Positions 1 to 64,000 of a DNA stretch of 64,000 nucleotides are shown piece after piece; positions within the stretch are counted from its first letter, which is position 1, and each line of letters begins with the position of its first letter. The notes beneath the pieces were generated by a model. It made no database searches, was not told the DNA's origin, and worked only from the letters and a program-made list of their open reading frames with translations. The stretch lies in assembly GCA_025998755.1 (NCBI GenBank), contig AP024674.1:1850162-1914161 (forward strand). The letters are read 5' to 3'. Source of the DNA: Armatimonadota bacterium (GTDB taxonomy: Bacteria; Armatimonadota; UBA5829; DSUL01). The translations under genes were made by a program, and so were the position numbers.

Positions 1-803
1 CGCCACTGCACAGGATTCAGGATCTGGATGCCGGCTTCGATGAGATCCGGAAGGATGTCCCGAATGGCCCCGTCGGAGTGGTGGAACACGAAGGAGCCGT
101 GCTGCTTCGTAAGTTCGATCATGCGCTTCATGCGCGGAAGCAGGAACTCCCGGATCTGAGCAGGCGAATACATCAATCCTTCCTGCCCGCCCAGATCCTC
201 CGCCACATAGGTGATCATTACGACCCCGGGGATAGTCTCGAAGATGCGCAGCGTGGTCTGGTAGGCCAGGTCGAAAAGACGATCCAGGCAGTAGTGGACG
301 ATCTCCGGGTTCTCCACCAGATCCACGAACGCCTGCTCCTCGCCACGCAGAAGTTTGTATAGCAGGAACGGCTCCGAGCCGCCGCCCTGCACGGGCAGAT
401 GCTCCTTGCCCTTCACCTGATCCGGCAGCACGGAGAAATCCCAGTCATCCACGCGGGGCCAGCGGTAGTTCGCCTCGATCTCCTCCGGCGACGAAAACCT
501 GGCGAGCGGAGGTTCGCCCACCACCTCACTGTAGGCGCCGGTTCCGTAGTCCACCGTCCGGCGCCTCAATCCCCAGATGTCCGTCCCCTCCTCCGGTGGA
601 GGACCGATATAGGACGGCCCCACGGATACGGGTCGGTCTATATGCAAGCGCTGGAGCATCTCATCGTATGTGCAGCCGAGATGCGCGCACAGCTTCTCAG
701 TGGCCTCGCCGGTGGCCCAGTAATCCATCGGCACGCGGTCGGGTTTCTGGCGGGTCAGCACGGCGAGCCACCGCTCGCGGGGGGTCATTGTTTCCTTGGG
801 CAT
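1..803 (-). CDS. Uroporphyrinogen-decarboxylase (URO-D) superfamily protein, C-terminus cut by window edge
   Basis: The frame opens at an ATG (801-803) behind AGAGGA and runs without a stop off the left edge, giving 267 visible residues. It starts MPKETMTPRERWLAVL, then QKPDRVPMDYW, the usual N-terminus of the URO-D-like branch rather than true HemE. Further on it has YVAEDLGGQEG and FVFHHSDGAIRD, the latter matching the conserved histidine/Asp-Gly region of URO-D-fold methyltransferase-like proteins. Family members are cytoplasmic TIM barrels; many in this branch are corrinoid-dependent methyltransferases or have no known substrate. No corrinoid protein is visible beside it. It is divergent from the PEP-CTERM gene. 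The family call is solid; the exact function is unknown. Confidence 0.85.
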   Translation of the reverse strand, partial: MPKETMTPRERWLAVLTRQKPDRVPMDYWATGEATEKLCAHLGCTYDEMLQRLHIDRPVSVGPSYIGPPPEEGTDIWGLRRRTVDYGTGAYSEVVGEPPLARFSSPEEIEANYRWPRVDDWDFSVLPDQVKGKEHLPVQGGGSEPFLLYKLLRGEEQAFVDLVENPEIVHYCLDRLFDLAYQTTLRIFETIPGVVMITYVAEDLGGQEGLMYSPAQIREFLLPRMKRMIELTKQHGSFVFHHSDGAIRDILPDLIEAGIQILNPVQW

Positions 804-916
804 CGGTGTCCTCTATACCATCGGCCAGCACTGCGGCATTGGCAGAGTTCAGCGGACAGCAAGCGCAATTCCTCCGCCCGGGACGTCGGCTCCGATCGGG
901 AGAGGCTTGAAGAACT

Positions 917-928
917 GGTAAATTTACC
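917..928. promoter_or_regulatory. Perfect 12-bp palindrome in a divergent intergenic region
   Basis: GGTAAATTTACC reads identically on both strands. It lies in the 283-bp gap between the divergent URO-D-like and PEP-CTERM genes, where a shared operator would sit. No convincing -35/-10 pair could be assigned around it. Its role as an operator is inference. The rest of the gap (804-1086) holds no recognisable gene. Confidence 0.3.
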
Positions 929-1086
929 GATTGCTTTCTGTCTCAGCTGGTCGCATACTTGGCGGAAGACAAGTTGGCGCCACCAATCCTGCCCCCCGGC
1001 GCGGTGAGGCAGGCGGCTGTTCCGTGTCAGGTCGGCTGCTTCAACGTGGAGAGGGTGGACGGTCACTGTCGAGGGAGGAGGTCACT

Positions 1087-1722
1087 ATGAAGTGTCTTAT
1101 TGCCGTGCTTCTTGCGCTTGCGGTGGTGCTGTGCGTCCCCGCACAGGCCGCTGACCCCATCAATGTGGGAGACATCATCAGTTTCGTCCGCGGCCCCGGA
1201 ACCGGATCCGGTGGGGAGTTCATTGTCCACAAGGGCGGAGCGCCCGTCTATTCCACATTCTGCGTGCAGATCGCTGAGTTGCTGTCGCTGTCACCGGCAG
1301 ACAATCCCACACGGTGGCTCTACAAGGTTGGTAACATCTCGGAGCAGATCGTGCTCGCCGGGTCCAAGCCGCTGGACCACAAAAGCGCCTGGCTGTACAC
1401 GCAGTTCCGGGCAGGAACGCTTCCGGGGTATGACGGATCGGACGCAGCCGCCAACGCTCTCCAGAACGCCATCTGGCACAGTGAGGGACTGGTGACGCTG
1501 CAGCCCGGTAATGCCACCACGTGGTACAACATGGCCGTCGCAGCCGGCTGGACGGACAACGGGCCGGTGCGCGTGATCAACCTGATGTATCCGGACGGCT
1601 ATGCGCACGCGCAGGATGTTCTGGTGCTGGTGCCGATCCCCGAGCCGCTCTCTATGACGCTGGCAGGACTGGGGCTGGCCGCTGTCGCGGGCCTGCGCGG
1701 CAGGGCGCGCCGCAAAACCTGA
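1087..1722 (+). CDS. PEP-CTERM sorting-domain secreted protein
   Basis: A 211-residue protein. The ATG at 1087 has a strong GGGAGGAGG site upstream; the open frame before it lacks signal-peptide character, so this start is preferred. A signal peptide covers residues 1-22 (hydrophobic run, then PAQAAD). The body (about 23-180) has no recognised catalytic motif; it carries FCVQI and ALQNAIWHSEG, a pattern seen in PEP-CTERM proteins with thioester-like or Cys-Gln segments. The C-terminus has all three parts of a PEP-CTERM signal: PIPEP, a hydrophobic helix (TLAGLGLAAVAGL) and a basic tail RGRARRK. Such proteins are recognised by an exosortase and delivered to the surface or exopolysaccharide matrix. 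No exosortase gene lies in the window. A strong terminator follows. Confidence 0.88.
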   Translation: MKCLIAVLLALAVVLCVPAQAADPINVGDIISFVRGPGTGSGGEFIVHKGGAPVYSTFCVQIAELLSLSPADNPTRWLYKVGNISEQIVLAGSKPLDHKSAWLYTQFRAGTLPGYDGSDAAANALQNAIWHSEGLVTLQPGNATTWYNMAVAAGWTDNGPVRVINLMYPDGYAHAQDVLVLVPIPEPLSMTLAGLGLAAVAGLRGRARRKT

Positions 1723-1755
1723 GAGCGCGCCGCCGCGCTCCTGAGTCGAAGCCAG

Positions 1756-1784
1756 AAGGCCCGCCGCATTGCGGCGGGCCTTTC
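1756..1784 (+). terminator. Intrinsic terminator after the PEP-CTERM gene
   Basis: A perfect 12-bp stem, AAGGCCCGCCGC / GCGGCGGGCCTT, with a 3-nt ATT loop, ends in a short T run. It begins 34 bp after the PEP-CTERM stop codon. The stem is symmetric and could also stop the convergent hydrolase transcript. Confidence 0.8.
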
Positions 1785-1821
1785 CCCTGCGAAACGGCTG
1801 CGAGAATTCCGCCCCCGCAGG

Positions 1822-2766
1822 TCAGTAGGAGGGCGCTCCTTCTTTTTCAGCCTTTGCGGCGAGATGACGCTGAAACCAGTCCGCCATCAGCACGATGTCG
1901 CGGTCCAGTGCCTCCCAACCGTGTCCTTTGCCCTCCCGCTCGATAAGCTCCACCGGCACACCGGAAGCGCGCAGAGCAACCTGCAGACGCCTTGACTGCT
2001 GCACAGGAACCAGTTCGTCCCGGTCTCCGTGGATCAGCAGCACCGGCGGATCGCCTGCCGACACGTGTGTGACAGGCGAGATCTGCCGGGCGATCTCAAG
2101 CCTCTGCTGCGGATCTGTAACCAGGATGATCCGTCCGCTTGCCGGATCGGCCCGCACGAACTCGAAAGGCGCCACAAACGGCTTCAGCTCCTCACCGAGC
2201 GCCTTGAACACATCCCGCCCCTCCCTGCCATAGTTCAGGAAGTCCGTCGGAGGAAACAGCGCCGCGACCGCGGCGACGCGTGCGGGCAGACGATCCACCG
2301 GGTCTTTCGCCGCCGGATCGCCTGGCGCAGCCGAAAGCGCCACGGTCAACGCCAGGTGTCCGCCCGCTGAAGCGCCCGTTATTCCCAGCCGCTCCGGATC
2401 CACCCCATAGGCCGCGGCATTTGCACGGACGAACCGGACCGATCGCCGCACATCCTCGATGGCCTCCGGAATGGTGAACCGCGGCTGGCTCCCGTGCACC
2501 ACGGCAAATACGGTGAAACCCCGCGACAGGAACGGGCGCAGGATCTCCGGGTTGATTGCCTCGTGCGAGGAGAACCAGCCGCCGCTGATGACGCATATGA
2601 CCCCGGCTCCGTTCGGCGAGGCCGGCTGCAGCACATCCATCGTCAGAGCCAGGCCATGCCTCCTCCCGTAGATGACGTCCCGCTCCCGGGTGTGGCCCGG
2701 TTGCTCGTCCGCCGCCGCGGGAAGACCCATCAACAGGAGAGCACCACAGGTGAAGACCCAGAGCAC
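1822..2766 (-). CDS. Secreted alpha/beta-hydrolase (acetyl-xylan-esterase/BD-FAE-like)
   Basis: A GTG at 2766 has GGAGG about eight bases upstream and leads directly into a signal peptide (MLWVFTCGALLLMGLP...AAADEQ). The frame stays open to another GTG at 2781 that has no ribosome site. The mature protein is an alpha/beta hydrolase: the HGG-like oxyanion region is ISGGWF, the nucleophile elbow is GASAGG (Ser near residue 133), the acid is in GDRDELVP and the base histidine in GKGHGWEA. The layout matches feruloyl/acetyl esterase families that deacylate plant polysaccharides. It sits directly downstream of the GH38 mannosidase, separated by a GC-rich hairpin, so a role in glycan catabolism is plausible. 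Substrate is not determinable. Confidence 0.82.
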   Translation of the reverse strand: MLWVFTCGALLLMGLPAAADEQPGHTRERDVIYGRRHGLALTMDVLQPASPNGAGVICVISGGWFSSHEAINPEILRPFLSRGFTVFAVVHGSQPRFTIPEAIEDVRRSVRFVRANAAAYGVDPERLGITGASAGGHLALTVALSAAPGDPAAKDPVDRLPARVAAVAALFPPTDFLNYGREGRDVFKALGEELKPFVAPFEFVRADPASGRIILVTDPQQRLEIARQISPVTHVSAGDPPVLLIHGDRDELVPVQQSRRLQVALRASGVPVELIEREGKGHGWEALDRDIVLMADWFQRHLAAKAEKEGAPSY

Positions 2767-2790
2767 CAAATCAGCCTCCACGGAATTGGC

Positions 2791-2830
2791 GGGCCGGGCG
2801 GCACGGCAACAACCTGAAACCGCCCGGCCC
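2791..2830 (-). terminator. GC-rich hairpin between mannosidase and hydrolase genes
   Basis: GGGCCGGGCGG (2791-2801) pairs perfectly with CCGCCCGGCCC (2820-2830), an 11-bp stem beginning 4 bp past the mannosidase stop. There is no U-tract, so it is a terminator or mRNA-end stabiliser rather than a textbook intrinsic terminator. Confidence 0.55.
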
Positions 2831-2834
2831 TGGA

Positions 2835-5800
2835 TCAGCGAACCAGCTTGAACGTCTTGATCTCGAAGGGACGGATCTGGAAGGTAAAGGAGCCGCCGAT
2901 CGAAGGCACCTCCTCCAGGTTATCTTCCATCAGATCGCATTCGAATACGCGGCTGAACGGCAGATCCACCGACACGGTCACCGTCCCGCGGCGATTGTGG
3001 CACTCGTAACAACGCAGGATGACGCTGTCCTCGCGCTCCGCCTTCTTGACCGTCTCCAGGATCACGTGTTCGCTATCCACGCGGAGAAACGACTTCACTG
3101 GAGGCAAGTTGCCTGGGGTAGCCTCCACGGGCAAGACTCGCATTGGCACGTTCAGACCGTAGGCCTCGCGCACGGTTCCGGCCTCCACGTAATCCCCGGC
3201 GTGCGGCATGATGGAGTACGTGAACACGTGCTCGCCCATGTCGGCTTCAGGATCCGGATCCTTCGGGGCACGCAACAGGGTCAGGCGCATCTCGTTGCCC
3301 TTCGTGTGGTGCCCGTATTTGCAGTCGTTCATCAGGCTCATCCCGAAGCCTTCCTCGGAGATGTCCGCCCAGCGATGCGCACAGACCTCGAAGCGCGCGA
3401 AATCCCAGCTGGTGTTGGTGTGAGTGGGCCGCGTGACGTTGCCGAACTGGATCTCATAGCGCGCCTCGGCCGCGTTGACATCCACCGGGAACAGAGCTTT
3501 CAGCACGCGATCCTTCTCGTGCCAGTCCACCCAGGTCTCGAAGTCTATGCGGGGAGAGTCCGCGTAGATGATGATGCGCTGCGTGAGACGCGAGCAGCTG
3601 AACGAGCGGCGCACCTCGACTGCTGCACGCACCGGACCCTCTTCCACAACCTCAAGCGAGTCCGTCTGCGTGACGTCCTCCCACTTGTCCTCGTAGAAGA
3701 AGTCTATGTCCCAGGCCGGCCAGTCTATGGGCTTGTCCTCATAGAGCCGCAGAAGATTGGCACGCTCGCCCGGCTTTACCAGGTCCCGCCCCGTGGCCTT
3801 GTGAAGCAGCGAAACAATGGCGCCCTTTGAGTCCAGCCTTACCCGGAACCAGGCGTTCTCCAGCGTGGTCCGGCTGACCTTCAGAGGATTTCTCGTCGGG
3901 GCCGGCTCCCGCTCAACCAGGCGATAGACAGCGTACCCTGCGGAAGGCGCGCTGGCCGCGAACAACAGCTGATCCCCTGAGCGCTGCGCAGGAACCTCCT
4001 GGCCATCGGGACCCACCACAGCGTGCGGAGCATCCTGCGGCGCGGGGACGCTTACGACGGCCTTGCGATCCCAGGGCAGGGTGTTGAAAACGAGAAGGGG
4101 CGAGCCCTGTCCACGGGTATCCACGTTCCGGGCGATCCGCTCCAGCGCCCGGCCGGCGGCCTCCTCCCCCACGCGGAAGATCTCCGGGTACATCCGGTCC
4201 GTATCTTCGTACACCAGGCGGATGGAGCTCCCGGGAATGACATCGTGGAACTGGTTGCAGAGGATGTCCTCCCATTTCTCACGCAGCTCGGCGGCAGGAT
4301 ATTCGAGTCCCAGGGGCATCGCCAGGCAGGACAGCAGCTCCGCATCCCTGTAGAGAAACTCGGCCTTGCGGTTATATCGTTTGTTGCGCGCCTGGGTGGT
4401 GTAGGTCCCTCGATGCAGCTCAAGATACAGCTCTCCCACCCACTCAGGATAGTCTATCTGCTGATCGTCGATGGAGTGGAAGAAATCCGTAACCTTTTTC
4501 TGGACGCATCGCGGCAGCCCTTCCAGATCCTTCGAACGCTGCAGGAACTCCAGATGCCGACGGTCGGGACCGCCTCCTCCGTCCCCCCATCCATAGCTGA
4601 GAAGGGACTCGTCGCAGCGGTCCTTCTCCTTGAACTCTCGCACCTGCTGCAGCAGCTTGCCCGGCTCGGGATAGGCGTTATAGTCCGTGGTGGGCGGGAA
4701 GTGCGCCAGCACCCTGGAACCGTCTATCCCCTTCCAGTAGAACGTGTTGTAAGGGAAAGTGTTGAACTGGCTCCAGTTGATCTTGATTGTGGAGAAGTAC
4801 GGCACCCTGGCCTTGCGCAGGATCTGTGGGAGCGCAGCGGAGTAGCCGAACACATCCGGCAGCCACAGGACGTCGGTCTCAATCCCGAACTCATCCAGAT
4901 AGAAGTTCTTTCCAAAGAGAATCTGCCGGATGAGCGATTCACCGGAGCTCAGATTGCAGTCGGCCTCCACCCACATGCTGCCCGTAACGTCCCACCGTCC
5001 TTCCTTGACCCGCTTCTTGATCTCCTCATACAGGGCCGGATACTGCTCCTTGGTGAACTTGTAAAGCTGCGCCTGGCTCTGGCTGAAGATGTACTCGGGG
5101 TACTGCTCCATCAGCCGCATGACGGTGGAGAAGGTGCGGGCGCACTTGCGCTTGGTCTCGCGATAAGGCCACAGCCAGGCCACGTCTATGTGCGAATGGC
5201 CGTGCACCGCCACCGTGGTGGCGCTGGCGGAAGCCGGGCACTCCATCAGAGGTTGGAGGATCTTGCGCGCACGAACGGCAGAGGCGCGCAGCGAGTCATC
5301 ATCCGTGTTGTGGTAATCAAAGGCATCCACGCTCTTGTTGAGCGTGTAGATGATCTTCGCCCGCCGTGGGCTGTCGTCCGGAAGCTGCAGCGCCAGCAGA
5401 TACAGCACCTCCAGATCGAACCAGTAGCGCTGGACTTCCGGGTTGCGGACCCCAATCTCGGCCCTCGCGAACCGGCGTTTGGAGGGATCGTGTGGAGAAT
5501 GCCAGTGGATGGAGCTGGCGTCCACCACCAGGTCGAACTCTTCTCCTCCCCGCGCCTTCTTCAGCAAGAGCAGCTCCTGATGGTTGGCGTCCACCCCCTG
5601 AAAAGGCTTGCCATCCAGGAAGGCGCATGCCTCTCCACCGAAGTCCAGATATGCGGCCACTTCCCGTCCCGCAAAGGATTCCGGCACCCGGATGCGCAGT
5701 CGGAACCAGGCATTCATCCCGCCCCCGCCCCACCAGTCTCCCACGCTGATGGGCCGGAAATCCTTCGCCGTTAGAGCCTCCTCGATGCGCTCGAACTCGG

Positions 5801-5936
5801 GCGTCTCCCGGTAGACGATGTCCGTGATGGGCGTCAGGCCGGAGACCATGTAACCCATGATCTCGTCCTTGCGGCGGCGGATCTTGTTCAGGATGATGCT
5901 GTCCTTGGTGAAAGTAAGCGGTCCTCGGTATGGCAT
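2835..5936 (-). CDS. Glycoside hydrolase family 38 alpha-mannosidase
   Basis: A 1033-residue protein, the usual length for bacterial GH38 enzymes, which remove alpha-linked mannose from glycans with zinc-assisted retaining chemistry. The GH38 catalytic domain starts near residue 245 with HGHSHIDVAWLWPY, containing the zinc-binding His and Asp. The nucleophile Asp is in LWLPDVFGYSA near residue 360. A further conserved segment is CNQFHDVIPGSSI near residue 560. The C-terminal half is the beta-sandwich region typical of the family, ending FEIKTFKLVR. No signal peptide is seen, so it is probably cytoplasmic. The ATG at 5936 has GGGAGAG about a dozen bases upstream; an internal ATG 26 codons later is possible. 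It lies between the CDF transporter gene and the secreted esterase gene, all on the same strand. Confidence 0.93.
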   Translation of the reverse strand: MPYRGPLTFTKDSIILNKIRRRKDEIMGYMVSGLTPITDIVYRETPEFERIEEALTAKDFRPISVGDWWGGGGMNAWFRLRIRVPESFAGREVAAYLDFGGEACAFLDGKPFQGVDANHQELLLLKKARGGEEFDLVVDASSIHWHSPHDPSKRRFARAEIGVRNPEVQRYWFDLEVLYLLALQLPDDSPRRAKIIYTLNKSVDAFDYHNTDDDSLRASAVRARKILQPLMECPASASATTVAVHGHSHIDVAWLWPYRETKRKCARTFSTVMRLMEQYPEYIFSQSQAQLYKFTKEQYPALYEEIKKRVKEGRWDVTGSMWVEADCNLSSGESLIRQILFGKNFYLDEFGIETDVLWLPDVFGYSAALPQILRKARVPYFSTIKINWSQFNTFPYNTFYWKGIDGSRVLAHFPPTTDYNAYPEPGKLLQQVREFKEKDRCDESLLSYGWGDGGGGPDRRHLEFLQRSKDLEGLPRCVQKKVTDFFHSIDDQQIDYPEWVGELYLELHRGTYTTQARNKRYNRKAEFLYRDAELLSCLAMPLGLEYPAAELREKWEDILCNQFHDVIPGSSIRLVYEDTDRMYPEIFRVGEEAAGRALERIARNVDTRGQGSPLLVFNTLPWDRKAVVSVPAPQDAPHAVVGPDGQEVPAQRSGDQLLFAASAPSAGYAVYRLVEREPAPTRNPLKVSRTTLENAWFRVRLDSKGAIVSLLHKATGRDLVKPGERANLLRLYEDKPIDWPAWDIDFFYEDKWEDVTQTDSLEVVEEGPVRAAVEVRRSFSCSRLTQRIIIYADSPRIDFETWVDWHEKDRVLKALFPVDVNAAEARYEIQFGNVTRPTHTNTSWDFARFEVCAHRWADISEEGFGMSLMNDCKYGHHTKGNEMRLTLLRAPKDPDPEADMGEHVFTYSIMPHAGDYVEAGTVREAYGLNVPMRVLPVEATPGNLPPVKSFLRVDSEHVILETVKKAEREDSVILRCYECHNRRGTVTVSVDLPFSRVFECDLMEDNLEEVPSIGGSFTFQIRPFEIKTFKLVR

Positions 5937-5973
5937 GGATATCGCGTCTCTCCCCGTGCTGTACGTGAAAGCC

Positions 5974-5993
5974 GCCGTCCTGGTGAGGACGGC
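5974..5993 (-). terminator. Short hairpin between CDF transporter and mannosidase genes
   Basis: GCCGTCCT (5974-5981) pairs with AGGACGGC (5986-5993) around a 4-nt loop, in the 90-bp gap after the CDF gene. There is no clear U-tract. It may end the transporter transcript or lie in the mannosidase leader. Confidence 0.4.
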
Positions 5994-6026
5994 TTGCTCA
6001 AAGAGGGGCTTCCACAGAGGGAGACG

Positions 6027-7034
6027 CTATTCCTGCCCGGACCTCGCCGACTCCACGGCGTCCGGCCAGAGCTCCTCGCGCTCTTCGCGGCTAAGCAGAC
6101 AGCCGGCCCGGCAGTTGGGCTTGCAGTCTCCGTTGCAGGGCTCGACGTGGATGGTGACACTGGAGAACGGGAAGCGCTCTTCGATGTCGCAGCCCATGAC
6201 ATCGCATATGCGGTGGGCATCCTCCACGCTCATGTCCGACTCCACCAGCAGATGGAACTCTATGAACCTGCGCCCTCCGGCCTTGCGGGTGCGCAGGCGA
6301 TGGTAGCCGCGGATGGTGGGAGTCAGACGCGAGATATACTCCCTGATCCAGCGCTCCTCCTCAGGGGGGAGGCTTGCGTCCATCAGATCCCGCACAGATT
6401 CGGCCGTCAGGCGCCAGGCGGCGCGGACGATGAGCAGTGCCACCGCGATGGCGGCCACGGGATCGAACCAGTGGAAGTGCACCCCACGGACCAGAGACTC
6501 CCCGATCCAGATGGCTGCCAGCGCGAACGTGACTCCGGCGGAGGTGTAAACATCGGTCCTCAGGTGCCATGCGTCGGCTTCCAGGGCGATGGAATCCGTC
6601 TCGCGGGCCACGCGGAACAGATGGGAGCTGACAGCGATGTTCACCACGCAGGAGAGGAGCATGACGGCGGCTCCCCAGTGAGCCATCTCAAGGGTTTCAG
6701 CATGCGCCAGCTTCAGGGCGGCTTCCCTGACGATCCACGCGGCCGCGGCGAAGATCAGCAGCGCCTCGATGGCGCCGGAGATGTTCTCGGCCTTGCCGTG
6801 GCCGAAGGGATGGTCTGCATCGGCAGGCCGCCCCGATGCGCGGACGGCTGCAAAGGCGATAAGGGCGGCCACCAGGTCCATGGCCGAATGCACCGCCTCG
6901 GACATGACCGCCACCGACCCGATGGTCAGCCCGACAGCAAGCTTCACAAGTACAAGAACGGTATTGGACCCGACGGAGAGCATCGCGGCCCGTTGCTTGC
7001 GCAGGCTGTCTATCGCCGGAGTGGACATGCTCAT
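6027..7034 (-). CDS. Cation diffusion facilitator (CDF) divalent-metal efflux transporter with Cys-rich tail
   Basis: An inner-membrane CDF exporter (Zn/Fe/Mn/Co class), 335 residues from the ATG at 7034; a second ATG lies two codons on, and the frame is open to a TTG at 7058 without a ribosome site. Six hydrophobic segments are visible. The site-A motif HSAMD (about residues 49-53) and HPFGHGKAE (about 75-83), then HLRTDVYTS, supply the transport-site histidines and aspartates. The soluble C-terminal domain (from about residue 215) shows the ferredoxin-like dimerisation fold (FIEFHLLVESDMSVEDAH). It ends in an unusual CNGDCKPNCRAGC stretch, four cysteines that look metal-binding. A stable hairpin sits in the leader. 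The family is certain; the metal is not. Confidence 0.92.
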   Translation of the reverse strand: MSMSTPAIDSLRKQRAAMLSVGSNTVLVLVKLAVGLTIGSVAVMSEAVHSAMDLVAALIAFAAVRASGRPADADHPFGHGKAENISGAIEALLIFAAAAWIVREAALKLAHAETLEMAHWGAAVMLLSCVVNIAVSSHLFRVARETDSIALEADAWHLRTDVYTSAGVTFALAAIWIGESLVRGVHFHWFDPVAAIAVALLIVRAAWRLTAESVRDLMDASLPPEEERWIREYISRLTPTIRGYHRLRTRKAGGRRFIEFHLLVESDMSVEDAHRICDVMGCDIEERFPFSSVTIHVEPCNGDCKPNCRAGCLLSREEREELWPDAVESARSGQE

Positions 7035-7065
7035 TTCAGGATGCCGGATACCATTCAACAGAAAG

Positions 7066-7104
7066 GACCCCGCGAGACACGCTCAATGACAGTCCCGCGA
7101 GGTC
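7066..7104 (-). promoter_or_regulatory. Conserved-looking leader hairpin upstream of the CDF gene
   Basis: Read on the minus strand, GACCTCGCGGGAC (7104-7092) can pair with GTCTCGCGGGGTC (7078-7066) as a 13-bp RNA stem with two G-U wobbles and a 13-nt loop. On the plus strand the same positions would be mismatches, so the fold favours the minus-strand transcript. It lies about 30 bp before the CDF start. A metal-responsive attenuator is possible, but it matches no riboswitch I recognise. The remaining gap (7105-7272) has GC-rich sequence and no gene. Confidence 0.4.
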
Positions 7105-7272
7105 CGACCGTAGAAACCCTCGCTGCCCCACTCTTGCCAGGGGCCCGGCCCCGTCCCGCCCTGCGCGGGATGGCCTGATCCGGCTTGAGTATAACGCCCT
7201 CCGGCTGTCGGCGTCAAGAAAACGCGCCAGGCCCAGGGAGCGGGCGCCGGGACCGGCGCCGGTCCGTCCACT

Positions 7273-10200
7273 CTATCGCACAGGGATCAGCCGGACCGCG
7301 TCGAACACCAGGAAAGGACCGTTCTCATCCGAAACATTGCGGATGGAGAGAACGGGGAGCCTCCCCTTCTCCACACGCCACACCCCAAGGTCCAGCCATT
7401 CGTTTCCGAGGCGGGACTGGTCCACGGTATAGATCCTCGTCTTGCCCTCCCCGGGATCACCCTGGCGCACCTTCAGGACCGCTCCCCCCGGCGAGGCGGG
7501 GCGGACCGGCGAGGCGTGCACACCGTATTCCACGGCTTTTGGACGTCCAATGGCAATGTCAGGCACATAAGCCTGGATGAGGTATTCCCCTGCTTTCGGC
7601 ACAACAGCCGTATACCGGCCCTCCGGCCGCCACTCGGGACGGATAACGTGATAAGTGTAGGTGTAGCCGTAACCGATGGGATGGACGAGCGGCGTCCACT
7701 TTGTTCCCTCGGTCATCCGCTGGAATCCGGGGGAGCTGTCGTCCACGACCACTGCCTCTGGCTCACCAGGGAAGACCCGCAGATAGCCGCCGGACGGTCT
7801 GCCCACAGCCGGCTCACCGTTCACCAGAATGCGCCTTGCGTCTCCCACCCACACTACCAGCGAAGGATCCTTCTCCCGCGCCGTGATCGCAACCGTGCCA
7901 TCCTGCCGGAACGCGACGTCCAGATTCAATTGAGGGTTCGCGCAGCGCATCAGCTCCCGACCGCTGAACACCGCGCGGCGGGAGCGGAAGGCGGAGTAGC
8001 TCAGGATGCGGCGACCTTCTCGGGTGCGCACGGCCAACATGTCGCCGTCCAACCGGTGCTGTCCGCCCCGGAAGCTCACCTCGCCCAGCGCAGCGTCTCC
8101 GAACACGACGAAATCCGTCTGGCTACCACTGGCCACCCGAACTGCCCGCACTTTGCTGTTCGCAACGCCGTCCACGGGCACCATCTGCACGTCCAGTCTC
8201 GGCCTGTTGCCCTGATACGGATACAAAACGGTGGTGAAGCGCGCCTCGCGGCCGGTCCGGCGGAAGGAGGCGATGGTCGTCTCGGTAAGCTCCTCTTCCG
8301 ACAGCGGGACGTAACCTCGCCGCTTCTCGATCGCCGCCGGCTCCGTGTCGGCCCGGCGGATGATCAGATTGCCCCGACCGTCCCCGTAGGTGGTCTCGAT
8401 GAGGCCGGCTGCGGCATCGGTTCTGACATCCGGGGCCAGGATATTCCAGTTCTGATCCCACTGGACATCCCGATCTGCCGCAGCACAGTCATCCACCAGG
8501 AAGTAGTCCGGGCGCATGAAGATGATCCGCCTGCGCACCTCCGGGATGCCCCTGCGGGCGTAACCGAAATGGACCCCGTCCAGATAATCTGCCCCCTCGC
8601 CGGCCATCCACCAGGTTGGGCCGGGATCACGGGTGACATCCAGCCCGTCCGCCACCAGCATGCCATGAACCCGGCTCTGCCAGTAGTTGTCCGGATGGCC
8701 CTCCGGCGCCTGCCACATTCCCCCCGGATCTATCAGCAGAGGGCGGCCATAGGCATAAAGCGCAACGGAGAGCAGATCCCAGTGCCCGTGGCTGCCCACC
8801 CAGCCCCCGTTGTGCACGTAGAGCTGCCTGGCATCTTCGAAGGGCCTGCCGTCGCCTCCAAAGTCGCTGCGCATGATGAAGTAACCGCCGTCCGGGAAAC
8901 TCTTCGACGTCTCGGCAGGAGGCTTCCCCTCCTTCCCTTTGGTGGCGATCCAGACGAAGTCCGGGCGTCCAATCTTCCGGCCCACGTCCGCCAGCTCCTC
9001 ACGGTAGTCCTCGTGCCAGGAGTCCCCGCACATCACCACGAAGCCATCCGGCTGAAGCGTGTGCGCCATCCACTCGTACATCCCGGCCAGGTTCCGCTTC
9101 AGCCGGGGGACCACAGTCTCGTCCAGTTTTGTCTCGCCCCGGGAGTAATCGTCCATAAGGGCCTTCAGGCGCCGGGCCACCATGGCGTGATACTTGATGG
9201 CAGCCTCATGCTGCGTGCCGTCGGGCCGGACAGTCTCCAGCGATACCTCAATCAGCTTCTCCGCACCCCAGGAGGCGAACTCAGGGCTGCGCTTGAACTC
9301 GGGAAACTTCCGTCCGAACTCATACAGGCCGGTGGCCGCCTGAGCCAGCCAGTTGCCTCCCACATCCGTCCCCAACAGATACTCAGCGTTATCGTACCAG
9401 TGCATGAAGTAGATCAGCTGTTCGTCGTTGGAAAATCCGGGGTACCTGAAGACGCGGGAGAAGACATAGGCCAGATGGCCCGGAGCCCGGCTGTTCGCCG
9501 CCAGTTCATTCCACACCTGGTGTGACGCTTCGATGCCGGTGACCTTCGGGCTGGGGCAGTTGTCCAGCACCCACTGGATGCGGAAGTCCATGCCCGCGCG
9601 CGCGTATTTCTCGTCGCCCGTGGCGGAGTAGGCGCCCCACAGGGTCCGTTCGATCTGCCAACCGTAGAGCCACGGTTCGAACTTCTGGCCACATTCGGCA
9701 TACTCGGGATTCCAGTAGCTCTGAATCCGCCACGGCAGCACCTTCAGGCTGTCGCCTTCGCCACACCAGAGCTTCTGCGCCATAAAGCGATCCGCTGCCG
9801 CCCGGTCATAGGAGGGGTCAGGCTTCGGGTCCATAATGGAGGCATCGAACAGGTCGGTTCGGCCACGGAAGTGGCGGACCATCGCAGCGATGGCCTCCTC
9901 CCAGTCGCCCGCGTCCACGGCCTTCTTCACCTCGGCGAGCTGCGGCAGCGTCAGGTCGAAGCGGTCGAAGAACGCGCGCAGGTTGGCCTCACGGTCCGGA
10001 ACGGGTTTGATGTGGGTCTCGAAGGCAAGGCTGAACGCCTGCTCCTTGTCTGCCAACCGGGCACGCCCCCCTGCATAGCGCTCGGCAGGCACGGTGTGGA
10101 AGCGAACCTGACCGTCTCCACCGGTGACGGTGAGCTCAAAGTACAGAGAACTCTGACCGTCCAGCTTCGCACGGAGGGGGAATAGCAGGACCCGGTCCTG

Positions 10201-10563
10201 TTCGTGATGGCGCAGCCCCTGGACCCGGCACGTGGCGCCGTCAATGGAGAACGCCCCCAGCTTCCGCGACTTCCCGGGGGAATCGTAAAGGGTCAGGGTG
10301 ACCGTCTCATCAGTGGCCCAAGTTTCCCCCGAGTTGTTCACATACAGCCCGATGCGGTAGATCTCGCCTGTTCCGGGTGAAACGGCGAACGTCTGGCCGA
10401 GCGGCGAAGCTGTTGTCAGCATCACATCGCCCGCCGGAGGAGCGGCCTTCTCGCCCAGCCGGGCGTAGTTCAGATAGTCGTCGAAGAGAGGGCCACAGCT
10501 TACGGCTAATGGTCCGCTCAGGATCGCTGCGGCGATGGCAACCAGAAGGAATCGGCCTAGCAT
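7273..10563 (-). CDS. Secreted heparinase II/III-family protein with golvesin-like C-terminal domain
   Basis: About 1096 residues from the ATG at 10563, which has AGGA close upstream and opens a signal peptide (MLGRFLLVAIAAAILSG); a GTG five codons earlier is the alternative. After an N-terminal beta-rich part, residues about 200-560 form the alpha-helical toroid of polysaccharide lyases (repeated WNELAANS, EFGRKFPEF, MYEWMAHTL helices). The heparinase II/III sheet domain begins with GSHGHWDLLSVALYAYG near residue 590, followed by LLIDPGGMW. The last 130 residues (YTAVVPKAGEYLIQAYVP ... EWLDLGVWRVE ... VFDAVRLIPVR) match the golvesin/xly carbohydrate-binding-like domain. It probably cleaves an acidic polysaccharide outside the cell. 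It is 34 bp from the pectate-lyase-like gene upstream, so they are likely co-transcribed. Confidence 0.88.
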   Translation of the reverse strand: MLGRFLLVAIAAAILSGPLAVSCGPLFDDYLNYARLGEKAAPPAGDVMLTTASPLGQTFAVSPGTGEIYRIGLYVNNSGETWATDETVTLTLYDSPGKSRKLGAFSIDGATCRVQGLRHHEQDRVLLFPLRAKLDGQSSLYFELTVTGGDGQVRFHTVPAERYAGGRARLADKEQAFSLAFETHIKPVPDREANLRAFFDRFDLTLPQLAEVKKAVDAGDWEEAIAAMVRHFRGRTDLFDASIMDPKPDPSYDRAAADRFMAQKLWCGEGDSLKVLPWRIQSYWNPEYAECGQKFEPWLYGWQIERTLWGAYSATGDEKYARAGMDFRIQWVLDNCPSPKVTGIEASHQVWNELAANSRAPGHLAYVFSRVFRYPGFSNDEQLIYFMHWYDNAEYLLGTDVGGNWLAQAATGLYEFGRKFPEFKRSPEFASWGAEKLIEVSLETVRPDGTQHEAAIKYHAMVARRLKALMDDYSRGETKLDETVVPRLKRNLAGMYEWMAHTLQPDGFVVMCGDSWHEDYREELADVGRKIGRPDFVWIATKGKEGKPPAETSKSFPDGGYFIMRSDFGGDGRPFEDARQLYVHNGGWVGSHGHWDLLSVALYAYGRPLLIDPGGMWQAPEGHPDNYWQSRVHGMLVADGLDVTRDPGPTWWMAGEGADYLDGVHFGYARRGIPEVRRRIIFMRPDYFLVDDCAAADRDVQWDQNWNILAPDVRTDAAAGLIETTYGDGRGNLIIRRADTEPAAIEKRRGYVPLSEEELTETTIASFRRTGREARFTTVLYPYQGNRPRLDVQMVPVDGVANSKVRAVRVASGSQTDFVVFGDAALGEVSFRGGQHRLDGDMLAVRTREGRRILSYSAFRSRRAVFSGRELMRCANPQLNLDVAFRQDGTVAITAREKDPSLVVWVGDARRILVNGEPAVGRPSGGYLRVFPGEPEAVVVDDSSPGFQRMTEGTKWTPLVHPIGYGYTYTYHVIRPEWRPEGRYTAVVPKAGEYLIQAYVPDIAIGRPKAVEYGVHASPVRPASPGGAVLKVRQGDPGEGKTRIYTVDQSRLGNEWLDLGVWRVEKGRLPVLSIRNVSDENGPFLVFDAVRLIPVR

Positions 10564-10597
10564 TTTCCTGAACCCCACGTTTCCCCCGTCTCCGCCA

Positions 10598-11878
10598 TCA
10601 TGGCGCGGGCTCGTTATTGACCAGAATGGCTTTGTCGCCTATCTCATTTATGACTCTCACACCCTCCGACCCGTTGTTCTCGCTGATGATGGCGTGCTTC
10701 AGCCCCTTCCGCAGCGCAATGGAAGATCCTCCGGTGCTGAATGTGCAGCCTCGCACCTGGATCCTGCCTCCGCTCGCCTCGACGAGCGGCCTGCCGGAGG
10801 GAGGCTGTTTGTCGCTTCCCAGGTAGCAATCGTTCAGGGAGAGGAAACCCTGCCCCTTCGCGACGACGTTCTGGTTGGACGGCCCCCAGAAGGCACAGTT
10901 CACCAAACGGACACTCCCTGTGCAGCCCTCCTCGATGACCACCTGCACCGGGTCCTCGCCCGCGAACGCCACGAACTGGCCGTTGGTGATGAGCAGTCCC
11001 ATCGGCTGGATGGCCTCCACCACCAGGCATCGCTGAGAGGCATCGGACCCAATTCCGCTGAACTGGCCGTTCGCCGCACCATTATTGGTGGCGATGAAAC
11101 GGTAGCCGATATTCACGGGGAAGACGAACGTGTTGGTCACGTATTCCCAGTCCGTCCGGCCGAAGGTGAATGCCTCAAGATTCCGCCACATATGCTGGAA
11201 CACCGGCTCCCATGAGCCCTCAACTTCCGGCGCGGACCACCAGTGGCAGTGGAACTGGATATCCTCGATGCGCCCTATGTCCGTGCAGAAGTCCACAAAT
11301 ATGCCCCGCCGCAGCACGCACCCGTAGACACTCCGGATGCGGTGGCGCACATTGTTAGCCGGTCCCGTCCGGATGCCGTTGTAGCTGTTGATAAGGGTGA
11401 CGTTTTCAACGGTATTGTCGTGGCCTTGCAAACGGAAGGTCCAGGGATAGGGCCGGATGTCCGAAGTCTTCTGCTCTGGGTAGTAGACGGTGATGCCTCG
11501 GACGGCGCTGGAGTGACCCAACTCGAAGAGCGGGGGCGCCTCCTCATCTCCCCGACCCCCTGTCGCGAGGACAACAGTCCCCTTGAGCGGAGCCGACCAC
11601 TGGGGAGACTCATATTCGCCCTGCAGCGTGACTCCCGGCGGCACCCTCAGGCTGCCCGCGACAAGGTAGCGACCGGAGGGCAGGCACAGTGTTCCGCCCC
11701 TTTCCGCCAGTTCATCCATCGCGGCCTGGAGCGCCCGCGTGTCGTCGGTGACGCCATCCGCCCTGACGCCGTGCTTCGCGAGTAGTCCGGGACTCTCCTC
11801 AGCGTGGCACGGGCCAGGCTCGACTTCCAGCATCACGGCTCCGGCGAGTGCGAGGAATACGGTTACGCCAAGAAACAT
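10598..11878 (-). CDS. Secreted right-handed beta-helix protein, pectate-lyase-superfamily-like
   Basis: A 426-residue protein. The ATG at 11878 has a CAGG/AGGCGG region upstream and opens a signal peptide (MFLGVTVFLALAGAVM). The N-terminal motif GVRADGVTDDTRALQAA, then GGTLCLPSGRYLVAG, is the signature of the PF12708-type pectate-lyase/rhamnogalacturonase superfamily. It is followed by parallel beta-helix coils with repeated VxNVxL-like turns (GHDNTVENVTLINSYNGI). The catalytic residues of a defined lyase family cannot be assigned. It lies between the heparinase-like and toroid-protein genes with gaps of 34 and 20 bp, an operon-like arrangement that suggests joint work on a complex polysaccharide. 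Confidence 0.85.
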   Translation of the reverse strand: MFLGVTVFLALAGAVMLEVEPGPCHAEESPGLLAKHGVRADGVTDDTRALQAAMDELAERGGTLCLPSGRYLVAGSLRVPPGVTLQGEYESPQWSAPLKGTVVLATGGRGDEEAPPLFELGHSSAVRGITVYYPEQKTSDIRPYPWTFRLQGHDNTVENVTLINSYNGIRTGPANNVRHRIRSVYGCVLRRGIFVDFCTDIGRIEDIQFHCHWWSAPEVEGSWEPVFQHMWRNLEAFTFGRTDWEYVTNTFVFPVNIGYRFIATNNGAANGQFSGIGSDASQRCLVVEAIQPMGLLITNGQFVAFAGEDPVQVVIEEGCTGSVRLVNCAFWGPSNQNVVAKGQGFLSLNDCYLGSDKQPPSGRPLVEASGGRIQVRGCTFSTGGSSIALRKGLKHAIISENNGSEGVRVINEIGDKAILVNNEPAP

Positions 11879-11897
11879 CCTGAACCGCCTTGCTGTT

Positions 11898-14800
11898 TCA
11901 GAAGAAGGCCACCACTTCCAGTTTACCGGAGGTGGCGGGAAGGGTGATCAGTTCCCGGACGGCATCGAACGCGCGGTGGTCCTTTCCGTTGACCGTGACG
12001 GACTTCATGGGGAGGCCCTCCGGGTGCCGAAGCCGGAGCACCGCCGAAGCGGCGGGGTTCCGGGACGGCAGATCCAGAGATGCCTCAATGCACCCTTCCG
12101 CGACTCGCGACCGGATGAGCACGCTGATCGTGCCGAAGAACGTTCCGCCGCGCTCCAGCCGGGCTTCCTTGCCATCCTGCATCCACTGCCGCGGCACACC
12201 CATTCCGATCCGCAGCTCTTCGCCCTCTTCGTAGACCAGCGCGTTGCGGATGAACTGAACGAACTTGCACTCGTCCGGGGTCTTGTATAACGGCCCGCCT
12301 CCCCTTCCGAAGTGCGGCACCCATTCAGCAAAGCAGACGGTATCGGTGTAGAAGCTGGCCCAGAAGGTGTTGTAGAAGACCCGGATGAAGTGGGGCACCT
12401 CGTCGCGCCGCAGGTGGGCCATGGCGTTCGGACAAAGACACGGCTGCAGGTTCATCCCCCCGAAATCGAAAAACGCGGCGCGCTCGTCCTGCACGGCGTA
12501 GCCGCTCTCCTTGCTCAGGAAGATGTTGTCCTCCAGATCCTGCAACATCCATTCCACTACCCGGTGCGCCGGCTCCACCAGCTCGCCGTCCAGCAGATGG
12601 AGGGCTGGATACAGACCCTCGCGGATCCACCCTTCCTTGCGGTGAGTCAGCACACGGGTGCGTGGCGGCACGTAAGGGATCCAGGTTCCGTCCTTCAACT
12701 TGACCACCGGCGCTCCGGCAATGGACTCGCGGACGCTTTCCAGAATATCCCGGCGGTACTCCTCCGCATCGTGCAGGATGCGGTCCGCCTCGGGGTGGCC
12801 GATCTCCTTTAGAGCCCTGCCGGCGGCCACCATACCCACGTGATAGTAGGCATTGGTGGCGTACCAGTAGAGGTACTCCTCCACGTCCTCCAGATCCCCG
12901 GGAGGGGCGAGCCCCCACTCCACCGGACGGGAGCCGTCCGGCTCCGGAATCATCGTTCCCTGCCGCTCCCGGGTGATCCAGTCGCAGGCCGCCACCAGCG
13001 CCGGCGCAACCCGCTCCAGATACTCGCGATCGAGGGTGTAGAAATAGTGCTCCGCCAGCTTCCACAGGGCCCACCCATGATGCATGTTGTAGCCCTGAGC
13101 GGTATAGGGATCGTTCTCCGGGTCGGGATGGGCCGCGTAAAGAAGCCCTTCCTGGCTCTTGAAGTTGCCGGGAAGCGGTTTCTTCCCCTGGCAGACGATG
13201 AACGGCTCCAGAAGCCGGAGGGCTTCCTGGTATTCGCCGCGCATCTCCAGAGACTGCGCCACCATGCAGGTCTCATTGGCGAAGTTGGCATAGCGGACCG
13301 TGGCGGCTCCGTGCTGATACAGTCCGGTATCCGGGTCCCGGTCGGTGGTGATCAGGACGTGCCAGAGGTTGGCCCGGTACAGGTCGTTCAGCATCCTGTC
13401 CGGAACCTCAAGCTGCATCCCGCGGGAGGTGCGCTCCTTCCAGTAGGAGACCACCTCGCCGTGGCGGGCATCATAGTCCTGGCGCATCAGGGCATTCAGC
13501 TCGGCATCGTCCAGCAATTCGATGTAGGTGATAGTCTGCTGGATGGAATGCGACTCCCCAGGACCAAGATCCACCCGGTAAAGAACCGCCTGACGGGGAG
13601 CGTCCGAGTTCTCCAGATCCGGATCCGGGCTGCCGGGGACACCCGGAACGCAGTCCGGAACTATGGTCAGTTCGCCTCGTCCCCGCGTGTCAATCCGGCC
13701 GCGGACGGGAGTAAGGCCGGAAGGAGTTTCTCCCTCCGAAGGCTTTTCCAGCCGCAGCAGGCCCTCGGGGGTCACCGCCATCGGCCGCTTCAAGGAGAGC
13801 TCCGTCCAGAACCAGGCCGTGCGGGTCTCCTGTGTGGGGTTGGTGACCGTCAGCTTTTCCAGGAGCACGATGGGCTCATCGCCCCTGCGGGAATCCTCAT
13901 TGTGGCCGATGGGCTCCAACAGGGGCGCTGCGAAAGCTTCGCGGTGGAACTTCAGTCCCTCGTTCTCCCACTCCGTATGTATGACCGGCAGCCAACCCTC
14001 CTCCAGATGCCGCACCGCGCTGCGGCCGCACTCTTCGGTGAAATCCGGCGTCTGCAGGGTGGAAAGAGAGTATCTCAGGCTGCGCACGCTCCAGGGACGG
14101 CGGTCGCGGTCTCGGCCCGCTGAGCGCAGACTGTTCTCCAGCAGCTCCACGTCACCGGACGCCAGGATGGTGAACTCCTGCCGGAGGTTCGGAACCCCCA
14201 GATGGGCCTCCCGCGGAGGCTTGGCCGGCATAACGCTCATCACCCGCTCCAGGCTCTGTTCCGGCATCCGGGCGACCAGTTCCATAACGGTGCCTTCCCA
14301 GGCATCCGCCGGACGCTGCCAGCGGGAGAAGCGCAGCCCGCGCGAACTGTCGGAGACGAAAGCGTCTATGTCGCGGACGTAGAGGCCGCCCTCGCGCACG
14401 ACGTCGTCCACGAAAACCGAGAAGCTGTCCCAACCCGCCGTGCGGAAGACAACGTGTCCTCGATCCTCGCTCAGGCGATCAGGCGCAAAAGCATAGCGCA
14501 CACGCAGCGTGGCGTCCGCACCTTCCCTGGCCGGAGTCAGAACTTCCAGCAGATGCGCCGAGCGCGCCTCGAAGGTTCCGTTCCATCCTGGCCTTTCCTG
14601 AGCCGACGGCTTCCACTCCAGGTCCAGTTCCGCCTCGCGCCAGACCGCGTCCGTGAAAACCTGGAATGCGCCCAGCGATACGGGCTGGTCGAAGACGACG
14701 CGAATGCGATAAGTCCGCCGGAACTCGAAACCGGTGCGCTCTACAGCGGGATTCTCATCAGTGGTCAGCGGCCGGAGCTGAAGGGTCAGGGATCCATCTT

Positions 14801-15203
14801 CTGTTGAGATGTCACAGTGCGCCGTCACCCACTGTCCGTTGTACGGATCGTCCAGCCGCTGCCATCCTCCGCCTCCCCCATCCGGCCAGATGTGGTACCA
14901 GTACTCCAGACGCACGCTCTCGGGTGAGGGCAGAGCGTCCCCCCGGAGGACCACCCGTCGGACGTCCCGCGGCCGACGCCACTCCAGCATCGCCCATCCG
15001 CCGGCCGCTACCCCAACCGGCCCCTGACCGCGTCCAGTCAGCGCTGGAGCATAGACCGGCGCAGAGCCCTCGGCCTCGCCTGTAAAAGGAAAGCCCCATT
15101 CGGCCACGTCCACAGGCTCATCGGCCGCAGAAGATGCACGGGCAGGAGAACGAAGGGCAAAGGCCAGAACCACGGCCACGCCCGGGAGGAGAAGATCCAG
15201 CAT
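11898..15203 (-). CDS. Large secreted six-hairpin (alpha/alpha)6-toroid protein, probable glycoside hydrolase of unassigned family
   Basis: About 1101 residues from the ATG at 15203 (GAGGTAA nine bases upstream), with a signal peptide (MLDLLLPGVAVVLAFAL). Residues about 40-210 look like a discoidin/F5-8-type sandwich (WAMLEWRRPRDVRRVVLRG; RTYRIRVVFDQPVSLGAFQVF). A second beta region follows to about residue 590. The rest is helical-toroid sequence: LNDLYRANLWHVLITTD, ATVRYANFANETCMVAQSLE, YNMHHGWALWKLAEHY, EYLERVAPALVAACDWI, resembling GH15/GH65/GH78/GH127-type catalytic toroids. The catalytic acid cannot be placed with confidence. Context argues for extracellular polysaccharide degradation. 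I do not recognise the family. Confidence 0.65.
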   Translation of the reverse strand: MLDLLLPGVAVVLAFALRSPARASSAADEPVDVAEWGFPFTGEAEGSAPVYAPALTGRGQGPVGVAAGGWAMLEWRRPRDVRRVVLRGDALPSPESVRLEYWYHIWPDGGGGGWQRLDDPYNGQWVTAHCDISTEDGSLTLQLRPLTTDENPAVERTGFEFRRTYRIRVVFDQPVSLGAFQVFTDAVWREAELDLEWKPSAQERPGWNGTFEARSAHLLEVLTPAREGADATLRVRYAFAPDRLSEDRGHVVFRTAGWDSFSVFVDDVVREGGLYVRDIDAFVSDSSRGLRFSRWQRPADAWEGTVMELVARMPEQSLERVMSVMPAKPPREAHLGVPNLRQEFTILASGDVELLENSLRSAGRDRDRRPWSVRSLRYSLSTLQTPDFTEECGRSAVRHLEEGWLPVIHTEWENEGLKFHREAFAAPLLEPIGHNEDSRRGDEPIVLLEKLTVTNPTQETRTAWFWTELSLKRPMAVTPEGLLRLEKPSEGETPSGLTPVRGRIDTRGRGELTIVPDCVPGVPGSPDPDLENSDAPRQAVLYRVDLGPGESHSIQQTITYIELLDDAELNALMRQDYDARHGEVVSYWKERTSRGMQLEVPDRMLNDLYRANLWHVLITTDRDPDTGLYQHGAATVRYANFANETCMVAQSLEMRGEYQEALRLLEPFIVCQGKKPLPGNFKSQEGLLYAAHPDPENDPYTAQGYNMHHGWALWKLAEHYFYTLDREYLERVAPALVAACDWITRERQGTMIPEPDGSRPVEWGLAPPGDLEDVEEYLYWYATNAYYHVGMVAAGRALKEIGHPEADRILHDAEEYRRDILESVRESIAGAPVVKLKDGTWIPYVPPRTRVLTHRKEGWIREGLYPALHLLDGELVEPAHRVVEWMLQDLEDNIFLSKESGYAVQDERAAFFDFGGMNLQPCLCPNAMAHLRRDEVPHFIRVFYNTFWASFYTDTVCFAEWVPHFGRGGGPLYKTPDECKFVQFIRNALVYEEGEELRIGMGVPRQWMQDGKEARLERGGTFFGTISVLIRSRVAEGCIEASLDLPSRNPAASAVLRLRHPEGLPMKSVTVNGKDHRAFDAVRELITLPATSGKLEVVAFF

Positions 15204-15530
15204 CAAAATGTTACCTCAATGTATCCGGCTTTCTCAGGGCGCAGCCCGAACACCGCAACCGCAGCTCCCTGTGCCGGTTGTCAGATTTACAACGCCGGTA
15301 TTATGGCCCTATCCCGCTCACTCCTGCACGCCGGTCCTTGGATCCTGCGCGGCTCGACGGGACATGTCGAAGACCGTTTGGGCGGTGTGTCGGGCCAGGT
15401 TGCACGCCGGAAGCGGAGCGATGCCTTGAAGGAACCGGCGCCTTGCGCGCTTGCGCCCGGAGAAGCATTCACCCCGCGGGCGCAAGCACACAAAAGCGCC
15501 CGGCGACCGAAGGCCAAGCGCTCACGCTTT

Positions 15531-15566
15531 GCGGGGACGGGGCCGCTGAGTCGGCCCCGTCCCCGC
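15531..15566 (-). terminator. 15-bp perfect hairpin in a 382-bp gene-free gap
   Basis: GCGGGGACGGGGCCG (15531-15545) pairs perfectly with CGGCCCCGTCCCCGC (15552-15566) around a 6-nt loop, 19 bp past the stop of the PcRGLX-like gene. There is no long U-tract. The rest of the gap 15204-15585 contains the leader of the toroid-protein gene and no recognisable gene. Confidence 0.6.
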
Positions 15567-15585
15567 ACTCACGCCACGTCGAAGC

Positions 15586-17787
15586 TTATTCGGCCCCTTC
15601 AGCGCCGATGCCTTCCGCCTCCAGCACGCTCGCCAGGACAGGGAGATACGCGGTGATGGCGATATTGTCGTAGGAGCAGATCCAACGCGCAGGAGGCACC
15701 TGGTATCTCTGCAGGAATGGATATGTGCCCGGCTTCTCGACGGACTCGCAAGAGAGCACCCACTTCGCGATATCCAGGATGCCGTCAAGGATCTCGCGGT
15801 CTTTGCTCATCCGATATGCATGCGACGCCAGTGCGAAGTGGAAGGCGAAATAGTGCGTCCCGAAGTCGAAGCGCGGAGAGTACAGCGTCCATTTCGCCAG
15901 CCGTATGTATGTGTCCCGGTACCGGGGATCATCCGTCAGCCTGCAGAGGGGAAGCAGTCCCTGCAGGATGTAACGAGTGGAGTTGGCATTCTCCTTGGAT
16001 GCCGTGTCGGCCACGAACCCGGTCTCGATGGAGCTTCCACGGGCGTTGGCAGGCCCCGGCTTTTCCGGGAGCCATCCTTCCTCGGCGATGGTATTAACCA
16101 CCCAGTCCCCGATGCGCTTGCTGAGCTCCAGGAAAGAAGCATCTCCCGTCTCGGTATAGGCAAGGGCCATCGAGTCGCCAATGATGGCCATAGCCCGCTC
16201 CGTCAGGCGCTCCATCCTTCCGCTGCGATCGGGCAGCATGGGCGCGCCGTCCACATCGAAGTAGCGGTCTGCCCACCAGCGCAGCATCCAGATGGCCTTC
16301 TCGCGGGCGCGGCTATCGGCGAACAGGTGAGATGGCTTGACGATGCCTCCCACCCTCTGATACCGCGGGTGGAACCATTCCTGGTGATCCAGCAGGAAGC
16401 GCCGCGTGTGCATATAGGGGCCGTTGCCATCCTCGGACTTGCAGAACTGGATGTCCCAGGTGTAAAGATAGGACAGCTTCGCGCACTCCCAGTATCGCCA
16501 GTCGCCCGTCCGGTAGAAATGATACAGGGGCGCCAGCGCGGCGTTGCCGCTGTTCGTCTCCTCGATGCCGAGGTTGTGGTCCACGTCAATCTCACGCCAC
16601 CACTCGCCAAACCACAGCGTGCCCTTCCACTGGGTGTCCAGCAGCCACTGCGCGGCCCGGTCCACCACGGCCCTCCAGGGACCGAACGACGGCTTGAGGC
16701 CGGACTCAGGCAACTCGCCGCATCGCGCGTAATGCTCCGGCGGCAGGATGAGCGGCACAGGCTGAAGTTCCGATGCGATGTCCACTGCAGAGGCGTCCAG
16801 CACCAGGGAGCCCTCGAAGGTGCGGGACATCCCGTTGAAGAACTTGCGCCAGATATCCGGAGAGTGACCGCCGAACCCTCCGTCCGGCGGCGGACAGATG
16901 CCGCCATGGCCGATGCGCTCCGATGAAGCTTCCACGCCTGCTCCCTGGCCGACCCACTCCGCAAATGGAGCGGTCAGGGTAAGGCGGGCGCCCGGCGTCC
17001 GCACGGTGGCCCATTTGCGGAACCATCCGCCGCCTGGCGCAACATCTCCGGAAACTGTGTCCGAGCCCTGCGCCACCGGAAAGCCCAGCACGTAACGGTC
17101 CAGCCACATGTAGAAACAGTTGAAGCGCATCCGGTCTGTGATGCGCCAGCGCAGGCGGACCACCGGAGAAAACGCGGTGATGACGAATTCGGCCTCCACG
17201 TCGTAACGCTGGGAAGGGTCCAGATCGGTGGCCTTCGGGCGGACCGCCACATAGGCTCCTGTGAAAAGCACCCGCACTCTGGCGGAAGACCGCTCCAGCA
17301 CGCGGAACCCTTCCGGATGCAACTCTGCCGGACGCAGCCCCCCGACCGTGCTGCGGGCGTCGGATCGGATGTCCATCCAGAGGCGTCCATCCACGACCGG
17401 CCCCTTCGCGGTGGCCAGCCGGATGCCGTCCGGCTGCCGGAATTCCAGTGTGAGATGCGGGGTTGCAATGAAGATGCCGTCGCCCGACTGGCCCACCTCG
17501 ACCGAAGGACAATCTGCAGCCCTGGGCCCCTGGGTGAGAACGAAGCTTCGCTCTCCCCCCGCCTCCAGTGTGACCGGCAGGGTGAGCAGCAGCCAGCGAA
17601 CCTGCCCGTCCTGATCGGTCCCCTCGATGGATACATCGCAGGGAACAGGATTCCCCTCCGCATCCAGGACTGTAAGGGTTTCGACCTCTGACGGAGGCAT
17701 AGGGGGAACCGGCACCCCCTGCTCGATGACATAGCTCTCACGCCGCACACCTCGCGACTCGCGAACGGTAATCGGCACAGATTCCAT
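15586..17787 (-). CDS. PcRGLX/YetA-like protein (exo-rhamnogalacturonan-lyase-like)
   Basis: A 733-residue protein; the ATG at 17787 is preceded by GAAGGAGCAAGAA. The N-terminal third resembles the RIFT-barrel domain of PcRGLX/YetA-like proteins (MESVPITVRESRGVRRE; QVRWLLLTLPVTLEAGG), then a beta-sandwich part. The C-terminal half (from about residue 370) is an alpha/alpha toroid: WWREIDVDHNLGIEETNSG, LYHFYRTGDWRYWECA, NSTRYILQGLLPLCRLT. Characterised relatives act on rhamnogalacturonan; here only fold-level similarity is argued. No signal peptide is visible, unlike its neighbours. Two GC-rich hairpins separate it from the propeller protein gene upstream of the next unit. Confidence 0.7.
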   Translation of the reverse strand: MESVPITVRESRGVRRESYVIEQGVPVPPMPPSEVETLTVLDAEGNPVPCDVSIEGTDQDGQVRWLLLTLPVTLEAGGERSFVLTQGPRAADCPSVEVGQSGDGIFIATPHLTLEFRQPDGIRLATAKGPVVDGRLWMDIRSDARSTVGGLRPAELHPEGFRVLERSSARVRVLFTGAYVAVRPKATDLDPSQRYDVEAEFVITAFSPVVRLRWRITDRMRFNCFYMWLDRYVLGFPVAQGSDTVSGDVAPGGGWFRKWATVRTPGARLTLTAPFAEWVGQGAGVEASSERIGHGGICPPPDGGFGGHSPDIWRKFFNGMSRTFEGSLVLDASAVDIASELQPVPLILPPEHYARCGELPESGLKPSFGPWRAVVDRAAQWLLDTQWKGTLWFGEWWREIDVDHNLGIEETNSGNAALAPLYHFYRTGDWRYWECAKLSYLYTWDIQFCKSEDGNGPYMHTRRFLLDHQEWFHPRYQRVGGIVKPSHLFADSRAREKAIWMLRWWADRYFDVDGAPMLPDRSGRMERLTERAMAIIGDSMALAYTETGDASFLELSKRIGDWVVNTIAEEGWLPEKPGPANARGSSIETGFVADTASKENANSTRYILQGLLPLCRLTDDPRYRDTYIRLAKWTLYSPRFDFGTHYFAFHFALASHAYRMSKDREILDGILDIAKWVLSCESVEKPGTYPFLQRYQVPPARWICSYDNIAITAYLPVLASVLEAEGIGAEGAE

Positions 17788-17811
17788 TTCTTGCTCCTTC
17801 CCCGGACGTGC

Positions 17812-17844
17812 GCCGGGCGGAGCCGCTTACGCGCTCCGCCCGGC
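17812..17844. terminator. GC-rich hairpin 5' of the PcRGLX-like gene
   Basis: GCCGGGCGGAGC (17812-17823) pairs perfectly with GCTCCGCCCGGC (17833-17844) around a 9-nt loop. It is the second of two tandem stems after the propeller gene and lies within the leader of the following gene, so it may act in termination or attenuation. Confidence 0.5.
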
Positions 17845-17873
17845 GGGAGGTGACCATGTTACACGCGGAATGC

Positions 17874-17902
17874 GGCGGGCGGAAAGGGGTCTTCCGCCCG
17901 CC
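17874..17902 (-). terminator. GC-rich hairpin just after the propeller-protein stop
   Basis: GGCGGGCGGAA (17874-17884) pairs perfectly with TTCCGCCCGCC (17892-17902) around a 7-nt loop, 13 bp past the stop at 17916. It is probably the transcript end of that gene, although no U-tract follows. Confidence 0.6.
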
Positions 17903-17915
17903 ACTTTGCTAGAAG

Positions 17916-19991
17916 TTAGGGACCAGCGAGCTGCTGCACATCCGAGAAGTCGCGGGTCCGGATGACCGGCACGTAGCGCTGGCCGTCCCACTCGGCTCCC
18001 AGCACACCCACCACGCCGATATACTCTCCCGGCGTACCGGTGGGCGGGAATCCACGCACCTTGATTCCAGGCACGGTCTGAGAGCCGATCTTCACGCCCG
18101 AACCATCATCCACCCGGAAGAAGAATCCGGTGGCGTCCGCGCCGGACTCCGTGAGCTTACCGCTGATCCGCACCAGCAGGCCCATATTATTGAGGCCCTT
18201 GCCGGGAGCGATCGGAGGCTGCACACCCACGGAAGCGCCGCCCAGGTCGGCATTGCGGACATACAGCGGCACCGGTGCCGGGCCCGTGTTCCCGGTCACC
18301 ACGGTCGCCTTGTGGATCGTGGCCTCCCCGTCAACCACCAGGGTCTGCCCGGATACCTGCACGCGCTGGCCCACCGGGACAAAGATGTTGGTGTCGGCCG
18401 GAGTGACCTTGAAGCCAGCCGTGCGATCCTCGTCCTGAATGTAGAAGTAGGGCAAGCTGTTTTCGTTCGGATACGGGAAGGTGACGACCGCGTCCGACGT
18501 GGAGACATTAAGGCCGATCACGCGGGACTTGATATCGCCCAGCGCGCCGCTCGGGCTCTGCGGGTCGAGATCGGCGGTGGAATACAGGCTCCACTCCTCG
18601 GTCTCGAAGTTGATCGTCAGGGCGTAGCACTTGCCGCCGTGGAACGCCAGCGCCATCACCCATGCGTTCTGCTCCGGCACTCCGGCATCCCAGTACTCTC
18701 CGCTTGGATTCCAGTACCCGTGGATGACAACGTGACCCAGGTCACCCTGGGTGTAGTTGGGATCGGCGCCGTGGCTGGTCCAGAGGCGTCCATCCGCCGG
18801 ATTGACAGCCATCGCCTGCACCCACATCTGGCCAAGAGATCCCATAAAGTTGCTCACGCCGGTTCCGACCGGGTCGTTCCGATTTGCGTGCCAGATTTCG
18901 CAGTTCTGCACGCCGATGGTGCGGTCCTGTCCACCATCAAAATACTGGAACAGACCCGCGCCTCCGGTGACCCCATTCCAACGGGTGATGAAGTTGGTTC
19001 CGCCTACCGGGAAGGTGGGAGGGCTGCCTCCGCCATTGCCGCGGGCGACCGCATACAGCCGGTTTCCTACCGGATCATACGCCACACCAGTCTCCCAGTC
19101 ACGGCCCCAGCCGGAGTTCAGGCGGGCGTTGGCAGCAATGCGGCGGATGCCATCCTTGTAGTTGCTGGGCCACTGCACGGCATCACCGCTGACGTTCTCC
19201 GGCCAGCGGATGGAGCACAGGTCCCAGTCGGTGCCACTGTTGCGGTTCCAGATTATGGCGAAGTAGTCTTCTCCGTCCTGACCCTTGCCCACATACTCGA
19301 AGGAGAGCATCCGGAACTGGCTCTCGCTCCAACCGTTGTTGATGATGCCGTTCTGAGGGGACTGCTCCACCTGTCCCAGGGCGACGTCATAGCGCCAGAG
19401 GAAACGGCGGCGCCAGGGTTCCGCACCCACCATGATCCAGTAGATGTTGCCGTCGCCGCCGACGGTCATCCCAACGATACGGTTGTTATCACCCGTATCG
19501 CAGACGCCGTTGCTGTCACTGTCCGGACACCAGATCGGAACGACGTTGCCGTTGGCGTTGAACTGGAGGATGCGGTGCGGGGCCGAACCGGCGTAGTTCC
19601 AACTGATCTCGATCCAGTTCTGCAACCCGTAGACCAGGCCGTCGCCACCGACCACCAGCCTGGTAATGCCGCCACGAAGACCCAGAGCGGGCAGGTTGAT
19701 GTCAATGCGGCCCCCGCCCGCCTTGAAGATTGTGACTCCACTACCTGCGCCCGGCTGTCCGTCCACTGAGATCGGATAAGCGCAGAAGATATTGCCGTTG
19801 GGATCAACCGCGATGCTCGCGAACTTGATCCGCCGGCGGTCCTTGATCCAGCCCTGGTTGTTCTGGTTGGCTTTCAGGCCCGTATATTTCAGACCAGTGG
19901 TGCCAACCTTCGTCCAGTTCGCCGCGGAAACGGCGCTGGCCAGGGACATGGCAACTGTAGCGGTTGTCAAAAGCGCAACAACCCGTTTCAT
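17916..19991 (-). CDS. Secreted beta-propeller-like protein with C-terminal OB-like module
   Basis: A 691-residue protein. The ATG at 19991 begins a clean signal peptide (MKRVVALLTTATVAMSLASAVSA) behind AAGGGGAG; the frame is open for 55 more codons that are not protein-like. Residues about 30-440 contain repeats typical of a propeller (GGDGLVYGLQNWIEISW, GGDGNIYWIMVGAE, YDPVGNRLYAVARG). The C-terminal 230 residues form two beta-barrel-like segments: YFYIQDEDRTAGFKV...VQVSG, then NADLGGASVG...NNMGLLVRISG...FRVDDGSGV...VPVIRTRDFSDVQ. This C-terminal part is clearly shared with the protein at 20636-22420. No catalytic residues were recognised. It has its own sigma-70 promoter. Confidence 0.75.
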   Translation of the reverse strand: MKRVVALLTTATVAMSLASAVSAANWTKVGTTGLKYTGLKANQNNQGWIKDRRRIKFASIAVDPNGNIFCAYPISVDGQPGAGSGVTIFKAGGGRIDINLPALGLRGGITRLVVGGDGLVYGLQNWIEISWNYAGSAPHRILQFNANGNVVPIWCPDSDSNGVCDTGDNNRIVGMTVGGDGNIYWIMVGAEPWRRRFLWRYDVALGQVEQSPQNGIINNGWSESQFRMLSFEYVGKGQDGEDYFAIIWNRNSGTDWDLCSIRWPENVSGDAVQWPSNYKDGIRRIAANARLNSGWGRDWETGVAYDPVGNRLYAVARGNGGGSPPTFPVGGTNFITRWNGVTGGAGLFQYFDGGQDRTIGVQNCEIWHANRNDPVGTGVSNFMGSLGQMWVQAMAVNPADGRLWTSHGADPNYTQGDLGHVVIHGYWNPSGEYWDAGVPEQNAWVMALAFHGGKCYALTINFETEEWSLYSTADLDPQSPSGALGDIKSRVIGLNVSTSDAVVTFPYPNENSLPYFYIQDEDRTAGFKVTPADTNIFVPVGQRVQVSGQTLVVDGEATIHKATVVTGNTGPAPVPLYVRNADLGGASVGVQPPIAPGKGLNNMGLLVRISGKLTESGADATGFFFRVDDGSGVKIGSQTVPGIKVRGFPPTGTPGEYIGVVGVLGAEWDGQRYVPVIRTRDFSDVQQLAGP

Positions 19992-20115
19992 ACTGCCTGT
20001 CTCCCCTTTTCCTTCGAGAATAAGCAACCGGAATACGAAAAACGACCCCGCAGACGCGCTGCAGAGATTTTCCTGCCCGCGCATCCGCTGATGACGCCGC
20101 ACACCCTCATTCTCT

Positions 20116-20144
20116 AGCCTAACATCCCGGAAGTCCCGTGTCAA
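20116..20144 (-). promoter_or_regulatory. Sigma-70 promoter for the secreted propeller gene
   Basis: On the minus strand TTGACA (20144-20139) is followed by a 17-bp spacer and TAGGCT (20121-20116). The predicted leader is about 117 nt to the ATG at 19991. Confidence 0.7.
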
Positions 20145-20446
20145 CCTCGTATTCACACATTCGTGACCTGGGACGCCAGAAAGTAGGTCTCCCGGAGTGT
20201 GGGCTGCACTTGAGGCGCCAAGGAAACGCCGGCGCCGCCTGCCCGGTTTGTGTCCCAGGAACCGGTGAACGCCGCCGGCGCTTCATCTCCGGGAAGACTC
20301 GCAGCCTTTTTGCGGCCCGGTCTTCCAGGCGACACGGGAAGGAATTGCTCTCCAGAGGTGATTATCGGCCGAACGGCTCGCCGGCATAACCTCCGGCGGC
20401 AAAAACAGGAACAAAGCTCGGGGAAAGAGGCTCAGGAGAGGGAAGA
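20145..20446. other. Gene-free interval between tRNA-His and the propeller promoter
   Basis: No credible coding frame is present; the short open frames lack ribosome sites and protein-like composition. An 8-bp inverted repeat (CCTGGGAC 20167-20174 with GTCCCAGG 20252-20259) and several GC-rich partial repeats occur, but I cannot assemble a known RNA class. Confidence 0.5.
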
Positions 20447-20524
20447 TGGGGCGAGTGAGGAGACTTGAACTCCCGGCCTCCAGGGCCACAACCTGGCGCT
20501 CTGACCAACTGAGCTACACCCGCC
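20447..20524 (-). tRNA. tRNA-His (anticodon GTG)
   Basis: Read 20524 to 20447. The acceptor arm is GCGGGTG / CACTCGC with one G-U pair, preceded by the extra 5' G(-1) typical of tRNA-His and opposed by C73. The D-arm is GCTC...GAGC. The anticodon stem CCAGG/CCTGG encloses TTGTGGC, giving anticodon GTG. The T-arm is GGGAG TTCAAGT CTCCT. CCA is encoded in the gene (20449-20447). Confidence 0.96.
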
Positions 20525-20559
20525 GCGGAACTCGCCCCGCCATGGCAGGGGCGAAAAGG

Positions 20560-20588
20560 ATTATACCCCGGCCGCCGTCATTCATCAA
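20560..20588 (-). promoter_or_regulatory. Sigma-70 promoter for tRNA-His
   Basis: TTGATG (20588-20583), a 17-bp spacer and a perfect TATAAT (20565-20560) stand about 36 bp upstream of the tRNA 5' end. The 20525-20559 stretch is the short leader. Confidence 0.85.
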
Positions 20589-20635
20589 CGACCGGGGTGC
20601 AGACCAGATGTTCACCTAAGGTGAGGGAAGAGGTC

Positions 20636-22420
20636 TCAACTCCCTGCCTGAGGCAGAATGTCGGAGGCCGTCCGAAGCCGGATGACCGGCCGCAGCGCGC
20701 TTCCCTGCGTTTCCAGCCCAACAACTCCGGTGACCGTGACAAAAGAGAATGGCGGAGCCTCGGGTGAAATGACCCGGACCGAACCGGATCCATCGGTCAG
20801 CACGAAGGAAACGGTTCCGTTCTCCTGCTGAACGCCGGAGACCGCGCCGGAGGCGCGGACCTGCAGCCCCACATTGTTGGGGCCCCGGCCGCCTTCCACG
20901 CCGGCATTGGCCCCCTGGGTGCTGCCGCCCAGATCGCGGATGGCCAGATGAGGAGCCGCGGGCAAGACGCAGCGGCCCAGCCGATTCACCTGAGCCTGGA
21001 GAATGGCCCTCTCCGCCCCCTGCACCCCCAGAATGCCACTGACATTGACGACATCACCCACCGCGATCTCGGCATCCGACACCACCCGGATGCCCGCAGC
21101 CGAATCCCAGTCCTGAATCACGAAGAAGCCCTGCCCTACGAACGTGACAGGCTTGCCCGGCAGCGCAACCGGCTGGCCGTCGGCAAGAGACTTCGCCGCG
21201 CCCACGGTTGCGGTTCCCGGCGATGTTGCCGAGAAGCAGAGCAGCCGCGCCCCTGTGGGAGTATCGGTCGCGATGTAAAGGTTGCCCTGGGCGTCAAACG
21301 CCGGCGTAGAACGCGTCCGCGTGCCCACATTGAGGGACCAGAGCATCCGGCCGCGCCCGTCCAGCGCGAAGATCATCCCGAGATCCACCCCGAAATAAGA
21401 GCGGCCGAAAGCGTCCAGGCTCGCCGCCGACCGGGCGCGGCGCGGCGTCCCGTCCACCACGGTCGGGAACTGCCACAGAGGATTGCCGGAAAACGCATCG
21501 AGCCCTGCCACCACGCCGGGCCAGGCCGCTCCCACGGCCAGCCCGTCGGCTGTGACGGCCACCGGAGCCTGGGAGAACACGCCGAAACGGTAGCTCCAAG
21601 CCTCCGTTCCGGTGATGGGATCCACGGCCACCATATAGCCGGCCTGATCGGTCAACAGGATACGGCCATCGGGACCGATCGTGGGGGTGCAGTACATGTG
21701 GCCGGGATTCACATACGTCCAGACAGGATTTCCGAAAGAATCATACTTGTACAGATTGGGGAACGCCGCCACGTATATGGTGCCGTCCGCAGCGACAGCC
21801 GGGCCGGAGAGCACATGCCCCACTCCGGGATGCGAACGTGTCCATCGGACCGTTCCGTCCGGCTTTACGCAGACCAGGTGGCCATTTGCGCCCACCGGGG
21901 GGAAATACTCGTAGACCGCAATCAGAACATCTCCGCCTGGCAACACGGCGGGATGCGAGTCCGCCGAGGTTCCCGGCGAATCATAAGTCCAGACGTGCGC
22001 GCCTGAGGAAGTTAGCTTGTGCAGAGAGCCGACGGCGTCCAGAACATAGACCGATCCGTCCCCGGCGATGGCCGCCGACGGCGTGTTCTGGTCGCCAAAA
22101 AACGTCGACTGCGTGGCTCCCGTGGAATACGACCAAGCCGGGGTTCCGTCGGCGTTGAACACCCGAAGAACTCCGTCCGCAGTCCCGATGTACACCCGGC
22201 CTTGGGCATCGATCACGGGCGAGGCATAGTTGACAATCGTTCCCGGACCCAGGTCTACGGACCACTTGAGGTCCAGCAGCTTCGGCCCCGGCACGCTTGC
22301 CTGCCCAGTACGGGCCAAATCCCGGTGATACATCGGCCACGGATGATCACTGGCAAACGATGTATTCGCCGCCGCCGCAACCATGGCGGCCGACAGGATT
22401 GTCAACACACACCTGAACAT
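20636..22420 (-). CDS. Secreted PQQ-like beta-propeller protein with the same C-terminal OB-like module
   Basis: A 594-residue protein. The ATG at 22420 follows AAAAGGAG and starts a signal peptide (MFRCVLTILSAAMVAAAANTSFA). Residues about 25-380 hold PQQ/quinoprotein-type propeller blades (WPMYHRDLARTGQ, VYIGTADGVLRVFNADGTP, GSVYVLDAVGSLHKLTSSG, GTIYVAAFPNLYKYDSFGN). These blades usually form structural or binding domains without a bound cofactor. The C-terminal 200 residues mirror those of the neighbouring propeller protein: GFFVIQDWDSAAGIRV...VVNVSG, IRDLGGSTQG...NNVGLQVRASG...VLTDGSGSV...RPVIRLRTASDI. It is probably an exported surface or periplasmic protein; substrate is unknown. Confidence 0.85.
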   Translation of the reverse strand: MFRCVLTILSAAMVAAAANTSFASDHPWPMYHRDLARTGQASVPGPKLLDLKWSVDLGPGTIVNYASPVIDAQGRVYIGTADGVLRVFNADGTPAWSYSTGATQSTFFGDQNTPSAAIAGDGSVYVLDAVGSLHKLTSSGAHVWTYDSPGTSADSHPAVLPGGDVLIAVYEYFPPVGANGHLVCVKPDGTVRWTRSHPGVGHVLSGPAVAADGTIYVAAFPNLYKYDSFGNPVWTYVNPGHMYCTPTIGPDGRILLTDQAGYMVAVDPITGTEAWSYRFGVFSQAPVAVTADGLAVGAAWPGVVAGLDAFSGNPLWQFPTVVDGTPRRARSAASLDAFGRSYFGVDLGMIFALDGRGRMLWSLNVGTRTRSTPAFDAQGNLYIATDTPTGARLLCFSATSPGTATVGAAKSLADGQPVALPGKPVTFVGQGFFVIQDWDSAAGIRVVSDAEIAVGDVVNVSGILGVQGAERAILQAQVNRLGRCVLPAAPHLAIRDLGGSTQGANAGVEGGRGPNNVGLQVRASGAVSGVQQENGTVSFVLTDGSGSVRVISPEAPPFSFVTVTGVVGLETQGSALRPVIRLRTASDILPQAGS

Positions 22421-22493
22421 AGCGGTTTTCTCCTTTTCGCTTCCCCGGAAGAGCCAGCATCCATCTGCAATCTGGTTCACCCGGCCAAGGGGG

Positions 22494-23165
22494 TCAAAAA
22501 TCGGCTGCGATTGCGTGGGCCTCTGGACGCGTGCGCCGCACGCTGCCGTCAGAGTAGAGCCGGTTCATAATCCCCGTCCCGTGGGGAAAGATGACCCGCC
22601 GCACCCGGGGATTCGGGTCACGCACAATGCTGTCGCGCACCCAGATGACGCCAGATGCCTCGCTTGTCGCACCGTGGGCCAGAACGGTTTGCTGCACCTG
22701 CCCGTTGAACTGGTTCAGGTCGAGCTGCGGTTCGTCTCCGCCGTAAATGGTCTGCTCGTAGTCGCGGCCATAAAAGACATACGTCTGCTCCCATGAGCCG
22801 CGCCCGGCGGAGGGAGGCAGACCCCGCACCGCATCCGGACACACAAGCACGCCGCGGTCAGTCAGATACGGCCCCAGCACCTTCCACGGGGTCAGTTTGC
22901 GAGGATCCTTCAAGGGGTCATATCCGGCCGGAGCGGCCCCTTGCATCGTAAAAAGGGTGTCTATCACGGGCATCCGGTCGCGGTAGTCGTTGCAATAGGC
23001 CTTGATGGCCACACCGATCTGCTTGAGGTTGCTGGCGCACACCGTCGCCCTGCCCTGTGCTTTCACCCTGGCGAAAACCGGGAAAAGCATGGCCGCGAGG
23101 ATCGCGATGATCGCGATGACGACCAGCAGTTCGATCAGCGTAAAACCGCGCCGCTCCCGCGCCAT
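22494..23165 (-). CDS. Prepilin-type N-terminal methylation protein (pseudopilin)
   Basis: A 223-residue protein from the ATG at 23165. The type III prepilin leader is MARERRG followed by [18 protein letters not shown], with Glu at +5 of the mature protein, so it should be cut and methylated by a prepilin peptidase and enter a type II secretion/type IV pilus-like assembly. [11 protein letters not shown] and [17 protein letters not shown] follow, the DUF1559-like arrangement that is multi-copy in Armatimonadota and Planctomycetes. The C-terminal part ([17 protein letters not shown]) resembles the H-X9-DG tail of that family. It is 13 bp after the Fur-like gene on the same strand and so may be co-transcribed, which is an odd pairing. 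Confidence 0.9.
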
Positions 23166-23178
23166 AAGTCAGAAATCC

Positions 23179-23658
23179 TCAGATGACAACCGGCGACACC
23201 TGCTCCTGATGCTCTGCACATTCCTTGCAGCAACCGCCGACCTCAACGCGCACACTTTCAGTGCGGAAGCCCAGATTGTCCCGCAGCTCTTCCTTCAACC
23301 TGTCAAGAGTGGCGGTCCGCAGCTCCGAAACGCGCCCGCATTGGTAGCAGCAAGCGTGAAGATGATCGCCAAGACCCCGCGCCTCGTAGAAATGCTGGTC
23401 GCCCCGGACGTGCAGGAAGTCCAGTTCCTCCACAAGGCCGTGCTGTTTCAACAAGGCCAGGGTTCGGTAGACGGTGGCCCGGTCGACGGAGATCTGCCTC
23501 TCGCGGGCCAGCTCCTGGATGCGGGCGGCATCCAGGTGGCCGCCCTCGCTCTCGATGAGTTCGAGGATCTTGCGTCTCTGGTTGGTGAGCCGGACTCCCC
23601 GGGCGACTAGTTTGGTAGCCAGCAGGCTTCCCGGTCTTGGTCTAGCAGACATTGTCAT
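23179..23658 (-). CDS. Fur-family metal/peroxide-responsive transcriptional regulator
   Basis: A 159-residue protein from an ATG at 23658 (GAGG four bases upstream; a second ATG two codons later is possible). The winged-helix DNA-binding domain is at 15-90 (LTNQRRKILELIESEGGHLDA; ISVDRATVYRTLALLKQHGL, the family recognition helix). The dimerisation domain carries HLHACCYQCG, and the C-terminus has GGCCKECAEH; together these give the two CxxC pairs of the structural zinc site. DQHFYEARG supplies typical regulatory-metal ligands. Fur, PerR and Zur cannot be told apart by eye. Its promoter carries a palindrome just after the -10, suggesting autoregulation. Confidence 0.93.
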   Translation of the reverse strand: MTMSARPRPGSLLATKLVARGVRLTNQRRKILELIESEGGHLDAARIQELARERQISVDRATVYRTLALLKQHGLVEELDFLHVRGDQHFYEARGLGDHLHACCYQCGRVSELRTATLDRLKEELRDNLGFRTESVRVEVGGCCKECAEHQEQVSPVVI

Positions 23659-23709
23659 CAAACCTCTTCAGCGCTGAGAAGTCTGTCAGGGGCGCAGGCC
23701 CTAACCTTC

Positions 23710-23724
23710 TGCGAACATTTCGCA
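23710..23724. promoter_or_regulatory. Operator palindrome at the fur-like gene's transcription start
   Basis: TGCGAA-CAT-TTCGCA is a perfect 6-bp inverted repeat with a 3-bp centre. It sits at about +3 to +17 relative to the predicted start of the Fur-like transcript. It differs from classical A/T-rich Fur boxes, so either the regulator has a divergent site or another repressor binds here. Confidence 0.55.
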
Positions 23725-23733
23725 CCCAGACAC

Positions 23734-23762
23734 ACTGTAACCCACACGTCATGCTCTGTCAA
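23734..23762 (-). promoter_or_regulatory. Sigma-70 promoter of the Fur-like regulator
   Basis: TTGACA (23762-23757), a 17-bp spacer and TACAGT (23739-23734) stand about 75 bp upstream of the regulator start. Confidence 0.8.
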
Positions 23763-23881
23763 GGGGATTCGAGAGATATTGCACAGAGTTCCTAATATTG
23801 CCCCCTTGCCTTCGAGCAGGAGAGGATGTGAGGAAGGGATGAACTCTTGACCGGCTCTCTGCCATCGGGAGGGAACACGCC

Positions 23882-24337
23882 GTGACGAGACGTTACGCAC
23901 TGATACTGACCGGGGCGTGGCTGGCCGTCTGCGGCCTGGCCCAGATCGGGACGCGGTCCCTGCTCCGGGTTTGGGTGGATTCCCAGCGGGATCGCTGGGT
24001 CATTCCCTATGAGGGCGAGCTCCTTCTGCTTGCGGCAGCCGCGTTTACCGGAGCAGGGATCATCATCTCTGCATTCGTAATGAACTGTCGGGACGATGGT
24101 AAGGCGGACGAGGCGTTCGTGCGCGCGGGGATCCTGCTGCTGACTGCGGCGGCACTGGGCTTGTGTGTTGCCGGGGCATGCCAGGCCGGGCTGCACGTGG
24201 CGCGGCTGGCGATCCCGGGCGGGTCCCTGCACCCTCGCTCGCTGGTGGGGAGCTGCCTGGCATTCGCAGTGGCAGGCGCCGCATTGCTGGCCCGGGGAAC
24301 GGCATTGGCCCGTCCTCCGGGGCCCGGACGCGGATGA
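23882..24337 (+). CDS. Small integral membrane protein of unknown function
   Basis: A 151-residue protein beginning at a GTG (23882) with GGGAGGG eight bases upstream. Four hydrophobic segments are visible, at about residues 5-25, 45-68, 80-105 and 120-140 (YALILTGAWLAVCGLAQI; LLLLAAAAFTGAGIIISAFVM; GILLLTAAALGLCVAG; LVGSCLAFAVAGAALLA). No family motif is recognised. It is divergent from the Fur-like gene and convergent with accA. Confidence 0.65.
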   Translation: MTRRYALILTGAWLAVCGLAQIGTRSLLRVWVDSQRDRWVIPYEGELLLLAAAAFTGAGIIISAFVMNCRDDGKADEAFVRAGILLLTAAALGLCVAGACQAGLHVARLAIPGGSLHPRSLVGSCLAFAVAGAALLARGTALARPPGPGRG

Positions 24338-24357
24338 CCCGGGCCACGAGTATTGTA

Positions 24358-25413
24358 TCAGTTCCCGGCTGCGGCCTTACGCGTCCGGGATGGCTTGTCA
24401 CCCTGACGGGAATTTCCGTTGGAGGAGGCCGCGCCTGCCGGCTTTTCTGGTGCCTGAGCCGTCTCCCAGACTCCCATTGACCGGAAGCGTGCGTATCGCT
24501 TCCAAAGGAGTTCCTGCACATCCGACCCGGCAAGCTCCTGAAGCTCGGCCAGCACCGCTTCCCGGAAGAGACGGGCGGCCGCTTCCGGATCCCGATGCGC
24601 CCCTCCGAACGGCTCCGGCACGATGCGGTCTATCAGACCGAAGCGCAGAGCCTCAGCCGCAGTGAGCTTGAGAGCCTCGGCGGCTTCCTGCTTGCGTTCC
24701 GGATCGCGCCACAGGATGGCGGCGCATCCCTCCGGCGGGATCACCGAGTAGATGGCGTGCTCCAGCATCAGAATCCGGTCACCCACCGCGATACCAAGCG
24801 CCCCGCCGCTGCCACCTTCCCCAATGACCACCACCACAATGGGCGTGCGGATGCGGAACATCTCCATGAGGTTCCGCGCGATGGCCTCACTGATGCCTCG
24901 CTCTTCAGCCTCCACGGAGCAATCCGCGGCCGGGGTGTCCACGATGGCCACCACCGGCTTTCGAAGCTTCTCTGCAAGCTTCATGAGACGCAAAGCCTTG
25001 CGATATCCCTCGGGGCGGGCAGAGCCGAAATTCCGCAACCTGCGCTCTTTGATGTCGCGCCCTTTCTGGTGCCCCAACACCACGACGGGGTAGCCGCTCA
25101 TCCAGCCCAGGCCACCCACGATGGCCGGATCGTCTCCGTAGAGTCTGTCGCCGTGAAGCTCCAGAAAATCGTCGAAGGCGGCGTTCAGAAAGTCGGACGT
25201 ATAGGGGCGCCGCGGGTGCCTCGCCAGACGCACCTTGTCCCAGGCGGTCAGGTTCTCGAAGAAGATGCCGATGACCCGGTCCCGCTCGGCCTCCAGCGTC
25301 GCGATATCGGCGGAGCGGTCTTCGCCCTCTTCGAGGCTGCGCCGCTTGATCTCGGCGATGTCCGCGTCAAGCTGATCTATCAGCTCGATGAAGTCAGCTC
25401 TTTCTTCGGTCAC
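24358..25413 (-). CDS. accA: Acetyl-CoA carboxylase carboxyltransferase subunit alpha
   Basis: A 351-residue protein; the GTG at 25413 has GGAGGTGA upstream and overlaps the end of accD by 20 bp, so the two are translationally coupled. AccA and AccD form the cytoplasmic carboxyltransferase that moves the carboxyl group from carboxybiotin to acetyl-CoA, the first step of fatty-acid synthesis. Hallmarks: HPRRPYTSDFLNAAFDDF, LHGDRLYGDDPAIVGG, GHQKGRDIKER, the glycine-rich GEGGSGGALGIAVGD and YSVIPPEGCAAILW. The tail after about residue 315 is low-complexity and basic. It is convergent with the small membrane protein gene. Confidence 0.97.
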   Translation of the reverse strand: MTEERADFIELIDQLDADIAEIKRRSLEEGEDRSADIATLEAERDRVIGIFFENLTAWDKVRLARHPRRPYTSDFLNAAFDDFLELHGDRLYGDDPAIVGGLGWMSGYPVVVLGHQKGRDIKERRLRNFGSARPEGYRKALRLMKLAEKLRKPVVAIVDTPAADCSVEAEERGISEAIARNLMEMFRIRTPIVVVVIGEGGSGGALGIAVGDRILMLEHAIYSVIPPEGCAAILWRDPERKQEAAEALKLTAAEALRFGLIDRIVPEPFGGAHRDPEAAARLFREAVLAELQELAGSDVQELLWKRYARFRSMGVWETAQAPEKPAGAASSNGNSRQGDKPSRTRKAAAGN

Positions 25414-26254
25414 CCGTCACCTCCGCAGCGCAGAAGCGCAGAATCTTGCCCAGAGTATCCCGCATCTCCCTGCGGGGAACGATCAGGTCCACCATCCCGT
25501 GTTCCAGCTGGAACTCGGCGCGCTGGAAGTTCTCCGGCACCTTGGTTACCTGAGCCTGGGCTGCCACACGCTGACCGGCAAAGCCCACCAGGGCGCCGGG
25601 TTCGCTGATAATGATGTCTCCCACCGATGCGTAGCTGGCGTGCACGCCGGCCATGGTGGGATCCGTGAATACGGTGATATACGGGATGCCTTCGTCCATC
25701 AGACGGGCGCATCCGGCTGCCGTCTTGGCCATCTGCATCAGGGAGAGAAGGCCCTCCTGCATCCTGGCCCCCCCGCTGGCGGTGAACATGATCACGGGCA
25801 GCCGAAGCTCAATGGCCCTCTCCATTGCCCGCACGATCTTTTCGCCGACGGACGATCCCATGCTCCCGCCCATGAACGAGAAGTCCGCGACGCCGATGAC
25901 GCAGTCAAAACCGTGGATGGCAGCCTGCCCCGTGACGAAACCTTCGCGCAGACCCGTGGACGAGCGTCCCTTTTCCAGTTTCTGACGGTATTCCGGGAAG
26001 CCCAGGGGATCGCAGGCCTGCACCTCACGGTCCATCTCCTGGAATGATCCTTCATCCACCGTGATGCGCAGGCGTTCCTGCCATCCCAGGCGGTAATGGT
26101 ATCCGCACTTCCCGCAGACCCGCAGCGCCTTCTCCAGTTCGGGCACGAACAGGATGACCTCACACTTCGGGCACTTTGTCCAGAGCCCTTCCGGAACCTG
26201 CTCCGCCTTCTGCACCGCCTGAGACCGGCGTCTGAACCAGCCGTTTCTTGCCAT
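25394..26254 (-). CDS. accD: Acetyl-CoA carboxylase carboxyltransferase subunit beta
   Basis: A 286-residue protein from the ATG at 26254 with GGGAG upstream; 19 further in-frame codons before it are not protein-like. The N-terminal zinc ribbon is CPKC ... CGKC near residues 28-52. The crotonase-like carboxyltransferase domain follows, with FSFMGGSMGSSVGEKI, FTASGGARMQEGLLSLMQMA, DPTMAGVHASYASVGD and SEPGALVGFAGQRV, including the paired glycine motifs that bind acetyl-CoA. It is the first gene of the accDA operon, which starts from a promoter overlapping the one for pheA. Confidence 0.97.
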   Translation of the reverse strand: MARNGWFRRRSQAVQKAEQVPEGLWTKCPKCEVILFVPELEKALRVCGKCGYHYRLGWQERLRITVDEGSFQEMDREVQACDPLGFPEYRQKLEKGRSSTGLREGFVTGQAAIHGFDCVIGVADFSFMGGSMGSSVGEKIVRAMERAIELRLPVIMFTASGGARMQEGLLSLMQMAKTAAGCARLMDEGIPYITVFTDPTMAGVHASYASVGDIIISEPGALVGFAGQRVAAQAQVTKVPENFQRAEFQLEHGMVDLIVPRREMRDTLGKILRFCAAEVTGDRRKS

Positions 26255-26309
26255 AGCGCTCCCTGTGTCAGAGTTAGCCCGGCAGCCCCTACAGGGCGCA
26301 AGACTCGTC

Positions 26310-26339
26310 ATTTTACCTCACCGGCCTGTATAATCTCAA
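26310..26339 (-). promoter_or_regulatory. Sigma-70 promoter for accDA
   Basis: TTGAGA (26339-26334), an 18-bp spacer and TAAAAT (26315-26310) stand about 56 bp upstream of accD. The -35 overlaps the opposite-strand -10 of pheA. Confidence 0.65.
26329..26334 (+). promoter_or_regulatory. Probable -10 element for pheA
   Basis: A perfect TATAAT stands 56 bp before the pheA start. No good -35 lies 16-18 bp upstream, so the promoter would be weak or activator-dependent. Confidence 0.5.
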
Positions 26340-26389
26340 CGCCCCAATGCTGCTGCGGCGGGGAAGATGAGCGGAAGAGGCGGCGCATT

Positions 26390-27457
26390 TTGGACCTTTC
26401 TGATCTCAGGCGGCAGATAGACGAACTGGACGCGCAGTTGCTGGAACTGCTGAACCGGCGCGCGGAGCTTGCCATCGAGATCGGCAAGCGCAAGACCGAG
26501 AGCGCAAGCGTCAGCATATTTGCGCCGGAGCGCGAGCGCCTCGTGCTGGACCGCTTGGTGGAGAGGAACAATGGTCCCCTCTCCAACGAGAGCATCAAGA
26601 GCATCTACCGCGAGATCATCTCCTCCATGCGCGCCCTGGAGAAGCCGCTGACCGTGGTCTACTGGGGACCGCCTGCCACCAACACGCACCTGGCCAGTAT
26701 CCGCAAGTTCGGGTCCTCTACCACCTTCGTCCCGGCCGACACCATCGCCGACGTCTTCGAGGAGGTGCAGAAAGGCCACGCGGATTTCGGCGTTGTGCCG
26801 ATCGAGAACTCCATCGAGGGGATCGTGACGCACAGCCTGGACATGTTTCTGAAGTCGGATCTGAAGATCTGCGCCGAGGTCTACCTGCCCATCTGCCACT
26901 GCCTGCTTTCAAAGGCCGAAGACCTTTCGCAGGTGAAGAAGCTCTATTCCATCCCGGTTGCCACCGCGCAGTGTCGCCAGTGGCTGACCACGCACCTGAA
27001 GGACGTGGAGATCGTGGACGCATCCACCACGGCCAAGGCGGCCATCCTGGCGGCAAACGATCCTCCTAGCGGCGCCATCGCGGGAGAGTTGGCAGCGCAG
27101 GTCTACGGCCTGAACATCCTGGCGGACCACATCGAAGACAATCCCGGCAACCGGACCCGGTTCCTGGCGGTGGGCTATCTGGAACCCGGTCCGAGCGGAC
27201 GGGACAAGACCAGCATCGTGTTCTCCGTGCCGCACAGGGCGGGGTCGCTCTACAAGGCGCTGGAGGTCTTCTTCGAGCTGGACATCAACCTTACACTCAT
27301 CGAGAGCCGCCCCACCAAGCTGCTCCCTTGGGAATACGTCTTCTACGTGGACGCGCAGGGGCACCAGAAAGAAGAGAAGATGACCCGGGCAGTGCAGATG
27401 CTGAAGGAGAGGGCCAGCTTTCTCTCGGTGCTGGGCAGCTACCCGGAAGCGGACTGA
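26390..27457 (+). CDS. pheA: Bifunctional chorismate mutase / prephenate dehydratase (P-protein)
   Basis: About 355 residues. No ATG or GTG fits; the TTG at 26390 follows GAGGCGG at good spacing and lies just before the first conserved helix. Residues 1-85 are an AroQ chorismate mutase (LRRQIDELDAQLLELLNRRA...EIGKRK). Residues about 90-270 are prephenate dehydratase, with YWGPPATNTHLAS, FGVVPIENSIEGIV and the catalytic TRF motif in NRTRFLAVG. Residues about 280-350 are an ACT regulatory domain with the ESRP motif that binds phenylalanine. It turns chorismate into phenylpyruvate in the cytoplasm. The 3' end overlaps the convergent CBS-protein gene by 19 bp. Confidence 0.95.
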   Translation: MDLSDLRRQIDELDAQLLELLNRRAELAIEIGKRKTESASVSIFAPERERLVLDRLVERNNGPLSNESIKSIYREIISSMRALEKPLTVVYWGPPATNTHLASIRKFGSSTTFVPADTIADVFEEVQKGHADFGVVPIENSIEGIVTHSLDMFLKSDLKICAEVYLPICHCLLSKAEDLSQVKKLYSIPVATAQCRQWLTTHLKDVEIVDASTTAKAAILAANDPPSGAIAGELAAQVYGLNILADHIEDNPGNRTRFLAVGYLEPGPSGRDKTSIVFSVPHRAGSLYKALEVFFELDINLTLIESRPTKLLPWEYVFYVDAQGHQKEEKMTRAVQMLKERASFLSVLGSYPEAD

Positions 27458-28818
27458 CCGGCTGAGGCGCTCTGCTCGTCCTTCCCGTCTTCCCCCGAAG
27501 CGGGAGGTTCTCCGTCTTCTCTGAGCGGCTCGATGCGGATCTTGCGCAGGCGGCGGCCTTCTTTCTCCTGGACGGTCATCCGCCAGCCACTGAACTCCAC
27601 GCTGTCGCCCACTTCAGGCTCTTTGCCCAGCGTCCCGAACACGAACCCGCCGATGGTCTCGAACTCGTCTTCGGGCAGGCGAGCGTCCAGCTGCTCGTTC
27701 AAGTCGTCTATATTCAGACGGGCATCCACCACCCAGGCATCCTCGTCCTGAATGGTGATGAGCGGCTCCTCGTGGTCGTACTCATCGCGGATCTCCCCGA
27801 CGATCTCCTCTATGAGGTCCTCCACCGTGACCAACCCGGCAGTCCCCCCGTATTCGTCCCGCACGATGGCCATCTGCCGGTTGTTGGAGCGGAACTCCGC
27901 CAGGAGCTCGCTGACCTTCTTGTTTTCCGGCACGAAGAACGCCGGGCGCACAATGTCACGCAGGCTTGCCTCGCGTTTCTCCGGGGATGCCAGGATGGGT
28001 AACAGATCCTTGGCGTGGATGATGCCGATGATGGTGTCCACATTGCCGTCAATGACGGGAAGGCGGGAATGTCCGCTTTCCATAATGACGGAGACCGCTT
28101 CGAGGACGGGGGTATCGGCGTCCACCACCTTCATGTCGATCCGCGGCACCATCACTTGGCGGACGACGGTGTCCGTAAACTCGAAGATGGAGTCGATCAT
28201 CTCTTTCTCGTCCTCTTCGATGACGCCTTCCTCTTCCCCGGCCTCCACCAGCACCATAAGTTCTTCTTCCGTGAGGGCAGGCCAGGAGAGGCGGACCTTT
28301 GCACCGAAGGGAGCGAGCAACGCGCCTGCAACGACCGCGACCAGGCGCACAGCGGGCTTCATCAGCCGGGAGACAAGAGCCGAAACGCCGATGGTCTTCA
28401 GAGCGATGCGCTCGGACTGGTGGGCGGCAATGCTGCGGCTGAACGACTCCGCCACCAGGATGAAAAGAATACCTGTCACCGTCACGGCGATCAGGATGCC
28501 CAGCGCCTCCGCGTTGGCGCTGATCAGGTCATAAGCCGAGCGCTCCAGAAGCCTCCCCAGCCAGCGGCCGGGACCGGCCGCGCTCGTGGCCGCAGCCAGA
28601 AGCCAGAGGAGAAGTCCCAGAGTATGGGCGGCGGCCGCCGCCAGCGAGGGATCCTCCAGCAGGGCCATCGCCCTTCGGGAAAGGCGCCCGTTCTGCTCGC
28701 CCAGCTCCCGGATACGGGAGCGGCGCACCGACACCAGGGCAGTCCCGACTGCTCCGAAGAAGGCTCCCGCCAGGACCAGCCCGAAGAACAGAGCCAGATT
28801 ACTTAGCCAGTCGTCCAC
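27439..28818 (-). CDS. CNNM/HlyC-CorC family membrane protein (DUF21, CBS pair, CorC_HlyC domain)
   Basis: A 459-residue protein; the GTG at 28818 has only a weak GGTGGGA upstream. Residues 1-190 are a DUF21 transmembrane region with four hydrophobic segments. LTEEELMVLVEAGEEEGVIEE and MIDSIFEFTDTVVRQVMVPR lead into the CBS-domain pair (VSVIMESGHSRLPVIDGN; VSELLAEFRSNNRQMAIVRDEYGG). The C-terminal CorC_HlyC (FAD-binding-like) domain is at about 350-425 (FETIGGFVFGTLGKEPEVGD). Relatives are implicated in divalent-cation (Mg2+/Co2+) efflux; older annotations call them hemolysins. It marks the left chromosomal flank of the accessory island. Confidence 0.92.
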   Translation of the reverse strand: MDDWLSNLALFFGLVLAGAFFGAVGTALVSVRRSRIRELGEQNGRLSRRAMALLEDPSLAAAAAHTLGLLLWLLAAATSAAGPGRWLGRLLERSAYDLISANAEALGILIAVTVTGILFILVAESFSRSIAAHQSERIALKTIGVSALVSRLMKPAVRLVAVVAGALLAPFGAKVRLSWPALTEEELMVLVEAGEEEGVIEEDEKEMIDSIFEFTDTVVRQVMVPRIDMKVVDADTPVLEAVSVIMESGHSRLPVIDGNVDTIIGIIHAKDLLPILASPEKREASLRDIVRPAFFVPENKKVSELLAEFRSNNRQMAIVRDEYGGTAGLVTVEDLIEEIVGEIRDEYDHEEPLITIQDEDAWVVDARLNIDDLNEQLDARLPEDEFETIGGFVFGTLGKEPEVGDSVEFSGWRMTVQEKEGRRLRKIRIEPLREDGEPPASGEDGKDEQSASAGQSASG

Positions 28819-28949
28819 TTTTGAGTCCCACCCGGCGAAACTGCCTCAGCAGCCGCCCTCCGGGGGCAGAGATGCGGGGACGCATAATGTATCGGCAGCA
28901 ATATGCGTTAGAAAAAGCGGGCCGAGAAGGGTTTTCGGCGCTGATGGGC

Positions 28950-29330
28950 CGTAGTCCTGCTTGCGCACCGGGCACAACGCCGACAGTGATTCGAGTCTGG
29001 AAGCGATAGTTGCATCTACTGAGGACATAGTTTCCATCGTCGTCCTCTGTTATCCAAAACGGCGGAGCCCCGTCTCGAAGTCCCCTCAAGGCTCTCGTCT
29101 TTGACGCGGCCTTTGCAAACTCGGAGATGTTCTCGCTTTCCATCTCCGCTACAGCCAGCAGCACAGGCCTCACCATCCTGCCCGATGGGGTCGTAGTGTC
29201 TATCTTCACCTTTATGCAGTGGATGGCGCAGCCCGCTTCCTCGAAGAGGACCAACAGCTCGAGGCCTTCTCTTGCATTGCGGGCAAGTCTGCTGAGTTTG
29301 AAGGCCTGCAATACTATAAAATGGAAAGAG
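28950..29330 (-). pseudogene. Fragment of a serine recombinase (resolvase domain), truncated at both ends
   Basis: Translating this stretch gives FIVLQAFKLSRLARNAREG, VKIDTTTPSGRM, LLAVAEMESENISEFAK and LRGLRDGAPPFWI. These match the second half of the catalytic resolvase domain (the KLDRLARN, D-ST-GR and LAELERE blocks). The first roughly 60 residues with the catalytic serine are absent, and so is everything after the link to the recombinase domain. The downstream end runs into the start of the CBS-protein gene. It is a mobile-element remnant, oriented opposite to the larger remnant to its right. Confidence 0.65.
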
Positions 29331-29407
29331 GTGCGAACGCCAATAGGTTACATATTACCCGACAACGGCGATAATGGGGAAGCGAAGGTCCCCAACACTG
29401 GGCTGGG

Positions 29408-30950
29408 GTAGCGATCTACCCCCGCAAGTCCAACAAGGGCGAGGGAAGCAAGAACAAGAGCAAAGTAGAGCAGACAGATTACTGCTTCACCGTCGCCGAC
29501 TAGTATCGGTTCTCTCGGGAGCATGCTACGCTCTTTGACGAGCCCGAGGGCCAGAAGAGAGAGTGGTATTGGCAGGACCCCGAGGGCAGGAACCCCGGCC
29601 CCTACAGGCCCGCCTTCACTCGACTTATGGCCGACATCGCCGCCGGCAAAATCCAGGTTGGCATCTGCCGGCGCTCGGACAGGCTGGTTCGCGACAGCGA
29701 CGTGGGCGACGCATTAGCCAAGTTTTTCAGGAAACACGACGTCCGGCTCAACTGCGCGGGCAGGGACATTGCCATCGACACTTCCCCAGGCCTTTACCAG
29801 TTCAGTGTGGAAGCGGCCAACAATCGCAGGTGGGGGATCAGATATCTGAAAACATCATACGCGACAAGCAGCTCAAGATGTCCATGGGCATGTTTGTCCG
29901 GCACCCTTCTTGTCTTGGTATTCGCTCCAGAGGCAAAGGGACTCAGGCAGTGGATCTGGTTGTGGAAGAGATCGAGTTGGTCAACAGGATATTCAGGATG
30001 TTTGCGACCGGAGAGAACGGCGCTGGCCCGATGGGCATCAACGCGATTGCCAACAGGCTGACGGACGAGGGCATCAGCCTCGCGGTCGGCGCCAAGGGCC
30101 ACAAGCCGAAACACCCCGAGAAGATCCACACATCGCAGATAATGACCATACTCAGGAATTGCGAATACATCGGCAAGTTTCGATACAAGAAGCACGAATA
30201 TGATTGCCCGGCTCTGCGTTTTCCTGCCCGGGACGGTAGCGGGAAGCTGGAGACAGCGGTGCCCGTAACATTATATGAAGTGGCTCAGGAAAAGCTGAGG
30301 CTCAACAACAGGCCGGGCAGCAAGTCGGCCTGTAGCGAGCACCTGTTGGCCGGGACAGTGGTCTGCGCCTAATGCGGCAGGCCGCTGCACGTTCACCGTG
30401 AACGCAGGAGTAGAAACAGCGACGGCAGCGAGCGCGCCGTCAGCAAGTACTACGTCGTCGGCCGCCGAGATACTGCAAGCCATTCGGGATGCGGATGCTC
30501 CAGGAAGACGTTCTTGACCAGTGGGTTCTCAATGAGCTCTGCCCATTGCTTGCGAAAGAGATTCGGGATGCTCAGTAGTCGGCCGCCAGGAATGCCGATG
30601 CCCAAACCCTTGCCGAGCTTGAGCGCAGGATTCACGAGCTTACTAGCAGGAAGTCGAAGACCCTGACCGAAATGGTTGGTGTGATGGACCCGGACCAGAT
30701 AGGGCATGTCGCGTCATCTCTCAAGGCGGAGAGAGATACTTTCCAGCGCAAGGCTGAGGAGATTCGGGCCAGGCCCGACAGGCATTCGGAACTGCCGGAT
30801 CTTTCACCCGAGGCGCTAGCGCAGATGCCGGGGTCGGCGATAAAGGACGCCCCTGCAAGAGCGGTGCAGGGGATCGCAACTGAAAGAGAGGGCATCATCG
30901 TTCTGACAAGCTTCGGCACCTATATCGGGGCCAGAATCTGCTCCATCCCA
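29408..30950 (+). pseudogene. Decayed large serine recombinase with stops and frameshifts
   Basis: Coding sequence of a large serine recombinase can be followed across several frames. AIYPRKSNKGEG is the N-terminal strand with the catalytic Ser. VGICRRSDRLVRDSD is the resolvase core. EIELVNRIFRMFATGENG to GINAIANRLTDEGI is the recombinase domain, followed by TILRNCEYIGKFRYKK. A zinc-ribbon start is seen at VCA-stop-CGRPL, and a coiled coil near SSLKAERDTFQRKAEEI. In-frame TAG codons are at 29501 and 30576 and a TAA at 30370; frame changes occur near 29,830 and 30,500. The gene is inactive. It is probably the former integrase of the neighbouring island, or a later insertion. Confidence 0.8.
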
Positions 30951-31167
30951 AAAGGAACGTTCTTCTCGGCCCAGACAAAGACAACCGTCGCGCCGCAGAC
31001 GCCGGAGGCCGCGGCCAGTTGTCTGAGTTGGCTGCCTTCGCCCGAGGGTGAATGTCGAAGATCCGGGCTGAATGGGCGTTGTATAACCCCATTGATTGGC
31101 CAGCCGCCGCTTCGGGCGCACTTGCCTGCAAGACATTGGGGGATCGCAAGCAAGTCGGCCGGAGCAC

Positions 31168-32397
31168 TCAGAGCACATCGACAAAGTCGATCTCGCCTGA
31201 ATCCTCCTGACCTGGAGGTTCGGGGACCGTCTGAGCACTATCTCTCCCGCGCTGTATGACGAGGTCGCCCGCCTGCTCCGAGCTGCAGATTCGCTTGAGA
31301 GCGTGCATTTCCTGTCCGGCAACTCCGCTTAGATAGACCCAGTTCGTCGCCCGCGTTATGCCGACGAACACCATTCGCTGGCTGATATCCTTGCGAAACT
31401 CATCAAAGGAACCCTCCACAAGGCGCGGCATCAGAACGGTGTCGAACGTAAGGCCCTTGACCCCGTGGTAGGTCAGCACCTTCGGCAGATCCGTGTCGAA
31501 GTCTACGTTTTTGCTCGTCTGAGCCTCCACCTCGATTCCGGCTGTTCGCAACGCCTTGGCAACGCCTGCCACCTGGCGATTGTGCGGGAGGACTACGGCC
31601 ACGGTCTCGCCCATGAGGACGCGAGTGCGCAGAACGGCGATCAGACGCTCCATTTCGTCATCGAAATCCTTGGCAAGATAAACGAGCGGCTTCTCGCCGG
31701 AGGTCTGTGGAATTCGGTTCTGCTTGAGATAGGCGGCCCTGTCCTCGGCATCATCTATCAGTTCGGCAGCCACGCTTGCGACATACGGACAACACCGAAA
31801 CGCTGCTAGCAGCGACATATTTCGCCGTTTCAAGCCCAGCGCGCCGAGAATCCTGTCTTCGTCCGTGCCGTGATCATATATCTGCTGCTTGTGATCCATG
31901 CACGCCGTCACATGCCCCGCGATTGACGTGAGCACCCTGAAAACATCGGAGTCCAGGTCCTGTGCTTCGTCCACCAGGACGAAGTCGTACATTGGTTCGC
32001 CTTTGGGCCGCGACCCTACAGCTTCCAGCACTGCCTTCCGAATGGCGATGAAGTCCGGGCATTTTTCCTCCGCATTCCAAGGCAATCTGCCTCCGATACG
32101 TCTGCGGTGGTAGTTCAAGCACCATCTGTCAAACGTGCTGACGCATTTGTCAGGGATTCCGAGCAATTCAAGGCCCGAAGAGATGTACTCCTTGAGCACG
32201 TTGTTGAAAACGAAGATGCGGAAGTTGTCAGGCCCGCAGCCAAGTTTATCACAGAGGTATCGGGCGCGGTGAACCAGGACCTGGGTCTTGCCCGACCCGG
32301 GGGGGCCAAAGACCAACCGGTGTTCGCCCATATCGAGTTCTACGGCCCGCAGCTGATCAACGGTCAGTTCCTCCCGCGGCACGAGCCACGTGCTCAT
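31168..32397 (-). CDS. Compact UvrD/Rep-like superfamily 1 helicase, last gene of the defence operon
   Basis: A 409-residue protein whose ATG overlaps the Hsp70 stop (ATGA), so it is translationally coupled. SF1 motifs in order: a Q-like LTVDQLRAVE, Walker A GPPGSGKT near residue 31, Walker B LVDEAQDLD near 138, motif III-like MDHKQQIYD, motif IV LLAAFRCCPYV, motif V LTYHGVKGLTFDTV and motif VI VFVGITRATNWVYLSG. It is much shorter than UvrD, Rep or PcrA because the 1B and 2B insertions are missing, leaving a minimal motor. It lies at the end of the methylase/PLD-SNF2/Hsp70 train, which suggests a DNA-translocation or nucleic-acid-remodelling role in that system. Confidence 0.9.
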   Translation of the reverse strand: MSTWLVPREELTVDQLRAVELDMGEHRLVFGPPGSGKTQVLVHRARYLCDKLGCGPDNFRIFVFNNVLKEYISSGLELLGIPDKCVSTFDRWCLNYHRRRIGGRLPWNAEEKCPDFIAIRKAVLEAVGSRPKGEPMYDFVLVDEAQDLDSDVFRVLTSIAGHVTACMDHKQQIYDHGTDEDRILGALGLKRRNMSLLAAFRCCPYVASVAAELIDDAEDRAAYLKQNRIPQTSGEKPLVYLAKDFDDEMERLIAVLRTRVLMGETVAVVLPHNRQVAGVAKALRTAGIEVEAQTSKNVDFDTDLPKVLTYHGVKGLTFDTVLMPRLVEGSFDEFRKDISQRMVFVGITRATNWVYLSGVAGQEMHALKRICSSEQAGDLVIQRGRDSAQTVPEPPGQEDSGEIDFVDVL

Positions 32398-34781
32398 TCG
32401 TCACCTCGGGGCGAGAGTGTAGGCAGCAATCCTTCTGGGGGCAGCGGCGTCCCGCCTCTCTTTCGGCGTTTCCTCTGCTCGGCCTTTGCCTCTTCGACCA
32501 GTTCGGAGTCGCCAGCAGCCTGCGCCGCGGTCAAGAACCAACGCAGTGCCCAGTCATCAAGGAACTCTGGCTTGCCAAAGGCGTCCAAGGCTTCGCGCAG
32601 GTAGCTCGCTCTTGCCTCAGCATCATTAACGTCTCCGGCAAGGAGTCCGCGGAGAGCAACGTACGCCCCATCTCTCTTGCGATCCATCGCCAGTTCCACC
32701 GACTCAATCGCTTCCTCGTAGCGTTTCTGCTGCCTATACATCAGGGCCAGGCTGAACAGAGGGCTTCCCCAGCCCGATGCCTCGGCCGCCTTTCTATATA
32801 GTTTTTCTGCACGCTCGTAATCCTGCATTTCGGCATAGATGATTCCCATTAGATAGAGAATCCCCGCGTCGGCGTAGTTCAGCCTCTGCAGGGCGCTCCG
32901 CAGGCATGCCAGTGCTCTCTCTCGGTGGGCAAGCTTCCAGTACTCCTCGGCGAGCTCTTTCAGAAGCCAGGGCATTTCATCCTCGGCCACTTCCTTGTGG
33001 CGAATCCGCCGCTCGATCTCGTTGATCCGCGTTCGTGTGCTGTGTGGGTTGACCACGTGCGTCAGCGGGTTCTGAACGTCGGCGACAAGCACGGGAACCG
33101 ACCCGTCTGCCAAACCCATCACTATCTTGAGTACCTGGTTCTCGTCGTAGTAGTACTCGAGGAATATCCGGGCCCCGGATTTCTCCGCAGTGTCCAGAGG
33201 CCACGTGTAGAATGCCACCGTTCTGTTCTCTCGGCCGGCGACGATTTCGAGCCTGATTTTGTCTTCGTCTTCCCCTTCCCCCGCCAATACCATCAGGCTA
33301 TCGTTGAGTGCGTACTTGTCCCTTTGCGGATACGGCAGTTCCGCGCCTTTCGGAACGAGCTCCAACAGCCCGCCTTGGTGTCGAACGCAAAGTGAGTCGT
33401 GCGCAACCGGTCTGAAAAAGCCTGAACCGGTCAGCGCGAGTGCCATCGCGTGAAATGCCGCGCCACGCGCTACCGCAAGCTGAACGGCATCTCGATCCGG
33501 CGGTTCAAGGATCTCTGCTTCTGGCAGGAACTCCCTGATTCCGTCAACAACCTGCGGAATCAGGCTGCTGCCACCGACCATCAAGCAGTAGTCCACGTCC
33601 TCCGGATCCAGGTCGCTTCGCGATAGCGCATCGGCGACCGGCAAGAATATCGGGCAGGTCGTGTAGTATTCCCCTTCATTGACACATGGAACATCGTGGT
33701 CTAGGAACGGCTCCAGGACCTGGTTGAACTGGCTCAGCGACATTGCCGGGCTTTCCAGCACATAATCATTTTCTTGTATCGGACATTTGAAGACTCCCGG
33801 GAGTTTGGCCGTGAGATCCTTCGCATCCCTGCCGAACTTGCGCAGCCGCTCCAACTCGATGCACAGTTTGATCTTCAGAGATTCTGCTACTCCCATCAGC
33901 GCGGGTTCAACGTAGAGCCGCTTTTCGTCAAACGTGAGATCGTGCGGCCCAATGCCGTTTTGCTGGATAAGCTGCGGAATCAGCACGTCGTGAACGATCG
34001 ACGCATCAATGTCTCCGCCGCCGAGCCTGTGATACCGCGACACAGAGAGAGCCGCGATTTCCAGCCGCGACTTCTTCTTTCCGCGGCTCACGCGGAACAC
34101 GGCGACATCACATGTTCCGCCGCCGAAGTCGAAGACTAGCAGCACTTTTGGCTTCGCGAACATCTCAGCCACGTTGCTGCCCTGTGTACAGGCGTAGTCG
34201 AGGAACGCCGCCATCGGCTCGTCCAGCAGCCCTCCCGCGTCAACGTCGAGCCCCGCGAGTTTGGCCGCCTTGAGAGTGTCATACCGCTGAGCGGCCTGGA
34301 ACGAAGCAGGCACGGTCACGACCACTCTCTCCGGCGCGGTGTCCAGGGCTTCAAGCGCTTTGGAGTGAAGGAACGAGAGCACCTTTCCCCCTATCTCCGC
34401 AGCGTTCTGGTAGCCGACGGGCGCCCCGAGATACGGCTTGTCTGTCCCGATGTCGTTCTTGCACTGAGAGAACACATGCCTGTTCGGGATTAGTTTCAGA
34501 AACCCCGATTGGGCCAGAAGCCTCTTTGCGCCCTCGCCGACCCATTCCCGGCCGTCGTGAAGCACCACGACAGACGGAACGAGAGGGCTAATATACTCTC
34601 CTTCAGCAGTCACCTGCGGGATGTCCAGGCAGTGAACCTTCACAGACTGAGTCTCCGGGTCGTAGACCGCCTCCGCAACCGTGGAGTTGGTCGTGCCCAG
34701 ATCTATGCCAAGGGCTCGGACCGGCCCGGCCGGCTGAGGGAAGTCCCCAACGCTTTCTTTGATGATCGACATGAAGTCCAT
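32394..34781 (-). CDS. Hsp70-family ATPase fused to a C-terminal TPR region
   Basis: About 795 residues from the ATG at 34781 (AAAGGA upstream at long spacing). Residues about 13-400 form an Hsp70/actin-fold ATPase: phosphate-1 GIDLGTTNS, VTVPASFQAAQR, phosphate-2 DFGGGTCDVAVF and adenosine-binding VGGSSLIPQVV. There is then a beta-rich part that does not look like a canonical DnaK substrate lid (TVAFYTWPLDTAEKSG). From about residue 590, TPR-like helices follow (RALACLRSALQRL, YLMGIIYAEMQDYERAEKLY, FSLALMYRQQKRYEEAIES), then a basic tail KAEQRKRRKRGG. It is not housekeeping DnaK: it is TPR-fused, has no EEVD-like end and sits between two helicases. A chaperone or assembly role for the defence proteins is inference. 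Confidence 0.9.
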   Translation of the reverse strand: MDFMSIIKESVGDFPQPAGPVRALGIDLGTTNSTVAEAVYDPETQSVKVHCLDIPQVTAEGEYISPLVPSVVVLHDGREWVGEGAKRLLAQSGFLKLIPNRHVFSQCKNDIGTDKPYLGAPVGYQNAAEIGGKVLSFLHSKALEALDTAPERVVVTVPASFQAAQRYDTLKAAKLAGLDVDAGGLLDEPMAAFLDYACTQGSNVAEMFAKPKVLLVFDFGGGTCDVAVFRVSRGKKKSRLEIAALSVSRYHRLGGGDIDASIVHDVLIPQLIQQNGIGPHDLTFDEKRLYVEPALMGVAESLKIKLCIELERLRKFGRDAKDLTAKLPGVFKCPIQENDYVLESPAMSLSQFNQVLEPFLDHDVPCVNEGEYYTTCPIFLPVADALSRSDLDPEDVDYCLMVGGSSLIPQVVDGIREFLPEAEILEPPDRDAVQLAVARGAAFHAMALALTGSGFFRPVAHDSLCVRHQGGLLELVPKGAELPYPQRDKYALNDSLMVLAGEGEDEDKIRLEIVAGRENRTVAFYTWPLDTAEKSGARIFLEYYYDENQVLKIVMGLADGSVPVLVADVQNPLTHVVNPHSTRTRINEIERRIRHKEVAEDEMPWLLKELAEEYWKLAHRERALACLRSALQRLNYADAGILYLMGIIYAEMQDYERAEKLYRKAAEASGWGSPLFSLALMYRQQKRYEEAIESVELAMDRKRDGAYVALRGLLAGDVNDAEARASYLREALDAFGKPEFLDDWALRWFLTAAQAAGDSELVEEAKAEQRKRRKRGGTPLPPEGLLPTLSPRGDE

Positions 34782-34859
34782 TGGCTCACTTGTCCTTTCG
34801 AAGATACCTTCCGGCAATCTCAGGTTCGCCCAACCAACCTTGCACCACCAATGGCAACA

Positions 34860-37800
34860 TTACACCAGGCCCTCGGAACACACGATTCTTGATACCGGTT
34901 TCTCCTGGAGCATGGATGAGCGGCGGTCGGCCCATTCCCGCATATTGTGCTGGTAGTAGATGTCACGGAGCCCGTGCAGAAGGTCTTGTCCTGTAGCGCC
35001 GTTCCGCCGGAGTCTGTTGAGCTCTTTATTGACCGCATTTGTGACCGGCCCTCTGAACGCCTTTGCCAGTAAGTCGATCTGAGACTTGATCTCTTCGTCC
35101 CGCGCCAGCGCGAACTGACCACGAAGCTCCCTGAGCACATACTTCTGCCCCTGTGATAACCCCAGGGTCTTTTCCCGTTCGGCCTGCCGTTGCTTGACTA
35201 CTTCTGCAAACTGCCTCTTGGCGCGCGCCACACGAGAGTTGTAACCCTCCGGCAATGTAGCCGTCGGCGTTTCAGGAGCGCACTTTATCATGCCCAGGAC
35301 GCGCGGCACATCGCGAGTCACCTCGTTGCCCTCGCTGTCGAACACTACCAGTTCCTGATAGGCTTTTAGATCGCTTCGGCCCGGATAGCTGCTCTCGCAG
35401 AAGACGTAGAACCCCTTGGCGAGAGCCTGCACAGCAGACCTTACGCCGTCGGGCATCGAGGCGATCCTCTCAAATTCCGCAGGGCTCTCTTTCTTCAGCA
35501 GCCGCACGATTTCTTCCGCTTCGTTGAGGTCAAGCAACTCATCTTCCTCATCCTCGAACAGGCTGAGTTGTTCGCCCTTCCTCTCGTAGATTGCGTACAG
35601 AGCCTCCTCGTTGAGCTGTTCAGAGGAATCCAGAATCGCTGCGTCTTCCCCTATGGTGTCGTGTATCTCCTGAATTCGGTTCCGAAGCACCTCTTTGAGC
35701 CCCAGATTGCGCTCAATTCCCAGTTCAGGCAGGAAGTTGAACCCGTAGATGACATCGTGTTCGCTGCCTATGCGGTCTATTCGCCCGAACCGCTGAATCA
35801 GCCGGACCGGGTTCCAGTGGAGGTCATAGTTGATGATCTTATCGCAGTCCTGCAGGTTGAGGCCTTCCGAGAGCACGTCCGTAGCCACGAGGGTGGATAT
35901 CTCACACTCTCCTTCCTGGAACTTGTAGCTCGGGTTGGCTCTGGGGGCGAACCTTCCCACGGCGCGCGCTCTGCTCTTGTCTGAGCTGTAGACCACCTCA
36001 ATGTCGTCCCGCTCTTCTTTGGGGTTCAGGTTTTCATAAAGGTACTTGGCCGTGTCGGCGAATTGGGTGAAGATCAGAAGCTTGCCCTGATTGAGGGGTT
36101 CCTTGCGAAGCCAGTCAAACAGAGTCTGCAGCTTGGCGTCCTTTGCAGCGGTGATCGGTTCGACCAATCCGAGGATATGCTTTAGGACCGATATATCGTG
36201 CTCAATTGCCTTTCTTAAGCGCGACAAGTCGAAGTCTTCGATGTTGTAGTGCCCGCTCGCTTGCCGGAGCGCGTCCATTAGACCCACCTCCGACTGCACA
36301 TCTGACTCGTACAAGATGTTTCTGGCATCCTCACCGGCAGGCACTATTCCTTCTTGGAGAGCTGCGAGGAATCTTTCGTGCGCCCTCAACAGGCGTTGGA
36401 TGGTTGCTCGAAACGCGTACACGCTGGACTCGAAGCGTTTGAACAGCAGGATGCGAATGAGGCCGCGCAGGTTCGCGCCGGCGCGCTGCAAGCTTGCATA
36501 AGGCTCCTGGCGCTGCTTCTCGGGACGAACGTAATGCCACAACCCGAACCTGGCAAAAGTGAGTTGGCCTTTGAACAGCCTCCCTGCGCCGTTATTGCCC
36601 GGCCGGCCGAGAGCGCTCCTGATCTCCTGATACAGCCCCTGGTAGGTGTCCTCTATACTATATTCTATGGTCTCAAGCTCGCGCTTGGGGAAGAACTGGT
36701 GCTTGCCGCCAACGATCACGTAGGCGCGCCTCCTGCCGGACGCATAGTCAGCGAAGCGCGACGGATCCACCGGCTCGTGAGTGTCCGCATCATATCCATA
36801 CCATCGCAGAATATGGTTGCGGGTCCGCCGGATCAGAATATGAACCAGCAGGTCGGGCAGCTTTCGGTTCCCTCGCTCGATGGACTTGAAATATTCCTTG
36901 AGGTCCGCGGGTTCGATTGGCAGGTCGGTCTTGTCGCTCTGGTGGAACAGCTTGATCTGATGATAGACATCCCAGGCGGTCTTGTTTCGCGGAGTGGCCG
37001 TGAGCATGCAGCACTTCTTCTGCGTTGCCAAAAAGGCCTCCACGGCTCTGTAGCGCTGCGTTTCCGGGTTGCTGAGGTTGTGGCTCTCGTCAATCAGCAC
37101 AAAGTCGCGGTCACGATACAATCCATCGTTGGGGTCCAGGTACTTCTCCACGTCCTTGCCTTCGCTGAGATACCCCATGGACAGTACGCGCGCGTTGAGG
37201 TCATACTCCTCATTGTAGCGCTCCCACATCTCCACCAGCCCGGCCGGGCAGATAATCAGCGGCCGCGCATGCTCAGTCCGCTCGAAGTGCTTCACGATGG
37301 CCGCGCCGATGTAGCTCTTGCCCAATCCCACAACGTCGGAGACGAACACGCCACCGTAGTCGCGGATCATCTGCACAGCCTGCTTCACCGCAACCTTCTG
37401 AAAATCCGCCAACTTGGATGTGATATCGTCATCCCACAGCAGGTCCTGATCGGCCTCGGATTCCAGGCGGTCCCGCACCAGCCGGTATAACGTCTTCATA
37501 TAGATGTCGTAGGGACGGACCAGCGATGCGGCCCAGGACTGTTTGATCTCCTGCATAAAGGCCTCGTCGAACTCTTCGGACTCATTCCAGAGCTCGTCGA
37601 ACCATCTCACAAGCTCAGCGTGGTTGTCGTTGCCCTGGACCACGACGTTCAGCTCCGTGTTGTGCGTAAGCCCGGACAGCGTAAGGTTGGACGATCCGAC
37701 TATCGCTATCCCCTTCTCGTGCCGCTCGATTGGCTGGCCCGAGGCGTCGTATACAGGCCCGTAGTCGAAGATATAGGCTTTGGCGTGCAGCCTGCCCTTG

Positions 37801-38219
37801 GTGTAGACCCGGACCTTGAGCCTGCCCTCCTCGATCATCCGCGCCAGGTTCAGGATGACTCTCTCATCCTCGTCGGATTGGTCCATCATCTCCATCGCCT
37901 CGCGGATGGCTTCGGCGGTCTCGCTCACCATGCGCTTCGAATCCACCCTCTTCGGGTAGCTCTGCGCCTCCGCTGCTTCCTTGACCATCTCCAGCGACCG
38001 ATAGCCCTCGGCTAGCTGCTCCAGGGTCTCTCGGTTGGTGGTGTTGCCGATCAGCAGCCGGAGTTCCGACAGGTCCACTAGCTTCGAGGCAATTCCCTTA
38101 AGACCGGATATGAAGAAGTAACCCACAGCAAACCGCGCAGCGCTCGTGGAATCGAGTATCCGGTCTATGTGATCGGCAAGTATCTCCTTGCGGTTGTCTA
38201 TAATGTCGTGAGCGGCCAA
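34860..38219 (-). CDS. PLD-nuclease-SNF2 helicase fusion protein
   Basis: A 1119-residue protein starting at a TTG (38219) with AAGGAG upstream, 12 bp after the HEPN remnant. Residues about 10-230 are a phospholipase-D-type domain with one HxK motif, GRLHAKAYIFDYG (His near 143), and GSSNLTLSGL, giving a single HKD half-site that would need dimerisation. Residues about 275-470 are the first SNF2 lobe: DVVGLGKSYIGAAI (motif I), LIDESHNLSN (DExH-type motif II) and LTATPRNK (motif III). The second lobe runs about 690-860: LLIFTQFADTAKYL, ATDVLSEGLNLQDCD (motif V) and QRFGRIDRIGS (motif VI). The last 250 residues are helical with no assigned family. Likely an ATP-driven DNA translocase with nuclease, the candidate restriction component. 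Confidence 0.93.
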   Translation of the reverse strand: MAAHDIIDNRKEILADHIDRILDSTSAARFAVGYFFISGLKGIASKLVDLSELRLLIGNTTNRETLEQLAEGYRSLEMVKEAAEAQSYPKRVDSKRMVSETAEAIREAMEMMDQSDEDERVILNLARMIEEGRLKVRVYTKGRLHAKAYIFDYGPVYDASGQPIERHEKGIAIVGSSNLTLSGLTHNTELNVVVQGNDNHAELVRWFDELWNESEEFDEAFMQEIKQSWAASLVRPYDIYMKTLYRLVRDRLESEADQDLLWDDDITSKLADFQKVAVKQAVQMIRDYGGVFVSDVVGLGKSYIGAAIVKHFERTEHARPLIICPAGLVEMWERYNEEYDLNARVLSMGYLSEGKDVEKYLDPNDGLYRDRDFVLIDESHNLSNPETQRYRAVEAFLATQKKCCMLTATPRNKTAWDVYHQIKLFHQSDKTDLPIEPADLKEYFKSIERGNRKLPDLLVHILIRRTRNHILRWYGYDADTHEPVDPSRFADYASGRRRAYVIVGGKHQFFPKRELETIEYSIEDTYQGLYQEIRSALGRPGNNGAGRLFKGQLTFARFGLWHYVRPEKQRQEPYASLQRAGANLRGLIRILLFKRFESSVYAFRATIQRLLRAHERFLAALQEGIVPAGEDARNILYESDVQSEVGLMDALRQASGHYNIEDFDLSRLRKAIEHDISVLKHILGLVEPITAAKDAKLQTLFDWLRKEPLNQGKLLIFTQFADTAKYLYENLNPKEERDDIEVVYSSDKSRARAVGRFAPRANPSYKFQEGECEISTLVATDVLSEGLNLQDCDKIINYDLHWNPVRLIQRFGRIDRIGSEHDVIYGFNFLPELGIERNLGLKEVLRNRIQEIHDTIGEDAAILDSSEQLNEEALYAIYERKGEQLSLFEDEEDELLDLNEAEEIVRLLKKESPAEFERIASMPDGVRSAVQALAKGFYVFCESSYPGRSDLKAYQELVVFDSEGNEVTRDVPRVLGMIKCAPETPTATLPEGYNSRVARAKRQFAEVVKQRQAEREKTLGLSQGQKYVLRELRGQFALARDEEIKSQIDLLAKAFRGPVTNAVNKELNRLRRNGATGQDLLHGLRDIYYQHNMREWADRRSSMLQEKPVSRIVCSEGLV

Positions 38220-38231
38220 TAGATGCTCCTT

Positions 38232-38672
38232 TCAGACGTACTCAGGATGGTTGGCCTAAAGCCATCCGCGAACTGCCTCATCCAGCTCCTGAGCCTTGGC
38301 AATCAGTTCCGTCACCTTGGCCCTGGATACGATGCCCGACCTGGAGTAGGTCGAAAAGTTTCGGATTCGCCTGCACTTCTGCACTTACGTGCTCAAAGCC
38401 TGGTGTTCCACGCCCAGGATCTTGGGGAGAACCCCAAATACGGCGAGATGGTGCCCTTCTCCACGTGTTCGATATCCGGCGCATCTGAGCGGGATAGTCG
38501 CAAGCAGCAGCGCCGCGTCCTAGGCGCAGTTGAAGCGTCCATCCAGCGATAGCTGGTCCGCCTGCGCATCGCCGAGGCTCGTGGAGGCAACGCTCATCAG
38601 GTCGGCAATCTCGCGCCTGGAGGTCCTTCTCGGTTTCAGCCTTCCCTCATTCGGCGAGCCTTCTAAGCTCAT
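38232..38672 (-). pseudogene. HEPN-domain protein gene with three in-frame stop codons
   Basis: A single frame of 147 codons runs from an ATG at 38672 to a TGA at 38232-38234, and its translation is a convincing HEPN-type helical protein: NEGRLKPRRTSRREIADL, FNCA-stop-DAALLLA, GYRTRGEGHHLAVFGVLPK, CRRIRNFSTY, AQELDEAVRGWL-stop-ANHPEYV. TAG at codon 51 replaces the usual Tyr of the (A)YDAA helix; TAA at codon 96 probably replaces a Tyr; TAG is at codon 139. The start overlaps the MNT gene by 26 bp, as in HEPN-MNT toxin-antitoxin pairs. HEPN partners are usually RNases or nucleotidyltransferase targets. As it stands the gene cannot give a full product. Confidence 0.8.
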
Positions 38673-39254
38673 CATCGCCTCCGATCAGGAAGAGCTTGGT
38701 CTCCCGCATCACTGAAGTTACGAAGTGATCCCCGTTTTTCAGCCGTTCCCGGAACTCAACCGCTGGAAACACTGCTGGATTCACTTCCCTGCCAAGCTCA
38801 CTCTCAGCCGTGTCGAGCGCCTGCGATAGCTCAACTAGCGATACGTCGCCGACGACAGAAAGGTCCACATCGCTTTCAGAACGCTCCTCGCCTCTTGCGC
38901 CGAGCCGAAGATGAACGCGACCTTCATTTGCTCCGAGAGCTCAGCCAGGCAAGCTCTGAGCACATCGGCAAGGCCGACTGACTTGACAAACATGGACCGC
39001 AGATCGGGAACTATGAGGCATCGCTCGTTGATTCCTAAGTAGAATTGGCGGCCGCAGCGCTCTCGCAAGATCACGCCCGCCGTTTCAAGATTCCCAAGCT
39101 TCCGCTGGACGCTTCCCTGACGTAGTCCGGTCTTCTTGACCAGCTCGCGCAGATAGAACCTGCCTTCGCCGCCAAACAGCAGGACTTTGAGAAGCTATAT
39201 GCGGGGGCAGGATTGGATTATTGTCTCCAGCATTACGCCCTCCACCGTAGGCAT
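38647..39254 (-). pseudogene. HTH-MNT nucleotidyltransferase gene with an amber stop and a 1-nt frameshift
   Basis: The ATG at 39254 opens a frame interrupted at codon 20 by TAG (39195-39197). It continues as LLKVLLFGGEGRFYLRELVKK, TGLRQGSVQRKLGNLETAGV, an HTH of the type fused to MNT domains. The nucleotidyltransferase core is FGSA, then after a one-base loss near 38,896 RGEERSESDVDLSVVGDVS, restoring the GSxxRGEExxxSDxD motif. The total of 608 nt is one short of 203 codons, consistent with one deletion. The downstream frame ends at 38647, overlapping HEPN. Intact relatives act as antitoxins (AMP transfer to HEPN) and repressors. A palindromic operator lies just upstream. Confidence 0.8.
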
Positions 39255-39264
39255 AATGAATGCA

Positions 39265-39292
39265 AGTGTACGCATTTTGCGTACTGTGTCGA
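39265..39292 (-). promoter_or_regulatory. Promoter with a perfect 17-bp palindromic operator between -35 and -10
   Basis: On the minus strand TCGACA (39292-39287), a 16-bp spacer and TACACT (39270-39265) stand just before the MNT start. The palindrome GTACGCA-AAA-TGCGTAC (39284-39268) fills the spacer and touches the -10. This is the standard position for a repressor of the MNT-HEPN-helicase part of the operon. The HTH of the MNT protein would be its natural reader, but that gene is broken. Confidence 0.6.
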
Positions 39293-39350
39293 GCACCTAT
39301 TGCTCTTCCTCCTCACCTGCGTTTGGGTCAAAAGGTCCAAGCTGCCGAAA

Positions 39351-42300
39351 TCACACGCTTTCAGCCTTTGACAGGCGCTTTGTAACCAGCTCGACCACGG
39401 CTTCGTACACAGCGTCCCGCTCGCACTGGGTTAGCCCAATTGCGTCGAACAGGACATTATCTAGGGCGCGTCGGTCGTCGTTAACCATCTCTTTGTTTAT
39501 AGACATTAATGGACGCCGAGCTACCACGGTGAATGCCTCCTGCAAAGCCTCGCGTTCCCGGCTCGCCAAACACCGAGGCGACAAGATGATTTGGTTCTGC
39601 ACCTCGTACACCATGACGCTCCGTGGGCCGCCTCCCCCCCCATAATTCCTCGCGCCAACTTCATCGCACAATATGGACAGGGCAGAGTTCAATAATGCCT
39701 GCATCACCGGATCCGTAATGGAAACATAGAACCTGCAGTCCGCAATCAACAGTTCGGCAGAGCCGAACACTCCGATACGGTCGCGCAGTTCCTTTGCCCA
39801 AAATGTATTCCCAGGTGTCTCCCTGCACTCCCACCACCGCCGCCGCCCTGCACAACTCGGACCCTTGTGAAACCCTTGCGTCTCCCCCCAACGAATGTAT
39901 TCCAGAGCTCTTGTTCCGGCGAGTTCACGCTTTTCCAGGTGACACACGAACAGGCACTGTCCTAAATCCCGAGGGCTGACCTCAAGGCTGCGGCACTCCC
40001 TCGGGCTCTTGATCACTGGCTTCAGGAACTCTTCCTCGATGCCCCACTGCCTGATCTTCTCCTCGTCCAGGTAGAAAAACTCATTGCACCCCGTCTTGAT
40101 TCCGAAGCGCACTTCGGCGATGTCTCCAAGCCGCACAAGCTTGCCCTTGCCCTTCTCCAGAATAGTCCAGTAGATATCCGGAGCCCGCAGATACTTGCCG
40201 CCCCACTTGTCCCCGACGTATCTCGGCACTTTTACCAGCGGGAAGCGCCTGTCTGGTGCCGCGTTGGCCGGCTCGTCTTCCTCGTCCTCAGCGGGCTGGT
40301 CGAACCCTCTTTCCAGAAGCTCTTTCTGCTTGACCACCTGCACCCTGTATTCCGGGGTGGACCGACGCCCCTCGGCTTCCTCGATCTCCTCGAACACCAC
40401 CGCCGACAACACCTGCTCGAACGGCACCTTGAACATCACGAACCGCGCGATGTTCGAAAGCCCCGCGTCCTTTTTTTTCGACGGCGCGGAGAGCAAACAG
40501 ATAACCGAGTTCACGTCCGCACTGGCGAACGATCGCTTCACCTGGTTGTCCATCACGAGCTTCAGATGACACTGCCTCAGCAGGAACTCCTGAAGGTCGG
40601 CCCCGTATCCCACGTCAAGCCACGAGTTGGACGTGATGAAGACAAACGATCCCGTAGGGTTCAGAATGTGCAGCCCGCGGAAGTAGAAGTATATGTACAG
40701 GTCGCTCTTGGCATCAATTTTCCTGACGGCCTTTCCGGTTCCGCACTTATACTGGAAGAAATCGGGATGATCGCGCTGAGTAGTGAGCATGACCTTTTCT
40801 TTGTAGCGGCGTTTGTTCTCGGCAGTCACTTCGTCGCGCGGCAGCCGAGGGTCGGATATCTGCTCCTGTCTCACGTAAGGCGGATTGCCCACCACGATAT
40901 CGAACCCCGACCTGTTGCCACGGAACACCTCGGCAAAGGCTATGCTCCACACGAACGGAAGGCCGCTCATGCGCGCCAACTCCTTCTGAGCGGCGAGCAG
41001 ATTGTTGATCTCCGCCTGCTTTTGCTCGCGTTCCTTCTTCCATCTCTCTGATTCTGCGAGCGTCTCCTGCTGGGGCTTGTCGAACCCGCCTATGAGCGGC
41101 GGGACCTGCTTGGGCTCATTCCCGATGGCGGCGAGTTCCCGCTGCGCGGCGATGATGCGCTCTTCGAGAATATCGTGGAACAGGCTTCGCTCGGCCTGCT
41201 GCGCGTCCTGGACGCTATGGAACTCGCAGTCGCAATCGCCGTAATAGAACTTGGCTTTCTCGGCGGTGAGTTTGGTGATGCGTTGCTTCATGGAGCGCGA
41301 GAGCGTGGATTCGGTCAGGTGCGCCAGTCCAATCCCGCCGACCTCCTCGACAAGGCTGTCCCCGCACCGAATGTTGAAAGTAAAGTTGGGCAGCAGGGGC
41401 TCGTGGCGAAAGGCCAGTTCCTCTCTGGTGAACTGCGCGTCTATAATGAGCGCCAGCCAGAGACGGAGCTCAGCTACGTGGCAAGCCCATTCCATGACGT
41501 CCACGCCGTATAAGTTCTGGCCGATGATCCGCTTGCGGCGCTCGTATGAATCTTCGGCTATGCCCAATGCCGTTTGAGCGCGCTCTTGAACGTCGTCCAT
41601 TATGTGCAGCATCCCGACCAGGAAAGAGCCCGACCCGCACGCGGGATCCACAATCTTGGTCTCCTGAAGTTCTTTGAGGATCGTGTTCCAAAGTCCAGCG
41701 GCGGAGACTTGGCCGTCCGCGTCCTTCTTCTCGTCGGGCTCCAAGGCGAATATGAGCTCGTAAAGCAGCTTGCGGTGCTGTTGGCCGATTCTGCCGGATA
41801 GGTTGTCCACCAGCGCTAGCCGGCACATCAGGTCTATCTCGGTTCGGGGCGTGTAGAAGATTCCCGCGTCCCCGCGCTCGTCAGCTTCCTCGGAGACATT
41901 GACCAGGCTCTCGTAGACCTTTCCAATCATCTCCGGATCAACGGAGACTTCCTGGTCCAGCGGGCTGTCCTCGGCGATGGTGAAGTTGTAGTTGTCCAGA
42001 AACTCGATGACCCGCTCCAACCGCGAGTCGCATATGGTGAAGGGGTCGCCCGGGGCGTCGAGTCTGTTCTCGGCAAACAGGCCTCCGTTCAGGTATGGCG
42101 CGTCGCACAGAGCCTTGCGAAAATGCTCGGGTATGTGCCGCCTCTGAGGAGTGTTAAGCAGAGACTTCTTGTTGTTGAAGGCCTCGAAGAACAGCGGCTT
42201 GAGCCACTTCTCGAAGAAGGTATCCTTGGGCTGTCCGCTGCCGGCATATGCATCGAAGTAGGACCTGATGAACTCCGTATCGTCCCCAAGCCAGCGTTTG

Positions 42301-42986
42301 CGCTGCACGAAGTAGAGGAACATGAGCCGGTTGAGGAGGCTGAGGGCATAGTCGTGCGCCCAGGTCCGGTCCGGTATCTGAGCCTGCAGGTCTTCCTGGA
42401 GAAGATTGAACACCGTCTTGTAGTCGTCGAAGAACTGCTTGGTTACAGCCTCGACGTTGAATGCCTCATCGTGCTTCTGCTGAATGTCCAGCGCGGACAG
42501 GTCGTGGAGCGCCGGGCTCATCGAAGCGACATCGAGCAGGGAGATGCGCTCGCAGGCGGTTCTCAGCCGTTCGTTCGGGCCGACGCTGATCCTCCGGAAT
42601 ATGCGGCGCTTGGTGGCATCGGGATCGTTCCGAACGTTGACGAAGTGCCAGTTCTCTTGCCCGGCGTCGGAGAAGACGAATAAACTGTAGAGATGGTCGT
42701 TGAGGAGCCGGTTGATCAGCACGCGCTCGTCGGAGATGTGCAGCTTGCCCTCGGAGTGGAGACGGCAGTAGAGGACGTGAAAATCGCCGTCCTGGCCGGC
42801 CGTCGCGAAGAGAAGGGGATCATCCGCAAGGGCGGTGCGCTCGGTGTCGGTCCATGACCCGGTTGGGATAGCCTGGTTTGCTCTCTCGTAGTTGAGCTCG
42901 CGCCAGAAGAGCTCTTTCAGGGGGTCGATGCCCTTGAGGGCGGTCAGCAGGTCAAGAACTGTCTGCCTGTTATCGTGTACGGCCAC
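39351..42986 (-). CDS. Eco57I-like N6-adenine DNA methyltransferase, large multidomain
   Basis: A 1211-residue protein from a GTG at 42986 (only AGG nine bases upstream). Residues 1-330 form a helical N-terminal part of the type found in giant Eco57I/PglX-like methylases (LYSLFVFSDAGQENWHFVN; FRRISVGPNERLRTACERI). I see no PD-(D/E)xK nuclease in it. The methylase core has SAM motif I DPACGSGSFLVGM near residue 445, GVDVMEWACHVAELRLWLAL and the catalytic VGNPPYVRQEQ near 699, followed by a coiled coil before it (KQAEINNLLAAQKEL). The C-terminal 350 residues look like a TaqI-C/S-type target-recognition domain (VRLGDIAEVRFGIKTGCNEFFYL). It probably marks host DNA so the PLD-SNF2 protein can tell it from foreign DNA. 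Confidence 0.92.
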   Translation of the reverse strand: MAVHDNRQTVLDLLTALKGIDPLKELFWRELNYERANQAIPTGSWTDTERTALADDPLLFATAGQDGDFHVLYCRLHSEGKLHISDERVLINRLLNDHLYSLFVFSDAGQENWHFVNVRNDPDATKRRIFRRISVGPNERLRTACERISLLDVASMSPALHDLSALDIQQKHDEAFNVEAVTKQFFDDYKTVFNLLQEDLQAQIPDRTWAHDYALSLLNRLMFLYFVQRKRWLGDDTEFIRSYFDAYAGSGQPKDTFFEKWLKPLFFEAFNNKKSLLNTPQRRHIPEHFRKALCDAPYLNGGLFAENRLDAPGDPFTICDSRLERVIEFLDNYNFTIAEDSPLDQEVSVDPEMIGKVYESLVNVSEEADERGDAGIFYTPRTEIDLMCRLALVDNLSGRIGQQHRKLLYELIFALEPDEKKDADGQVSAAGLWNTILKELQETKIVDPACGSGSFLVGMLHIMDDVQERAQTALGIAEDSYERRKRIIGQNLYGVDVMEWACHVAELRLWLALIIDAQFTREELAFRHEPLLPNFTFNIRCGDSLVEEVGGIGLAHLTESTLSRSMKQRITKLTAEKAKFYYGDCDCEFHSVQDAQQAERSLFHDILEERIIAAQRELAAIGNEPKQVPPLIGGFDKPQQETLAESERWKKEREQKQAEINNLLAAQKELARMSGLPFVWSIAFAEVFRGNRSGFDIVVGNPPYVRQEQISDPRLPRDEVTAENKRRYKEKVMLTTQRDHPDFFQYKCGTGKAVRKIDAKSDLYIYFYFRGLHILNPTGSFVFITSNSWLDVGYGADLQEFLLRQCHLKLVMDNQVKRSFASADVNSVICLLSAPSKKKDAGLSNIARFVMFKVPFEQVLSAVVFEEIEEAEGRRSTPEYRVQVVKQKELLERGFDQPAEDEEDEPANAAPDRRFPLVKVPRYVGDKWGGKYLRAPDIYWTILEKGKGKLVRLGDIAEVRFGIKTGCNEFFYLDEEKIRQWGIEEEFLKPVIKSPRECRSLEVSPRDLGQCLFVCHLEKRELAGTRALEYIRWGETQGFHKGPSCAGRRRWWECRETPGNTFWAKELRDRIGVFGSAELLIADCRFYVSITDPVMQALLNSALSILCDEVGARNYGGGGGPRSVMVYEVQNQIILSPRCLASREREALQEAFTVVARRPLMSINKEMVNDDRRALDNVLFDAIGLTQCERDAVYEAVVELVTKRLSKAESV

Positions 42987-42998
42987 TCGATCAAGCCT

Positions 42999-43010
42999 GT
43001 TGCTAGCAAC
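42999..43010. promoter_or_regulatory. Perfect 12-bp palindrome before the methylase start
   Basis: GTTGCTAGCAAC is self-complementary and lies 12 bp upstream of the methylase GTG, inside the leader. It could be an operator or a methylase/controller site. No reader is known. Confidence 0.35.
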
Positions 43011-43073
43011 CGCTGAAGCTGTTCACTTCCCCATTGAAACTGAAAGGGATTAGTGGCGCGTGGGCATTACTGG

Positions 43074-43102
43074 ATGTTAGCGTGATTGCGCCGAACAGTC
43101 AA
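43074..43102 (-). promoter_or_regulatory. Sigma-70 promoter of the methylase/defence operon
   Basis: TTGACT (43102-43097), a 17-bp spacer and TAACAT (43079-43074). The predicted leader is about 80 nt to the GTG at 42986. Confidence 0.75.
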
Positions 43103-43369
43103 GGATAAGGCGTCGCATCGGAGATCGCGCGCCCTTCTCCACCTCGGCTCGTCCTCAGCAATCCATCCACTTCCTGTCCCGCCATGCGCAGCGGAAGCTG
43201 AACGTCCGGCGGCGGCGTGGATATGCAGATGATCCGTATCGCTTCGGGGATTCGAACGCTCGATCTCGCAGCTGATCGCAAAGGAGTGCACACGCCCCTG
43301 AACCCGTGCATGCAACGCTGTGGGCCGTGACGGTCGCAGGTGATGCATTACGGTTCACCGCAACGGCAT
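43103..43369. other. Gene-free interval at the right edge of the island
   Basis: No credible gene between the methylase promoter and the dgkA-PAP2 stop. Short open frames are out of register with any known family. No direct repeat matching the left edge (28.8-29.4 kb) was seen by eye. Confidence 0.5.
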
Positions 43370-44419
43370 TCATCGCAGGAGCGTGACGACTCCCGCCACG
43401 AACGTCCCCAGCAGTCCGCCGAAAACTACCTCCCGGACGGTATGGATTCCTGCATCCACCCGGCTCTGAGCCATGAGCAGGGCCAGGAAGATGGCAGCCC
43501 CCCGGACCACATAGTCCGGAGACGAGAGAAAAATGATGACGGCGAAGAAGAACCCGAGCGCCGTGTGACCGCTCACCACACCTCCTCGCAGGAGCGTTCC
43601 GCGCCCTCCAGAGACCTTGCGGATGAGCACCAGTGCAAGGAGCAGCAGCACCCCCACCACCACTACGGTCATGATTCGGGGACGGTGGATCTCTAGGTCG
43701 GCCCGCAATCCCCCGCGCTCCGCGATAATCAGATCGTTCAGGGACATGGGCGTGTCGTTCTCACGGCGCACCACCTTCCTGATGCCAATGGCCTTCAACG
43801 CCTCCAGGTAGTCCACCCATGCTTGATGATCACGGTACAGGAAAGATGCGGCTGGATCGGCGGGAATATGGGGCGGGGCGAGCACGTACGGCTTGTCGCG
43901 GGTCTCTGGATTTCGAAGATGCTCCTCGGCCCGTTGCAGGTCGGCACCATAGGCGCTGGCGCGGGCATTGCGGTAGGCGTCGCTCTCCACCGGCCGACCG
44001 GCCGTGAACAGGATCAGGCCAACCGCCAGGGCATTCAGGGTGGCCATCAGCACCGCTCCGGCGGCTATGTCTTTTGCAAACTTCGCAAGCGGATGGTACG
44101 TCTGAGTCACCAAGTCCACCACCGCCTCGATGGCGGTGTTGAACATCTCGGCGATAAGCACCAGCGAGATGGTCAGCAACAGGACCAGGATCTCGCCCGA
44201 CGGCAGGCCCACGGCCTTGCTGAAAAGCAGCACCGTGACCAGCATGAAGAAGTGGAAGCGCATGTGCTTCTGCGTGCGGTAGACGTGCATGATGCCGTCG
44301 GCCGCATACTTGAAGCCGCCTCCGCCCAGCAGCTTGCGCAGCCATTGGAAGATGCCGCTGCGGAAGCTCCGGGGCGGCGGCTCGCGCCTCTCTTTGCCTG
44401 CCGGCTGCGCGACGCTCAT
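43370..44419 (-). CDS. Diacylglycerol/undecaprenol kinase fused to a PAP2-type phosphatase domain
   Basis: A 349-residue inner-membrane protein. The ATG at 44419 overlaps the ybeY stop (ATGA). Residues about 30-135 are a DgkA-type kinase: FKYAADGIMHVYRTQKHMRFH and the signature EMFNTAIEAVVDLVT, followed by HPLAKFAKDIAAGAVLM. Residues about 165-240 are a soluble linker. From about 245 come a transmembrane helix and a PAP2 core with VVSGHTALGFFFAV and SRVDAGIHTVREVVFGGLLG, supplying the two histidines of the phosphatase active site. Kinase and phosphatase for lipid-P on one chain suggest recycling of undecaprenyl or diacylglycerol lipids at the membrane. It is the right flank of the island. Confidence 0.88.
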   Translation of the reverse strand: MSVAQPAGKERREPPPRSFRSGIFQWLRKLLGGGGFKYAADGIMHVYRTQKHMRFHFFMLVTVLLFSKAVGLPSGEILVLLLTISLVLIAEMFNTAIEAVVDLVTQTYHPLAKFAKDIAAGAVLMATLNALAVGLILFTAGRPVESDAYRNARASAYGADLQRAEEHLRNPETRDKPYVLAPPHIPADPAASFLYRDHQAWVDYLEALKAIGIRKVVRRENDTPMSLNDLIIAERGGLRADLEIHRPRIMTVVVVGVLLLLALVLIRKVSGGRGTLLRGGVVSGHTALGFFFAVIIFLSSPDYVVRGAAIFLALLMAQSRVDAGIHTVREVVFGGLLGTFVAGVVTLLR

Positions 44420-44871
44420 CGGGCCACCTCCGCCGCGTCCCGGAACGCCTCGGGAACATATCTCATCTCACGCTCTCGCATCCTGCGAAACGCCTCATCC
44501 GTGGTATCGTCATATCCGAGCAGGTGCAGCGTACCATGCACGGCCAGAAGCAGAACCTCGTGCGCCAGCGGGATGCCCGCATCCGCCGCCTGACGGGCAG
44601 CCGTGTCGAGACTGATGGCGACATCTCCAAGAGAAGCGCCGGGCGCCGGCCCCTCGCGAGGGTCGTCCTGGGGAAAGGAGAGCACATCCGTGGGACCGGG
44701 CAATCCCATCCACTCCTGGTGGAGTCGCGCCATTTCGGCATCGCCGATCAGAAGCAGGGAGAGCTCGAAGCCGGCGGGACAGCCTTCCGCCTCCAAAACA
44801 TCCTGCAGGCGGCCGCGGAGCACTTCGTGAGGTAAGCCCGGAACGTCCGGGCCATTGATCTCTATGTCCAT
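44416..44871 (-). CDS. ybeY: YbeY rRNA-maturation endonuclease homologue, with Asp at the third zinc-ligand position
   Basis: A 151-residue protein from the ATG at 44871; a GTG 14 codons earlier is possible but its extra sequence is not family-like. YbeY is a single-strand RNase for 16S rRNA 3' maturation and ribosome quality control. LSLLLIGDAEMARLHQEWM and GPTDVLSFPQDD are family blocks. The zinc motif normally reads HGxLHLxGYDH; here it is HGTLHLLGYDDTTDE, so the first two histidines are present and the third is Asp. The gene ends in ATGA overlap with the dgkA-PAP2 gene. Confidence 0.9.
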   Translation of the reverse strand: MDIEINGPDVPGLPHEVLRGRLQDVLEAEGCPAGFELSLLLIGDAEMARLHQEWMGLPGPTDVLSFPQDDPREGPAPGASLGDVAISLDTAARQAADAGIPLAHEVLLLAVHGTLHLLGYDDTTDEAFRRMREREMRYVPEAFRDAAEVAR

Positions 44872-45032
44872 CAGTCCCGCCTGGGACGGCGGACAAGGGA
44901 GATAGACAAGCACCCCCGCACAGCGGCGAGAGATCCGCCGCGCGGGAGCCTAGGGCAAACGCGAAAGGCCCGCAGCCGCCGTCCAGCGTTGTCCGCGAGC
45001 CTGAACAGTTGACGAAAGTCTTCCATGGGGGA

Positions 45033-45073
45033 GCCGCCGCCCGGTGATGCCGGATCTCCGCGAAAGCGGCGGC
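45033..45073 (-). terminator. Hairpin downstream of rpsU
   Basis: GCCGCCGC (45033-45040) pairs with GCGGCGGC (45066-45073), 23 bp past the rpsU stop; the 25-nt loop contains a smaller CCGG stem. There is no strong U-tract. The rest of the 45,095-44,872 gap has no gene. Confidence 0.4.
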
Positions 45074-45095
45074 CAGATCGCAGTGGCCCGAAAGC

Positions 45096-45299
45096 CTAGT
45101 TGTTGTTGTTCTGCCTGCGGGCTTCCTGCATCAGCTTGCGCCGACGCGCCGCCTCTGCACGCCGCCTTCTGTCGCTGGGCTTCTCGTACCGCTCGTGAGC
45201 GCGAGCCTCCTTCAGGATGCCCGTCTGCTGCAACTGCTTCTTGAACCTCTTGAGAGCGCTATCCAGGCTTTCGCCCGGCCGCACCACGACCTGAGCCAA
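45096..45299 (-). CDS. rpsU: 30S ribosomal protein S21
   Basis: A 67-residue basic protein from a TTG at 45299 with AGGAGG seven bases upstream. VVVRPGESLDSALKRFKKQ, GILKEARAHERYEKPS and DRRRRAEAARRRK are the complete S21 signature. It binds the 30S platform near the 16S 3' end. The tail is Arg/Gln/Asn-rich (RRQNNNN). It stands alone under a consensus promoter, with ybeY (an rRNA 3'-end processing factor) next downstream. Confidence 0.96.
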   Translation of the reverse strand: MAQVVVRPGESLDSALKRFKKQLQQTGILKEARAHERYEKPSDRRRRAEAARRRKLMQEARRQNNNN

Positions 45300-45427
45300 T
45301 CAGATTCCTCCTGCTACCCTGTCTGTAGAGTGTCGTTGAGCCAGCGTCCGTGAACGTCTCCGGGAACAAGCGGGAAGACACCGGAAGCGCGGACCACCGG
45401 CCCGCATTCGAGGGCTCACCGTCCTTG

Positions 45428-45456
45428 ATTATAGACGCGGCCCGCCCCGCTGTCAA
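45428..45456 (-). promoter_or_regulatory. Consensus sigma-70 promoter of rpsU
   Basis: TTGACA (45456-45451), a 17-bp spacer and TATAAT (45433-45428): both hexamers perfect. The leader to the TTG at 45299 is about 120 nt and contains no coding frame. Confidence 0.9.
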
Positions 45457-45549
45457 CGGACAGGCCCAATGCGCTGGCCAGTCCGAAATTATCGGCTGCC
45501 GGGCGTCCCGGCTACAGACCCAAGAGCGTGACTCCGATTGCGGCCCTGA

Positions 45550-45900
45550 TCAGCCGGGAGGCCACCCGAAGGACCGACCGCCCAGCAGGTGAAGGTGCAC
45601 ATGCCAGACGCTCTGGCCCGCTCCTTCGTTGCAGTTGATAACCAGACGGTACCCACCCTCCACGATGCCCCTGCGGGCCGCCACCGTATTGGCCGCCTGA
45701 TGCATCCGGCCAATCAGGCGCGCCTCTTCCTCGCTGTCGCCGAAATCGCTGATGCGCGCGACATGCCTGCGCGGCACCACCAGCACGTGGGTGGGGGCCT
45801 GCGGGTTGACATCCTCGAAGGCCACAACATCGGTATCCTCATAGACTATCCTGGAGGGAATCTCCCCCGCAATGATGCGGCAGAAAATGCAGTCCGGCAA
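45550..45900 (-). CDS. HIT-family (histidine triad) nucleotide-binding protein
   Basis: A 116-residue protein from a TTG at 45900 with GGGAGGATCGC upstream. DCIFCRIIAGEIPSRIVYED is the HinT-type N-terminus with CxxC-like zinc cysteines. LVVPRRHVARISD follows, and the triad motif is QSVWHVHLHLLGGR near residue 98. HinT proteins hydrolyse adenosine phosphoramidates in the cytoplasm. It lies 16 bp after mtaB in the same operon. Confidence 0.95.
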   Translation of the reverse strand: MPDCIFCRIIAGEIPSRIVYEDTDVVAFEDVNPQAPTHVLVVPRRHVARISDFGDSEEEARLIGRMHQAANTVAARRGIVEGGYRLVINCNEGAGQSVWHVHLHLLGGRSFGWPPG

Positions 45901-45916
45901 GCGATCCTCCCTTCCT

Positions 45917-47200
45917 CTACGCAGCGCTGGCCACAGCCAACACCCCGGTCAGCCCATCCTCCGTCACTCCCGTGACAGACACCTTCACTTCCTGACCCGG
46001 CAGCACGTCCTGAGCAGGAAACTCTACTTCCACGTAAGTATCCGTGAGTCCGGTCAGGATGCCAGGCGCCCTTTGCTGCTCAACAATGACCCGTTGGACG
46101 CTTCCCACCAGACCCTGCCGGAAGGCGCGCCCCGTCTCCGCGGCGATCTGGATGAGCCGCCGCGTGCGCTCACGGGCCACGTGGCGCGGAACCTGTCCGT
46201 CCATGGCGGCTGCCAACGTGCCCGGCCGGGGGGAGAACGTGAAGACATGGGCGCGCGAGAAGGCCGCGCGGCGCATGACGGCGGCAGTGTTCTCGAACGC
46301 TTCCTCCGTCTCTCCCGGAAAACCGGCGATGACGTCCGTGGTGATGGCCACACCTGGAAGAATAGCCCTGGCCTGTTCCACCACTTCGAGAAATCGGGAG
46401 GATGTGTATGCCCGTCTCATCCGGCGAAGGATCCCGTCATCGCCGCTCTGCAGTGCGAGATGCAGATGCGGGCAGGCGTTCGGCGACTCCGCCATCGCCC
46501 GCAGTAGCCCTTCCCGCACTTCGGAAGGATAGAGGCTGGTGAGGCGCACGCGCGACAGACCGGGCACATCACCGAGGCGGCGGATCAGCTCCTCCAGGCC
46601 GTTGCGGCCCGCATCTTCGGGACGATACCCCGTGATGCGCACTCCGGTCAGGACCACTTCCCGGTGGCCGAGCGCGACATAAGCGCGGACCTCCTCCAAA
46701 ACATCGCGGATGGGCCGGCTGGACTCCACCGGGCGAGCCTGCGGCACGATGCAGAAGGCGCACCGGAAACGACAACCGTCCTGGATTTTGACCAGCGCCC
46801 GCGTCCGGCCCTGACGTTCAGACGGGCAGGACAGACAATCGAGCCTCGACCCGTCAACAGGGAGAACAGGCGCGTCGGCGCACCCGGAGACGGCTTGCAT
46901 GAGATCTTCGATTAGAGTCACGTCCGGCGAGGGCACCAGCGAGGAGGCGTCGGTTCGGGCCGCGCAGCCCGTGGCCAGCACCAGGCCGCCGTCCCGGCGG
47001 CGCTTCAGCGCTCCGCGCAGGGCGGCACGTCCGTCGCGGACGGCGCTCGCGGTGATGCTGCAGGTGTGAACGATCTGGACATCGGCGGGCTCGCCCCAGG
47101 GGACGACCTGATGACCCGCCAGCCGCGCCTGCTCGGCCGCCCGCTCAGTCTCATACTGATTGACCTTGCACCCGAAAGTGCAGAAGGAGATCTTCGCCAT
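45917..47200 (-). CDS. mtaB: tRNA (t6A37) methylthiotransferase, MtaB-type radical SAM
   Basis: A 427-residue protein from an ATG at 47200. The N-terminal UPF0004 domain has FCTFGCKVNQYETE, HTCSITASAV and ATGCAARTD, providing the three cysteines of the auxiliary Fe-S cluster. The radical SAM domain has IQDGCRFRCAFCIVPQAR (CxxxCxxC), then LHLALQSGDDGILRRMRR. A TRAM domain closes the protein (ILTGLTDTYVEVEF). It adds the methylthio group to t6A37 in tRNAs for ANN codons. FGCKVNQYE assigns it to MtaB rather than MiaB. Confidence 0.93.
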   Translation of the reverse strand: MAKISFCTFGCKVNQYETERAAEQARLAGHQVVPWGEPADVQIVHTCSITASAVRDGRAALRGALKRRRDGGLVLATGCAARTDASSLVPSPDVTLIEDLMQAVSGCADAPVLPVDGSRLDCLSCPSERQGRTRALVKIQDGCRFRCAFCIVPQARPVESSRPIRDVLEEVRAYVALGHREVVLTGVRITGYRPEDAGRNGLEELIRRLGDVPGLSRVRLTSLYPSEVREGLLRAMAESPNACPHLHLALQSGDDGILRRMRRAYTSSRFLEVVEQARAILPGVAITTDVIAGFPGETEEAFENTAAVMRRAAFSRAHVFTFSPRPGTLAAAMDGQVPRHVARERTRRLIQIAAETGRAFRQGLVGSVQRVIVEQQRAPGILTGLTDTYVEVEFPAQDVLPGQEVKVSVTGVTEDGLTGVLAVASAA

Positions 47201-47237
47201 GGTTCTACGGCATGATACCCGGACAAAGGGGCGGGGG

Positions 47238-47810
47238 TCACTCCAGGATCAGACCGTTGAACCGGTTCATTGCGGCGTGGAGACCCTCCTGGAGGGCGCA
47301 GTCCAGGCAATCCGCGGCGGTTTCGATAACATCCTCCGCAAGTTTTCGCTCGCTCGGATGGAAACGACCCAGCACGTGATCCCTCACATCCTGCCGGTTG
47401 TTGCCCTCCCCCACACCCACCCGCAACCGAGGAAAATCCTGGGAGCGGATGCACGCGATGATGGACTCCAGTCCGTGATGCCCACCCGCGCTGCCGGATG
47501 GCCGCAGCCGGATGCGTCCGAGGGGAAGATTGATGTCATCACAGACCACCAGTATATCGGCTGCCGCGGCCTTGGTCCGCAACAGCAGCTCACGCACGGC
47601 CTCACCGCTGAGGTTCATGAACGTCTGAGGCTTGGCCAGCAGGAACTCCTCGCCCCTGATCCGCAGATCCGCAACAAGCGACCGACACCAGCGCCTGCGC
47701 AGACGCGCTCCGTGCCTGCGCGCAAAGCGGTCCACCACTTCGAAACCGATGTTGTGGCGCGTTCCGGCGTAACGGATACCGGGATTTCCCAGCCCTACGA
47801 TGAGCCTCAC
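47238..47810 (-). CDS. pth: Peptidyl-tRNA hydrolase
   Basis: A 190-residue protein from a GTG at 47810 that overlaps the prs stop (GTGA). LIVGLGNPGIRYAGTRHNIGFE holds the conserved Asn and catalytic His (near residue 20). FLLAKPQTFMNLSGEAVRE, VVCDDINLPLGRIRLRPSGS and GGHHGLESI follow in the standard order. It releases peptidyl-tRNA stuck after drop-off. Order glmU-prs-pth is a common bacterial arrangement, though rplY (25/CTC) is missing here. Confidence 0.96.
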   Translation of the reverse strand: MRLIVGLGNPGIRYAGTRHNIGFEVVDRFARRHGARLRRRWCRSLVADLRIRGEEFLLAKPQTFMNLSGEAVRELLLRTKAAAADILVVCDDINLPLGRIRLRPSGSAGGHHGLESIIACIRSQDFPRLRVGVGEGNNRQDVRDHVLGRFHPSERKLAEDVIETAADCLDCALQEGLHAAMNRFNGLILE

Positions 47811-48778
47811 TGTCCGCTTTCGAACACCACTCCGTCGAACATCTCACTGACGGAGCGATCCAGGTGGATGCGCCGGACGGCCTCGGCAAGCATCGGGGCG
47901 ACGGAAAGCACGACGATCTTCCCGTTCTTCTTGTGCTCGGGGAGCGGGATAGTATCCGTGACCACAACCTTCTCGAATGGACTGGCCTCAAGCCGCGACA
48001 CCGCGTCGCCGGAAAGGACCGGGTGCGTACAGCAGGCATAGAGTCGCCGCGCCCCTCTCTGCTGGAGCGCCTCCGCCCCGCTGCAGATGGAGCCTGCCGT
48101 GTCTATCATGTCGTCCACCATCACGCAGACGCGGCCTTCCACGTCACCGATGATCTCTTTTACTTCCGACTTGTTGGGTTCCGGTCGGCGCTTGACCACG
48201 ATGACGATCTGGGCGTTCAGCATCTCCGCCAGGGCGCGCGCCCGGGGCACCCCGCCAACATCCGGCGAGACCACCGCCAGTGGACCGTCCTTTGGAACAT
48301 TGTGACGCACCCAGTCCGCGATGAGCGGGGCGGCCATCAGATGGTCCACAGGCATATCGAAGAACCCCTGAATCTGTCCAGCGTGAAGATCCACGGCAAG
48401 CACCCGGTGCGCACCGGCGTTGGTGATCATGTTTGCGATGAGCCGGGCCGTGACCGGCTCGCGGGGTTTGATCTTCTTGTCCTGCCGGGCGTAACCGTAA
48501 TAGGGAAGCACGGCGGTTATGCGCCGGGCGGAAGCGCGGCGGAAAGCGTCAATGAGGATAATGAGCTCCATAATGGAGTCGTTGACGGGGTGGCAGGTGG
48601 GCTGGACGATGAACACATCCATCCCCCGCACGCTCTCCTCCACCTTCACGCAGATCTCGCCGTCCGAGAAGCTCTTGACGATCAGCCGGCCGGTGGAGAC
48701 GCCCAGATGCGCCGCGATATCCTCCGCCAGCCGCGGGTTGGCGTTCCCCGAAAAGATGCGCAATGTGGAAAGGTCCAA
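47807..48778 (-). CDS. prs: Ribose-phosphate pyrophosphokinase
   Basis: About 323 residues. The TTG at 48778 is five bases after the glmU stop, with GGAGG ten bases upstream; another TTG five codons on is possible. It makes PRPP from ribose-5-phosphate and ATP. Evidence: RIFSGNANPRLAEDIA, KSFSDGEICVKVEESVRG, the ATP-binding YYGYARQDKKIKPREPV with its His/Lys/Arg residues, SPDVGGVPRARALAEML, and the PRPP-binding loop VCVMVDDMIDTAGSI. It feeds apt at the right end of the window among other pathways. Confidence 0.96.
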   Translation of the reverse strand: MDLSTLRIFSGNANPRLAEDIAAHLGVSTGRLIVKSFSDGEICVKVEESVRGMDVFIVQPTCHPVNDSIMELIILIDAFRRASARRITAVLPYYGYARQDKKIKPREPVTARLIANMITNAGAHRVLAVDLHAGQIQGFFDMPVDHLMAAPLIADWVRHNVPKDGPLAVVSPDVGGVPRARALAEMLNAQIVIVVKRRPEPNKSEVKEIIGDVEGRVCVMVDDMIDTAGSICSGAEALQQRGARRLYACCTHPVLSGDAVSRLEASPFEKVVVTDTIPLPEHKKNGKIVVLSVAPMLAEAVRRIHLDRSVSEMFDGVVFESGQ

Positions 48779-48783
48779 TCCTG

Positions 48784-50172
48784 CTACTCCTCCGATTGCT
48801 CGCGCCGCCGTCTGGCCCACCCTTCTTTGATGATCTGCTGCGCCCTGCCCAGCGCCAGCGCGTCCGGGGGAACGTCTTTCGTGATGACGGACCCCGAGCC
48901 GATGAACGCCCCGTCGCCCACAGTGACAGGTGCGTTCAGAGTGGTATGGCTCCCGACGAACGCCCCCGCCCCGATCACGGTGCGGTGCTTGCGACGCCCG
49001 TCATAGTTGCACGTGATGGTGCCCGCCCCGATATTGGTGTGCGCGCCGACTTCGGCATCCCCGATGTAAGTCATATGGGCGATGGAGACCCCCTCGTGGA
49101 TGACGCTGTTCTTGATCTCCACAAAGTCGCCGATGATGACATTCTCTCCCAGCCTGGCCCCCGGTCTGAGCCGCGAATACGGCCCAACCCGGCTTCCCCG
49201 GCCGACCTTCGCCTCCACGGCCACAGATGCCTCGAACGTGACGCCGTCCTCCAGCACAGAATCAACGATGTGACTGTTGGGACCGATGACGCATTCGCTC
49301 CCGATGCGCGTGTGCCCCTCGATGACGCATCCGGGATAAACGACCGTATCCTGACCGATCTCCACGTCCACGTCCACGTGGACGGATGCAGGATCCAGCA
49401 TGGTGACGCCGTCCAGCATCAGCCGCCGGCGGATGCGCTCACGAAGCACGGCAGTGGCTTGGGCAAGTTCCACACGCGTATTGATGCCCATCACCTCGGT
49501 GGCGTCCTCCACCACGGTGGCCGAAACGGGCAAACCCTCGGAGCGGAAGATGCCGATGACGTCCGTCAGGTAGTACTCCCGCTGGCGGTTCTCCGGGGAG
49601 AGTCTCCGGAGCGCAGGAAAGAGACGACGGGCATCAAAAGCGTAGATACTGGTGCAGATCTCCCGGATGGCCAGAATCTCGGGAGGGGCGTCTTTGGCCT
49701 CCACGATGCGCTCCACGTCTCCCGAAGACGAGCGCACAATGCGACCGTACATTGCGGGATCCTGCATCTCGGCCGTCAGGAGCGACGCGGCGCACCCGCG
49801 GCTTTCGCAGTCCTCCACCATCCGTGCGATGGAACCGGGGCGGATGAGCGGGGAGTCGGCCGGCAGGACCGCCAGAATGCCCTCGAAGCCCTGCAAAGCC
49901 TGCTCCGCGCACATCACGGCGTGCCCGGTGCCGAGCTGGCGGTCCTGCGTGACATATTCGACGCCGTCCCCCAGAGTCTGACGGACGGCATCCGCCTCGT
50001 GGCCGACCACGACGATGACACGCTCCAGCCCCGCCTCCCGGCACGCCTGGATGACGTGCATCGCCACCGGCCTGCCGCACAGCGGATGAACCGCCTTCGG
50101 CAGCCGGCTCTTCATCCGCGTGCTTTTGCCCGCGGCCATAATCAGGGCCGCTCGGTGGGTCTGAGGTCTCAC
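48784..50172 (-). CDS. glmU: Bifunctional UDP-GlcNAc pyrophosphorylase / GlcN-1-P acetyltransferase
   Basis: About 462 residues from a GTG at 50172 (GAGGAG just upstream); the open frame continues upstream only through tRNA-Gln and is not coding there. Residues 1-230 are the nucleotidyltransferase: IMAAGKSTRMKSRLPKA, DRQLGTGHAVMCAEQ, LPADSPLIRP. From about residue 250 the left-handed beta-helix shows hexapeptide repeats (VYPGCVIEGHTRIG; IGPNSHIVDSVLEDG), then YIGDAEVGAHTNIGAGTITC and NYDGRRKHRTVIG, the acetyltransferase site. It makes UDP-GlcNAc for peptidoglycan. Confidence 0.96.
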   Translation of the reverse strand: MRPQTHRAALIMAAGKSTRMKSRLPKAVHPLCGRPVAMHVIQACREAGLERVIVVVGHEADAVRQTLGDGVEYVTQDRQLGTGHAVMCAEQALQGFEGILAVLPADSPLIRPGSIARMVEDCESRGCAASLLTAEMQDPAMYGRIVRSSSGDVERIVEAKDAPPEILAIREICTSIYAFDARRLFPALRRLSPENRQREYYLTDVIGIFRSEGLPVSATVVEDATEVMGINTRVELAQATAVLRERIRRRLMLDGVTMLDPASVHVDVDVEIGQDTVVYPGCVIEGHTRIGSECVIGPNSHIVDSVLEDGVTFEASVAVEAKVGRGSRVGPYSRLRPGARLGENVIIGDFVEIKNSVIHEGVSIAHMTYIGDAEVGAHTNIGAGTITCNYDGRRKHRTVIGAGAFVGSHTTLNAPVTVGDGAFIGSGSVITKDVPPDALALGRAQQIIKEGWARRRREQSEE

Positions 50173-50231
50173 TGGCTCCTCGGTGGCGATGCGTTGCGCC
50201 GCCGGAGGGAAGGCTGGCAACGCAAAATGAG

Positions 50232-50302
50232 CTCCCGGGCAAGGATTCGAACCTCGATAAGCAGAACCAAAATCTGCTGTCCTGCCATTAGACGACCCGG
50301 GA
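50232..50302 (-). tRNA. tRNA-Gln (anticodon TTG)
   Basis: Read 50302 to 50232. The acceptor stem TCCCGGG / CCCGGGA is perfect. The D-arm is in TCTAATGGCAGGAC. The anticodon stem GCAGA/TCTGC encloses TTTTGGT, so the anticodon is TTG. The T-arm contains TTCGAATC. The discriminator is G and CCA is not encoded, unlike in the tRNA-His gene. It lies 59 bp before glmU in the same direction. Confidence 0.95.
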
Positions 50303-50310
50303 ACACCGTC

Positions 50311-50340
50311 ATGATAGTTTCGCGCGGCCGGGCATGTCAA
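50311..50340 (-). promoter_or_regulatory. Sigma-70 promoter for tRNA-Gln (and possibly glmU-prs-pth)
   Basis: TTGACA (50340-50335), an 18-bp spacer and TATCAT (50316-50311), 9 bp before the tRNA. No terminator is evident between the tRNA and glmU. Confidence 0.8.
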
Positions 50341-50402
50341 CCGGACGGGGGCTTCCCGGAGGCGTGAAGCCGCCCGGACGAAGGGGAGCGGGAGACTCTG
50401 CT

Positions 50403-51881
50403 ATGAGACCTGTCACACTGGACAAAGGGGAGTATCGCGACCGGGTGCAAGCCTGCTGGCTTGGCAAGAACATCGGCGGCACGCTCGGGGCGCCCTTCGA
50501 GGGTCAGATGAAGGTGCTGGACCTGGAATATTTCGACCCGATCCCCACCGAGGCCGCCGCCAACGACGATCTGGACCTGCAGCTGGTCTGGCTGAAGATG
50601 CTGGAGGAGCGCGGGGTAACGCCCCGGCTGGCTGACTTCGCCGACTACTGGCTGAAGCATCTGGCTCCCTATCCGTGGGACGAGTACGGCTTCTGCCTGC
50701 GCAATCTCTCCCGCGGGCTGCGCCCGCCCGTCTCGGGATGGTTCGAGAACGACTTCATTGACCAGATGGGCTCGCCCATCCGAAGCGAGATCTGGGCGTG
50801 CATCGCGCCAGGGAATCCCCAGCTGGCGGCGGAGCTGGCATGGAAAGACGCCGTGCTGGACCACGCCGGAGGCGAGGGGGTATACGGCGAGATGTTTCTG
50901 GCGGCGCTGGAGAGCGCGGCCTTCGTGGAATCCGACCCGAAAGCGCTGATCCATATCGGGCTGCAGATGATCCCGGGACACTGCGCTATTGCCCGTAGCG
51001 TGAGCGCAGCGCTCTGGTGCCATACGAACGGCGTCCCGTGGGGCGAGGCGCGCGAGCGCATCCTCCGGCGCTTCGGGCACCCCCACCCCTGCCACGCCCC
51101 GCAGAACCTGGCCTTCATCATCTTGGGCTGGCTGTATGGCGAAAGCTTCGGCGACCGGCTCTGCAAGGCCGTCAACTGCGGATACGACACGGACTGCACG
51201 GGCGCGACTCTGGGCTCCATCCTGGGGATCCTGAACGGCACGGAGGGCATTCCTGCGGAGTGGAAGGATCCTGTGGGGGAACGGATCGTGCTTCACAAGT
51301 TCACAAGGGGGCTCAGCGGCCCGAAGACCGTGACCGAGTTGACGGAGCGCACCGCCGCTCTGGCGGAGCGGCTGATGGCTGAGAGGGGTGGCACGGTGGA
51401 ATTCGGGGATAAGACCTCTGTCCGGGGCAACCGGCTGGCGGGGCTGAGCAGGAACGAACGCGCGCGCCGGATGCTGGAGCGCGACTACGACGCCACCACC
51501 CTGCCAGCCTCGCGCAACGTGGAGATCACCCTGCACTATATGGGAGGACCGGTCATCCGTCCGCGGCTGCCGAAGCTGGTAGGTGTGAGCGTGGAGCAGG
51601 AAGGGCATCCCATCTCCGCCAAAATCGAACTGGTGGCGCCCAAGGGGTGGAAGGTGAGCCTGGACGGCAGCCGCGGCACGCAGGCGCTGTTCACCCTGTC
51701 CTCGGACGATGTGCAGGACCGTAACAGGCTCAGGGTGCGCTTCCAGACCGAGAGCGAGGGAGGGCAGGCCGACTATACGCTGCTGGGTCCGGGAGAGGCA
51801 GCCGGGGTGGGTCCCGCCGTGTGGGTGGAAACGTGCAAAGGCTGCGGGGCACGCGTGGAAGCCTGTCTGTGCCGCTCCTGA
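50403..51881 (+). CDS. ADP-ribosylglycohydrolase (ARH/DraG) family protein with extra C-terminal domain
   Basis: A 492-residue protein from the ATG at 50403 behind GGGGAGCGGGAG. Residues about 1-330 form the all-helical ARH fold: QACWLGKNIGGTLGAPFEG, the first metal-site acid pair in AANDDLDLQLVWL, and the second metal site in CGYDTDCTGATLGSILGIL. Such enzymes remove ADP-ribose or hydrolyse related N-glycosidic bonds using two magnesium ions. The last 110 residues are a beta-rich extension (VEITLHYMGGPVIRP; KIELVAPKGWKVSL) closing with a cysteine cluster CKGCGARVEACLC that could bind zinc. Substrate is unknown; a role in ribosyl-compound catabolism is as likely as protein de-ADP-ribosylation. 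Confidence 0.85.
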   Translation: MRPVTLDKGEYRDRVQACWLGKNIGGTLGAPFEGQMKVLDLEYFDPIPTEAAANDDLDLQLVWLKMLEERGVTPRLADFADYWLKHLAPYPWDEYGFCLRNLSRGLRPPVSGWFENDFIDQMGSPIRSEIWACIAPGNPQLAAELAWKDAVLDHAGGEGVYGEMFLAALESAAFVESDPKALIHIGLQMIPGHCAIARSVSAALWCHTNGVPWGEARERILRRFGHPHPCHAPQNLAFIILGWLYGESFGDRLCKAVNCGYDTDCTGATLGSILGILNGTEGIPAEWKDPVGERIVLHKFTRGLSGPKTVTELTERTAALAERLMAERGGTVEFGDKTSVRGNRLAGLSRNERARRMLERDYDATTLPASRNVEITLHYMGGPVIRPRLPKLVGVSVEQEGHPISAKIELVAPKGWKVSLDGSRGTQALFTLSSDDVQDRNRLRVRFQTESEGGQADYTLLGPGEAAGVGPAVWVETCKGCGARVEACLCRS

Positions 51882-51920
51882 AGCGCCGGCAGGGAACCCG
51901 CAGGGCTGTCCCGAAGTCCA

Positions 51921-51949
51921 TTGACAGGGCGAGAGGCGCGCTGTATATT
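51921..51949 (+). promoter_or_regulatory. Sigma-70 promoter for the anchored protein gene
   Basis: TTGACA (51921-51926), a 17-bp spacer and TATATT (51944-51949), 89 bp before the ATG at 52038. Confidence 0.8.
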
Positions 51950-51959
51950 CCGACCGGGA

Positions 51960-51981
51960 GCAGCCGGTGCGCTCCGGCTGC
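51960..51981 (+). promoter_or_regulatory. Leader hairpin at the 5' end of the transcript
   Basis: GCAGCCGG (51960-51967) pairs with CCGGCTGC (51974-51981) around a 6-nt loop, within the first 25 nt of the predicted mRNA. It is probably a 5'-end stabiliser. Confidence 0.45.
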
Positions 51982-52037
51982 CGATAATGGAGATGCCGTC
52001 CGGAGCGCGGGAGGCGCGCTGCGGAAGAGGAGTGGCG

Positions 52038-52940
52038 ATGGTTGACAGATTGCGAACCAGGTGGCTGGCGCTGGGCGCTGCGGCTATGGTGGCCGTAGCG
52101 GCCGGTATCGGCGCGGTCCGGCTGATGGCGCAGCAGCAGACGCCGCCGGCCGGACAGCCGGATGGTGGCGCGGCTCCGGTGGCGCAGCCCGTGGCAGCGA
52201 CGGATAACCCCGCTGACCCGGCCCGCAAGATCAGCTTCGCGGAAGCGCCTCGCGGACCGGTGACCGTGGTCCGTAAACGCGCCGGGGAAAACGTCATCAC
52301 CTACCTGCGTTTTACTACCACCGCCGGCAGGCCTTACATTGTGGAGATGCCGGCCGAGATGGCCAAGGATCCCCGTAGTCGGGACGACTGGATGACTCTG
52401 TTCAGCGCATACGGCCGCGACCCCATCGCCGACGCCGACACCCGGGCGCTGCAGGGACTGCCGCTGGTGGACAACTACTCCGTATGGATGGCCGCGCGTG
52501 TCGCTCACCAGTCTCTCAAGGTCACCACGACACGTGACCGGCTGAGCCGCCTGGTGCAGAAAATGAACCAGTGGTCGGCGGTGCATCAGGAAGCCCGGGA
52601 CAATGGCGACAAGATCAAGGCCCGGGCCGCCTGGCGGGTCATCGAGGGAGCGAAGTACGACACCAAGAACGCGCTCCGGGAGCTGGCTCGCGAGAAGCTG
52701 ACCCTGGGCAAACTGTTCACCGAGGCGGGACAGTTCCAGCAGGCCCGCACTCAGTATGAGCAGACCATCGCGCTGAACGTTTGGCCTCACAGCGCCGAAG
52801 CGGTCGCTAAGCTGAGAGCCATTGAGGGAGCTACGGTCGCAACGGCAGCCATCACGAACGCCTCCATCGTGGGGACACAGCGGATGGGGATGAGCGACCT
52901 CTACCAGGCGGCGGTAAGGGCCACAGGAACCACCCCCTGA
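52038..52940 (+). CDS. Membrane-anchored or secreted protein of unknown function
   Basis: A 300-residue protein; the ATG at 52038 has GAGGAG seven bases upstream. It opens with a basic segment and one hydrophobic helix (WLALGAAAMVAVAAGIGAV, residues about 9-30), then a Pro/Gly/Ala-rich linker. The domain at about 60-140 has VTVVRKRAGENVITYLRF and GRPYIVEMPAEMAKDPRSR. The C-terminal 150 residues are helical and TPR-like (LTLGKLFTEAGQFQQARTQY). No family is recognised. It has its own promoter and a very strong terminator, so it is a monocistronic, probably well-expressed gene. Confidence 0.7.
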   Translation: MVDRLRTRWLALGAAAMVAVAAGIGAVRLMAQQQTPPAGQPDGGAAPVAQPVAATDNPADPARKISFAEAPRGPVTVVRKRAGENVITYLRFTTTAGRPYIVEMPAEMAKDPRSRDDWMTLFSAYGRDPIADADTRALQGLPLVDNYSVWMAARVAHQSLKVTTTRDRLSRLVQKMNQWSAVHQEARDNGDKIKARAAWRVIEGAKYDTKNALRELAREKLTLGKLFTEAGQFQQARTQYEQTIALNVWPHSAEAVAKLRAIEGATVATAAITNASIVGTQRMGMSDLYQAAVRATGTTP

Positions 52941-52969
52941 TCTGCCGTAACGATGTGCCAGCATTACTT

Positions 52970-53003
52970 GGAGGCCCGGCGGACGGAAATCCGCCGGGCC
53001 TCC
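52970..53003. terminator. Bidirectional terminator hairpin between convergent genes
   Basis: GGAGGCCCGGCGGA (52970-52983) pairs perfectly with TCCGCCGGGCCTCC (52990-53003), 14 bp with a 6-nt loop, between the anchored-protein gene and the convergent M55 gene. Confidence 0.7.
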
Positions 53004-53027
53004 GCACTCATTCAACTCTTGGCCGGA

Positions 53028-53825
53028 TCAGCGGATCAGATAGCACGCCTCCGGCACCGTGGGAGCCGTGTAGCGGATGGTTCTGGGGCTGATGAGCTCC
53101 ACGCCGGGACCGGTGGGAATGGCATCCGTGTGCGAGTTGCGGATGTAGTCAACCTCTATTGATACGGGGGTTTCCACTTTGAAAGGCGTGGCGGCATCGG
53201 CCAGGGCAACAGCCTGACTGGCCTGGGCACGGATCTCCGCCCGAGCGTGTCGTGGAGGCAGCATTTTGGCGCTGTAGCGCCCCAGCCCCTGCTTCACACA
53301 CGCCAGCGCCACCTTATCCCCCAGGAATTGGCGGGCCTCCTCGCAGGCTGCCTGATCGCCCGTGACCAGTGTGACCGGCACGCCAAAGGATCCGGCGAAA
53401 GCTGCCATGAGGCCTATCTCACCGGTCTCCCGCCCGTTCAGACGGCAACGGTGCCAGCGCGCTGTTGACCAGGTGTGCTCCAGCACCGCCCGCGGCGTGC
53501 CCGCCATAGCGTGCATCCCCACCATCAGCATGCAGTGGAAGCTGGAGTCCAGCCCGGTGAGATACCAACCGCGAGGCGATCCGAGGATGTATTCCGCTCC
53601 CTCGTGGAGCTCCTCGTAAACTAGGTTATAGAGCGAGTTTGCGCCGTGTCCGTCCAGCACCACCACTTCGGAAGCGCCCGCGTCCAGCGCTCCCTGCACG
53701 GCGGCGTTCACGTCCGCAGTCATCCAGCGGCGCGCCTGCTCATACTGAGGGGTTCCCGCCGAGGTATGCTCCTCCAGGCAGACACCCGAGATCCCTTCCA
53801 TATCCACCAGAATGAAGACTTTCAA
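53028..53825 (-). CDS. M55-family D-aminopeptidase (DppA-like)
   Basis: A 265-residue protein from a TTG at 53825 with GGAGGAG upstream, which gives the canonical N-terminus (L)KVFILVDMEGISGV. The Asp/Glu of DMEGISG, VVLDGHGANSLY and VGMHAMAG are the zinc ligands and catalytic blocks of DppA. ELISPRTIRYTAPTVPEA matches the family C-terminus. DppA releases N-terminal D-amino acids from short peptides such as D-Ala-D-Ala. It lies 50 bp after pabC and downstream of alr, so a link to D-alanine metabolism is plausible. Confidence 0.88.
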   Translation of the reverse strand: MKVFILVDMEGISGVCLEEHTSAGTPQYEQARRWMTADVNAAVQGALDAGASEVVVLDGHGANSLYNLVYEELHEGAEYILGSPRGWYLTGLDSSFHCMLMVGMHAMAGTPRAVLEHTWSTARWHRCRLNGRETGEIGLMAAFAGSFGVPVTLVTGDQAACEEARQFLGDKVALACVKQGLGRYSAKMLPPRHARAEIRAQASQAVALADAATPFKVETPVSIEVDYIRNSHTDAIPTGPGVELISPRTIRYTAPTVPEACYLIR

Positions 53826-53875
53826 GACGATCTCCTCCGAACTTCGCCTGCGCCAGTGCGCTCGGTCCGCAGAGG

Positions 53876-54739
53876 TCAGCAGGACTCTTCCCGGATAAGG
53901 CACTCCACAGCGGCCAGCAGACGGGGCGCCACACCGGACGCATCCTCCGGCGCAAACGGTTTTCCTTCAAACTCTCCCAGCGGATGCAGACCCCGGACAC
54001 TGCTGGTGACAAAAGCATACTCCGCCTCCGCGAGCGCCCGCGGGAGGAATTCCCCTTCGATGGCCGGGATACCTTCCCGCACGGCCGCATCCAGAACCGC
54101 AGAACGCATGACTCCCGGCAACGCCCCGCACCGCACCGAAGGTGTGTACAGCTCCCCACCATCGACCCAGAAGAGGTTACTGGAGGAGCATTCCGAGACC
54201 CATCCGGCCCTGGAGACGATCACGGCTTCGCGACAGCCCCGCCTCTGAGCCTCCAGAAGCGCCAGGACGGAGGCAAGATAGTTGCACGTCTTGACGGTTG
54301 AGAGAGGGGAGGTCTCATCCCGCGTAATGGACGTCAGACAGGCCGTCAGAGGCGGCTGCCGGGACGAGGATTCGCATGGCGTTGCAAGGATGGTCATCTG
54401 CGGACTGCCCTCCATCCGAAGGCCTCGCCAGCCCGTCCCCCGCGACACGGTCAGGCGGAAAACCACGTCCCGGCAGCCGAGCAGATCGAAGGCCCCGGCT
54501 GCAGCGGCGCGGATGCCCTCCTCTTCGGGAACGAACTCGATGCCCAGAAGCTCCAACCCCTTGCGCATCCGCTCCAAATGCCGCTCCAGCCGAAAGAAGT
54601 GCCCGGACCGGCTTCGGAACGTCTCGAATACGCCGTCCCCGTAGAGGTAGCAGCGGTCCACAGGCGACACCAGACCGGCGCCTGCCGGGCGCCACTCCCC
54701 GTCCAGCCAGACCAGCACGCCCGAAAGCGCATCAATCAT
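53876..54739 (-). CDS. pabC: 4-amino-4-deoxychorismate lyase / class IV aminotransferase
   Basis: A 287-residue protein; the ATG at 54739 overlaps the pabB end by 8 bp. It is a PLP fold-type IV enzyme: VSPVDRCYLYGDGVFETFRS, FRLERHLERMRKGLELLGI, the PLP lysine in TVKTCNYLASVLA and EAVIVSRAGWVSECSSSNLF. Class IV members include branched-chain and D-amino-acid aminotransferases; adjacency to pabB points to PabC, which releases pyruvate from aminodeoxychorismate to give p-aminobenzoate for folate. Confidence 0.88.
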   Translation of the reverse strand: MIDALSGVLVWLDGEWRPAGAGLVSPVDRCYLYGDGVFETFRSRSGHFFRLERHLERMRKGLELLGIEFVPEEEGIRAAAAGAFDLLGCRDVVFRLTVSRGTGWRGLRMEGSPQMTILATPCESSSRQPPLTACLTSITRDETSPLSTVKTCNYLASVLALLEAQRRGCREAVIVSRAGWVSECSSSNLFWVDGGELYTPSVRCGALPGVMRSAVLDAAVREGIPAIEGEFLPRALAEAEYAFVTSSVRGLHPLGEFEGKPFAPEDASGVAPRLLAAVECLIREESC

Positions 54740-56099
54740 CGGAAATCCCCAGCGCCCGTTTCATCGCGGCCGCCTTGGCCTCCGTTTCCCGCAGTTCCGC
54801 CTCTGGATCAGAGTCTGCAACGATACCGCCTCCGGCGCTGAAGGTGGCGGTCCCGCCGCGGAACCAGACCACCCGAATGGCCATGGCCAGCGCACAGTAA
54901 CCCGTGACCGAGAAATAACCCATCGCCCCCGTATACGGTCCGCGGGAGACAGGCTCGAGCTCACGGATCACGTGGCATGAGCGGATCTTGGGCGCCCCTG
55001 TAATGGAACCGCCCGGGAACAGGGCAGCCAGCGCATCCAGGGCATCCAGTCCGGGGCGCAGGATACCCTCCACCGTGGATACCAGGTGAAACACCGTGGG
55101 ATGGATCTCCGTCCGGCACATTTCGCTCACCAACACGGAGCCCGTTTGGCAGACCTTCCCTAAGTCGTGGCGCACCAGATCCACGATCATGACATTCTCC
55201 GCCCGGTCCTTTGGACTGGAAGCCAGCTCCCGGGCTAGCCGCACATCCTCCGCGTGCGAAGCTCCGCGCGGCCGGGTCCCCTTGATGGGGCGCGAGACGG
55301 CCCTGCGGGCGACGGGATCGTATTCAAGAAAAAGTTCCGGGCTGCTGCTGACAAGGGTTCCGGCGGACGAAGACAGAAACGCCGCGTACGGCGCGGGAGA
55401 GTTCTCCCGCAAGCGTACAAATGTGGAGGCCGGATCCGGAGCCGGGTCCAATCGGAACTGACGGGACAGGTTGACCTGATAGATCTCTCCGGCGCGGATC
55501 CGCTCCTTTGCCTCTTCCACAGCCTGTCTGAAGCGCTCTGGGGGAAGGAAGTCTGTCACCCGGCCGGCCGGTGCGGGCAAAGGAGCAGGCGTGGCACCTG
55601 CAACCTCCATCTCGGGCAGGTCAATTCCGCCGTCTCCGAAGCTCACCCGCCACCGACGCAGCTCCATGAGGTCAAAGGCATCCAGGGTGTCATAGAAGGC
55701 AAAGGAGGCCAGCGGCGTTCCGGGCAGAGCTTCCCCGCGCACCGGAATGCGGTCGAACTCCGGGGCCAGTTCGTAACCCATCCAGCCGATCCACCCGCCG
55801 GCGAAGGGAGGGATATTGCGCGGAGCGCCGGGAGAAGCAGCGGGCAGCCGCCGTCTGAGCGCCTGGCGCCAATCCGGATCCACCTGCCACGAGTTCTCAC
55901 CCCTGCGCCGCGAGACCGTTGCATCCCGGCGGACTTCAAGCGTCTCCGCGGGCTCCAGCGCCAGGTAAGTCCAGCGCGATGCGGTGTGACCTCGCAAAGC
56001 GGAATCCAGGAAGGCCACCCCTTCGCGATGACGCACGGCCCAGAACGCCCGGACCGGATCCACCCAGTCCAGCTCCTGTAGATGGATGGACTTGCTCAT
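54732..56099 (-). CDS. pabB: Aminodeoxychorismate synthase component I
   Basis: About 455 residues from the ATG at 56099, which overlaps the alr stop (ATGA). This is the chorismate-binding enzyme family: FAGGWIGWMGYELAPEFD, GEIYQVNLSRQFRL, SRPIKGTRPRG, DLVRHDLGKVCQTGSV, FPGGSITGAPK and ADSDPEAELRETEAKA. The Lys in PIKGT is the diagnostic residue of aminodeoxychorismate synthase; anthranilate synthases have Ala there. It should need a glutaminase partner (PabA), not in the window. It acts in folate synthesis with pabC. Confidence 0.94.
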   Translation of the reverse strand: MSKSIHLQELDWVDPVRAFWAVRHREGVAFLDSALRGHTASRWTYLALEPAETLEVRRDATVSRRRGENSWQVDPDWRQALRRRLPAASPGAPRNIPPFAGGWIGWMGYELAPEFDRIPVRGEALPGTPLASFAFYDTLDAFDLMELRRWRVSFGDGGIDLPEMEVAGATPAPLPAPAGRVTDFLPPERFRQAVEEAKERIRAGEIYQVNLSRQFRLDPAPDPASTFVRLRENSPAPYAAFLSSSAGTLVSSSPELFLEYDPVARRAVSRPIKGTRPRGASHAEDVRLARELASSPKDRAENVMIVDLVRHDLGKVCQTGSVLVSEMCRTEIHPTVFHLVSTVEGILRPGLDALDALAALFPGGSITGAPKIRSCHVIRELEPVSRGPYTGAMGYFSVTGYCALAMAIRVVWFRGGTATFSAGGGIVADSDPEAELRETEAKAAAMKRALGISDD

Positions 56100-57232
56100 T
56101 GCAGGTGCACCCGGGGGACGCGCGCCGTGACCTGGCATGTCAGTTCGTACGGAATGGTGCCCAGCCGCCAGGCCAGTTCATCGCACCTCAGCACAGACTC
56201 TCCCTGGACGCCCCAGAAGACGGCCTCCTCCCCTAAGCGGACACCGGGAATGTCCGTCACATCCAGCATAGTCATATCCATACACACGCGCCCGGCGATT
56301 GGCGCCCCCATGCCCCGCACCAGCGCGAGACCGTTATTGGACAAGCGCCGGGGCAGTCCGTCCCCATAGCCAATGCTGACGGTGGCGATTCGCGACGGCC
56401 GCTTGGCCACCCACGTCCTGCCGTAGCTGACGGTGAAGCCCGCAGGAACGTCTTTCAGAAGAACAACGCGCGCCGCCAGCGTCATCACCGGCCGGAGTTG
56501 CGCCCTGGGCGCCGCTCCCGGCCCCGGATAGCTGCCGTAAAGCATAATGCCGGGCCGGACCGCATCGAAGCGGCTCTCCGGCAGGCCCAGGATGGCTCCG
56601 CTGTTTGCGGCATGACGGAGAAGCGGGCGCCCGATCGCCCCGATGACCTCATCACAGACCCGGGAGAAGTGCGCGGTCTGTTCGCGGGAGAAAGAGAGAT
56701 CCTCCTCGTCCGAGCACGGATAGTGGGTCATGATGCCCCGGAGCCGTATCCCCGGCAGGGCGTCCAGAGCAAGGGCTTTCTCCACCGCCTGATCCGGGCG
56801 CACTCCCAGACGCCCCATGCCCGTATCCACTTTCAGGTGAACATCCACCACCTTCCCGGCAGAAGCGGCCGCACGGGAAAGATCCGAAGCGAACGCAAGA
56901 TCGCAGACGACGGTCTCCGATGAGGTCTCCAGCAGGGCGGGAATCTCATCCGGAAGCAGCGCACCCAGCACCAGACGGGGGATTTGTGGACAGGCAGAAA
57001 CCAGCACTGCGGCCTCCTCCACCGTGGCCACACAGAAACCCTCCACTCCCTCTTCCTCCAGCGCACGCGCCACCCTCGCGAGACCGTGGCCATAAGCGTC
57101 GGCCTTCACGGCGGGCCAGATCTGCACCCCGGCCCCGGCAAGACGGCGCGCTTCGCGCAGGTTGTGGCGCAGTGAACCAAGGTCCACCCTCGCCACCGCC
57201 CTGAATGATCCTTCCGCCACCGCCGCCGTCAC
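56096..57232 (-). CDS. alr: Alanine racemase
   Basis: A 378-residue protein; the GTG at 57232 overlaps the stop of the FAH-family gene (GTGA). WPAVKADAYGHG carries the PLP lysine near residue 43. HLKVDTGMGRLGV, MLYGSYPG, FTVSYGRTWVAKRPSRI (catalytic Tyr) and VSIGYGDGLPRRL complete the fold-III racemase. It produces D-alanine for peptidoglycan. The downstream genes make p-aminobenzoate and a D-aminopeptidase. Confidence 0.96.
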   Translation of the reverse strand: MTAAVAEGSFRAVARVDLGSLRHNLREARRLAGAGVQIWPAVKADAYGHGLARVARALEEEGVEGFCVATVEEAAVLVSACPQIPRLVLGALLPDEIPALLETSSETVVCDLAFASDLSRAAASAGKVVDVHLKVDTGMGRLGVRPDQAVEKALALDALPGIRLRGIMTHYPCSDEEDLSFSREQTAHFSRVCDEVIGAIGRPLLRHAANSGAILGLPESRFDAVRPGIMLYGSYPGPGAAPRAQLRPVMTLAARVVLLKDVPAGFTVSYGRTWVAKRPSRIATVSIGYGDGLPRRLSNNGLALVRGMGAPIAGRVCMDMTMLDVTDIPGVRLGEEAVFWGVQGESVLRCDELAWRLGTIPYELTCQVTARVPRVHLQ

Positions 57233-58134
57233 CCTTCCGCGCGCGCCACAGGGTTTCGCAGTAATCCGACACCCTCCACGAACACCTCCACCACATCCCC
57301 CGGCGCCACTGGCCCGACGCCTTCCGGCGTCCCCAACGCGATGACATCTCCGGGAGACAGCGTGATATAGCGTGAGATGAACGCGATGATCCTGTCCGGA
57401 GGAAAGAGCATGTCCCTGGCGTCACCCTGCTGGCGTAGTTCCCCGTTCACACGGCATTCTATCCTGCCGGCCAGCGGCCAGGGCATCTCATCGGCGGTAA
57501 CCAGCCAGGGCCCGATCGGCCCGAAGGTGTCCATCCCCTTGGAGCGAAGCCAGGGATGACCGCGTCCGGCATCGCGGCGCTGAAGATCCCGCGCTGTCAG
57601 GTCGTTGAAGCAGGTGTAGCCGGCGATGAACTCCAGCGCCTCCTCCTCCGGGATGTCGCGTCCGCCCCGTCTCAAAACCACCGCCACTTCGGCTTCGTGA
57701 TCCACCCGCCCGACGGACTCCGGGCAACGCACCTGTTGCCCGTGTCCGATTAGGCTGGAGACGGCCTTGGCGAAGATGATGGGCTCCTCCGGCACTTCGT
57801 GGCCTCCCTCACGCGCGTGGGAGGCGAAGTTGCGGCCGACGGCCAGAACCTGCCGCGGCCGGTCCACCGGGGGCAGAACGTCCACTTCGTCCAAAGCCGG
57901 GCAGGCCATCCCGAGCCGCAGTTCTCCGGCCAAACGCTCAATGGCCAGGGCGGCTGGCGGATCCAGCCAACCTGCCTCGATCCAAGCGCAGACAGAAGAA
58001 GCCCCTGCCGGTGCGGGCATCCCCAGACGGCGGGCGAGCAACGGCACCAGTTCCGTTAGATCCACCACCCGATCCTGAAGCACGCAGCCGATCGAAGGCG
58101 GTCCTCCATCTTTGCTGAACCGGGCCAGCTTCAC
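57229..58134 (-). CDS. Fumarylacetoacetate-hydrolase-family protein
   Basis: A 301-residue protein; the GTG at 58134 overlaps the DegT-family stop (GTGA) and replaces an unsupported longer frame. VKLARFSKDGGPPSIG is the usual start. The FAH core is VLAVGRNFASHAREGGHEVP, IIFAKAVSSLIGHG, VDHEAEVAVVLRRGGRDI (metal-binding Glu pair) and NDLTARDLQRRDAG, then GDVIALGTPEGVGPV. Members hydrolyse or decarboxylate acylpyruvates or 2-keto-enoic acids with a divalent metal. Its pathway here is unclear. Confidence 0.92.
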   Translation of the reverse strand: MKLARFSKDGGPPSIGCVLQDRVVDLTELVPLLARRLGMPAPAGASSVCAWIEAGWLDPPAALAIERLAGELRLGMACPALDEVDVLPPVDRPRQVLAVGRNFASHAREGGHEVPEEPIIFAKAVSSLIGHGQQVRCPESVGRVDHEAEVAVVLRRGGRDIPEEEALEFIAGYTCFNDLTARDLQRRDAGRGHPWLRSKGMDTFGPIGPWLVTADEMPWPLAGRIECRVNGELRQQGDARDMLFPPDRIIAFISRYITLSPGDVIALGTPEGVGPVAPGDVVEVFVEGVGLLRNPVARAEG

Positions 58135-59369
58135 CGATCCACCAGCTCTCCGTGATACTTCTGCACCTTCGCCACCGCCTCCACGATGCTGTCCATATCC
58201 GATTTCGTTCCCAACAGCACCGATTGATGCAGCCACATCAGACGGTTATCGCACAGATCCTCGCAGACCGGACAGCTGACAGAGGAGTAGTCTATTTCGC
58301 GCTTTACGTGACGGCAGGCGAACGGGCAGGAGCCCGGCTGGATGCCTGTGAACAGTTTCTCCCGATACAGCGGAACGTATCCGGCGGACACCGGAATACC
58401 CTCCGCCGCGATGGCCTCCACAATCCGGGATTTGGGCAGGTCACCGAACGCCTTAGGATCCACCTTGAAGATGAACAGATGCCACGCGTGAGAGGTGACA
58501 GGCTTCGGCCGCACCTGACATGACACTCCCGGCACCTGATTCAGCTTCTCGGCAAGATAGGCCGCGTTCTCCTCCCGGCGCTTCATCTGAGCTGGCACGC
58601 GCGGGAGCTGGGCCAGGAGCACCGCCGCCTGCCACTCGGTCATCCTGTAGTTGGACCCGATGTTCCGGTGCTCATACCACCGCCCTCCCGGGATGCGGCC
58701 GACATTGTGGATGGACCAGCATTTCTCAAAAATGTCCCGGTCGTTGGTGACGATCATCCCACCTTCCCCGGCCGTCATGTTTTTGCTGGACTGAAAGCTG
58801 AAAGCTCCCACGTGTCCGATGGATCCGACCCTCTGGCCGGCCCACTCCGCGCCGTGCGCCTGAGCGCAGTCCTCGATGACGAACAGACCGTGCCGCTGCG
58901 CCACCTGGAGGATGGTGTCCATGTCGCAGGGCATCCCCCCGATATGAACGGCCATGACAGCCTTCGTCTGAGGAGTGATGGCCGCCTCGATCTTTTCCGG
59001 ATCCAGACAGAACGTGTCCGGGTGGATGTCCACGAACACCGGGATGGCGTTGTTCAGGACCACGGCAGTGGCCGAGGCGATGAACGTATACGGAGGCAAA
59101 AGGACCTCGTCCCCGAAGCTGATGCCGAGCGCCCGGATGGCGATCTCCAGCGCTGCCGTGCCGTTCGTCACCGCGACGGCATATTCGCATTGCTGAAACG
59201 CCGCAAACTGCTCCTCGAAGCGGGGAACAATTCTCTGCTCCACCCCGCCCCACTGTCCGCTTTCCAGAACGTCCAGAACCGCGCGCCGCTCCTCCTCACC
59301 GAACACCGGCCAGCTTTTGAACGGCTCGCGCCTCGTCTTCTCGCCCCCGCAAACCGCCAGATGCGCCAT
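58131..59369 (-). CDS. DegT/DnrJ/EryC1/StrS-family PLP aminotransferase
   Basis: A 412-residue protein from the ATG at 59369; a longer upstream frame is not family-like. KSWPVFGEEERRAVLDVLES, VAVTNGTAALEIAIRALGI, GDEVLLPPYTFIASATAV and PVFVDIHPDTFCLDPE are the family N-terminal blocks. AFSFQSSKNMTAGEGGMI contains the PLP lysine. These enzymes usually aminate keto-sugars for cell-surface glycans or antibiotics. There are no nucleotide-sugar genes nearby; it is coupled to the FAH-family gene. Confidence 0.9.
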   Translation of the reverse strand: MAHLAVCGGEKTRREPFKSWPVFGEEERRAVLDVLESGQWGGVEQRIVPRFEEQFAAFQQCEYAVAVTNGTAALEIAIRALGISFGDEVLLPPYTFIASATAVVLNNAIPVFVDIHPDTFCLDPEKIEAAITPQTKAVMAVHIGGMPCDMDTILQVAQRHGLFVIEDCAQAHGAEWAGQRVGSIGHVGAFSFQSSKNMTAGEGGMIVTNDRDIFEKCWSIHNVGRIPGGRWYEHRNIGSNYRMTEWQAAVLLAQLPRVPAQMKRREENAAYLAEKLNQVPGVSCQVRPKPVTSHAWHLFIFKVDPKAFGDLPKSRIVEAIAAEGIPVSAGYVPLYREKLFTGIQPGSCPFACRHVKREIDYSSVSCPVCEDLCDNRLMWLHQSVLLGTKSDMDSIVEAVAKVQKYHGELVDR

Positions 59370-59490
59370 TTTAAGCCCTGTCACCCTTTCAAAACGAGAA
59401 TGGCCCCCGGCGCGCATCCGCCTTGTAAGCAGGCGCAGCGCCAGAGAGCCATCGGCCCGATCTGTATAACACCGGCGGAAGGGCTTTCCT

Positions 59491-60513
59491 TTAGATGCTC
59501 CTGCCCACCGCCGACGCCACGGCCCGCAGAGACTCCATCAGCTCCGCGAAGCGGTCCGGATGCAGGGATTGCATTCCGTCGCTAAGTGCATGCTGCGGGT
59601 CGTTGTGGACCTCAATCATCAACCCGTCCGCCCCGCTAGCCACTCCTGCCCGGGCAATGGACGGCACCAGCTTCCAGTCCCCGGTGGAATGACTGGGATC
59701 CAGCACCACAGGCAGATGGGTCCAGTTCTTCAGCACCGGGATGGCGTTGATATCCGTGGTGTTCCTTGTGGAATCCTCGAACGTCGTGATGCCGCGCTCG
59801 CACAGGATGACGGAATGGTTCCCTTCGCTGAGGATATACTCAGCCGACATCAGAAGGTCCTTCACCTTCGAGCCCATTCCCCGCTTCAACAGCACGGCCC
59901 TGCCGGAGCTGCCCACCCGCTTTAGAAGCGAGTAGTTCTGCATATTGCGGGCACCGATCTGCAGCACGTCGGCGTACTGTTCCACAAGATCCACCTCGTG
60001 CGGGTCCATCACCTCGGTGACGATGGGAAGACCGGTCTCCTCCCGGGCCCGCGCAAGGATCTTGAGCCCCTCCTCGCCCAGCCCCTGAAAACTGTACGGG
60101 GAAGTGCGGGGCTTGAACGCCCCGCCCCGAAGCATCTTCGCCCCGGCCGCCTTGACCGCGCGAGCAATCCCGATGGTCTGTTCCTCGCTCTCCACGCTGC
60201 ACGGCCCGGCCATCACCACCACCTCCGGGCCGCCAATCTTCACCCCGCACACGTCAATGACCGAATCTTCCGGATGATAGGTGCGGGACGCAAGCTTCCA
60301 GAGCTCCGAGATCAGCTCCACCCGGTCCACGTCCGGCATGATGGAGAAGCGCTCCACCAGGTCGGCCTTCCGCAAGCCCATCTCGCCCAGCACCGCGATG
60401 ACCTTGCGCTCGACACCCGGGTTCAGAAACGGCCGCAGCCCCAGGGATCGTATGGCATCCTCGACGGCCTTGATGCTCTCCGGCCTGGCGGCCGGGTTCA
60501 TTATGATGATCAA
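59491..60513 (-). CDS. aroF: 3-deoxy-7-phosphoheptulonate (DAHP) synthase, type I beta
   Basis: A 340-residue protein. The TTG at 60513 gives the family-typical start (L)IIIMNPAA; an ATG four codons in is the alternative. Residues 1-75 are the N-terminal ferredoxin/ACT-like regulatory domain of the TM0343 type. The TIM barrel has [78 protein letters not shown] and [15 protein letters not shown]. It condenses PEP and erythrose-4-phosphate at the head of the shikimate pathway, feeding pheA and pabB here. It begins 9 bp after grpE. Confidence 0.95.
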
Positions 60514-60522
60514 TGCCCCCGG

Positions 60523-61128
60523 CTACTCCTCTCCCGAATCCCCGGAGCTGCCGGACACCGCCACGGACACTCTGGACGGGCGGATGACCTCGGATGCCAG
60601 GGTGTAACCCTTCTGCAACTCGTGGACGATGGTATTCTCCGGATGCTCCGAGTCCTCCACGCGCATCACGGCCTCGTGCATGGAGGGATCGAATTCGCGT
60701 CCGACCGCCTCGATGGGCTGGACTCCTTCACTCTCCAGCACGCTCATAAGCTTGCGCAGCGTCATCACCAGCCCGTCCCGCAGCGCCTCGAAGCTCTGCG
60801 ACTCCTCCGCCGAGGTCAGCGCGCGTTCAAAATCGTCAATGATGGGCAGGATCTTGAGCACCAGCTCGCGCGTGGCGAACTGGCGGGCCCGGGCTTCCTG
60901 CTCCGCCACCCGCTTCTTGTAGTTCGCGAAGTCCGCCAGAGCGCGCAGGTAGCGCTGATGCTCCTCCTCAGCCCGCGCGCGCTCCGCTTCAAGCTGAGCG
61001 AGAAGGTCGCTGGAGTCTGCCGTGCTAACGGCGTCCTCAAGGGTGTCCTCCGAGCTCAGACCCTCTCCGGTCTGGCCGGTCTGCTCCACCTGCTCAAGCT
61101 CATCAAGCTTTTCCGATCTTCTCGTCAT
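60523..61128 (-). CDS. grpE: GrpE nucleotide-exchange factor
   Basis: A 201-residue protein from an ATG at 61128. The long acidic N-terminal coiled coil (LLAQLEAERARAEEEHQRYL) leads to ADFANYKKRVAEQEARARQF. The C-terminal beta domain has EFDPSMHEAVMRVEDSE, ENTIVHELQKGYTLASEVI and RPSRVSVAVS. It releases ADP from DnaK. dnaK and dnaJ do not follow; the next gene is aroF. Confidence 0.96.
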   Translation of the reverse strand: MTRRSEKLDELEQVEQTGQTGEGLSSEDTLEDAVSTADSSDLLAQLEAERARAEEEHQRYLRALADFANYKKRVAEQEARARQFATRELVLKILPIIDDFERALTSAEESQSFEALRDGLVMTLRKLMSVLESEGVQPIEAVGREFDPSMHEAVMRVEDSEHPENTIVHELQKGYTLASEVIRPSRVSVAVSGSSGDSGEE

Positions 61129-61150
61129 GGCTTTCCGCTACTCCGTTCAA

Positions 61151-61171
61151 GGCGGCGCTCCGTGCGCCGCC
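61151..61171 (-). promoter_or_regulatory. Hairpin in the hrcA-grpE gap
   Basis: GGCGGCGC (61151-61158) pairs with GCGCCGCC (61164-61171) around 5 nt, about 22 bp upstream of grpE. It may be an attenuator or processing site between hrcA and grpE. The rest of the 198-bp gap shows no gene. Confidence 0.4.
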
Positions 61172-61326
61172 TCTGTATTGTGGCATGTTTGCGGGGATTT
61201 CCTCCCGGAGGCACGATCGCCCAACTGCATTGTACCCCTCCTTCGGGAAAGCAGGCCGAGTGCGACGGCAATATCCGCGCAGGCGAAGTAAGCCAGATTC
61301 GACAGTCAGGAAGCCGCCCGGCGCAA

Positions 61327-62355
61327 TCAGGCCGGCAGGAGGGCGTCCAGAGCGGACGAGAGCGCCCGTGCCGCCAGCCCGACGGCGCTCACGGAGCGAT
61401 CATAATCCATCCGGGTGGGTCCGCAGACTCCAATGCTGCCCCGCACTCCGCTCCAGGAGCCGTAAGAGGCGGCCACCAGACTGCAGGAACGCATAACCTC
61501 GATGGGGTTCTCCCCGCCGATGACCACCTGCGGCTTTTCCCCCGCTCCGGCGGCCAGCAGGAGCTGCCCCATGGTCGTCTCATCCTCCAGCACGGACAGC
61601 ACGAGCTCCAGGCCAGGCTGCTCCCGGAACTCCGGCTGCCTGACGAAGTAGCCGGTGCCGTCCACGATGACCTCGGGCAGGCTTACATCGCGCGCGGCGT
61701 GCTCCAGGAACTCGCGCACCCGCCCTCCCAGAACCGTGGCGGGGCCGGGCTGGAGTTCCGCCTGACAGCTCCCGCTTAGGATATCCTCGGACGTGCGGTT
61801 GAGATACGCCGTACACACGGCTTTGCGCACCTGCCCCAGAAGTATTCCCGCAACCGGCGCTTCCAGAATGGCCTGCCGCGCCTGGCCGTTGGACCAGACG
61901 CTCAGAGCAAGGATCCTGCCCCCGGAAACCTCCTGAAGGTCAAGATACTTCAGTTTGATCCCTGAAGCGAGCGGGGTTGTGGCGAGGGCGGTGAGGTGGG
62001 TGACAGCAGACAGCATCCGGCAGGTCGCGGCGATCAGATCATCCACCGCCGTATGCTCCCGCATCAAGCCGGTCTCCATGGGCGGCAGATGGCGCATCAC
62101 CTGGGGATCGCGGGGCATCAGGCGATCCACATAGTAACGATAGCCCAGGTCCGACGGGATGCGGCCCGCACTGGTATGGGGCTGCAGGAGGTAGCCCATC
62201 TCCGACATCGCCGCCATTTCGTTCCGCACGGTGGCCGACTTGACGCCGAGGCCGGAGCTGGAGCTGATATAATCCGAAGACACCGGCTCCGCCGTCGCCA
62301 CGTACTTCCGCACGACCACACGGAGAATCTGCTGCTTGCGCTGGTCCATCTGCAT
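61327..62355 (-). CDS. hrcA: Heat-inducible transcription repressor HrcA
   Basis: About 342 residues from the ATG at 62355 (MQMDQRKQQILRVVVRKYVA), matching the HrcA N-terminus; a longer frame upstream crosses the promoter. The winged helix is at 10-75 (PVSSDYISSSSGLGVKSATV; RNEMAAMSEMGYLLQPHTSA; GRIPSDLGYRYYVDRL). The GAF-like and dimerisation parts follow, ending with GVRGSIGVCGPTRMDYDRS, the diagnostic C-terminal motif. It represses chaperone genes by binding CIRCE and is folded by GroEL. A CIRCE-like element overlaps its own promoter. Confidence 0.96.
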   Translation of the reverse strand: MQMDQRKQQILRVVVRKYVATAEPVSSDYISSSSGLGVKSATVRNEMAAMSEMGYLLQPHTSAGRIPSDLGYRYYVDRLMPRDPQVMRHLPPMETGLMREHTAVDDLIAATCRMLSAVTHLTALATTPLASGIKLKYLDLQEVSGGRILALSVWSNGQARQAILEAPVAGILLGQVRKAVCTAYLNRTSEDILSGSCQAELQPGPATVLGGRVREFLEHAARDVSLPEVIVDGTGYFVRQPEFREQPGLELVLSVLEDETTMGQLLLAAGAGEKPQVVIGGENPIEVMRSCSLVAASYGSWSGVRGSIGVCGPTRMDYDRSVSAVGLAARALSSALDALLPA

Positions 62356-62443
62356 CCTGGAGACCAAAACCGGCGAAAACAGGAAGAGAAACCGCGAAGA
62401 GACGGACATACGCCGGATACGTCCGGGCATGCCCCGCAAAATG

Positions 62444-62473
62444 ATTTTAGCAGTCGGCCCTTGCGAGTGTCAA
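62444..62473 (-). promoter_or_regulatory. hrcA promoter overlapped by a CIRCE-like inverted repeat
   Basis: TTGACA (62473-62468), an 18-bp spacer and TAAAAT (62449-62444). Across it lies TTGACACTC-N9-GACTGCTAA (62473-62447) on the minus strand, against the CIRCE consensus TTAGCACTC-N9-GAGTGCTAA: two mismatches in one arm and one in the other, with the correct 9-bp spacing. HrcA bound here would block RNA polymerase. Confidence 0.8.
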
Positions 62474-62489
62474 TCGGAATCGGTCTATG

Positions 62490-63041
62490 CTAAAAGCGCA
62501 CCAGGCTGTGAACGGGATAGCCCTCCAACCGGCTTCTGCCCTTGAGGAACTCGAGCTCTATGAAGAAGAGAAAGCCCGCCGTGATGCCTCCCAGACGCTG
62601 AACCATCCGGCCTGCGGCAGCAGCTGTCCCTCCGGTGGCCAGCAGATCGTCCACCACGACCACGCGTTCGCCCGGATGGACCGCATCGCTGTGAAGCTCC
62701 AGCACGTTGGTGCCATACTCCAGAGCATACTCTTCCCGGATCTTGTCGGCAGGAAGCTTGCCCTCCTTGCGGGCAAGCGCAAAGCCCAGACCGAGTTCCA
62801 GCGCGATGGGCGCACCCATCAGGAAGCCGCGGGACTCAATTCCCAGAATCCGGTCCGGCCTGAGCTGACGGGCCAGCTCCACCAGCCGGTCCATCACCTC
62901 CCGGAATGCATCGGCGTCCGCAAGTACGGGCGTGATGTCGCGGAACAATACCCCCTTTTGAGGGAAGTCCGGAATCGAGCGGATGAGGGACTCGGCCCTC
63001 AACGGCGCACTGTTCTCCATTTTGCGTAATACCTCTGCCAT
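62490..63041 (-). CDS. apt: Adenine phosphoribosyltransferase
   Basis: A 183-residue protein from an ATG at 63041 (GGTGAA upstream); a second ATG seven codons in is also plausible. IRSIPDFPQKGVLFRDITPVL is the Apt N-terminus. ILGIESRGFLMGAPIALELG is the adenine-binding region and VVVVDDLLATGGTAAAA the PRPP loop. It salvages adenine with PRPP. Next to mtnA it would recycle adenine released in the methionine-salvage route. Confidence 0.95.
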   Translation of the reverse strand: MAEVLRKMENSAPLRAESLIRSIPDFPQKGVLFRDITPVLADADAFREVMDRLVELARQLRPDRILGIESRGFLMGAPIALELGLGFALARKEGKLPADKIREEYALEYGTNVLELHSDAVHPGERVVVVDDLLATGGTAAAAGRMVQRLGGITAGFLFFIELEFLKGRSRLEGYPVHSLVRF

Positions 63042-63065
63042 TTTCACCACGCATCCGCCAGGCAT

Positions 63066-64000
63066 CTACGACCCCGGCGCGAAAAGATCCCTGATGGCGC
63101 GCACATAATCCCCTTGAAGGATGCCCTTCTCCGTAACGATGGCGCTCACCAGATCAGCCGGGGTGACATCGAAGGCCGGGTTGAACACCCGCGCTCCCGG
63201 CGGGGGCGCTTCCAGCCCGGCCGGCTCCAGCACCTCCAGGGCGTCACGCTCCTCGATGGGAATGGACTGGCCTGACGGGCAGGAAAGGTCGAAAGTGGAA
63301 GTGGGAGCGGCAACGTAGAACGGCACCCCATGGGCTCGGGCGCACACCGCCACGCCGTAGGTGCCGATCTTGTTCGCGACGTCCCCGTTTGCGGCGATCC
63401 GGTCGGCGCCCACGATGACCAGATCAACCTGTCCCGACTTCATGAGGCTGGCCGCCGCTCCGTCGGGAATGACTGTCACCGGGATACCCGCCCGTCCCAG
63501 CTCCCACCCTGTCAGCTTGAGGCCCTGAAAGCGCGGACGTGTTTCGTCCGCGAACACGCGGACCCTTCGTCCCGCCCGGAAAGCCTCCCGGATGATGCCC
63601 AGCGCCGTCCCACCCGTCACGGTGGCCAGATCGCCCGTGTTGCAGTGGGTCAGGATGGTGGAATCCTCAGGCACGAGATCCAGCCCATAACGGGCAATGG
63701 AGCGGTTTGCCTCTTCGTCTTCCCGCGCAATGGCGTGGGCCTCGCGAAGTACTGCATCCAGCGCCCCGGCGGGGTCTTCGCGGTCCAGCCACTGCGCTGC
63801 AGCGGAAGCTGCGCGATCCACCGCCCATCGCAGGTTGACGGCAGTGGGGCGTGCATCCCGCAGGCGTTGCAGATCGCGTTCGAAGGCATCGCGCCCGCAC
63901 CAGCGTTGCAGAGCAAGAGCAACACCGTAAGCGCCAGCAGCTCCGATGGCCGGAGCGCCCCTCACCACCATTGTGCGGATGGCCGCCTCCACTTCCTCCG
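63066..64000 (-). CDS. mtnA: S-methyl-5-thioribose-1-phosphate isomerase, N-terminus cut by window edge
   Basis: 311 residues are visible, ending at a TAG (63066-63068); the first roughly 40 residues lie beyond the right edge, as the frame is open at 64000. The eIF2B-like isomerase signature IRTMVVRGAPAIGAAGAYGV carries the substrate-phosphate RGAPA motif. ILTHCNTGDLATVTGGTALG contains the catalytic Cys, and VDLVIVGADRIAANGDVANK the catalytic Asp. It isomerises methylthioribose-1-phosphate in the methionine-salvage pathway. The gap to apt is 24 bp. Confidence 0.95.
   Translation of the reverse strand, partial: EEVEAAIRTMVVRGAPAIGAAGAYGVALALQRWCGRDAFERDLQRLRDARPTAVNLRWAVDRAASAAAQWLDREDPAGALDAVLREAHAIAREDEEANRSIARYGLDLVPEDSTILTHCNTGDLATVTGGTALGIIREAFRAGRRVRVFADETRPRFQGLKLTGWELGRAGIPVTVIPDGAAASLMKSGQVDLVIVGADRIAANGDVANKIGTYGVAVCARAHGVPFYVAAPTSTFDLSCPSGQSIPIEERDALEVLEPAGLEAPPPGARVFNPAFDVTPADLVSAIVTEKGILQGDYVRAIRDLFAPGS

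Follow-up and report, generated by a model that had tools for sequence, protein, structure and literature searches.

An inserted Armatimonadota genomic island carries a methylase/PLD-SNF2 module and a separable Hsp70-TPR/UvrD-like helicase pair

We analysed a 64,000-nucleotide stretch of DNA from an Armatimonadota bacterium (hereafter, the window) and observed a 14.5 kb island that carries two gene modules. Module 1 is restriction-modification (RM)-like and consists of an Eco57I-type methylase and a PLD-SNF2 fusion protein. Module 2 is an Hsp70-TPR gene coupled to a gene for a minimal UvrD-like helicase. The explanation that we favour, with somewhat better than even confidence, is that of a mobile island of two separable modules, in which the coupled Hsp70-TPR/UvrD-like unit aids the attack on foreign DNA.

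The island is located between a corC-like gene and dgkA-PAP2 (Table 1), the flanks named in the initial annotation, and the recombinase wrecks reported at its left edge are broken fragments of the serine-recombinase type. In the same-family genomes G219 and G220, corC and dgkA-PAP2 are contiguous (117 and 46 bp between the matches, respectively), and therefore the 14.5 kb was inserted in the lineage of the window. The GC content of the island is 0.57–0.60 against ∼0.64. The intact genes, all on the minus strand, run from 42986 to 31168 in the order Eco57I methylase, PLD-SNF2, Hsp70-TPR and UvrD-like, and their Pfam domains agree with the identities first given to them. Six genes in a row on one strand had been described; these four are intact, while the other two, MNT and HEPN, are present in broken form. 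A promoter and terminator scan gave counts close to the shuffled mean. Beyond the island, the DgkA-like kinase and the PAP2-like part form one 349-aa ORF (window positions 43370-44419), and in each of two same-family genomes a single open frame matches it as well.

Table 1. Features of the island and its left edge (positions are those of the window)
Feature	Position	Strand	Basis
Inserted island	28819..43369	.	corC/dgkA-PAP2 adjacency in G219 and G220; GC dip
Resolvase N-terminal fragment (recombinase wreck)	28799-29311	-	Pfam Resolvase, 53.4 bits
Recombinase domain fragment (recombinase wreck)	29563-30372	+	Pfam Recombinase, 34.2 bits
Minimal UvrD-like SF1 helicase, 409 aa, 1A/2A core	31168..32397	-	Pfam UvrD N and C domains; overlaps Hsp70 by 4 bp
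Hsp70, DnaK-like NBD and SBD-beta, TPR replacing lid, 807 aa	32394..34817	-	Pfam HSP70 and TPR; predicted structure
PLD (HKD) nuclease-SNF2-type translocase fusion, 1119 aa, putative restriction component	34860..38219	-	Pfam PLDc_2, SNF2-rel, Helicase_C
HEPN toxin-like pseudogene, two in-frame TAG	38256..38675	-	Three pieces match one intact 149-aa protein
wHTH-MNT antitoxin-like pseudogene, frameshift after 'FIFGSA'	38647..39194	-	Both pieces match one intact 174-aa protein
N6-adenine DNA methylase, Eco57I type, 1211 aa, putative modification component	39351..42986	-	Pfam Eco57I, 105.9 bits

The motifs DPACGSGSF and NPPY of the methylase are intact, as are HAKAYIFD and the SF2 motifs of the PLD-SNF2 protein. 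An HKD-SNF2 fusion adjoining an N6-adenine methylase, both with intact motifs, places module 1 among the RM-like systems, and the defence logic proposed earlier, a methylase plus a nuclease-translocase, is supported by these domains and motifs. In PADLOC, the PLD-SNF2 protein matched C3a139 'HKD+Snf2' best (280.6 bits over residues 5-873). Relatives of this protein (57–67% identity) are present in five Armatimonadota genomes. In two of the five, an upstream methylase (48–51% identical) is within contig reach, with small or toxin-antitoxin-like genes in between; a sixth, remoter genome has both proteins at lower identity (PLD-SNF2 40%, methylase 41.5%). No Hsp70 or UvrD-like gene follows the PLD-SNF2 relatives within the available flanks in these Armatimonadota genomes, and among the five, only G029 has the Hsp70, on a different contig. 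The methylase and PLD-SNF2 also occur together on archaeal plasmids of Halorussus and Thermococcus, the latter with an MNT-type gene between the two, and on a Deinococcus plasmid; no annotated Hsp70 accompanies these plasmid sets. As neither the relatives nor the plasmid sets show an Hsp70 beside them, module 1 presumably functions independently of the Hsp70/UvrD pair, and the methylase/PLD-SNF2 combination is a widespread, known RM-like kind. On the Halorussus plasmid (L112:1473-20337), the two genes are flanked by a UvrD-helicase/PD-(D/E)XK nuclease pair and a McrC/AAA ATPase pair, the region being a plasmid-borne archaeal defence cluster.

The two pseudogenes are positioned between the methylase and PLD-SNF2. 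The frameshift in one and the two in-frame TAG codons in the other rule out MNT and HEPN as functioning parts of the island. Their intact counterparts are adjacent wHTH-MNT and HEPN genes of another Armatimonadota genome, with a 66% identical PLD-SNF2 immediately downstream of them. Pfam assigned HTH_IclR and NTP_transf_2 to the 174-aa counterpart, and HEPN_SAV_6107 to the 149-aa one.

The structural model of the Hsp70 (pLDDT 88.6) matched DnaK (7krv_B) over the NBD and SBD-beta with a Z of 37.4 (469 residues, rmsd 3.3 Å) and has a C-terminal TPR array at the place of the DnaK lid (SBD-alpha). Positions 39, 42, 43, 120, 200, 230, 232-235 and 237 were invariant in 50 of 50 relatives; we take these to include the DnaK catalytic residues D8, K70, E171, D194, T199 and D201. 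An NBD with catalytic residues together with an SBD-beta makes the protein a member of the Hsp70 (DnaK) superfamily. It is not a canonical DnaK, as it scored 102.5 bits with TIGR02350 (cut-off 822.55) and the TPR replaces the lid. Conservation was 0.47 in the NBD compared to 0.32 in SBD-beta and 0.33 in the TPR, a difference that is usual among Hsp70s. A phage origin was rejected, since none of 50,697 phage records matched the Hsp70 at E 1e-15.

The helicase model (pLDDT 90.8) matched the core of UvrD (2is6_B; Z 37.3, 377 residues, rmsd 4.0 Å). With 409 aa compared to ∼650 aa in UvrD, the predicted protein appears to lack the 1B and 2B subdomains. K37 (the Walker A lysine), D143, Q146, R201, R259 and R349 were invariant in 38 of 38 sequences, and the residues kept include the DExQ aspartate and glutamine and the motif VI arginine. 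UvrD, PcrA and Rep are repair and replication helicases. The protein shares the SF1 motifs and 1A/2A core of this SF1A group; it departs from the group in 1B/2B and in its score with the uvrD equivalog model (39.4 bits against 1144.45). The UvrD-like protein of the window had no plasmid match at E 1e-20.

Relatives of the Hsp70-TPR (35–46% identity) were found in 11 other Armatimonadota genomes, so that 12 of 291 genomes of the phylum carry it. A scan of 84,980 species genomes with two short motifs, which is a sample and not a census, gave 80 loci across many phyla, and the pair itself ranges over about a dozen phyla. A UvrD-like gene follows the Hsp70-TPR in 59 of the 72 non-window loci with room for it. 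The two genes overlap by 4 or 1 bp in 30 of 47 intact pairs and lie at most 25 bp apart in 45, and the distance matrices of the two proteins are correlated (r 0.71, n=37, p 0.0002). Frequent pairing, tight spacing and correlated distances together indicate that Hsp70-TPR and the UvrD-like protein form a unit, a conserved and usually translationally coupled pair.

Most Armatimonadota copies of the pair stand alone beside ordinary genes. Those of Opitutae group as a single clade whose context is constant, beside PSCyt2/PSD1 genes and with no adjoining restriction genes, which suggests long vertical retention of the pair and perhaps a non-defence role there. Opitutae and relatives that keep the same flanks (PSCyt2/PSD1 and others) comprise L080, L081, L083, L084, L086, L088, L089, L091, L094 and L104; the helicase ORF is fragmentary or uncalled in L089 and L104, and L094 meets a contig end. 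The pair is also present in a close clade of Verrucomicrobiota (L077, L097 and L099), two members of which, L077 and L099, have downstream an SNF2 helicase of 1129 or 1036 aa, respectively, and after it a protein of 538 or 520 aa without a Pfam match. On an Antarctobacter plasmid (L105:9449-14880) and a Persicobacter plasmid (L115:6935-12335), a distant Hsp70-TPR, a short UvrD-like protein and a hypothetical protein are encoded in a row, an arrangement that may be a three-gene form of the pair; the Antarctobacter copy is flanked by IS6 and IS256 transposases. The neighbour of the Priestia Hsp70 is a different one.

We observed recurrent linkage of the pair to methylase systems of several kinds: Eco57I with PLD-SNF2, type ISP, type III-like, IIG-like and BREX-related DUF499. 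The initial annotation had made co-occurrence of the Hsp70/UvrD genes with methylase/PLD-SNF2 in other genomes the decisive point, and such co-occurrence was found. An Eco57I methylase, PLD-SNF2 and the pair lie on the same strand in Nitrospiraceae (L026, where PLD-SNF2 comes after the pair), Vicinamibacteria (L039) and Gemmatimonadota (L073), and in Contendobacter (L033) a type ISP methylase takes the place of the Eco57I one. As this four-component set recurs in four other phyla (Nitrospirota, Acidobacteriota, Gemmatimonadota and Pseudomonadota), the combination is not due to chance. Upstream of the L026 set (430-5638), two further proteins are encoded: one of 1026 aa that has type I specificity-like and HATPase regions, and a VRR_NUC-HIRAN protein. 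Elsewhere the partners differ. A DUF1156 methylase and a DUF499 ATPase are directly ahead of the Hsp70-TPR in L060:228-12945, which has the UvrD-like gene too, and in L100:1-10630, which also has a Helicase_C/NOV_C protein. Type III-like neighbours (ResIII, IVP and an N6_N4 methylase) adjoin the pair in L016 of G219, from the same family as the window. Eco57I or N6 methylases neighbour it on the same strand in L037, L040, L070 and L087; L037 and L040 are counted as one event because their Hsp70s are near neighbours on the tree.

Same-strand Eco57I/N6 methylase neighbours numbered 8 against 0.86 expected from how densely Eco57I and N6_Mtase matches occur across the host genomes (P 3.6e-6; with both strands counted, 1.73 expected and P 4e-4). 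The P values assume independent loci, and the partners were identified partly by eye. The independence assumption is partly offset by the Hsp70 tree, on which phyla are intermixed and 9 label changes are required for the 11 RM-linked members, with supported branches forcing at least 8 of these; restriction linkage has thus arisen or disappeared on many occasions. For most copies of the pair, the available flanks contain no methylase. The pair would thus seem, from its genomic contexts, to be autonomous and often recruited by methylation-based restriction systems.

The six genes had been proposed as a single system, and recurrence of the four components in L026, L039, L073 and, with the type ISP methylase, L033 is what would be expected if the Hsp70/UvrD genes were a required part of one cooperating methylase/PLD-SNF2 defence machine. 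We regard this as improbable. The nearest relatives of module 1 (PLD-SNF2 at 60–67%, two of them with the 48–51% methylase) have no Hsp70/UvrD in the available flanks, and the plasmid sets of the archaea and Deinococcus are likewise without it. The pair, in turn, is mostly alone or beside other restriction kinds, with different partners in L016, L060, L100, L037/L040, L070 and L087, and MNT and HEPN are pseudogenes. A single exclusive operon was therefore rejected, both modules occurring separately. This separability, along with the recombinase wrecks and the decayed MNT/HEPN at the site, would also fit a passive defence island, in which unrelated genes were deposited together with no functional link. 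That reading is the least probable of those considered: all 8 of the linked Eco57I/N6 methylases share the strand of the pair, several of them immediately upstream, and the pair follows unrelated restriction systems in two genomes of the same family (the window and G219).

The strongest rival is rescue of host DNA and replication, including rescue from self-restriction. The pair would then be a stress or DNA-repair unit that removes proteins from DNA and restarts replication, not an antiviral one, and its presence near restriction systems would come from limitation of self-damage or from the collecting of useful genes by islands. The stand-alone, vertically kept Opitutae copies beside PSCyt2/PSD1, the solitary state of most Armatimonadota copies, the fold match to UvrD, whose kin act in repair and replication, and the lack of any nuclease or cell-killing domain in the pair are all consistent with such a unit. 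Against it stand the patchy phyletic spread (12 of 291 Armatimonadota genomes, with phyla mixed on the tree), the recurrent association with unrelated methylase systems on the same strand and the plasmid-borne cousins, one of them between IS elements. On balance we consider a repair unit unlikely, and a defence role of the pair likely.

Under the favoured explanation of two separable modules, the Eco57I-type methylase would mark self DNA, and the PLD-SNF2 protein would translocate on unmarked DNA and then cut it; this view draws on the domain content and on the mode of action of HKD-Swi2/Snf2 effectors with an N6-MTase as read in PMC12839542. The wHTH-MNT/HEPN toxin-antitoxin pair between them has decayed. 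Hsp70-TPR and the UvrD-like protein may be produced as a coupled complex, in which the TPR and SBD-beta bind a protein target, either a stalled restriction/translocase complex or a replication/packaging complex of the invader; recognition of invader proteins by the Hsp70 is conjecture, as is the assembly or resetting role first suggested for the pair. The ATP cycle of the Hsp70 could load or release the small SF1 translocase, which would strip protein and unwind DNA at the target chosen by the Hsp70. The most likely job of the pair, which has no nuclease domain, may be nucleoprotein remodelling while foreign DNA is under attack; the Hsp70 would select the target and gate the translocase. The pair would add to the restriction response of the island, yet could act without the restriction module.

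We also entertain, more tentatively, the broader idea that the pair is an undescribed, self-sufficient anti-invader system of many phyla, with distant cousins on plasmids, in which the Hsp70 serves as protein sensor and gate for a DNA translocase and which has repeatedly been added as a second layer to methylation-based restriction systems. If the pair is antiviral, an active Hsp70 would join the list of immune parts as a sensor or gate, chaperone ATPase cycling would be coupled to DNA translocation, and a function would be at hand for a pair that is found in about a dozen phyla and is unnamed in PADLOC or the literature searched. If it instead guards cells against their own restriction, it would be a rare module of auto-immunity control.

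Assignment of the island to DISARM, BREX, BREX-related (BR) systems or CoCoNuT was rejected on model scores or absent core genes. The lack of DISARM and BREX hallmarks noted in the initial annotation was upheld. The SNF2-like helicase and large adenine methylase resemble DISARM class 1 (DrmD/DrmMI); however, the PLD-SNF2 protein scored 151 bits with the DrmD NCBIfam model (cut-off 610), and drmA, drmB and a separate drmC are absent from the intact island ORFs. PglX models for BREX gave 33–49 bits against cut-offs of 400–900, and neither PglZ nor BrxC is among the island genes. Module 1 is similar to BR Type-2, composed of HKD-Swi2/Snf2, N6-MTase, DUF499 and DUF3780 (PMC12839542), in its HKD nuclease-SNF2 helicase fusion, its N6-adenine methylase and its MNT/HEPN accessory genes. 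It differs in that no DUF499 ATPase is among the intact genes and the methylase is of the Eco57I type with no DUF1156 match; the main text of PMC12839542 says nothing of Hsp70, UvrD or TPR. The single-gene candidate model C3a139 of PADLOC corresponds to module 1 only.

For module 2, Gabija GajB and NERD+UvrD (PADLOC C3a187) offer a UvrD-family SF1 helicase in defence. The likeness is distant (66–72 bits), and the island has no GajA nuclease and a helicase that appears to be without 1B/2B and is paired with an Hsp70. The pair is absent from the named systems of PADLOC, and in the literature searched nothing combined Hsp70 and UvrD in defence beyond CoCoNuT and the GTPase-centred conflict systems, another setting in which Hsp70 is used (PMC7159879). 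The earlier statement that the Hsp70-TPR/UvrD tail matches no named system thus held, and the pair is provisionally undescribed, the literature search having covered openly available papers and few preprints. In Type III CoCoNuTs (PMC11090510), the Hsp70 proteins CnuD and CnuCD likewise join an NBD/SBD to helical repeats and are encoded in a restriction operon alongside a helicase. Those systems are centred on McrB/McrC and carry HEAT-like repeats, whereas the island Hsp70 has TPR and its gene neighbours include no McrB-like GTPase or McrC (DUF2357). CnuD is described as having degenerate motifs and as probably a very weak ATPase, and the CoCoNuT Hsp70s as binding ATP but, at best, hydrolysing it to an extremely low degree (PMC11090510). 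In the island Hsp70, by contrast, every catalytic residue checked is invariant among relatives. The CoCoNuT Hsp70s are the nearest conceptual relative of the Hsp70 of the pair.

What the first reader, a model, noticed from the sequence alone, without database searches (positions are those of the whole stretch)
31168..34781. Hsp70-TPR translationally coupled to a minimal UvrD-like helicase
The helicase ATG overlaps the Hsp70 TGA (ATGA), which implies fixed stoichiometry. The Hsp70 has the full nucleotide-binding motifs but a non-DnaK second half ending in TPR-like helices and a basic tail, and the helicase lacks 1B/2B insertions. A chaperone ATPase paired with an SF1 motor is unusual and may be a transferable two-gene module with its own function.
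Basis: partly seen in the sequence, partly recalled or inferred. Interest (0 to 1): 0.72.

Follow-up and report, generated by a model that had tools for sequence, protein, structure and literature searches.

The report
Chaperone-helicase gene pair beside defence systems
Two genes, one for a chaperone-like ATPase with a repeat-domain tail and one for a stripped-down DNA motor, are inherited together across many bacterial phyla and keep turning up next to different anti-virus systems, which suggests an undescribed helper module of bacterial immunity that nobody has yet tested.

Summary
Hsp70 (32394-34781, minus, 795 aa) and a 409-aa UvrD-like SF1 motor (31168-32397) overlap as ATGA. One point is wrong: the second half is not simply non-DnaK. 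Model and alignment show a DnaK nucleotide-binding domain plus SBD-beta, with only the lid replaced by TPRs; the motor is a 1A/2A core without 1B/2B.

The pair is real. In 66 of 76 informative loci from many phyla the motor follows the Hsp70 directly, most often with the same 4-nt overlap. The two proteins' distances correlate (r = 0.77, n = 49). Catalytic residues are invariant.

It moves. In the window it ends a 14.5-kb island (IIG-like methyltransferase, PLD-SNF2 helicase, Hsp70, SF1) inserted between dgkA and corC, which are adjacent in 12 of 12 relatives. Elsewhere it stands alone or beside CRISPR, Hma, Dpd, Zac-like, IIG or NERD-UvrD genes. Neighbours hit 122 PADLOC families; an equal control set hit 4. 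PLD-SNF2 does not co-diverge with it, so the pair is the unit.

Best explanation: an accessory defence module in which the Hsp70 switch recruits or licenses the SF1 motor. This is inferred; no phenotype is known. No PADLOC model or paper found describes it.

The parts
32394..34781 (-). Hsp70-TPR, 795 aa: NBD (20-453), linker and SBD-beta (457-570), TPR array (581-775) in place of the lid, tail with a conserved GxLP motif (about 784-789)
   Evidence: Pfam; AF2; VIA-align; alignment A6; catalytic residues K108, E188, D218, T223 and D225 invariant in 65/65
31168..32397 (-). Minimal UvrD-like SF1 motor, 409 aa, 1A/2A core without 1B/2B; motifs I-VI intact
   Evidence: Pfam; AF2 pLDDT 91.5; Foldseek and VIA; motif residues K37, D143, Q146, R201 and R349 invariant in 61/61
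32394..32397 (-). ATGA stop/start overlap joining the two genes, with GAGGTG upstream of the SF1 start
   Evidence: sequence; -4 overlap is the modal spacing in relatives, 36 of 58
31171..31215 (-). Disordered, conserved acidic-hydrophobic C-terminal tail of the SF1 protein (...SGEIDFVDVL-COOH)
   Evidence: pLDDT below 50 at 395-409; last residue L/F/I in 57/57 complete homologues, D at position -6 in 35/57
34860..38219 (-). PLD(HKD)-SNF2 helicase, 1119 aa, directly upstream in the same island; recurs next to the pair in other phyla
   Evidence: PADLOC C3a139 HKD+Snf2 8e-84; Pfam PLDc_2 and Helicase_C; blastp neighbours
39351..42986 (-). N6-adenine methyltransferase, type IIG-like/PglX-like, 1211 aa
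   Evidence: Pfam Eco57I 3e-30; PADLOC REase_MTase_IIG 5e-53; NPPY and DPACGSG motifs
28819..43369 (.). Inserted island of about 14.5 kb between dgkA (43370-44419) and corC-like (27439-28818)
   Evidence: ybeY-dgkA-corC contiguous in 12 of 12 relatives; recombinase remnant inside
28799..30372 (.). Serine-recombinase-like fragments at the corC end of the island
   Evidence: Pfam Recombinase 3e-8 on 29563-30372; ORF reading

Best explanation
The pair is a mobile two-gene accessory module of antiviral defence. SHOWN: a catalytically intact Hsp70 whose lid is replaced by TPRs and a lidless-type SBD-beta is co-inherited with a minimal SF1 motor; the pair spreads between phyla and is enriched beside unrelated defence systems. 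INFERRED: the Hsp70-TPR is an ATP-driven conformational switch that binds a protein signal of infection or a stalled nucleoprotein complex through its SBD-beta/TPR surface. In the switched state it recruits or activates the SF1 core. That core has lost 1B and 2B, the domains that tune unwinding in UvrD/Rep, so it probably needs a partner to work as a strand separator or protein stripper. The SF1 protein probably docks on the Hsp70 through its conserved C-terminal tail. The resulting translocation clears proteins from the invader's DNA or exposes single strands, so that the nuclease or methyltransferase of the neighbouring system can act (in the window PLD-SNF2 plus methyltransferase; elsewhere Cas3, Cas9, Cas10, Hma, Dpd). 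Where the pair stands alone it would impede the invader by itself.
For: Pairing: 66 of 76 informative loci have SF1 directly downstream, 36 of 58 with exactly -4 nt; SF1 genes have the Hsp70 upstream in 8/8 Armatimonadota and 9/11 Acidobacteriota genomes, the two exceptions among the weakest matches. Mirror-tree r 0.77 (n 49), 0 of 2000 permutations as high; 0.73 without Opitutae and near copies. Mobility: phyla interleaved with starred branches; empty ybeY-dgkA-corC site in 12/12 relatives. Defence: 75 neighbour proteins match 122 PADLOC families at E<=1e-20 against 4 for 75 control proteins. Named neighbours: IIG RM, NERD-UvrD, Zac/PDC-M27, HmaB/HmaC; Cas6/Cas10, Cas1/Cas3 I-F, Cas9, SIR2; DpdF; PLD-SNF2/MTase. 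Near-identical sister Hsp70s L053 and L091 sit behind the same WYL and response-regulator genes but before a type III CRISPR locus in one and PLD-SNF2+MTase in the other. PLD-SNF2 does not co-diverge with the Hsp70 (r 0.26, 483/5000), so the pair is the module and its neighbours change. Active sites invariant.
Against: No phenotype is known. Defence genes cluster, so adjacency may be mere co-residence. About ten loci in Opitutae keep the pair in one conserved chromosomal context, and Chthonomonas keeps a solo Hsp70 in a housekeeping neighbourhood, so at least some copies look like ordinary cell functions. Docking, loading and licensing are inference; no complex was modelled. Most loci are MAG contigs, and misbinning would inflate apparent transfer. 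The control proteins came from Armatimonadota only, and PADLOC contains generic helicase and methyltransferase models.
Confidence: 0.5

Rival explanations
1. Cellular stress or genome-maintenance pair: the Hsp70-TPR remodels a host machine (RNA polymerase, replisome or repair complex) and the SF1 core clears DNA, as HelD does for RNA polymerase; islands merely carry it.
For: Opitutae copies lie in a conserved chromosomal context; solo copies beside groEL or greA-lysS. The SF1 profile resembles HelD as well as PcrA (6wvk_H 6e-23; HelD 1e-12). Active canonical NBD.
Against: Patchy: 8 of 291 Armatimonadota genomes. Phyla interleaved; inserted island; strong enrichment of defence neighbours.
Confidence: 0.22
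2. In the window the pair is an integral part of one four-gene DISARM/ARMADA-like system (methyltransferase, PLD-SNF2, Hsp70-TPR, SF1) that needs all four genes, and standalone pairs are remnants or derivatives.
For: The set recurs in several phyla with varying order (L022, L023, L030, L033, L038, L046, L091). ARMADA type II (SNF2 helicase, PglX-like MTase, YprA, UvrD) needs all four of its genes (PMC12458937).
Against: Most pairs lack both genes nearby. PLD-SNF2 distances do not follow the Hsp70. The methyltransferases at this position belong to two unrelated groups (about 20% identity). 1.1 kb of unassigned sequence separates MTase and PLD-SNF2 in the window.
Confidence: 0.18
3. The pair serves the mobile element rather than the host: replication, transfer or counter-defence of integrative elements.
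For: Recombinase fragments in the window; CobS/DUF3150/CobT genes beside the Endozoicomonas copy; one viral-database contig; a distant version on an Antarctobacter plasmid.
Against: Only 1 viral contig with the Hsp70 alignment as query, none with either single protein, and only one distant plasmid version. Many copies sit beside host-type defence genes with no element genes in view; fixed in Opitutae.
Confidence: 0.1

Closest known systems
CoCoNuT CnuD/CnuH (McrBC-type IV restriction, PMC11090510)
   Same: A defence system that combines an Hsp70-like NBD/SBD protein with helical repeats and an SF1 helicase
   Different: CoCoNuTs require a McrB-like GTPase; CnuD has degenerate nucleotide motifs and HEAT-like repeats; CnuH is UPF1-like with insertions. 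Here the NBD is intact, the repeats are TPR, and the motor is a bare UvrD-like core
ARMADA type II (PMC12458937)
   Same: SNF2 helicase plus PglX-like methyltransferase plus a UvrD-family helicase in one island
   Different: ARMADA has a YprA helicase and a RelE-UvrD fusion and no Hsp70
DISARM class 1
   Same: SNF2 helicase and adenine methyltransferase; PLD domain
   Different: No DrmA or DrmB; here PLD is fused to SNF2
Gabija GajB and NERD-UvrD (PADLOC C3a187)
   Same: Defence-linked SF1 helicases; C3a187 is the SF1 protein's best PADLOC match (71 bits, helicase part only)
   Different: No GajA and no NERD domain; partner is an Hsp70
DnaK/HscA Hsp70 chaperones
   Same: NBD with all catalytic residues, linker and SBD-beta
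   Different: Lid replaced by TPR array; far below DnaK/HscA equivalog cut-offs; no grpE or dnaJ at the locus
HelD
   Same: UvrD-like core paired with a protein partner (RNA polymerase)
   Different: HelD is about 700-775 aa with arms that enter RNA polymerase; this core has none
Recurrent nuclease-protease pairs (PMC12799240)
   Same: A co-inherited gene pair acquired by unrelated immune systems
   Different: Different proteins; function there was shown by experiment

Membership tests
Hsp70/DnaK superfamily | Actin-like NBD with catalytic residues (DnaK K70, E171, D194, T199, D201) | tested here: met
   Pfam HSP70 108 bits; equivalents K108, E188, D218, T223, D225 in 65/65 sequences
Hsp70/DnaK superfamily | SBD-beta after a linker | tested here: met
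   AF2 residues 457-570 beta; aligned to DnaK 7krv_B over 21-576, 3.1 A
DnaK or HscA equivalog | Curated equivalog cut-off and helical lid | tested here: not met
   118 bits against 620 and 108 against 648; TPR instead of lid
SF1A UvrD/Rep helicase core | Motifs I-VI in 1A and 2A | tested here: met
   invariant motif residues in 61 sequences; UvrD fold Z 36.6
UvrD/Rep/PcrA helicases proper | 1B and 2B insertions; equivalog cut-offs | tested here: not met
   409 aa with 373 aligned to UvrD 5-649; 39-43 bits against 900-1144
CoCoNuT | McrB-like GTPase (CnuB) in the operon | tested here: not met
   The four large island ORFs are MTase, PLD-SNF2, Hsp70 and SF1
CoCoNuT | CnuD with degenerate nucleotide-binding motifs | tested here: not met
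   motifs intact and invariant; description of CnuD from PMC11090510
CoCoNuT | UPF1-like SF1 helicase (CnuH) | tested here: inconclusive
   UvrD ranks first in structure (Z 36.6 against 22.6 for Upf1), but no phylogeny of SF1 was made
ARMADA | YprA-like helicase | tested here: not met
   no further helicase ORF in the island besides PLD-SNF2 and SF1
DISARM | DrmA and DrmB | tested here: not met
   no such ORF in the island; only partial DrmD/DrmA helicase matches on PLD-SNF2
Gabija | GajA OLD nuclease next to the helicase | tested here: not met
   partner is Hsp70-TPR in 66 of 76 loci
Antiviral defence system (function) | Protects against phage or plasmid | not testable with these tools
   only genomic association available
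TPR carboxylate clamp (EEVD-binding) | K-x3-N / N / K-x3-R pattern in three TPRs | tested here: inconclusive
   pattern not evident by eye in the alignment consensus; no structure of a complex

The most novel reading that the evidence does not exclude
A new class of defence machine: a lid-less, TPR-bearing Hsp70 ATPase that senses infection and drives or loads a minimal SF1 translocase, forming an interchangeable helicase cassette plugged into restriction-modification, CRISPR-Cas, Hma and Dpd systems across bacteria.
Probability: 0.3. Interest if true: 0.88.

Novelty: new variant of a known kind. Interest (0 to 1): 0.66.

Why it matters
Chaperone ATPases are rarely thought of as immune components; the Hsp70-like parts known in CoCoNuTs are predicted to be near-inactive. 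Here an intact Hsp70 is bound by heredity to a DNA motor and keeps company with at least eight unrelated defence systems. If confirmed it would be a shared helper cassette, comparable to the nuclease-protease pairs shared by Hachiman and AVAST, and it gives direct tests: does it protect, does it protect only with a neighbour, and does the Hsp70 switch the motor? It would also give a concrete case of an Hsp70 whose lid has been exchanged for another binding module.

Tried and rejected
SSB-tail mimicry: the SF1 C-terminal tail looks like the SSB tip (L057 ...DDYDAPF), but SSBs of seven pair-bearing Armatimonadota genomes end ...DPFxDE while their SF1 proteins end FVDVL, DELDFL, EISLF and so on, and Endozoicomonas SSB ends DDDIPF while its SF1 ends GLDDLI; not supported.

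Single-protein scans of viral contigs found nothing; the alignment scan found one contig. Plasmid tblastn for the Hsp70 returned mostly DnaK; only the Antarctobacter plasmid had a distant Hsp70-SF1 pair.

PADLOC, NCBIfam and Pfam hold no model specific to either protein. Eight literature searches found no description of the pair; subscription papers are not covered.

Promoter, terminator and repeat scans of the island gave nothing above shuffles or chance and no clear attachment repeats. A four-gene obligate unit was considered and downgraded.

CnuH-type UPF1 helicases are listed by VIA with lower Z, which excludes nothing.
Full report
WHAT IS THERE. The minus strand of the window carries an Hsp70 gene (34781 to 32394, 795 aa) and a UvrD-like SF1 gene (32397 to 31168, 409 aa) that overlap as ATGA. 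Pfam confirms HSP70 and TPR in the first, UvrD-helicase and UvrD_C in the second. The genome has two other, ordinary Hsp70 genes of DnaK type. Upstream on the same strand are a PLD(HKD)-SNF2 helicase (34860-38219) and a type IIG-like or PglX-like adenine methyltransferase (39351-42986).

STRUCTURE. With 65 homologues AF2 gave pLDDT 89.9 for the Hsp70. The alpha lid is replaced by a TPR array (581-775). The last 20 residues carry a variable linker and a conserved GxLP motif (mean entropy 2.1 bits against 3.5 on either side). The nucleotide-site residues equivalent to DnaK K70, E171, D194, T199 and D201 are invariant in 65 sequences. The SF1 model (pLDDT 91.5) is a 1A/2A core: 373 residues align with UvrD 2is6_B over its residues 5-649 (Z 36.6), so 1B and 2B are missing. 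Motif residues I, II, IV and VI are invariant in 61 sequences. Its last 15 residues are disordered but end in a conserved acidic-hydrophobic tip: L, F or I in 57 of 57, D at position -6 in 35 of 57.

THE PAIR IS CONSERVED. In the window's phylum (Armatimonadota) 8 of 291 genomes have the SF1 gene, and all 8 have the Hsp70-TPR directly upstream; 12 have the Hsp70-TPR, the other four being one genus without SF1. A genome-contig scan with the C-terminal two thirds of the Hsp70 found 80 loci from about 13 phyla. Of 76 informative ones, 66 have SF1 directly downstream on the same strand; among 58 with a resolved start, 36 overlap by exactly 4 nt and most of the rest lie within 25 nt (L068 is a broken Hsp70 and three loci are too short). 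In Acidobacteriota 9 of 11 genomes with an SF1 match have the Hsp70 upstream; the two exceptions are among the weakest matches. Protein distances of the two genes correlate at 0.77 over 49 loci, never reached in 2000 permutations, and at 0.73 without Opitutae and near copies.

IT MOVES. Phyla are interleaved in the Hsp70 tree with well-supported mixed clades, for example Fidelibacterota with Pseudomonadota and Elusimicrobiota with Syntrophaceae (MAG misbinning is a caveat). In 12 of 12 relatives of the window's class ybeY, dgkA and corC are contiguous; in the window about 14.5 kb, containing the four genes and serine-recombinase fragments, lies between dgkA and corC.

DEFENCE CONTEXT. HMM-verified neighbours include type IIG restriction-methylation enzymes (L023, L030), NERD-UvrD (L029 by HMM; the L033 homologue by ORF comparison), Zac/PDC-M27-like proteins (L051), HmaB and HmaC (L100); Cas6 and Cas10 of type III (L053), Cas1 and Cas3 of I-F (L071), Cas9 (L074), Cas6 (L026), a SIR2 domain (L046) and a DNA methylase (L073); DpdF. 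PLD-SNF2 and/or methyltransferase relatives lie next to the pair or to a solo Hsp70-TPR in at least ten further loci with varying gene order. As a control, 75 random neighbour proteins were compared with 75 random proteins from other contigs of pair-bearing Armatimonadota genomes and from ybeY loci of relatives: 122 PADLOC families against 4 at E<=1e-20. The count is of families, so it overstates the number of proteins, but the contrast is large. Two nearly identical solo Hsp70s (L053, L091) sit behind the same WYL regulator and response-regulator-TPR genes but in front of different systems, type III CRISPR in one and PLD-SNF2+methyltransferase in the other.

WHICH UNIT? PLD-SNF2 distances do not follow those of the Hsp70 (r 0.26, 483 of 5000 permutations as high). 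L023 and L030 share 75% identical PLD-SNF2 proteins but only 52% identical Hsp70s. The methyltransferases at this position fall into two unrelated groups. The Hsp70-SF1 pair is therefore the inherited module and its neighbours are exchanged, as in the nuclease-protease pairs of PMC12799240. In Opitutae the pair sits in one fixed chromosomal context on a long, well-supported branch, which looks like domestication.

MECHANISM. Shown: architecture, active sites, coupling by inheritance, mobility, association. Inferred: the Hsp70 ATPase is a switch that senses a protein or nucleoprotein signal through SBD-beta and TPR, and recruits or licenses the SF1 core, which lacks the regulatory 1B/2B domains. 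Translocation would strip or open the invader's DNA for a neighbouring nuclease. The SF1 tail is the best candidate for the dock. It is not a copy of the host SSB tail. Two solo Hsp70 clades end in similar aromatic tips (...MFDF...DEFSF...DYFIW), which fits a receptor on the Hsp70 itself but is not proof.

KNOWN SYSTEMS. CoCoNuTs combine an Hsp70-like CnuD with a UPF1-like CnuH, but with a McrB GTPase and degenerate Hsp70 motifs (PMC11090510). ARMADA type II combines SNF2, PglX-like MTase, YprA and a UvrD fusion (PMC12458937). DISARM needs DrmA and DrmB. None of these defining parts is present. PADLOC 2.0 has no specific model (best 16 bits for the Hsp70, 71 bits of helicase similarity for SF1). 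The pair appears undescribed within the libraries searched; subscription literature could not be checked. Rating: new variant of a known kind (a shared accessory module of defence islands), with a real chance of being a new kind.

Noticed in passing
window 38256-39074, minus strand: About 1.1 kb between the methyltransferase and PLD-SNF2 holds only short overlapping ORFs (79, 73, 68 and 65 aa) that read like a broken gene, possibly a nucleotidyltransferase (FGS motif in KVAFIFGSAQE); two of them have no Pfam match at 0.01.
   Followed up: partly
window 28799-30372: Serine-recombinase-like fragments on both strands at the corC end of the island, probably the remnant of the element that brought it in.
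   Followed up: partly
L080-L093 (Opitutae): The pair is kept in one conserved chromosomal neighbourhood across about ten genomes, on a long branch: it looks domesticated.
   Followed up: partly
L053 and L091: Near-identical Hsp70-TPR genes without SF1, behind the same WYL regulator and response-regulator-TPR gene, lead into different defence systems (type III CRISPR or PLD-SNF2+methyltransferase), like a swap site.
   Followed up: partly
L055, L056, L064, L072, L053, L091 (Hsp70 C-termini): Solo Hsp70s of two clades end in acidic-aromatic tips (DEFSF, DYFIW, DFSF, MFDF) that resemble the tail of the missing SF1 partner.
   Followed up: partly
L023 7213-8154, L030 12972-13931: DUF3800 gene beside the pair; PMC10910872 reports Cas12a2 loci with TPR-DUF3800, UvrD and a further TPR protein, which may be related.
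   Followed up: partly
L012 14449-19880 (Antarctobacter plasmid pSMS3-3): Very distant version of the pair: Hsp70 with a long N-terminal extension, SF1-like ATPase, and a third gene (456 aa) without Pfam match.
   Followed up: partly
L156-L160, L162, L163: Armatimonadota SSB proteins end in ...DPFxDE instead of the usual ...DDDIPF.
   Followed up: no
L057 717-1172 and 4918-7176; L031 5396-5856: A second, partial Hsp70-TPR copy close to the full one, suggesting duplication or repeated insertion.
   Followed up: no
L094 4622-8443 (Endozoicomonas sp. ISHI1): CbbQ-type AAA ATPase, DUF3150 and CobT-like genes upstream of the pair in an isolate genome, possibly an integrative element.
   Followed up: partly
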